Shown here in pieces: positions 1 to 20,312 of a DNA stretch of 20,312 nucleotides; position 1 is the first letter of the stretch, and each line of letters begins with the position of its first letter. A program made the position numbers and the translations under genes. A model generated the notes under the pieces. It searched no databases and had not been told where the DNA came from. It saw only the letters and a program-made list of their open reading frames with translations. The stretch lies in IMG/VR virus record IMGVR_UViG_3300025450_000157, positions 1 through 20,312 of that record. The stretch is one strand, 5' to 3'. Source of the stretch: a virus.

Positions 1-63
1 CTTAATCCGCTCAGCGGGGGACATATCTTCTTCGTATGCGGTATCGCTAGGAGCGGTTGCCAT
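1..63 (-). CDS. Partial small protein, N-terminus only (runs off left edge)
   Basis: An ATG on the minus strand at 61-63 opens a frame of 21 codons that is still open at base 1. The visible residues begin MATAPSDTAYEEDMSPAERI and are acidic and hydrophilic. A purine-rich Shine-Dalgarno candidate (AAAGGTAAG) lies just upstream, inside the last codons of the preceding gene, whose stop ends 2 bases before this start. The tight spacing fits the late operon. Nothing in the visible part identifies a function. That a gene starts here is likely from the start, ribosome site and context, but it rests on only 21 codons. Confidence 0.55.
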   Translation of the reverse strand, partial: MATAPSDTAYEEDMSPAERIK

Positions 64-65
64 GA

Positions 66-257
66 TTACTTACCTTTAGCCTTACCACCACCGCACAGAG
101 CTTTAACAGCCTCGTGATGCAGTTTGTGGCCAGCGGAGTGTTTAGCAAAATGTTTGTGGTGTGCAACATGGCCACCGTCTTCGTGCATACCCATCGTGTC
201 GTCGTGGTGGGGCATTGAAGAAAACATTTTTGGTTCTTTCATCATTTCGTCTTTCAT
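66..257 (-). CDS. Small His/Met-rich protein of unknown function
   Basis: This is a 63-residue protein with 11 histidines, several as HH pairs, and about eight methionines. It ends in a basic Gly/Lys tail (CGGGKAKGK). AAGGA lies a few bases before the ATG, supporting the start. No known domain is recognised. The spaced His and Met residues could bind metal ions, but that is inference from composition. It lies at the distal end of the head gene operon beside other low-complexity basic proteins, so a minor virion or assembly role is possible. It has no signal peptide or membrane segment. Confidence 0.6.
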   Translation of the reverse strand: MKDEMMKEPKMFSSMPHHDDTMGMHEDGGHVAHHKHFAKHSAGHKLHHEAVKALCGGGKAKGK

Positions 258-266
258 GCTAGTTCC

Positions 267-986
267 TTATAGATAACGACCACGGGTGCGGCCTTTAGTT
301 GCAATACCATCTGGGCTGCTGTTGGTTTTAACTTTACCCATACTTGCTGGTTCCAAACGTGATTCTTTTTTAGCTGGACCTGCATCCATACGAGCAACTT
401 TACCCATTTTAGCGGGTTCCATACGAGCTTCTTTTACGCTGCCACCGCTAGCCATTTTGACCATTTCGGTTTTGCGAACTTTAGCCATGCCACCTGATTT
501 CATACCGAGCATCCCCATTTGTTTTGACTCAGGGACAATACCTTTTTTATCCACGCCTTTAGGTAGTTGTTTGTTCATCTCGGCTTGAATCTTGCCACCG
601 GCTGCATATTTTTTCACATCACCACCTTTTTTCAAGACGATCTTAGTACCTTTCTGGCCTTTGTGTTCTTGAGCATCATGCTCTTTGAACGCTTTCTTAA
701 TCATGGCAACATCTTGCTTCTTGTCAGCAGCCATTTCTTTTTTCATTTCAGATTTGGATTCTTTCATAACCCCACCTTTCTTAAATAAGTTCATTTCGCC
801 ATGATTAGTTTTAGGCTTATTAACACCTTGTAAATCAGGGCGGTTTACAGGGCCAAGTTTTTTTCCTTTATCTGCTTCCATGTAGTCTTCCCCAACAGCC
901 TTAGGAACACCTACTTTCTTTGCAAAATCAGGGTTATTTGCTACTGCTCGCATGAATCTGGCTTGTTTGTCGGATACGCTAGGCAT
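267..986 (-). CDS. Conserved low-complexity Lys/Met/Gly-rich phage protein
   Basis: This is a 239-residue basic protein read from the ATG at 984-986. GGAA precedes that start, and it avoids the overlap with the upstream gene that a TTG start at 1016 would cause. The N-terminus (MPSVSDKQARFMRAVANNP, followed by FAKKVGVPKAVGEDY and ADKG) resembles a short block I recall from many phage hypothetical proteins near structural genes. The rest is disordered-looking and lysine-rich with KKGG, SGG and AAGG patches. It contains an imperfect internal repeat, KEARMEPAKMGKV and KESRLEPASMGKV, about 20 residues apart, and ends ATKGRTRGRYL. The function is unknown. A virion-associated or DNA-binding role is possible from its charge and position only. 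Confidence 0.7.
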   Translation of the reverse strand: MPSVSDKQARFMRAVANNPDFAKKVGVPKAVGEDYMEADKGKKLGPVNRPDLQGVNKPKTNHGEMNLFKKGGVMKESKSEMKKEMAADKKQDVAMIKKAFKEHDAQEHKGQKGTKIVLKKGGDVKKYAAGGKIQAEMNKQLPKGVDKKGIVPESKQMGMLGMKSGGMAKVRKTEMVKMASGGSVKEARMEPAKMGKVARMDAGPAKKESRLEPASMGKVKTNSSPDGIATKGRTRGRYL

Positions 987-987
987 G

Positions 988-1236
988 TTATTTCCAGTGT
1001 GTTTTAACGAACTCAAGGGCTAAATATCCAACACCACACAAAGCTGACCAAGCCAAGCCACCAAGAGTCTTTTCAATAATGGCTTTGCGGAACTCTGCTC
1101 TTTTTGCTTCGTTCTCTATCGCCAATCTAACCCATTTAACTTCTTCTTCCGATAATGGATTACTCTCAACTGCCTGTTTAATAGCGTCCCTAACTAGATC
1201 AAGCAATTCGTTTTTAGTTAAGTTTTCGATGCTCAT
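988..1236 (-). CDS. Small single-span membrane protein; holin candidate
   Basis: This is an 82-residue protein starting at the ATG at 1234-1236, with GGTGGA placed well upstream; a GTG at 1246-1248 is the alternative start. The first 60 residues are charged and helical, with an SEEEVKWVRLAIENEAKR segment. One hydrophobic span near the C-terminus (LGGLAWSALCGVGYLALEFV) is followed by KTHWK. A charged amphipathic domain before a single C-terminal membrane span occurs in several small phage membrane proteins, including some holin-like ones. No endolysin is visible in this window to support a lysis cassette, so holin is only a candidate role. The stop is 1 base from the start of the next gene, consistent with co-translation. 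Confidence 0.65.
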   Translation of the reverse strand: MSIENLTKNELLDLVRDAIKQAVESNPLSEEEVKWVRLAIENEAKRAEFRKAIIEKTLGGLAWSALCGVGYLALEFVKTHWK

Positions 1237-1631
1237 TTGCAGTTCCACCGTTTAAGACTTGCCGCTTTCCTAGTGGGGCGACCTTTTTCATCTTTCATCG
1301 GGCCGGGCATACCGCTCATACGGGCACAAAACGACTTCTTACGTGGGCCACCTTCTGGCTGTGGCGCTTTCAAATGTGAACCTGTAGCAGCGTTATATTT
1401 GGCACGTCCTTTAGCAGTGAGTCCTGCACCTTGCGATACAGGTAATTTTTCCCCACGACCAACAGCAAGAGATACCCCACCCTTTTTCATTTTTGCAGTC
1501 TTTGCGGACTCTTCAAATGCTTTTGCAGTGGGGGCACCTTTACTACCCGGTTTACGCATCTTTTCACCGGAGCCTTCTTTAATACGCTCTTGCTTAGCGT
1601 GAATATTAGCGTAAAGCCCGGGCTTAGCCAT
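1233..1631 (-). CDS. Conserved basic phage protein, DUF6321-like
   Basis: This is a 132-residue, strongly basic protein. Its C-terminal half carries a conserved-looking block: GLTAKGRAKYNAATGSHLKAP, a short linker, then KKSFCARMSGMPGPMKDEKG, ending in KAASLKRWNC. From memory this block is typical of a family found in many aquatic and marine phages (DUF6321 or similar; to be checked by HMM). The two cysteines (FCARM and WNC) seem to be fixed family features. The function is unknown. The gene overlaps its upstream neighbour by 8 bases and its downstream neighbour by 4, as expected in a compact late operon. The Shine-Dalgarno sequence before the first ATG is weak, so translational coupling is likely. 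Confidence 0.75.
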   Translation of the reverse strand: MAKPGLYANIHAKQERIKEGSGEKMRKPGSKGAPTAKAFEESAKTAKMKKGGVSLAVGRGEKLPVSQGAGLTAKGRAKYNAATGSHLKAPQPEGGPRKKSFCARMSGMPGPMKDEKGRPTRKAASLKRWNCK

Positions 1632-2130
1632 ACTGAATTGTCTGGTAGTTAATATTAGTCACAACAGCATAAATACCTAACTGAGCCAAAATACCTTCAC
1701 CAGAAAAAATAACTTGGAAAGGTTGAACTGCAGTGCCGGTATTGTAGCTAGTCATCCACCTACCAGTCGAATAAATACAAGCAGTGCCTCCAGCAATTGT
1801 GCCAGAGTTAATGTCTGTAACGGTAAATGTGTTTGCACCAGTTACAGTAACGATGTAGTTACCAGCGGTAGCAGACGACCCTGCAGCGGCAGCAAAAGTA
1901 AGGCCAATATTTTGACCCGAGGTTAAACCGTGAGCAGTTGCAGTTACAGTTACAATATTGCCAGAACGAGCATAAGTAGCCGATACCGGTGCAGTAACTG
2001 CATCAAAAATGTCGACGCTACCAGCAGTACCTGTACCAAGATAAATCAAGTTTTTTAGGCGAGTACGCCCTGCAGCCATAAGTCCAGACCCCGTAAGGTG
2101 CGAACTTTTTACGTCATATTGCATCGTCAT
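1624..2130 (-). CDS. Putative virion structural protein, beta-rich
   Basis: This is a 168-residue protein with an excellent ribosome site (AGGAG, 7 bases from the ATG). The N-terminus (MTMQYDVKSSHLTGSGLMAA) is followed by a Thr/Val/Ala/Gly-rich beta-type middle. That middle includes ATAHGLTSGQNIGL and NYIVTVTGANTFTVTD, a pattern common in Ig-like or fibre and decoration domains of phage virion proteins. The C-terminal part (about 125-168) is richer in aromatic and hydrophobic residues. It lies downstream of the capsid genes, separated from the next gene upstream by a weak terminator-like hairpin. A head-decoration or fibre-like virion component is most likely, from composition and context; no specific family was recognised. 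Confidence 0.65.
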   Translation of the reverse strand: MTMQYDVKSSHLTGSGLMAAGRTRLKNLIYLGTGTAGSVDIFDAVTAPVSATYARSGNIVTVTATAHGLTSGQNIGLTFAAAAGSSATAGNYIVTVTGANTFTVTDINSGTIAGGTACIYSTGRWMTSYNTGTAVQPFQVIFSGEGILAQLGIYAVVTNINYQTIQYG

Positions 2131-2146
2131 AATTAATCTCCTAAAT

Positions 2147-2170
2147 CAAAGAAAGGGGCCATAGCCCCTG
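2147..2170 (-). terminator. Weak rho-independent terminator-like hairpin
   Basis: In the minus-strand transcript a 6-bp stem AGGGGC/GCCCCT with a 4-base loop is followed by TTTCTTTG. It lies between the stop of the 238-residue protein and the ribosome site of the next gene. The U-tract is interrupted, so partial termination or 3'-end protection of the upstream message is more likely than complete termination. Confidence 0.45.
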
Positions 2171-2179
2171 CGGGATTAA

Positions 2180-2896
2180 TTAATCGAGGTTGCCGTATGG
2201 GTATGTAGTCGTGGTACCGATGCTGCCATCAAGCTGGGTGTAACGAACGGTGAAGTAAAACTTACCGCCAGTAATTGGGCCAGCTAAGGAAGTACCCACA
2301 ATAGCTACAGTAAACACAACCTGTGAAAGTTTAGAGGCATTGGGGTTTGTACCTGCGCCGTTAGAAACTAGAATGTCTGCGCTCGTGGACGCTTGGTTAG
2401 CTAGTTGAGTAGCGGTGAAAGTAGCCAATGACTGACGACCAACAGCAGGTGAAGTTAAAACTGCGGTGTTAGCATAAGCGGCTGTACCAGCGGCTGCAGT
2501 GTAGTTGTTCGATACATAAACAGTCGTCGAGGTCAACGTGCCGGTAGTAATAGCCGGAACAACACCGATATCTACAAAAATGTCGTTGATTGATGAACCG
2601 TAGGGCAGATACATAACTGCACCACGATAGATGTTTGTTGCCGAATCAGCAGGAATAGTTTGAGCTACTGATGGGTATACTGAAGAAGAAGGTTGATAAA
2701 CAACAGCGTTTAAGTTAGGTATGCCGTTAGCATTAACAAACTGACCAGAAGCACCGCCGTAGTTAGCCGAGCCGTTAGTGGTAACAGTTAAATCAATGTC
2801 TGCTGCTTGTACTAAATCTGTGTAACCGACGTTACGTAAAGCGCCGAAACGCTGATCGCCAGATAGAATTGGACCTTCGAAGGTAGCGCGAGCCAT
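2180..2896 (-). CDS. Putative virion structural protein (head/decoration type)
   Basis: This is a 238-residue protein beginning MARATFEGPILSGDQRFGAL and continuing RNVGYTDLVQAA. That N-terminus resembles one I recall from structural proteins of aquatic tailed phages. The body is rich in Thr, Ser, Ala, Asn and Val with few charges, typical of an all-beta virion protein, and includes a short FTVRYTQLDGSIGTTTT segment near the end. AAGGA precedes the ATG. The gene follows the major capsid gene after a terminator and probable promoter, so it may be transcribed at higher or separate levels. A decoration or head-associated role is inferred; tail location cannot be excluded. Confidence 0.65.
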   Translation of the reverse strand: MARATFEGPILSGDQRFGALRNVGYTDLVQAADIDLTVTTNGSANYGGASGQFVNANGIPNLNAVVYQPSSSVYPSVAQTIPADSATNIYRGAVMYLPYGSSINDIFVDIGVVPAITTGTLTSTTVYVSNNYTAAAGTAAYANTAVLTSPAVGRQSLATFTATQLANQASTSADILVSNGAGTNPNASKLSQVVFTVAIVGTSLAGPITGGKFYFTVRYTQLDGSIGTTTTYPYGNLD

Positions 2897-2981
2897 AATA
2901 ATTCCTTATGCAAAAGTACCTTACCAATCGTTGCATCGTCTGCTGGGGCAGTCAAGTAAGGTATAAATCCCAGATATGCTA

Positions 2982-3009
2982 ATAATACACCAAAATAAAG
3001 TATGTGCAA
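2982..3009 (-). promoter_or_regulatory. Probable sigma70-type promoter for downstream virion genes
   Basis: Reading the minus strand, TTGCAC (3004-3009) and TATTAT (2982-2987) are separated by 16 bases. The -10 matches the consensus at five of six positions and the -35 only at TTG. It lies directly after the terminator that follows the capsid gene and about 85 bases before the next start codon. That is where a new promoter would be needed to express the next two virion genes. Confidence 0.45.
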
Positions 3010-3020
3010 GTAATTTACAC

Positions 3021-3058
3021 AAAAAAGCAAGCCCCCCAACCTTGTGAGCTAGGGGGCT
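3021..3058 (-). terminator. Rho-independent terminator after the major capsid gene
   Basis: In the minus-strand transcript a 7-bp GC-rich stem AGCCCCC/GGGGGCT (3052-3058 with 3030-3036) encloses a 15-base loop. It is followed by TTGC and six Ts. It starts about 30 bases after the capsid stop codon. A strong terminator just after a major capsid gene is a common phage arrangement. Confidence 0.8.
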
Positions 3059-3090
3059 GCGACTAACCACCGAAGTAGTTAGCGGGGCAC

Positions 3091-4008
3091 TTAGAACGAA
3101 CCTGACGAACCCCAAGCACCGAGCGGATCAGACCAGCCGAAGCTGTAACGCTCGCGTGACTTGTAACGTACGTTGCCAGTGTCGAAATCGCCGTCCATAC
3201 TGTTTTGCAGCGGAGTACGAACGAAGTGCTTCAGACCGTTAGGAACGTCGGTCAACAAGAACCATGCGTTAACGTCGGTCAAAAAGTGGTTAACAGTGTA
3301 ACCTTCTGGAACAGTGCCGTTGTTGTTAATGGCGCTGATATCGTTGTTGTTTGTACCAACACGGAGTTTGGTTTCCAACAGACGGGTAGCAACGAACATC
3401 AATGAAGGAGGCACAACCAGTTTGCGTGGCTTAGCAGCGATCAACAGACCGCGTTCATCAGTCCATGCAGCGATCTGAATAACGGCAGCTTCCAAAGAAG
3501 TTTCGTTAAGATCAACAGGGGTTGATGGGGTGTTGGCGTTGGTACCACCAGAAACGAGCGGGTGTGCAGTGTTGAACAGGGAAACGCCGTCACCGCCGTT
3601 GTATTGGCCGTTGGTGTTAAAACCGTTGTTCAGAACCGAAGCACCTTTAACTTGCTTGGTGTAAGCCATAGCACGAGCCAATGACTTGGTGTAACGAGCT
3701 GACAAAGAATCGTAGAGGTTATCTTCAATTGCTTCTTCAGTGATCGAAAAACCAAGGGCAATGGTTTCGTGTGAGTAACGAGTCGTCCAAGCTTCTTGCG
3801 CGTTATCGTAAGCGATAGCAGCACCTTCAGACTTGACTGGAGCAGCGGAGAAACCCGACAACTTCGTTTCTTCTTCGAACGAACGCTCTGAAGATTCGAT
3901 TTCGTAGAGTTCTTTATGCTCTTCGCCGTAACGTGCATATTCAAGACCAAACAATGCGTTCAGGCCGGGGAGTAGCTCTTTAAGGAGCTGCGAACGTGAA
4001 ATAGCCAT
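3091..4008 (-). CDS. Major capsid protein (HK97 fold, Mu gpT-like)
   Basis: This is a 305-residue protein of the size expected for a phage major head subunit. The N-terminus (MAISRSQLLKELLPGLNALF) leads into an acidic segment (SSERSFEEETKLSGF), then the AIAYDNAQEAWTTRYSHETI block and ITEEAIEDNLYDSL. This order resembles the Mu gpT-type major head proteins as I remember them. The C-terminus has YKSRERYSFGWSDPLGAW, also typical of such capsid proteins. It would form the icosahedral shell. GGAGC lies just upstream of the ATG. It follows the scaffold-like and two capsid-associated genes, and a strong terminator closes the unit. No separate protease gene or obvious cleaved N-terminal delta domain is seen here. 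The assignment rests on motif pattern, size and gene order; a structure prediction would confirm the fold. Confidence 0.85.
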   Translation of the reverse strand: MAISRSQLLKELLPGLNALFGLEYARYGEEHKELYEIESSERSFEEETKLSGFSAAPVKSEGAAIAYDNAQEAWTTRYSHETIALGFSITEEAIEDNLYDSLSARYTKSLARAMAYTKQVKGASVLNNGFNTNGQYNGGDGVSLFNTAHPLVSGGTNANTPSTPVDLNETSLEAAVIQIAAWTDERGLLIAAKPRKLVVPPSLMFVATRLLETKLRVGTNNNDISAINNNGTVPEGYTVNHFLTDVNAWFLLTDVPNGLKHFVRTPLQNSMDGDFDTGNVRYKSRERYSFGWSDPLGAWGSSGSF

Positions 4009-4022
4009 TTTCTAGCTCCTTA

Positions 4023-4679
4023 TTAGTTAGAGGTACCAGCTGACTGGTAGTACGAGTGAACGCCAAAGTTTAACTTGACGATACAATCCGTATACGCATC
4101 ACCGGGGTTGGATGGGAAGTTGCCACCGAACGAAGAGTTGGCGTTAACCAAGTCAACGATCTTACATGCCAAGGCACTGGTGTTAGCAGCCGAAGAAGCC
4201 AACGCAACAACCGAGTTACCAGTCGTGGTGTTAACAGTCGTCGAACCCGTACCAGCCGTGAAGTTGGCCAGAGCAATGGTCTTACCGATAGAAGCAACGG
4301 TAATCGAACCAAGCGATTGCACTTGGAACAGTGCATCTGGATCATCCATCACACGAATGTAGATGTTGGTGTAGCCAGCGGTTACTGCGTTAGCAGGTAG
4401 ATACTGAGCATACAAAGGATAGCCAAGCTGTTGACCAGCCAACTGATAACGGACGCCAACGCACACACCGACGATACCGGCAGTAGAAGTGGTAGGAGTA
4501 GACGTTACAACAGTAGGTTGACCTGCAACTGAGGCACCGAGTTGAACTAAGTCACCGAAACCGATAGGAGCGGTGTTGTTTGTGGTCAGCAAAATTTCGC
4601 GGATAACACCGCCGTTAAATGCTTGACCGCCGATCAGGTTAATCGGCTTTAGCCCATAGGGGCTGGATACTGTAGCCAT
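4023..4679 (-). CDS. Capsid-associated structural protein (decoration type)
   Basis: This is a 218-residue, Thr/Ser/Ala/Gly/Val-rich protein with few charges. It begins MATVSSPYGLKPINLIGGQA, an N-terminus I recall from phage structural proteins encoded just before the major capsid gene. The middle (IVGVCVGVRYQLAGQQLGYP, then YTNIYIRVMDDPDALFQVQS) is beta-type, and the C-terminus has VKLNFGVHSYYQSAG. It lies 14 bases upstream of the capsid gene, with AGGTC near the expected ribosome-site position. A head-decoration or shell-stabilising role is inferred from position and composition. No catalytic motif is visible. Confidence 0.7.
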   Translation of the reverse strand: MATVSSPYGLKPINLIGGQAFNGGVIREILLTTNNTAPIGFGDLVQLGASVAGQPTVVTSTPTTSTAGIVGVCVGVRYQLAGQQLGYPLYAQYLPANAVTAGYTNIYIRVMDDPDALFQVQSLGSITVASIGKTIALANFTAGTGSTTVNTTTGNSVVALASSAANTSALACKIVDLVNANSSFGGNFPSNPGDAYTDCIVKLNFGVHSYYQSAGTSN

Positions 4680-4702
4680 TTAAGACCTCCGAAAGAGAAT
4701 TT

Positions 4703-5149
4703 TTATTTACCCTTTCCGAAAGTGACTTTGGTAGACCGTTCTTTGAACAGTTTCATACGTGGGTCCTCATCACGGAAAAAGTTGTTATCTACCGATTCCA
4801 TCTGAGAAGTAGACATGCGCTCATAAAAAGCAGCACGTTGTTCCATCATCTCTTTTGGCGCTCGGCAAAGTACTAAACCACCAACTTCAATTGAACCTTT
4901 AAACTGGCCATCGATGGCCGCGTGGGTCATAAGCTCAGGATAGTCTTCTGCCTTTACAGGTTCAAACCCCTCCCTACGCCGTCCAGAAAGATTCATTGGA
5001 TCAGCTTCGCCCATAGTAGAAAAACGTACGTATCTATGAACCCAGCCTTCTCTAGGATTAGGCATTGGCAGTGTCTCGGGCGGTGCCCAAGTGTTCACGG
5101 GACGGGCTTCTAGTTCACGTAAATCTAAATCACGGTTAGGCTTAACCAT
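4703..5149 (-). CDS. Conserved phage head-region protein of unknown function
   Basis: This is a 148-residue charged protein with a conserved-looking core: GWVHRYVRFSTMGEADPMNL, then EGFEPVKAEDYPEL and VGGLVLCRAPKEMMEQR. The C-terminus is basic (STKVTFGKGK). I recall similar proteins between scaffold and capsid genes of aquatic phages, without a known function. The start codon overlaps the stop of the scaffold-like gene (TAATG), and GGAG lies 7 bases upstream inside that gene, so the two are translationally coupled. A minor head or assembly role is inferred from this coupling. No membrane span or signal peptide is seen. Confidence 0.7.
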   Translation of the reverse strand: MVKPNRDLDLRELEARPVNTWAPPETLPMPNPREGWVHRYVRFSTMGEADPMNLSGRRREGFEPVKAEDYPELMTHAAIDGQFKGSIEVGGLVLCRAPKEMMEQRAAFYERMSTSQMESVDNNFFRDEDPRMKLFKERSTKVTFGKGK

Positions 5150-6192
5150 TATCTTTCTCCATTAATTTGTTCGGCAACCTTGCGGGCGTAAAGCTCAAGT
5201 GGTACTCCTAGGCGTTTTGCAATTTGCACCTGTGTTGGAGTCAATTGAACTTTCTTTGGTGCTGTAGAACGAGTAGCAGGTGCTACTACATTAGCTGCAG
5301 GCTTTGCGCGGCGTTGAGGTTTAGTCTCTACCGGTGGTGTTTCTTCTTGGCTCCCGAAATAATCGGGGAATCTTTTTTGGATTGTACTACTAATTTTTTC
5401 ATAGTACTCATCCGAACCTACATATTTGTCGCCAAACTCCCTTGCAAGGCGATTATGAATGGTAATTGCAAGCCCAGTCATCTCATCTTCTTCAGGAGTT
5501 TCGCCACCATACCAAGAGTTTTCTTCCAACCACTTACCCAGTTTTGGGTCTTGTTGTGGCTCTGGAGTGTACTCAGGTACTTGAACAGGTACTTCTTTTA
5601 CTTCAATAGGTCGTAGGTTTTTAACTTTATCAACCTTAAGCGCTGCTTCCGCCATACGTTGTTGGGCTTCGGCAAGGGCTTCACCGTCACCACTATCGTA
5701 GGCTTCTTTAAACGCTTTTTTAGCTGCAGCTAGTTCAATATCTGCGCCGTTCTTGCCTTGCTCGATGAAAATCTTACTGCCTTCGTGTAGCTGTTCTTGA
5801 GTTTTTTTCAACTCATCAGCTAGTACTTTAGCAGCACGGATTGCTTCATCACGCATGCGCTGGGCTTCTTCTTTCGCACGACGTTCATCGTGGTAGCCTT
5901 TACCCAACTTCTTGATACGCTTTTGAACTTTCTCGTCATAAGACTCAAGCTCGTCGTCCGTTACAGGCTCCGGAGGTGTCGCCATAGGTTTGCGCCCACG
6001 GTCTTTCTCTGGTGTATCGTCAACAATCTCAATGTCTAACTCAGACTCGTTTTCAATCACCGCAGGTTTTGCATCTTGCTTTTCCTGCTTAGTTTCAACT
6101 TCATCTGGAAACTCAAACGTATCAGGCTGGGCACCGGCTGGAACCATACCACCTTTACCGTCATAGACGGCTACGTATTCTTCTGTTGCCAT
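5149..6192 (-). CDS. Putative capsid scaffolding protein
   Basis: This is a 347-residue, highly charged protein. Residues 1-80 are acidic and Pro-rich (EFPDEVETKQEKQ, ELDIEIVDDTPEKD). Residues about 85-200 are a long Glu/Lys/Ala-rich helix with coiled-coil character (KVQKRIKKLGKGYHDERRAK onward). A Pro-rich linker follows, and the C-terminus has a compact helical segment (LTPTQVQIAKRLGVPLELYA). An acidic coiled-coil protein placed just before the capsid genes with a small C-terminal helical motif is the classical scaffold layout, where the C-terminus binds capsid subunits. No protease triad was seen, so it is not an obvious protease-scaffold fusion. Assigned by architecture and position. Confidence 0.7.
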   Translation of the reverse strand: MATEEYVAVYDGKGGMVPAGAQPDTFEFPDEVETKQEKQDAKPAVIENESELDIEIVDDTPEKDRGRKPMATPPEPVTDDELESYDEKVQKRIKKLGKGYHDERRAKEEAQRMRDEAIRAAKVLADELKKTQEQLHEGSKIFIEQGKNGADIELAAAKKAFKEAYDSGDGEALAEAQQRMAEAALKVDKVKNLRPIEVKEVPVQVPEYTPEPQQDPKLGKWLEENSWYGGETPEEDEMTGLAITIHNRLAREFGDKYVGSDEYYEKISSTIQKRFPDYFGSQEETPPVETKPQRRAKPAANVVAPATRSTAPKKVQLTPTQVQIAKRLGVPLELYARKVAEQINGER

Positions 6193-6202
6193 TTATTGCT
6201 CC

Positions 6203-6604
6203 TTATGCACGGCTAATGCCGCGAGGGTCTTGCACTACGGCCTCTACGGAGTCATCGTTAATAATCCTGAATTCCTGACCGTGAATCTTAATGCGTGATC
6301 CTGAGTTAGGGCGGATTAAAACGAAGTCACCTTCTTTACATAGCGGACCGCTTGGGAAGCGCTCTTTATCTACGTAAGCATCGGGGCCAATGGAAACAAC
6401 AAATAAGACAGGGGACAATACTTCTTCGTAATGCTTAGACATTTCTGCCTTCACAAGTCCGCTTTCGTATTCGTTGTCTGCTGCCGGAACCATACATAAA
6501 ATATGATATCCAGCGGGTTTGGGTAACTGTGTTGCTTTCTGTTCTTGCTTTTCAGGCAATTGAGAAATATTACCCATTGCGTCACTAATTAATAGCTCAG
6601 CCAT
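6203..6604 (-). CDS. GroES-like co-chaperonin (Cpn10 fold)
   Basis: This is a 133-residue protein. Residues 30-54 (GYHILCMVPAADNEYESGLV) match the start of the Cpn10 barrel and its mobile loop. A strand pair follows (VLFVVSIGPDAYVDKERFPS), then the typical KEGDFVLIRPNSGSRIKIHG and a C-terminal EFRIINDDSVEAVV, equivalent to the closing strand of GroES. GroES itself has about 97 residues; this one has about 29 extra at the N-terminus and a longer mid loop. Phage co-chaperonins such as T4 gp31 replace host GroES on GroEL to fold the capsid protein, and the location between portal and capsid genes suits that role. It overlaps the upstream 62-residue gene by 8 bases. The fold is well supported; the GroEL partnership is inference. 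Confidence 0.78.
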   Translation of the reverse strand: MAELLISDAMGNISQLPEKQEQKATQLPKPAGYHILCMVPAADNEYESGLVKAEMSKHYEEVLSPVLFVVSIGPDAYVDKERFPSGPLCKEGDFVLIRPNSGSRIKIHGQEFRIINDDSVEAVVQDPRGISRA

Positions 6605-6785
6605 TATCGTCCTCTAGTTTTTGCTCGCGGTCTTTGATTAAATCAATAGCAAGGGCAAGACCACGGATAACCCCTGTTACATGCTTATACTCGTCAAAAC
6701 TTTGGCAATTGCCTGCGGCAATGAATTCGGATTTGTTATCCACTTCTTTCTTTAGCTCGAAACGAAGATATTCGTATTCGGTCAT
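6597..6785 (-). CDS. Small conserved phage protein between portal and co-chaperonin
   Basis: This is a 62-residue, mostly helical charged protein: MTEYEYLRFELKKEVDNKSE, then NCQSFDEYKHVTGVIRGLAL and a KDREQKLEDDNG tail. I recall similar small proteins next to portal genes in aquatic phages, without known function. Its start overlaps the portal stop (ATGA-type) and its end overlaps the GroES-like gene by 8 bases, so all three are probably translated in a coupled way. An assembly or packaging accessory role is plausible from position only. Confidence 0.65.
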   Translation of the reverse strand: MTEYEYLRFELKKEVDNKSEFIAAGNCQSFDEYKHVTGVIRGLALAIDLIKDREQKLEDDNG

Positions 6786-9355
6786 TTAGTTTCCTTCTTT
6801 GGTTTTTTAACATTCACTGATTGTTTTTGAATGTTCAATTGATGTTCCTGCTGCATAGCTGTCTTAGCAACGTCCATCAGACCTTTACCTGTAGCCAACT
6901 TATGTTCTTTGTCTATCTGCATTTGGTCACGTAAGGCATCCGTCATCAACTTACCTGCAGCGATTCGATCTGCTGACTTGGTTTTTTGATTTTGAATTAC
7001 TGCATTAGCGGCCAACGTACCTGCTGCAATCCGGTTTTGTGCCTGAATGCGCTGCGCTTCAATCTCCAATTTCTTAAGCTGGATTTGGGCGTCGGTCTGA
7101 TCCTTTTGATTCTTACGCTGTTGCTCTTGAGCCTTGAGTTGCAGCTCTTGCATTTGCATTTGAATGATCGGGTCTTGTGCCTGTTGTTGAGCTTGTTGCT
7201 GTGCGGCCTGTTGTTTGTTTTGAGCCAGCAGACGTTGTGCAGCTTGAGCCAACATTGGGGACATACGAGCTTCTACTTCTGGTGACAAGTCCACATCTTC
7301 TTCCGCACCAAGTTCGTCTTCTTTCTGCGCAGGCATGTTGTAGCCTAGTTGCTTCTCGATCTCTTTGCGGTACTGGAACCCGATATGCTCGTTGATGTGC
7401 GCCATCATGGCGGCTTCTAACTGTTGAGCTTGTGGGTTGTTTTGTAGCAATTGCAGGATTTTTGGGTCTTGCATCGCTGCCATGTGAACTGCAATATGTG
7501 ACTCGTGATCTTGATAACTGAATGCCTTGACTGGCTTCATCATTAGGATGTTTTGGTTTTCAGTTACTGGATCAGCTGGCTTCTGGTCAATAGCCATAGG
7601 TATTAATTTTTCTACATTCTTAACACCCAAGACTTCAATCATCTGCCTATGCAGGAGTGGTAAATTATATAGTTGCGGAGCTTGCTGAGCCAACTGCAGT
7701 ACAGCTTGATACTGAACAATTTTTTGAGCCATCGTGCTAGCATTTGGATCGCTAACCGGCACAACGTCAATATCATCGTAGTCAGATTTCTTAGCTGATG
7801 CTTGGCCTTCAACTGGCTCATAGTCATACTCTTCTGGTGTGTAGTCGGCAATAATGACTTTAAGCAAACGGAACTCTTGGCGCATTGAGTAGTGCAAACG
7901 TGCTTGAATTGCGCTCATCACCTTCAAAGTTCGCTCAAGTATCGCTAACGTCGTACCCACTGGAGCGTTGCCGCCCATGTCAGAAACTTGTAAGTCACCA
8001 GCAGAAATGAAACTACGACCTTCTTGCACGATCTGATTAAATAACTGGAACAACGTCTGGCTTGGCTCTTTGTATGGGAGCAACATCACGTTGTCTTTGA
8101 TCGTACCGCTTGGGACATCTACGTCTCTAAACTCTCCCGGGCTAATGGGGGTATCATCGCCTTTGACACGCAATCCACGCGACTTAAGTCCACCGGGAAG
8201 GTTTGATAATGTGCCTGCATCCACCAACTGCCGAACAATGGACGTAGCACTACGAGCGTAACCGCCGATAAGATGAATAAGACCGTAACCATAAAAGCCA
8301 AACCCCGGGACATACTGGTAATGAACAAAGTGAACACGTTTAGTCTTGAGTGGATCATCCTCGTACCAGTTACGTCTAATAGCTAATACTCGGCCTGAAC
8401 TCTTCTCAATAGTAATAATGTAAGGTAGCGCAACGCCTGTCGGTTCATCATCCTTATCCATATCTTCGTAACCGGGAAGATCATAGTCTACGTGCATCTC
8501 TAGTATACGGAACCGATTATCATTTATCGCTGTGAAGCCCTGCTCTTCTGCCTTGCGTTTTTCAATATCGTCAAGGACTGCATAAGGTTCACCTAAGTCA
8601 ATATCTCTATAGAACCCAGCAACTTGTAGCTTCTTTACCTCGTTCTTTGTCTTGCGCATTACGTGAGTCATACGCTCCGCAGTATCCAGATTACTTGCAC
8701 CATAGGGCACAACAAAATCTTCTGCGGGAACAAACATCGCTACTTGTCTGTCTAAGCTGGGATCAAAATAAACTTTCTTAAACGCCGAGCCTGCCAGTGG
8801 TAAATTCCACAATAGCTTCTCATGCTCTGGGCGATACTCGGTCATTTGCTCGGTCAGCTTGTAGTTCATATCGTCGCTGACACGTATAGAGGCTTCTCGT
8901 TTTTCTGTGGTTTCTTTACCAATAATCTGGGTTTTTACAGGACCCATTGCAGGAAAGGTTTCCATGATTGCTTCGGATTGAAACCTGACAACCGCCTCTG
9001 CCAACATAGGATGGTAAACACCACAAGCGCCAGCCCAAGGCTCGGTAGTTTCTTCATACTTTAGCCCTAGTAATTTAAGACCCTCGACATAGGTATCCGC
9101 CCAATCTTTACGTGCTGACTGATCGGCTTCAAACAAACCTACCAATTCACTACCAATAGTCATTAATTCTGATTCGGACAGGTCTTCGGCTAAATTTCGA
9201 CTAAAGTCTTCATCGCCCTCTTTCTCAATATCAATCTCCATATCCCCCGCTTTAATATGTACTGCTTCGGGATCAACGACTTCGATCTCAATTGGCTCTG
9301 CTTGTGTCGCAGCTATTCCCTGTGGGGCCTGATATAATCCTTTGTTGATTGCCAT
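6782..9355 (-). CDS. Portal protein (P22-like) with Gln-rich coiled-coil tail
   Basis: This is an 857-residue protein directly after the large terminase. The portal would be a dodecameric ring at one capsid vertex, the DNA entry channel and terminase dock. Supporting segments are a GLKLLGLKYEETTEPWAGAC region near residue 95, FRILEMHVDYDLPGYEDM near 280, and HYQYVPGFGFYGYGLIHLIG followed by QLVDAGTLSNLPGGLKSRG near 340-395, a typical portal core. Residues about 690-857 are an unusual Gln/Ala/Lys-rich helix (QQAAQQQAQQQAQ, then LKAQEQQRKNQKDQ), likely a long coiled coil comparable to the C-terminal barrel of P22-type portals. P22 portal has about 725 residues, so this one is long. The gene starts 8 bases after the terminase stop. 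Confidence 0.88.
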   Translation of the reverse strand: MAINKGLYQAPQGIAATQAEPIEIEVVDPEAVHIKAGDMEIDIEKEGDEDFSRNLAEDLSESELMTIGSELVGLFEADQSARKDWADTYVEGLKLLGLKYEETTEPWAGACGVYHPMLAEAVVRFQSEAIMETFPAMGPVKTQIIGKETTEKREASIRVSDDMNYKLTEQMTEYRPEHEKLLWNLPLAGSAFKKVYFDPSLDRQVAMFVPAEDFVVPYGASNLDTAERMTHVMRKTKNEVKKLQVAGFYRDIDLGEPYAVLDDIEKRKAEEQGFTAINDNRFRILEMHVDYDLPGYEDMDKDDEPTGVALPYIITIEKSSGRVLAIRRNWYEDDPLKTKRVHFVHYQYVPGFGFYGYGLIHLIGGYARSATSIVRQLVDAGTLSNLPGGLKSRGLRVKGDDTPISPGEFRDVDVPSGTIKDNVMLLPYKEPSQTLFQLFNQIVQEGRSFISAGDLQVSDMGGNAPVGTTLAILERTLKVMSAIQARLHYSMRQEFRLLKVIIADYTPEEYDYEPVEGQASAKKSDYDDIDVVPVSDPNASTMAQKIVQYQAVLQLAQQAPQLYNLPLLHRQMIEVLGVKNVEKLIPMAIDQKPADPVTENQNILMMKPVKAFSYQDHESHIAVHMAAMQDPKILQLLQNNPQAQQLEAAMMAHINEHIGFQYRKEIEKQLGYNMPAQKEDELGAEEDVDLSPEVEARMSPMLAQAAQRLLAQNKQQAAQQQAQQQAQDPIIQMQMQELQLKAQEQQRKNQKDQTDAQIQLKKLEIEAQRIQAQNRIAAGTLAANAVIQNQKTKSADRIAAGKLMTDALRDQMQIDKEHKLATGKGLMDVAKTAMQQEHQLNIQKQSVNVKKPKKETK

Positions 9356-9363
9356 AATCTGTC

Positions 9364-10896
9364 CTATACGTTATAAAACCCAGCGTTGCGTTTTGATTTA
9401 AAATACCGAATCTCTTCGGGTTCGTCAGACTGCAGACGAATAAACCCGCCTCTACGGAAACGCATTAACGCTTGGGTCATGGAGTCAACTAAGTCATCAT
9501 GCTCGCCTGAAGGGAATGAGGCCACCTCTTCTACAAGCTCTTCTGCCCAATGTGTATTGGGAACCCACACGAATCCACTTGCAAACATATCCGCAACGGA
9601 GTTTAATCGGGCAATTTTATCATTGCCTTTACTGGGAGTATAATCCTGCACCGGTATTCCCATCGCTCTAAGTTCAAACAATAGCGGCGCACCCGAAGCT
9701 TTCGCTTCAACAATAAGTGCATCTGGCTCCCATTGTTGGTACTGCTCCATCGCTTTTTGCTTCAGTTCCGGAAACTCCATACGCTTTTTAAACGCATTTA
9801 ATAAGATAATATTGGCTTGCGCCACGCCCCTATCGTCATCATGGTAGAAAACACCCCACGTTGTGCATGCTGAATAGTCACTTCGCTGTGTTTTTAGGAA
9901 CGCCGTATCCCAAGATTGGATGATAAAGTCACAATAAGGGGGTCCATCCCCCTCCCAAATGTTCCACCACTCACGTTTTACGATAGCATTTACGTCAGAA
10001 GTTGGCTGTTGCTGGTACTGAGCCTGCCATTTACCTATAGGAAGTTCATGTCTTAGCGCTTCTAACTGTTCTAATGGCCAAAATTCAGGCCAAAGTGGGT
10101 TGCCACTCGGTAAAATTGCAGGAAATTCGATTACTTTCCACTCTTCTCCATTTCTTTCCAGCGAAGATTTGAGAACTTGCCCTGTTAAATCACGTTTTGA
10201 CCAGCGAGTCATCACTATAACGATAGCCCCGCCCGGCTGTAGACGCTGACGAGGGCCTGATGTGTACCACTCGTAGGTTTTATCGTAGACTTCTGGGTTA
10301 TTTTCAGCTATGGTTGCTTCTTGTTCTGAGTGCGGGTCGTCAATAATGAGGATATCTGCGCCCTTACCCGTAACAGCACCGCCCACACCGATAGCAAAGT
10401 AGTCTCCACCAGCGTTAGTCGCCCACCGGCCAGCAGCTTTAGAGTCCGCTTGTAGTCCAACTCCCGGAAATATTGACTTATACACTTCCGAATCGACCAA
10501 GTTTCTAACTTTCCTACCAAAACCAACAGCCAATTCAGCGGTGTGAGACGTTTGAATAACTTTTTTACCCGGGAACTTACCCAAGAACCAAGCTGGAAGA
10601 AGATAAGACGCAAACTCAGACTTAGTATGACGAGGAGGCATATTAATAATAAGGCGCTTACAGGTGCCATTGGCCACCTCCTCAAATGCTGCAGCCATTC
10701 TCGCATGGTGTCTACCCGCTATGAACGACGGCCAGACCTTCTCAACGAATGCCAAGAACCTCTTTTGCGATAACTCTTTAGACTTAAGCTCTTCTAGCTT
10801 ATCTAGCTCAACCAGTAACTGCCTTTGCTCGGCTGCTGACAATTTACTCAATATGCTGGGTATTTTGTCGAGGTCTATGTTCTGGTCAATCTGCAT
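9364..10896 (-). CDS. terL: Large terminase subunit (ATPase/nuclease)
   Basis: This is a 510-residue DNA-packaging motor. The ATPase domain has a variant Walker A (PPRHTKSE, residues 87-94), Walker B (ILIIDD, 182-187) and the coupling motif TRW (230-232). The nuclease domain of RNase H fold has acidic residues at SWD330, IVE397 and EHDD468, which would bind the metals that cut concatemeric DNA. Length and domain order are normal for the family. I chose the ATG at 10894-10896 because GAGGAAG lies 6-8 bases upstream. An ATG at 10917 would add 7 residues but has no ribosome site and a longer overlap. The gene overlaps the small-subunit-like gene by 11 bases, consistent with coupling. Confidence 0.93.
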   Translation of the reverse strand: MQIDQNIDLDKIPSILSKLSAAEQRQLLVELDKLEELKSKELSQKRFLAFVEKVWPSFIAGRHHARMAAAFEEVANGTCKRLIINMPPRHTKSEFASYLLPAWFLGKFPGKKVIQTSHTAELAVGFGRKVRNLVDSEVYKSIFPGVGLQADSKAAGRWATNAGGDYFAIGVGGAVTGKGADILIIDDPHSEQEATIAENNPEVYDKTYEWYTSGPRQRLQPGGAIVIVMTRWSKRDLTGQVLKSSLERNGEEWKVIEFPAILPSGNPLWPEFWPLEQLEALRHELPIGKWQAQYQQQPTSDVNAIVKREWWNIWEGDGPPYCDFIIQSWDTAFLKTQRSDYSACTTWGVFYHDDDRGVAQANIILLNAFKKRMEFPELKQKAMEQYQQWEPDALIVEAKASGAPLLFELRAMGIPVQDYTPSKGNDKIARLNSVADMFASGFVWVPNTHWAEELVEEVASFPSGEHDDLVDSMTQALMRFRRGGFIRLQSDEPEEIRYFKSKRNAGFYNV

Positions 10897-11476
10897 CGGG
10901 TTCTTCCTCGATGTCATCTGGTTGCAGCTCGATGCGCAACTCTTCTTCTAGCGTGTCACTTATGGGGGTAACGTCGATCACATCTGCATTGAGCAATCTT
11001 TTAACCCGCTCTTTGATTGCATTTTCTAGATCGGACGACGATTTGTAGTTGACTGTAACTTCGCTTCGCTCGGTGAATAGTCCGATGTCGCTGTGCTTAC
11101 CAAGCAGCTCGAGTGCTTTGAGTTCGTACTTAGGATCACCACAATTGGCAATCTCCATAAGTTTCGCAGTAACCGCTGAACGAGTCTCATGCACATCCAT
11201 TGCCAACTGATTGGCGTACTGTTTGAGGAATTCTTTTGCCGCATACGCAGCGGTGGGTTGTTGCAAGGCTGATGCTTTCTGGTTACTAATAGCGGATGTC
11301 ACTAATTTCTTAGTCTGCTCCAGTTCTTCCGGAGTAGCTTCTATCGTCATGCCTAATTCTTCAAGCATGTCCACTGTGTTAGCTGTTACCGCAAGTTCGT
11401 CTTGAAAAGTCTTAGGCTTCTCGTCATCCGTGTTGTACGGAACCTTCGGCCCTTTGGATGGCTCAATAGTAATCAT
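10886..11476 (-). CDS. terS: Probable small terminase subunit
   Basis: This is a 196-residue acidic protein immediately before and overlapping the large terminase gene, the standard place for the DNA-recognition subunit. Residues about 75-130 are helical (FLKQYANQLAMDVHETRSAV, then AKLMEIANCGDPKYELKALE). The next segment, LLGKHSDIGLFTERSEVTVN, is of a type I recall in small terminase proteins (linker and oligomerisation region). The C-terminus is highly acidic (EELRIELQPDDIEEEPDAD). No canonical helix-turn-helix is obvious at the N-terminus, which is disordered-looking. There is no Shine-Dalgarno sequence before the ATG, and the possible promoter leaves a leader of only about 18 bases. Confidence 0.7.
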   Translation of the reverse strand: MITIEPSKGPKVPYNTDDEKPKTFQDELAVTANTVDMLEELGMTIEATPEELEQTKKLVTSAISNQKASALQQPTAAYAAKEFLKQYANQLAMDVHETRSAVTAKLMEIANCGDPKYELKALELLGKHSDIGLFTERSEVTVNYKSSSDLENAIKERVKRLLNADVIDVTPISDTLEEELRIELQPDDIEEEPDAD

Positions 11477-11500
11477 GTGTTGTATTTTTGCAACCGCTAA

Positions 11501-11529
11501 AGTATTTAGTAGTACGGTGATAAGTGCAA
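11501..11529 (-). promoter_or_regulatory. Possible promoter for the terminase genes
   Basis: On the minus strand TTGCAC (11524-11529) and AATACT (11501-11506) are 17 bases apart, just upstream of the small terminase gene. TACTTGCAC is shared with the promoter candidate at 2982-3009. The -10 matches the consensus at four of six positions and the -35 is poor, so this is a tentative site. Confidence 0.3.
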
Positions 11530-11536
11530 GTATATA

Positions 11537-11914
11537 TTATTTTTTACGCTTTGCAACTTTTGCTCGCTTTATTGCTTCATGCTCATCGTAGTGATGTATG
11601 CGGTGGCAGTTAGCACAAAGCACTTGACACTTCTTAATTTCTTTCTTTGCAGCGCTTATGTTCCAGTTACGTAGAAGCTCATGTACTTTTCTGTTAGACT
11701 TATCTCTAACGATGTGATGGAAGTCCAACGTAGCGGGGTGATTTTGTCCGCATTTTTCGCAAGCCAGTGTAGCCTTGAATTCCTGCCACTGCTCTCGCGC
11801 CTTTTTCTTAGCTGCCGTCGTAGCGGCGAGTACCTTCTCTTTATTAGCTAAGTAGTAGTTCCTTGAATATTCTTTATGTTTACGCTTACGTTCTTCCGGG
11901 TCTTTAATGGGCAT
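11537..11914 (-). CDS. HNH endonuclease
   Basis: This is a 125-residue protein with a basic helical N-terminus (residues 1-50, rich in Lys and Arg) and an HNH zinc module. C52-x2-C55 and C100-x2-C103 form the likely structural zinc site. LDFHH (66-67) carries the first catalytic histidine and CANCHRIHH (H104, H107/H108) the last part. It ends in a KRAKVAKRKK basic tail. HNH proteins coded beside terminase genes (HK97 gp74 is the known example) assist specific DNA cleavage during packaging, which is a reasonable role here. It could instead be a free-standing homing-type endonuclease, since such genes also occur near terminases. It overlaps the upstream gene by 11 bases. Confidence 0.88.
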   Translation of the reverse strand: MPIKDPEERKRKHKEYSRNYYLANKEKVLAATTAAKKKAREQWQEFKATLACEKCGQNHPATLDFHHIVRDKSNRKVHELLRNWNISAAKKEIKKCQVLCANCHRIHHYDEHEAIKRAKVAKRKK

Positions 11915-12569
11915 TAAAGCATCTCTCTAAGAATAACTTCTTAAACTTAGGCGGCAACTTCGTATAGTCATTGTTGAAGTCGGTTGGCATCCTAGTCCAT
12001 ACATCCGCTAGATAAAACGGTGACTTTCCTTTCGGGTACCAAGCACGGGTATGAGCCATCACGAGGTAGAAGTATACATAAGCGTTTGCCTTTTGTACGT
12101 ATTCTTTACTATTAATTGGTAGATAGAACTCATTGATCTTAGCAGCAGACCTGATCTCGCAGTCTAGTTCTAGTGCAGCGCATGCGGTGACTACCTCTTT
12201 AATCTTAGCTTTGGGCAGCTCTATCTCTTTAGTTAGCCATTGATGCAGCAAGTCAAGTGGGGCATAAGCCTCGTCCTTCCATATAATTTGCTGATCCCAT
12301 ATTGGCACTTTCTGTATGAATTGATCTCTATGGCAGCTCTCATGTACAAGTATAGGTAGCCATTTGCCGGAATCCATGTAACAGGCCACAACTAATTCCG
12401 GCAGGGAATCGCAGAAGTAACCAGAGCATCTCACCCCATCTACTCTTACAGCTTGCTTACGTAGCAGCTTGACCCCTATGTCATGTGCATTGCTTGTGGC
12501 TATTTCGAAATTGACCCATGTCTGCATGTCCTTTGGTAGCCCTTTGATATCAATTTCAATCTGGTTCAT
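11904..12569 (-). CDS. Putative HExxH zinc metallopeptidase
   Basis: This is a 221-residue protein, the first gene of the minus-strand block. LPILVHESCHRDQFIQ contains HExxH at H76-E77-S-C-H80. About 54 residues later AALELDCEIRSAAKI (E134, D136, E138) offers acidic residues like the third zinc ligand of gluzincins. The N-terminal 70 residues include a short Cys-containing segment (VRCSGYFCD). The C-terminal part is aromatic-rich (KANAYVYFYLVMAHTRAWYP). No secretion signal is seen, so it would act in the cytoplasm or within the particle. The metallopeptidase fold is inferred from motif spacing; substrate and role are unknown. The start is set by GGAGG 5 bases upstream and by a TATAAT box about 30 bases from the ATG. 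Confidence 0.7.
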   Translation of the reverse strand: MNQIEIDIKGLPKDMQTWVNFEIATSNAHDIGVKLLRKQAVRVDGVRCSGYFCDSLPELVVACYMDSGKWLPILVHESCHRDQFIQKVPIWDQQIIWKDEAYAPLDLLHQWLTKEIELPKAKIKEVVTACAALELDCEIRSAAKINEFYLPINSKEYVQKANAYVYFYLVMAHTRAWYPKGKSPFYLADVWTRMPTDFNNDYTKLPPKFKKLFLERCFNAH

Positions 12570-12598
12570 TGCATCCTCCGGTTAGCTAGGTCTAACTA

Positions 12599-12604
12599 AT
12601 TATA
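12599..12604 (-). promoter_or_regulatory. -10 box of a possible late promoter
   Basis: A perfect TATAAT on the minus strand lies about 30 bases before the start of the HExxH gene, with GGAGG between. No TTGACA-like -35 is present; the -35 area is the C-rich complement of the poly-G tract. A promoter needing an activator would look like this, but that is inference. Confidence 0.4.
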
Positions 12605-12607
12605 TAT

Positions 12608-12765
12608 GGGGGAGGGGGGTGTGGGAGGTAATAAATATGTATGGGGGGTATGGCTAAGGTTCATTTAGTACAAGGGGGGTATTTTTGTAGCGTGATATTG
12701 GTTGTGCAGATTATAGAGTAAGCCAGAACTACGGGACTCCTAAGTAAAATTTTGGGGGCGGGGGG
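12608..12765 (+). repeat. Cluster of poly-G tracts
   Basis: The plus strand carries six runs of five or six Gs within 158 bases: 12608-12612, 12614-12619, 12643-12648, 12674-12679, 12754-12758 and 12760-12765. A GGG at 12623-12625 lies between them. The surrounding sequence is AT-rich. The first block has enough closely spaced runs for a G-quadruplex, though one loop would be long. A regulatory or replication role is possible; assembly error in homopolymers should also be considered. Confidence 0.7.
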
Positions 12766-12766
12766 T

Positions 12767-12788
12767 TAAAAATAACAAATGTTATTTA
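12767..12788. repeat. Palindromic operator-like repeat, copy A
   Basis: The core AAATAACAAATGTTATTT (12770-12787) has two 8-bp arms around a 2-base spacer. The 22 bases at this site are identical to copy B at 13461-13482, on the other side of the 183-residue gene. The spacer is too short for a good RNA hairpin, so a dimeric DNA-binding protein is the likelier ligand. Confidence 0.75.
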
Positions 12789-12911
12789 TTATAAAGTTTA
12801 CGTAAAACCTGATTTTCTCGATTAACTTAGGCATACTAGACTCATGGCAAGCGATAAAGCAAACCATAATTTAACATTACATTACTTAACCTTACTTAAC
12901 GGAGTTATACC

Positions 12912-13463
12912 ATGCAAACCTTAAATAACATTGTTACCGATACTGAAGTTATTGTTTCTAACGCAATGGCTATGCTTAACGAAAAGCAAGCGGAGCTTGC
13001 GAAAGCTCGTACTCAACTAGTTAACAAAGCCAAAGGTACAGGCGAGGTTATCAATACGTATGCCCGTATCCTTTGCGAACTTTACGATATTTACGGTACT
13101 GATAACAAACTAGCTTTCAAATGGTACGAGCGCAAGGGCAAACTGAAACAACCAATTAACGAGGAGCGAGACTTATTCGTAAAGGACATGAGCAATGCGG
13201 GATTTGATAAACCCACGATAACAACATATTGGCAACGTGTTAAGGTCGCATCAGGTTATATTACCCCAAACAATAGGGTATCAGGCGGCGAGGTCAATAT
13301 CGACGATGTTACTAAAAAGGAGTTAAATACCATTATCAATCGTATCTACAAATCAGAGGAGGATAACTTGACTACTAACAACAAGGCATTGGATGCAATG
13401 CACCTACTTGTGCAAGCTTTCGAGGCATTAGGCGGCGATGTTACCAAACTCGGCACTAAGTAA
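12912..13463 (+). CDS. Unknown 183-residue protein; candidate phage regulator
   Basis: This is a 183-residue soluble protein with GGAG 8 bases before its ATG. Residues 1-45 are helical (DTEVIVSNAMAMLNEKQAEL). A charged middle follows (FKWYERKGKLKQPINEERDL). The segment FDKPTITTYWQRVKVASGYI, about residues 97-116, has the pattern of a helix-turn-helix with a basic second helix, although no family is recognised. The gene stands alone. It is bracketed by identical palindrome-bearing 22-bp repeats, and the downstream copy lies between its stop codon and a strong terminator. A self-regulating DNA-binding protein that binds the TAACA-NN-TGTTA palindromes is an attractive inference. A replication-initiation or single-strand-binding role cannot be excluded. 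Confidence 0.75.
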   Translation: MQTLNNIVTDTEVIVSNAMAMLNEKQAELAKARTQLVNKAKGTGEVINTYARILCELYDIYGTDNKLAFKWYERKGKLKQPINEERDLFVKDMSNAGFDKPTITTYWQRVKVASGYITPNNRVSGGEVNIDDVTKKELNTIINRIYKSEEDNLTTNNKALDAMHLLVQAFEALGGDVTKLGTK

Positions 13464-13482
13464 AAATAACAAATGTTATTTA
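13461..13482. repeat. Palindromic operator-like repeat, copy B
   Basis: This site is identical over 22 bases to copy A. Its palindromic core is 13464-13481. It overlaps the TAA stop codon of the 183-residue gene and abuts the terminator stem. Confidence 0.75.
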
Positions 13483-13505
13483 ATCCCGCTTCGGCGGGAT
13501 TTTTT
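13482..13505 (+). terminator. Strong rho-independent terminator with TTCG loop
   Basis: An 8-bp stem AATCCCGC/GCGGGATT closes a TTCG tetraloop and is followed by a T5 tract. It begins 19 bases after the stop of the 183-residue gene. The UUCG loop makes this hairpin especially stable. Confidence 0.92.
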
Positions 13506-13517
13506 ATGTCTACTAAT

Positions 13518-13532
13518 TGAGAATCGTTCTCA
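13518..13532. promoter_or_regulatory. Fur-box-like palindrome
   Basis: TGAGAATCGTTCTCA is a perfect palindrome with 6-bp arms and a 3-base centre. It matches the 7-1-7 Fur consensus TGATAATnATTATCA at 11 of 14 defined positions. No promoter is visible directly beside it, so function is uncertain. Confidence 0.35.
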
Positions 13533-13554
13533 TTCTTATTATGATAGTTTCCAA

Positions 13555-13578
13555 GAGCGAAAGCGAAAGCGCAAGCGA
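13555..13578 (+). repeat. Tandem hexamer repeat (AAGCGA x4)
   Basis: Four consecutive hexamers read GAGCGA, AAGCGA, AAGCGC, AAGCGA. It is a short purine-rich tandem array in non-coding DNA; no role is evident. Confidence 0.6.
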
Positions 13579-13610
13579 GAAGTTTGTTAACAATATACGG
13601 GTAAACCCTG

Positions 13611-13750
13611 CTAATGTTACGATGTTATTTAGTGTAAAGTACAATGTTATGATAACAATGTAATAAAATCAAGGACTTAGCCTAATGTTACAATGTTATG
13701 TGAAAAAACCTATATGTTCCGGATTTTCAGATCAAAAGAGATAACAATGT
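13611..13750. repeat. Cluster of ATGTTA/TAACAT repeats with an 18-bp direct repeat
   Basis: CTAATGTTACGATGTTAT at 13611-13628 recurs with one change (A for G) at 13682-13699. Between and after them lie ACAATGTTAT (13641-13650) and inverted copies ATAACAATGT at 13652-13661 and 13741-13750. These units resemble half-sites of the AAATAACA-NN-TGTTATTT palindrome. They could be low-affinity binding sites or iterons. Confidence 0.6.
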
Positions 13751-13936
13751 TGTGTAAGCAAAAGTACTTTCACTTTGCTTCATATATATATTTTTAAATA
13801 ACAATAATTTATAATAGTTAACACATCTCGCAAACCTACTATTCATGCGGGTTTAGGATTGTTACGTAGTTTTCCGATTTCCATAACTTTTAACATAACA
13901 AAGCACCTCATTCCTGAACATTACATTTAGCTATTA

Positions 13937-13950
13937 TTTTATGCTATACT
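13937..13950 (+). promoter_or_regulatory. Extended -10 promoter
   Basis: TTTTATGCTATACT ends in TATACT (13945-13950) preceded by TGC, an extended -10. The same TTTTATGnTATA core occurs in the two strong promoters at 14315 and 16338. No good -35 is present. It lies 25 bases before the next start codon. Confidence 0.6.
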
Positions 13951-13975
13951 ATTATTTTATTCATTAGGACTAATC

Positions 13976-14293
13976 ATGCGCTCAAAATACCTCAAACTGC
14001 TCAACCTTGACTACCTCGACCTATATAACCTTGTTAGAGGAACAGACTTCGAAAACTACACTAAGGTACGCAATGCAATTCACGAGGAGTTAAAACTGCA
14101 TAACATTACGCCAACATATTTCAACGTGTTCTGGTCAAATGCACTGAAGGAGATGCAAAAGCAATTCAAGTACAAGCCGCCATATAGCCAATGCCCAAAT
14201 GCTCTGCGTGCTGCTAAGAAACGAGAAGTACTCAAAGCCCACTTCAAGCAACTCTATAGGAAACTTAACAATGCTAAGCCAATGGATAAGTGA
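13976..14293 (+). CDS. Small basic protein of unknown function
   Basis: This is a 105-residue basic protein, rich in Lys, Tyr and Leu, starting MRSKYLKLLNLDYLDLYNLV. The C-terminal half (PNALRAAKKREVLKAHFKQL) is a charged helix. AGGA lies 6 bases before the ATG. No family is recognised. It has its own promoter on the left and stands before the first strong early promoter, so it may be a short monocistronic unit. A nucleic-acid-binding role would suit its charge but is speculative. Confidence 0.65.
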   Translation: MRSKYLKLLNLDYLDLYNLVRGTDFENYTKVRNAIHEELKLHNITPTYFNVFWSNALKEMQKQFKYKPPYSQCPNALRAAKKREVLKAHFKQLYRKLNNAKPMDK

Positions 14294-14314
14294 ACCATCA
14301 ACAAGGCTATTTAC

Positions 14315-14343
14315 TTGACATTGTACAGTTTTTATGATATAAT
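14315..14343 (+). promoter_or_regulatory. Consensus sigma70 promoter (early operon 1)
   Basis: TTGACA (14315-14320), a 17-base spacer and TATAAT (14338-14343) are all perfect consensus, with an extended TGA before the -10. It should be read by the host RNA polymerase without help, which fits early expression. The upstream and spacer bases are nearly the same as in the promoter at 16338-16366. Confidence 0.93.
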
Positions 14344-14401
14344 AGAAGGGTAGGGCAAAGTTATATAACATTACGCCAGTAAGCACAGCAAATGCAGCGA
14401 C

Positions 14402-14419
14402 AAATAACAAATGTTATTT
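14402..14419. repeat. Palindromic operator-like repeat, copy C
   Basis: AAATAACAAATGTTATTT, identical to the cores of copies A and B. It starts 58 bases after the -10 of the promoter and ends 15 bases before the ATG at 14435, just left of the ribosome site. A bound protein here could block elongation or initiation of translation-coupled transcription. Confidence 0.75.
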
Positions 14420-14434
14420 TTCAGGGAGAACGAC

Positions 14435-14650
14435 ATGCACAACGAGGACATCAAGTACTTATGTAACAAATGTTATGGAGGTTATGTACCTTTAGGGCGG
14501 CATCGTCTGGGCTACACAACATGCTTACCATGCGGTGACTTGCAAGCTAAACAAGTTAAACACACCATAGCACCTATTAACAAAAGCAACTATATGCACA
14601 TCAGCGACATGAGTATGCTCAAACAACTTAACCCTAAGAGGACAATGTGA
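14435..14650 (+). CDS. Small zinc-ribbon protein
   Basis: This is a 71-residue protein from the ATG at 14435, chosen because AGGGAG lies about 7 bases upstream; an in-frame ATG at 14411 falls inside the operator palindrome. CNKC near the N-terminus and CLPC 17 residues later form a four-cysteine zinc site (YLCNKCYGGYVPLGRHRLGY between). The C-terminus (HTIAPINKSNYMHISDMSML and QLNPKRT) is of a type I recall in small phage zinc-finger proteins of unknown role. It is the first gene of early operon 1. Nucleic-acid or protein binding is likely, with the partner unknown. Confidence 0.75.
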   Translation: MHNEDIKYLCNKCYGGYVPLGRHRLGYTTCLPCGDLQAKQVKHTIAPINKSNYMHISDMSMLKQLNPKRTM

Positions 14651-14817
14651 TGGACTGGACTGAGAGTAACAATATGACAAACGACTTTGAGAGAATTGAA
14701 CTGGCGTTCGACATACTGGCGGGTTGCGAAGTGATGGAGGAGTTTGAAGATTCACTCTGGATAAAGATAGATAAAGAATTGTGGAATCAATTCCAAGGAG
14801 TAAGTGATGAAAGTTAA
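14650..14817 (+). CDS. Small acidic protein (55 residues)
   Basis: The ATG overlaps the preceding TGA stop (ATGA), and the frame runs 55 codons to the TAA at 14815-14817, which overlaps the next gene by 11 bases. The protein starts MDWTESNNMTNDFERIELAF and continues DILAGCEVMEEFEDSLW. It is acidic, with four or five aromatic residues, and predicted helical. No family is recognised. The start-stop overlaps on both sides and the absence of any other gene in this stretch support it. A second ATG at codon 9 is a possible alternative start. Confidence 0.6.
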   Translation: MDWTESNNMTNDFERIELAFDILAGCEVMEEFEDSLWIKIDKELWNQFQGVSDES

Positions 14818-15382
14818 CATTGGCAATTACAAAAGTTGGTACGGATGCTATCAGTTAGCTGAAAACCTGCTGTTCTGGAAAGACAAGAACGATGACAAAG
14901 TTATGATGCTAGGCGATTGGTTAGCAGGGGAGAAGAATGATTCATGGTTGCAGAAAGCGTTATTGTGGATAGCCGATAAGCGCAAGCGCACAATCAAGGT
15001 GCATATAGATGAGTGGGATACATGGAGCGCAGACCATACGCTATCTTTAATTATCTTACCCTTACTAAAGCAGTTGAGAGCAACGACAAATGGCGCACCT
15101 TATGTGCAGGACGAGGATGTGCCAGAGGAATTACGCTCAACTAATGCACCCAAACCAGAACAAAGTTATGACGTAGATGATAACCACTTCAAGCGGTGGG
15201 AGTGGGTGCTAGATGAGATGATCTTTGCACATGAGCATATCGTAAGCGACGAGTGGGAGAACGAGTACTACAAAGCAGATGCCCAAGCGGATTGCGACTG
15301 GGATGGGTTAAATGCAATGAATGAGCGTATTAGCAGAGGGCTAATGTTATTTGGTAAATACTACAGGGGGTTATGGGTATGA
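14807..15382 (+). CDS. Conserved phage protein of unknown function
   Basis: This is a 191-residue acidic protein starting at the ATG at 14807, with GGAG 7 bases upstream; a GTG one codon earlier is less well placed. Its core, IKVHIDEWDTWSADHTLSLI followed by PLLKQLRATTNGAPYVQDED and VPEELRS, then FKRWEWVLDEMIFAHEHIV, recalls a protein family common among phages of Gram-negative bacteria. The end (RISRGLMLFGKYYRGLWV) also fits that family. To my knowledge no function has been assigned. It is rich in Trp and acidic residues, with no membrane span. It lies in early operon 1 and overlaps both neighbours. Confidence 0.8.
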   Translation: MKVNIGNYKSWYGCYQLAENLLFWKDKNDDKVMMLGDWLAGEKNDSWLQKALLWIADKRKRTIKVHIDEWDTWSADHTLSLIILPLLKQLRATTNGAPYVQDEDVPEELRSTNAPKPEQSYDVDDNHFKRWEWVLDEMIFAHEHIVSDEWENEYYKADAQADCDWDGLNAMNERISRGLMLFGKYYRGLWV

Positions 15383-15453
15383 TTGACGCAGCGATTCTAT
15401 TTGTGTGTTTGTTATGTGGTATCTGGGCAGTACTTGAAATCATAGGAGATTGA
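15379..15453 (+). CDS. 24-residue membrane micropeptide
   Basis: The ATG overlaps the stop of the previous gene (ATGA), and the frame ends with TGA one base before the next ATG, so it fills the gap exactly. The peptide begins MIDAAILFVCLLCGIWAVLE and is almost wholly hydrophobic, a single membrane span with a charged C-terminus (EIIGD). A G-rich ribosome-site candidate precedes it. Its short length means chance cannot be ruled out, but position and composition favour a real small membrane peptide. Confidence 0.5.
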   Translation: MIDAAILFVCLLCGIWAVLEIIGD

Positions 15454-15454
15454 C

Positions 15455-16324
15455 ATGGGATTCGGTTACGGTTACGCCACTAGGAATAGCGGCATTAGGT
15501 TTATCAATAGTTATGAGCAAGCCCTTGAGCAGTACGAGACTACTGTGCCTATCAGAGGTAGAGGCGATGTGCGTCCGCTTGGACATCGTAGGAGTGTAGA
15601 TAGCTACAAGATAGATAAGCTAGAGAACGGTGACATCAGGTGCTTGTTAGTTACTAGGCCAATGGTTATTTTCCATCCAGACAATACGGTCTCTGTGTAC
15701 CAAGGTTGGGTAGGCACGGGTGCGTGTGCATTTATAGGCGAGGTGTTACGTGGTGTGGGTGCGAGGGTGTTCGATGGGCGCATCGTGCTGTGCATCAGAG
15801 ACAAGGAGTTTAGGTTAGATCCAAAAGAACCGTTCAAACTTAGGCGCAATGAGTCTGGTTACTGGGAGGCGGCAGAGATACCCAAGGCTTATACGTATCA
15901 CATTAGGCGCAAGGAGTATAAGCAAGTCAAACAGAGATACGCAGAGATACGTGACTACGTTATCGGCATGGCTAAGCTGCGGGAGAACGGAGAAGTAACT
16001 TATGAGGAGAAGGTAGAGTTATTCGGTGAAGTGGATTATAAGTACGAAGAAGATGGGACTACCTATAAAAGACTTAATTTACCTAGAGTATCAGTCACTA
16101 GCCCTGAGTGCATAAACTTAATGGTTAAGTGGTTCAACGAGGGGGAGCAGTACAAGGCGTTTGTCTTTACGTATACCTTTACTGGTATGTGGAGAATTCG
16201 GAGTAAAGATATTGCTGATATGTTGGACTCGTTTATCTTAGCTAAGCATAGAGATGAAGTGATTAAGAAGGTAGAGTTACCCGATGGTATGGTACGCAAG
16301 AATAAGTATTCGTATCTATTTTAG
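15455..16324 (+). CDS. Conserved phage protein of unknown function (289 residues)
   Basis: This is a 289-residue basic protein with AGGAG 7 bases before its ATG. The N-terminal third has a repeated strand-like pattern (DVRPLGHRRSVDSYKIDKLE, then DIRCLLVTRPMVIFHPDNTV and YQGWVGTGACAFIGEVL). This resembles hypothetical proteins I recall in several phages that start with a similar 'PLG-RR' block. The C-terminal half is charged (IRRKEYKQVKQRYAEIRDYV). No catalytic motif is recognised. It is the last gene of early operon 1; the next promoter begins 13 bases after its stop, with no terminator between, so read-through into operon 2 is likely. Confidence 0.75.
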   Translation: MGFGYGYATRNSGIRFINSYEQALEQYETTVPIRGRGDVRPLGHRRSVDSYKIDKLENGDIRCLLVTRPMVIFHPDNTVSVYQGWVGTGACAFIGEVLRGVGARVFDGRIVLCIRDKEFRLDPKEPFKLRRNESGYWEAAEIPKAYTYHIRRKEYKQVKQRYAEIRDYVIGMAKLRENGEVTYEEKVELFGEVDYKYEEDGTTYKRLNLPRVSVTSPECINLMVKWFNEGEQYKAFVFTYTFTGMWRIRSKDIADMLDSFILAKHRDEVIKKVELPDGMVRKNKYSYLF

Positions 16325-16337
16325 TTGGCCTATATAC

Positions 16338-16366
16338 TTGACATTGTATAGTTTTTATGTTATACT
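16338..16366 (+). promoter_or_regulatory. Strong sigma70 promoter (early operon 2)
   Basis: TTGACA (16338-16343), 17 bases, then TATACT (16361-16366) with an extended TGT. The spacer TTGTATAGTTTTTATGT differs at two positions from that of the promoter at 14315. The two form a duplicated promoter cassette. Confidence 0.9.
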
Positions 16367-16424
16367 TATCAGGTAAGGCGCAGTTTGTTTGTAGTGCATG
16401 CAGTAAACAAAGTAAACGCAGTAA

Positions 16425-16442
16425 AAATAACAATTGTTATAT
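16425..16442. repeat. Palindromic operator-like repeat, copy D (variant centre)
   Basis: AAATAACAATTGTTATAT contains the perfect 14-bp palindrome ATAACAATTGTTAT (16427-16440). It starts 58 bases after the -10 box, exactly as copy C does, and lies just left of the AAGGA ribosome site of the AAA+ gene. Confidence 0.75.
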
Positions 16443-16461
16443 CTAATCTAAGGAAAACATC

Positions 16462-17529
16462 ATGGCTAATATCGACTTTGGTAAGACCGTAACCCTGCAA
16501 CAAGCAGCACAGTTAATCGCAGCAACCCCTGAGAATCGCTATCTATTACGAGGCGAGCCGGGCATTGGCAAATCATCTCTACTTAAGCAGTTAGGTGCAA
16601 TGTTTCCTGACCATGAGATTGCGTATATCGATGTACCTAATATGGACTTGGGTGACATTGCTATGCCTGTGATTGACCATGAGAGCAAGACAACCGCATA
16701 CTACCCGAACCGCAGATTCAAGATGCACACGGGCAAGCCAGTCATTATTATGCTTGACGAGTTTACCAAGGGCGCACAGCCTGTAGTTAATATGTTGCAT
16801 CCGCTACTGGAGAAGGCTAACCCCCGCTTGGGTGACATCACTTGCAGCCCAGATAACATTGTTTTTATGACGGGCAATATGTCCGGTGACGGTGTGGGTG
16901 ACAACATGAAAGCGCACACTCTTAATCGTGTTGTACCAGTAACAGTACGCAAGCCTAGCGCAGATGAGTGGATCGGTTGGGCTATCGAGCATGAGGTAGC
17001 ACCCGAAGTGTGTGCATGGGTTAAACAATTCCCTCACGCAATGGCGAGTTACATGGACGCAGCATCAGGGGATAACCCTTATATCTTTAACCCTAAGAAA
17101 GTACAGCAAGCGTATGTATCGCCTCGCTCGTTGGAGACTGCATCTAACATTGTTAAGAAGCGTGGCAAGTTAGATGCCGATACTATCATCAATGCTCTTA
17201 CAGGCGCAGTTGGCGAGGCCGCAGCCAGAGATATGCAAGCGTACATCGAGTATTCAGATCAGTTACCTACGTGGGAGTCAATTACGAGTGACCCTAACAA
17301 TGCGCTTATCCCTACGTCAGCCGGTGCATGTGCAATTATGGTATTCGGTGCAATCGCTAAGGTGACTAAAGAATCGATGGATAAGTTTATGCAGTATCTC
17401 GAACGGTTCGAACCAGAGTGGCAAGCATGTTTTGCTATCAATATCGCTAAGACTTCAAGCAAGCAGCAAGTGGCGTTTAGTAGCAAGAAGTTCAGCGACT
17501 GGGTTGCTAAGAACCAAGACTTACTATGA
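16462..17529 (+). CDS. MoxR-type AAA+ ATPase
   Basis: This is a 355-residue AAA+ ATPase. It shows Walker A GEPGIGKS (31-38), Walker B VIIMLDE (94-100, D99 and E100), sensor 1 asparagine in FMTGNMSGD (N139), a likely arginine finger near R156 (HTLNRV) and sensor 2 in SPRSL (R222). MoxR-type ATPases work with VWA-domain partners (CobS-CobT, NorQ-NorD, RavA-ViaA) to remodel or insert metals into target proteins, and such a partner is coded about 350 bases downstream. The C-terminal 130 residues form a helical region with no recognised domain. AAGGA lies 7 bases before the ATG. It is the first gene after the second strong promoter. The phage target is unknown. Confidence 0.9.
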   Translation: MANIDFGKTVTLQQAAQLIAATPENRYLLRGEPGIGKSSLLKQLGAMFPDHEIAYIDVPNMDLGDIAMPVIDHESKTTAYYPNRRFKMHTGKPVIIMLDEFTKGAQPVVNMLHPLLEKANPRLGDITCSPDNIVFMTGNMSGDGVGDNMKAHTLNRVVPVTVRKPSADEWIGWAIEHEVAPEVCAWVKQFPHAMASYMDAASGDNPYIFNPKKVQQAYVSPRSLETASNIVKKRGKLDADTIINALTGAVGEAAARDMQAYIEYSDQLPTWESITSDPNNALIPTSAGACAIMVFGAIAKVTKESMDKFMQYLERFEPEWQACFAINIAKTSSKQQVAFSSKKFSDWVAKNQDLL

Positions 17530-17774
17530 TCGATGACTTAAGGATACGCAAGTATGGGGCGTTGTTCATAGTGGAGTGGTGGGAGGTTAAAGATGCAGGG
17601 AATAGGAAAGCCCTTGTTGCTAAGGCTAACTTCTACTCTGCTATGGACGAGTTAGACGCATTCAGGCAGCACCAACAATTTACGGAAAGACATAATGGAC
17701 ATGACAATAGCGGAGTGGTTTCTACTGATATGGGCGCTAGTGATGACGTACCTATGGAGAATAACAATTGTTAG
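17526..17774 (+). CDS. Small protein of unknown function (82 residues)
   Basis: The start overlaps the stop of the AAA+ gene (ATGA), indicating translational coupling. The N-terminal part, IRKYGALFIVEWWEVKDAGN and ANFYSAMDELDAFRQHQQF, looks like a compact alpha/beta protein. The last 25 residues are Asp/Asn/His-rich and disordered-looking, and they overlap the next small frame. The stop codon lies inside a variant palindrome. No family is recognised. Confidence 0.6.
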   Translation: MIDDLRIRKYGALFIVEWWEVKDAGNRKALVAKANFYSAMDELDAFRQHQQFTERHNGHDNSGVVSTDMGASDDVPMENNNC

Positions 17775-17883
17775 ATTCATAGACTTCAGAGATCATACGT
17801 TTCTAACTATTGAGAAATCACTAGAAGGTAAAGGTAAGTTCGTCAAAGTAAGTGAAACAAGTATTACTTTCGAGGAGTTTTGA
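17695..17883 (+). CDS. Small membrane protein (62 residues), overlapping frame
   Basis: The frame starts at ATG 17695 with GGAAAG upstream and ends 1 base before the VWA gene start. It overlaps the preceding gene by 80 bases in another frame. Residues about 6-25 (AEWFLLIWALVMTYLWRITI) form one membrane span, and the rest is charged (FRDHTFLTIEKSLEGKGKF). The stretch from 17775 to 17883 would otherwise be empty in this tightly packed operon, which favours a real gene. The long overlap is unusual, so doubt remains. Confidence 0.5.
   Translation: MDMTIAEWFLLIWALVMTYLWRITIVRFIDFRDHTFLTIEKSLEGKGKFVKVSETSITFEEF
17760..17774. repeat. Palindromic operator-like repeat, copy E (partial)
   Basis: AATAACAATTGTTAG holds the 12-bp palindrome TAACAATTGTTA (17762-17773). 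It matches the centre of copy D but lies inside coding sequence, at a gene end, and lacks the outer arm bases. No promoter was found beside it. Confidence 0.45.
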
Positions 17884-17884
17884 T

Positions 17885-19078
17885 ATGAACGACAAGCAAG
17901 AACGCAGATTGAAAAAGATCAAGATCACGTTGATGCGTAACCCTGAGTTTGCATTGTGGTCGGGCATTATGATGGTCGGCAAGACTCGTGTGGATGATAA
18001 CTTTCCTAGCGCAGCGACTAATGGTAGGGACGAGTGGTACGGGCGCAAGTTTATCGATGGCCTCGATGACAAAGAGTTAGCGTTCGTTGTACTGCATGAG
18101 AATATGCACAAGGCTTATAGGCACTTGACTACGTGGAAGAAACTTAGCGATGAGAACCGCCTCTTAGCCAACGCTGCATGTGACTATGTTATTAACTTGC
18201 AACTCAAAGACTTAGACCCGCACGAGAAAGTAATTGCTATGCCAATGAAGGATGGCAAGGTGTATGGCTTGGTTGATGAACGGTTCCGAGGTATGAACGC
18301 TAAGCAAGTGTTCGACATACTAAAGAAAGAGCAAGGCGAAGGTGGTGATGGCGGTGAAGGTGGTGAAGGTTTTGATGAGCATGACTGGGAGGGTGCAGCC
18401 GAGTTATCCGAGGATGAGAAGCGTGAGTTAGAGCGTGAATTGGACAATGCCCTGCGCTCTGGGCTTATTGCTAACAAGCGTATTGGTAAGGGTAACGGTG
18501 GCATTAACCACGAAGTTGAGGAGATGCTTACACCGCAAGTTGATTGGCGTGAGCAGTTACGGGAGTTTGTCAAGGCTGTATGTAATAACAAGGATGCTTC
18601 ATCATGGCGACGAGTGAACAGACGATTTTTATCAGGCGACGTATATATGCCTACGATGATTGGGGAAAAGGTTGGACATATTGCTATCGGCAGAGATACG
18701 TCTGGAAGCATGGGCGGGTCAGAGTTGGCAGCGGCAGCGGCAGAGACTAAGGGTATTGCATCCGAGGTTAGCCCTGAGAAGATCGACATGATCGATTGGG
18801 ATTCATCAGTTGAGAAGCATGAAGTGTATGAGGGTAACGCAGTAACCAGTATCGAAGCGGGCAAGATGCGTGGCGGTGGTGGTACTGACCCTCGTTGTAT
18901 GGCGGAATATCTCAAGGCGCAAGCAATAAAGCCTGAGTGTGTGGTTGTGCTAACAGATGGTTATATCAATGACTGGGGTACTGAGGATGATTGGCAGGGT
19001 GTGCCTGTGTTATGGGCAATCGTTGGTGGTAATAACGTAGTTGCACCGATTGGCAAAACTATTCACGTAAAGGACTGA
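17885..19078 (+). CDS. VWA-domain protein with HExxH metallopeptidase-like domain
   Basis: This is a 397-residue protein with two domains. The N-terminal domain (about 1-145) has VVLHENMHKAYRH (HExxH at H71-E72 and H75) and then ANAACDYVINLQL (D100), as in the peptidase-like domain found with VWA proteins (PF13203/DUF2201 type). A Gly/Glu linker (about 150-170) leads to a C-terminal VWA domain with an intact metal site: DTSGS (271-275), GGGTDP (T334) and VLTDGY (D358). It is the likely partner of the MoxR-type ATPase upstream, as in CobT or NorD systems. The start at 17885 is set by GAGGAG; an earlier in-frame start has no ribosome site. Whether the peptidase site is active is not known. Confidence 0.9.
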   Translation: MNDKQERRLKKIKITLMRNPEFALWSGIMMVGKTRVDDNFPSAATNGRDEWYGRKFIDGLDDKELAFVVLHENMHKAYRHLTTWKKLSDENRLLANAACDYVINLQLKDLDPHEKVIAMPMKDGKVYGLVDERFRGMNAKQVFDILKKEQGEGGDGGEGGEGFDEHDWEGAAELSEDEKRELERELDNALRSGLIANKRIGKGNGGINHEVEEMLTPQVDWREQLREFVKAVCNNKDASSWRRVNRRFLSGDVYMPTMIGEKVGHIAIGRDTSGSMGGSELAAAAAETKGIASEVSPEKIDMIDWDSSVEKHEVYEGNAVTSIEAGKMRGGGGTDPRCMAEYLKAQAIKPECVVVLTDGYINDWGTEDDWQGVPVLWAIVGGNNVVAPIGKTIHVKD

Positions 19079-19079
19079 C

Positions 19080-19241
19080 ATGGATAAGGAACTAGATATA
19101 TGGGATGTGCAATTCCAAGAATTCTGGCATGAGTATGGTTTGACTTTGAAAGATAAGCACGATGCGTACTTTGCGTTTACTGAAGGGTGGCGTAAGGCCG
19201 TTGAGTTAATGATTGAGAAACTGGAGGCACGTTATGGCTAA
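19080..19241 (+). CDS. Small protein of unknown function (53 residues)
   Basis: The frame opens 1 base after the VWA stop with ATG and runs 53 codons to TAA at 19239-19241, overlapping the next gene by 8 bases. The protein (MDKELDIWDVQFQEFWHEYG, then a DKHDAYFAFTEGWRKAVELM helix) is acidic and aromatic-rich. No strong ribosome site is seen, so it may be translated by re-initiation after the VWA gene. No family is recognised. Tight packing on both sides supports a real gene. Confidence 0.6.
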   Translation: MDKELDIWDVQFQEFWHEYGLTLKDKHDAYFAFTEGWRKAVELMIEKLEARYG

Positions 19242-19488
19242 GGCAATCGTAAGTATTGGGTATAGAGAATACATAATGGACTTCAAGGATGCTTGTGCGG
19301 TGGCAGAGATACTTAGTACTGCTGAGTTATACAAGACTAAGTACAACAAAGACGATGGAGGTAACACACACGAAACGCTCCACGCATACCCACAAGATAA
19401 CTCTGATATGGCACATCTTTCAGTTAAGTTAATACCGGATGAGTTGTATCGCATGGCTAAGTTAGCGGGTAAGCCTAAGGATGAATGA
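19234..19488 (+). CDS. Small protein of unknown function (84 residues)
   Basis: The start is the ATG at 19234, with GGAGG 6 bases upstream, a near-ideal ribosome site. The protein starts MAKAIVSIGYREYIMDFKDA and has CAVAEILSTAELYKTKYNK; the second half is hydrophilic (HLSVKLIPDELYRMAKLAG). It looks like a small alpha/beta protein without a recognised motif. It overlaps neighbours on both sides within early operon 2. Confidence 0.7.
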   Translation: MAKAIVSIGYREYIMDFKDACAVAEILSTAELYKTKYNKDDGGNTHETLHAYPQDNSDMAHLSVKLIPDELYRMAKLAGKPKDE

Positions 19489-19679
19489 TGAGAACGGTAC
19501 GCATACTAGGAATTACAAGGGGGGCACTTGACGGGATGTATAACATTGACGCCCATTTATTATTTAGCGGCGGGTATGTGGAGTATTCATTTCCTTGGTA
19601 TTCCAGAGAGGCAATAGATGAGTTAGCAGTACTAAAGCAGTTGCAAAAATATCGTAGAAATATCGTAGTTTTATTTTAA
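19485..19679 (+). CDS. Small protein of unknown function (64 residues)
   Basis: The start ATG overlaps the TGA of the previous gene; a second ATG follows directly and could be used instead. AAGGATGA gives a ribosome site. The protein (MMRTVRILGITRGALDGMYN, then LLFSGGYVEYSFPWYSREAI) is mixed alpha/beta with a basic C-terminus (KQLQKYRRNIVVLF). No family is recognised, and the coupling to neighbours is the main support. Confidence 0.55.
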   Translation: MMRTVRILGITRGALDGMYNIDAHLLFSGGYVEYSFPWYSREAIDELAVLKQLQKYRRNIVVLF

Positions 19680-19696
19680 CCACAGGGAGTTTTACC

Positions 19697-20312
19697 ATGA
19701 GTATTTCATCAAGCGCAATGCTAGTAGAGTTGAACATCAGCGTATGGACAGCAGCAAAGTTAGACAAGGATGCAACCAAAGCGGTGATTAGTGATAACAA
19801 GGCATCGAGTGATTCGGGTTCGTTTCGTAAGAATCTGTTAGCGGGTACGTCATTACGCAAAGAGATTAGTGACTTTGCAGCAGCATGTCGGGCTTACCAT
19901 AACAAAGTTACATTGCCTTGGGCTGATCGAGGTGGGCGTATGTTACCCACGTCGTTGTTCATGGAGTACAAGCAGCAGATGAATGTTAAGCAAGCGTACT
20001 TCAACACGTTAACGCAACGGCTCTACGACAACTATGAGGGACTAAAAGAAACAGCTAAGACTTACATGGGCGATCTGTTCAATGAGGAGGACTACCCATC
20101 GGTTGATGAATTACAAAATAAGTTTGGGTTCCGGTTGGTGTTTAGCCCGTTACCCGAAGCTGGTGACTTTCGCTTAGATGTACCACAGCAGGACTTAGAA
20201 GAAATGAAGATGCAGTATGAGTCGGACTTCAGCAAGCGGTTAGCGGATGCGATGCGTAAGCCTTGGGATGACTTGCATAATCTTTTGCGGGGGATGAGCG
20301 AGAAACTATCAT
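19697..20312 (+). CDS. DUF3150-like phage protein, C-terminus missing (right edge)
   Basis: The frame opens at ATG 19697 with AGGGAG about 8 bases upstream and is still open after 205 codons at the window end. The sequence MSISSSAMLVELNISVWTAA, then KLDKDATKAV, DFAAACRAYHNKVTLPWADR, GGRMLPTSLFMEYKQQM, and later NKFGFRLVFSPLPEAGDFRL, closely recalls the DUF3150 proteins found beside CobS/CobT-like (MoxR and VWA) genes in phages. That assignment is from memory and should be tested by HMM. It is mainly helical and soluble. Its position three genes after the VWA gene supports a shared module. Its function is unknown. Confidence 0.72.
   Translation, partial: MSISSSAMLVELNISVWTAAKLDKDATKAVISDNKASSDSGSFRKNLLAGTSLRKEISDFAAACRAYHNKVTLPWADRGGRMLPTSLFMEYKQQMNVKQAYFNTLTQRLYDNYEGLKETAKTYMGDLFNEEDYPSVDELQNKFGFRLVFSPLPEAGDFRLDVPQQDLEEMKMQYESDFSKRLADAMRKPWDDLHNLLRGMSEKLS

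Follow-up and report, generated by a model that had tools for sequence, protein, structure and literature searches.

The early regions of a family of aquatic phages carry many copies of a short palindrome whose sequence is particular to each lineage, and in most genomes one copy lies a few dozen nucleotides downstream of each of two strong promoters. To account for the whole arrangement we favour a phage-encoded, probably homodimeric, sequence-specific regulator that would bind these dyads and arrest host RNA polymerase, an explanation to which, judging from the DNA, we give somewhat better than an even chance.

Layout of the window and its relatives

The window, by which we mean the whole stretch of DNA analysed, is a 20.3-kb phage fragment with leftward structural genes at 66–12569 (portal, terminase and capsid-region genes) and rightward genes at 12912–20312, among which are those for a MoxR-type AAA ATPase and for a DUF2201 VWA/metallopeptidase protein. 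The layout and the promoters suggest that the rightward genes are the early genes, and it is in this part that the palindrome array and the two promoter-operator cassettes are situated. Behind cassette 1 is a rightward gene for a 71-aa protein (14435–14650) that is conserved in the family (15 of the 15 genomes compared) and has no assigned function, and behind cassette 2 is the rightward ATPase gene (16462–17529; AAA_5, 2.4e-6; phrog_1297, 1.1e-46). The VWA/metallopeptidase partner of the ATPase (17852–19078, rightward; PF13203, 4.1e-25; PF09967, 3.4e-15) serves as a marker of the family.

Relatives were collected via the window ATPase, which matched 41 viral loci. The window shares the MoxR ATPase, the DUF2201 VWA protein and related terminase and portal proteins with the kin of the cultured Planktothrix phage Pag-Yong1. 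Three of the genomes (G002, G006 and G010), which are probably complete, carry 127-bp repeats at their ends. No tyrosine integrase was found in the 13 records searched and no serine recombinase in the 22 records searched, and a search of bacterial genomes for the ATPase, as a clue to the host, gave no match. Phages HTVC027P and DSL-LC04 have a terminase in common with the family; their annotation showed no ATPase/VWA module, and no enriched palindrome was found in either.

Two groups of small proteins in these phages are noted here. One is an HTH_3 (Cro-like) protein with the helix VSRQTVYNWFxG, encoded at G006:42424–42654 and in at least 594 viral contigs; the VWA marker is also present in nine of ten such contigs that were checked, and the protein may therefore serve to mark the family. 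The other comprises small early proteins resembling sigma-factor region 4, encoded near the ATPase and VWA genes in G014 (L064:12109–12387, leftward; Sigma70_r4, 3.5e-9), G006 (30023–30199) and G002 (59505–59657), which are possible phage readers of the −35 element.

Lineage-specific palindromes of the early region

In close relatives the early region has, at intervals of a few hundred bases, a 13-bp dyad, CTAACAWTGTTAG, which is the most enriched word there but not in the remaining genome. The different dyads of other lineages were found in an unbiased scan for inverted arms that recur, and include ATACTGTCWGACAGTAT in G014, TTAACAGGAGTTAA in G015, CTAACANNTGTTAG in both G021 and G026, GTTACAWTGTAAC in G023, AGTGACNNGTCACT in G022, and GGTTCAGSCTGAACC, with 22 copies, in Pag-Yong1. 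Most phages have 8–24 copies of one arm, compared with a maximum of 1–4 in Markov-shuffled genomes, and three (G016, G018 and G010) have few copies of their candidate dyads. Taken over 18 genomes including the window, there are 257 lineage-specific palindromes in 180 kb of early DNA and 7 in 582 kb elsewhere. We found no published description of such arrays in this phage family or in lytic phages in the open-access literature.

The palindromes are concentrated between genes and are evenly spread. With rough gene calls for the 18 genomes, 86 sites have a non-coding centre where 27 are expected, many others being within genes; with the GenBank gene calls for Pag-Yong1, 15 of its 22 sites are intergenic in a genome that is 12.9% non-coding (p = 3e-9). 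In the 14 genomes tested the sites are spaced more evenly than random placement would give, with nine individually below 0.05 and a combined p of 6e-14, a value that is too small since the genomes are related. In the ATPase gene of the phages with CTAACAWTGTTAG there are also dyads, at offsets 282 and 682, which occupy identical codons in many relatives; that at offset 282 has been lost from the window phage, whose operator is 14 bp long.

The window palindrome is a 14-bp dyad, ATAACA-NN-TGTTAT, for which there are nine matches with up to three mismatches (4.7 ± 2.0 expected), and all four exact copies are in the early region. Two of these are in the cassettes and the other two, at 12772 and 13466, are outside them, so that the palindrome is not limited to the cassettes. 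The first, ATAACAAATGTTAT at 12772–12785, lies upstream of gene 1, the first early gene, and has a counterpart 122–151 nt upstream of that gene in most relatives; the second, at 13466–13479, begins 3 nt past the gene 1 stop codon and directly before a rightward intrinsic terminator (13482–13508) that stands behind both the gene and the dyad. A probable operator with one mismatch, ATAACAATTGTTAG at 17761–17774, overlaps the stop codon of the ORF at 17526–17774, and its counterpart in G001, a relative with about 92% nucleotide identity to the window, is ATAACAGTTGTTAG. Another one-mismatch match, GTAACAAATGTTAT at 14463–14476, is within the gene at 14435–14650 and is not kept in G001; it is probably a coincidence of coding sequence.

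Several other repeated sequences are present in this part of the genome. Half sites, AATGTTAT and AATGTTAC, are clustered at window positions 13609–13760, some of them within imperfect large palindromes; AATGTTAY occurs 14 times in the window where 1.8 are expected; and the reverse strand of G001 at 23300–23700 contains many copies of CATAACATT. The intergenic stretch between the late and early genes (12600–12771), and the same place in relatives, contains runs of G (TTTTGGGGGTGGGGG) and, judged by eye, a conserved GTGCA-ATTATAGAGTA...GGAGTCCC. A leftward promoter may lie here; a simple search pattern for one between the late and early genes of the family matched only the window and G007.

Promoter-proximal sites and their proposed action

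There are 17 promoter-like sites in 12000–20312, a number not above that in shuffles (19.4 ± 4.9), and the top two, which are the sole near-perfect sigma-70 promoters there, are those of the cassettes. The rightward promoter of cassette 1 (14315–14343) is TTGACA-17-TATAAT and matches the consensus at 12 of 12 positions; that of cassette 2 (16338–16366, also rightward), which precedes the ATPase gene, is TTGACA-17-TATACT and matches at 11 of 12. Both have a TG before the −10 box, and the cassettes align as a 56-nt direct repeat with 79% identity, as expected from the claim of two look-alike promoters. The exact dyad copies (ATAACAAATGTTAT at 14404–14417 and ATAACAATTGTTAT at 16427–16440) each begin 60 nt past the last −10 base; the 58 nt given previously is the distance to an 18-nt form of the dyad that begins AAATAA, and for that form it is correct in both cassettes. 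The reported AAAYGCAG does stand before the two dyads, as AAATGCAG and AAACGCAG, but is one base out of register relative to them. The leaders are alike for the first ~20 nt of the transcript only (11/20), and over the whole 60-nt leader 22 positions agree (shuffle p = 0.07). G001 is without both promoters and retains the cassette 1 dyad, its homology to the window restarting exactly there, at 14404.

Across the family, 25 of 42 strong early-strand promoters are followed by a dyad of their own genome 25–74 nt after the −10 box, where 1.6 are expected. Most genomes have two such cassettes, 2–3.7 kb apart, and the second, as in the window, precedes the ATPase. This two-cassette layout is also present in G014 and G022, whose operators are entirely different in sequence, and the architecture therefore outlives the sequence. 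The dyads begin 29–64 nt after the −10 box (mean 48.5, SD 7.8), and pairs of distances within a genome are no closer than random pairs (8.0 versus 9.1 nt, p = 0.23). Constant spacing is thereby ruled out as a rule: the exactly conserved distance that had been proposed applies within the window (60 and 60) but does not extend to the leaders of related phages, whose variable spacing had been named in advance as a refuting outcome. Since distances vary and pairs within a genome are not alike, the equal spacing in the window is best read as chance or as common descent of both cassettes, inside the range permitted family-wide. With transcription starting some 7 nt past the −10 box, the dyads begin near +24 to +59; it is this range, and not an exact distance, that is conserved across the family.

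Two further features of the promoters were seen. A third type with a 16-nt spacer, TTGACA-16-TATNAT, occurs in five genomes (G002, G003, G006, G007 and G028), and in all five the next dyad is exactly 261 nt downstream. The spacers of cassette promoters within one genome resemble each other (G004, G021 and G029, and the window at 14315–14325).

An initiating polymerase covers DNA to about +20, and an elongating polymerase about 30–35 bp. As the dyads are beyond the footprint of the initiating enzyme, a protein bound to them would not block polymerase binding, in keeping with the earlier view that simple promoter occlusion is not involved. From among the roadblock, attenuation and antitermination offered in its place, the roadblock is the best reading, and we think that a regulator bound at the dyads probably arrests host RNA polymerase. 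As it accumulates, the regulator would bind every dyad. In a cassette, where the dyad is just past the open complex (edge near +20), polymerase would start and then stall within one polymerase length, leaving no room for a trailing polymerase to push, and the stalled enzyme would clog the promoter; the dispersed, evenly spaced dyads would stop polymerases that are already on the template or have started internally. The predicted outcome is a rapid shut-off of the early genes during infection. Work on LacI in E. coli predicts that at a spacing of one polymerase the promoter becomes clogged and polymerases no longer cooperate; lambda pL was inhibited 10-fold when the roadblock was placed close to it and 4-fold at 102 bp (PMC4132739). 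CI and Cro, both known repressors of phages, make weak roadblocks (PMC10310618), and roadblock strength would therefore have to be special to this protein.

Classical repression of initiation, with the near-promoter dyads looping to or cooperating with an operator-like sequence in the promoter and the dispersed copies acting as auxiliary or decoy sites, strikes us as unlikely. Operator-like half sites, TAACAATGTG, are present in the promoter spacers of G004 and G021, the −35 region of the window, TTGACATTGTA, can be counted as operator-like, and dyads flank some promoters on both sides, ~100–120 bp apart (L010, L013 and L016); the downstream dyads, however, start past the open complex, their distances (29–64 nt) keep no helical phase, and this reading leaves unexplained why coding regions remote from promoters are evenly covered too. 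Less likely again is a non-transcriptional role as nucleoprotein sites, for partition, replication, packaging, compaction or recombination boundaries. The even spacing would suit such a role, and the restart of homology between the window and G001 exactly at the 14404 dyad resembles a recombination boundary, but the sites are missing from the late structural part (the 7 sites in 582 kb noted above) and are strongly coupled to promoters.

In all likelihood the palindromes are symmetric DNA operators. Among one-mismatch variants of the 13-mer, 37 of 42 are at the two end positions, and these include mirror-image changes, C1>A (16) and G13>T (18), with no C1>T. Such mirror-image variants, lacking the wobble-type C1>T that would keep a U-G pair, argue for a DNA dyad rather than an RNA hairpin, and are the trace expected of a symmetric dimer reading DNA. 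A leader RNA element, with the hairpin as an attenuator, a nut-like antitermination site, or a site of processing or translational control, is accordingly very improbable in spite of its 5′ leader position, which recalls the lambda nut sites, the stems of 5–8 bp that can be drawn, and a weak polarity of about 2:1 at the centre of the 13-mer on the early strand (A 115, T 60). The symmetry extends into the would-be loop positions, 8–24 copies are scattered between and inside genes, folding of the leaders of both window cassettes is no stronger than that of shuffled sequence (z 0.1 and 0.4), and an Rfam search gave no matching family; the RNA hairpin was rejected on the variants, the folding and the Rfam result, and the attenuation and antitermination that had been offered beside the roadblock are likewise not supported. 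An activator or a phage-modified polymerase, as at middle promoters, could have lineage-specific sites near gene starts, as many of these are; the dyads, however, follow complete sigma-70 promoters and in many cases overlap a stop codon, and we regard this as the most improbable reading.

The candidate regulator and comparison with other systems

The leading candidate for the operator-binding protein, by position, is the product of gene 1 (12912–13463, rightward; 183 aa), an assignment that we make tentatively and at slightly less than even confidence. Almost all relatives have a first early gene at this place, coding for either homologues with a W-x-R-V motif or analogues, and often there is a second dyad directly behind it, in addition to the one upstream. 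In G014 and Pag-Yong1, which have different operators, the place is occupied by an unrelated-looking protein of similar size, and in G001 gene 1 is replaced, with no homologue, and most dyads are gone. The products of gene 1 in G023 and G026, which differ in their operators, are 23% identical. Counting against the assignment, the gene 1 proteins of some phages with the same operator are only 21% identical. A domain search of gene 1 gave no recognisable DNA-binding domain, its AlphaFold model (pLDDT 74) had no fold match in the PDB or BFVD, its alignment has no conserved stretch, and the window gene 1 had no close relative among the viral contigs searched; with no domain or fold for DNA binding, the case for gene 1 is therefore positional. 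Were gene 1 the regulator, the operators on both its flanks would make it self-limiting. Three genomes (G023, G026 and G028) have two gene 1 copies each. A conserved HTH_3 protein adjoining a 950-aa gene was also considered as the binder and set aside, since its G023 and G026 versions are 86% identical although the operators of the two phages differ.

The closest parallel is with the stoperators of cluster A mycobacteriophages (L5, Bxb1 and TipsytheTRex), in which a lineage-specific 13-mer is present in more than 20 copies, at promoters and in short intergenic spaces, with a consensus that drifts between relatives along with the phage, and which are proposed to stop elongation (PMC9283540, PMC6550527). 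The many dispersed copies of a genome-specific site and the short intergenic placement are common to both, although here many sites are within genes. In L5 the sites are asymmetric, their orientation to transcription matters, and they are bound by a monomer of the immunity repressor, which in such systems has an HTH and a stoperator domain; those described here are symmetric dyads of 12–18 bp with mirror-image variants, and have, unlike stoperators, a marked promoter-proximal class. Stoperator phages are temperate and encode an integrase or parABS, in contrast to these aquatic phages, in which no integrase was found in the records searched; to our knowledge, lysogeny is not known for them. Because the sites are symmetric and no integrase was found, we do not class the array as a stoperator system, which it would nonetheless resemble in function.

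Other systems share single features with this one. The C1 repressor of phage P1 is likewise one regulator with many dispersed operators, but P1 is temperate and its operators are asymmetric. The lambda nut site is similarly an element a few dozen nucleotides into an early transcript, but acts as RNA, whereas action as DNA is favoured here. Engineered or natural roadblocks of the LacI type also have an operator one polymerase length behind a strong promoter (PMC4132739, PMC10310618); the arrangement proposed here would differ in being natural and common to a whole phage family, and in having many additional sites.

A fuller picture, which we put forward as a possibility and with some doubt, is of a widespread, aquatic, apparently strictly lytic family with a stoperator-like system, in which a dimeric gene 1 regulator of a new DNA-binding family and of fast-evolving specificity would halt host polymerase at even, symmetric sites, clog the two main early promoters from a distance of one polymerase length downstream, and possibly exclude related superinfecting phages. 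The stoperators described so far are those of temperate actinobacteriophages and are asymmetric; a symmetric, lineage-switching version in a large aquatic family that has no recognisable integrase, if real, would suggest that phages more generally control elongation across the whole genome, and one would then ask what need a seemingly lytic phage has of such control. The placement in the cassettes would then be a natural instance of the design singled out as a strong roadblock by modelling and by the LacI experiments. With each lineage having its own operators, the family, which includes the cultured Pag-Yong1, would be a ready-made set for decoding how DNA-binding specificity changes.
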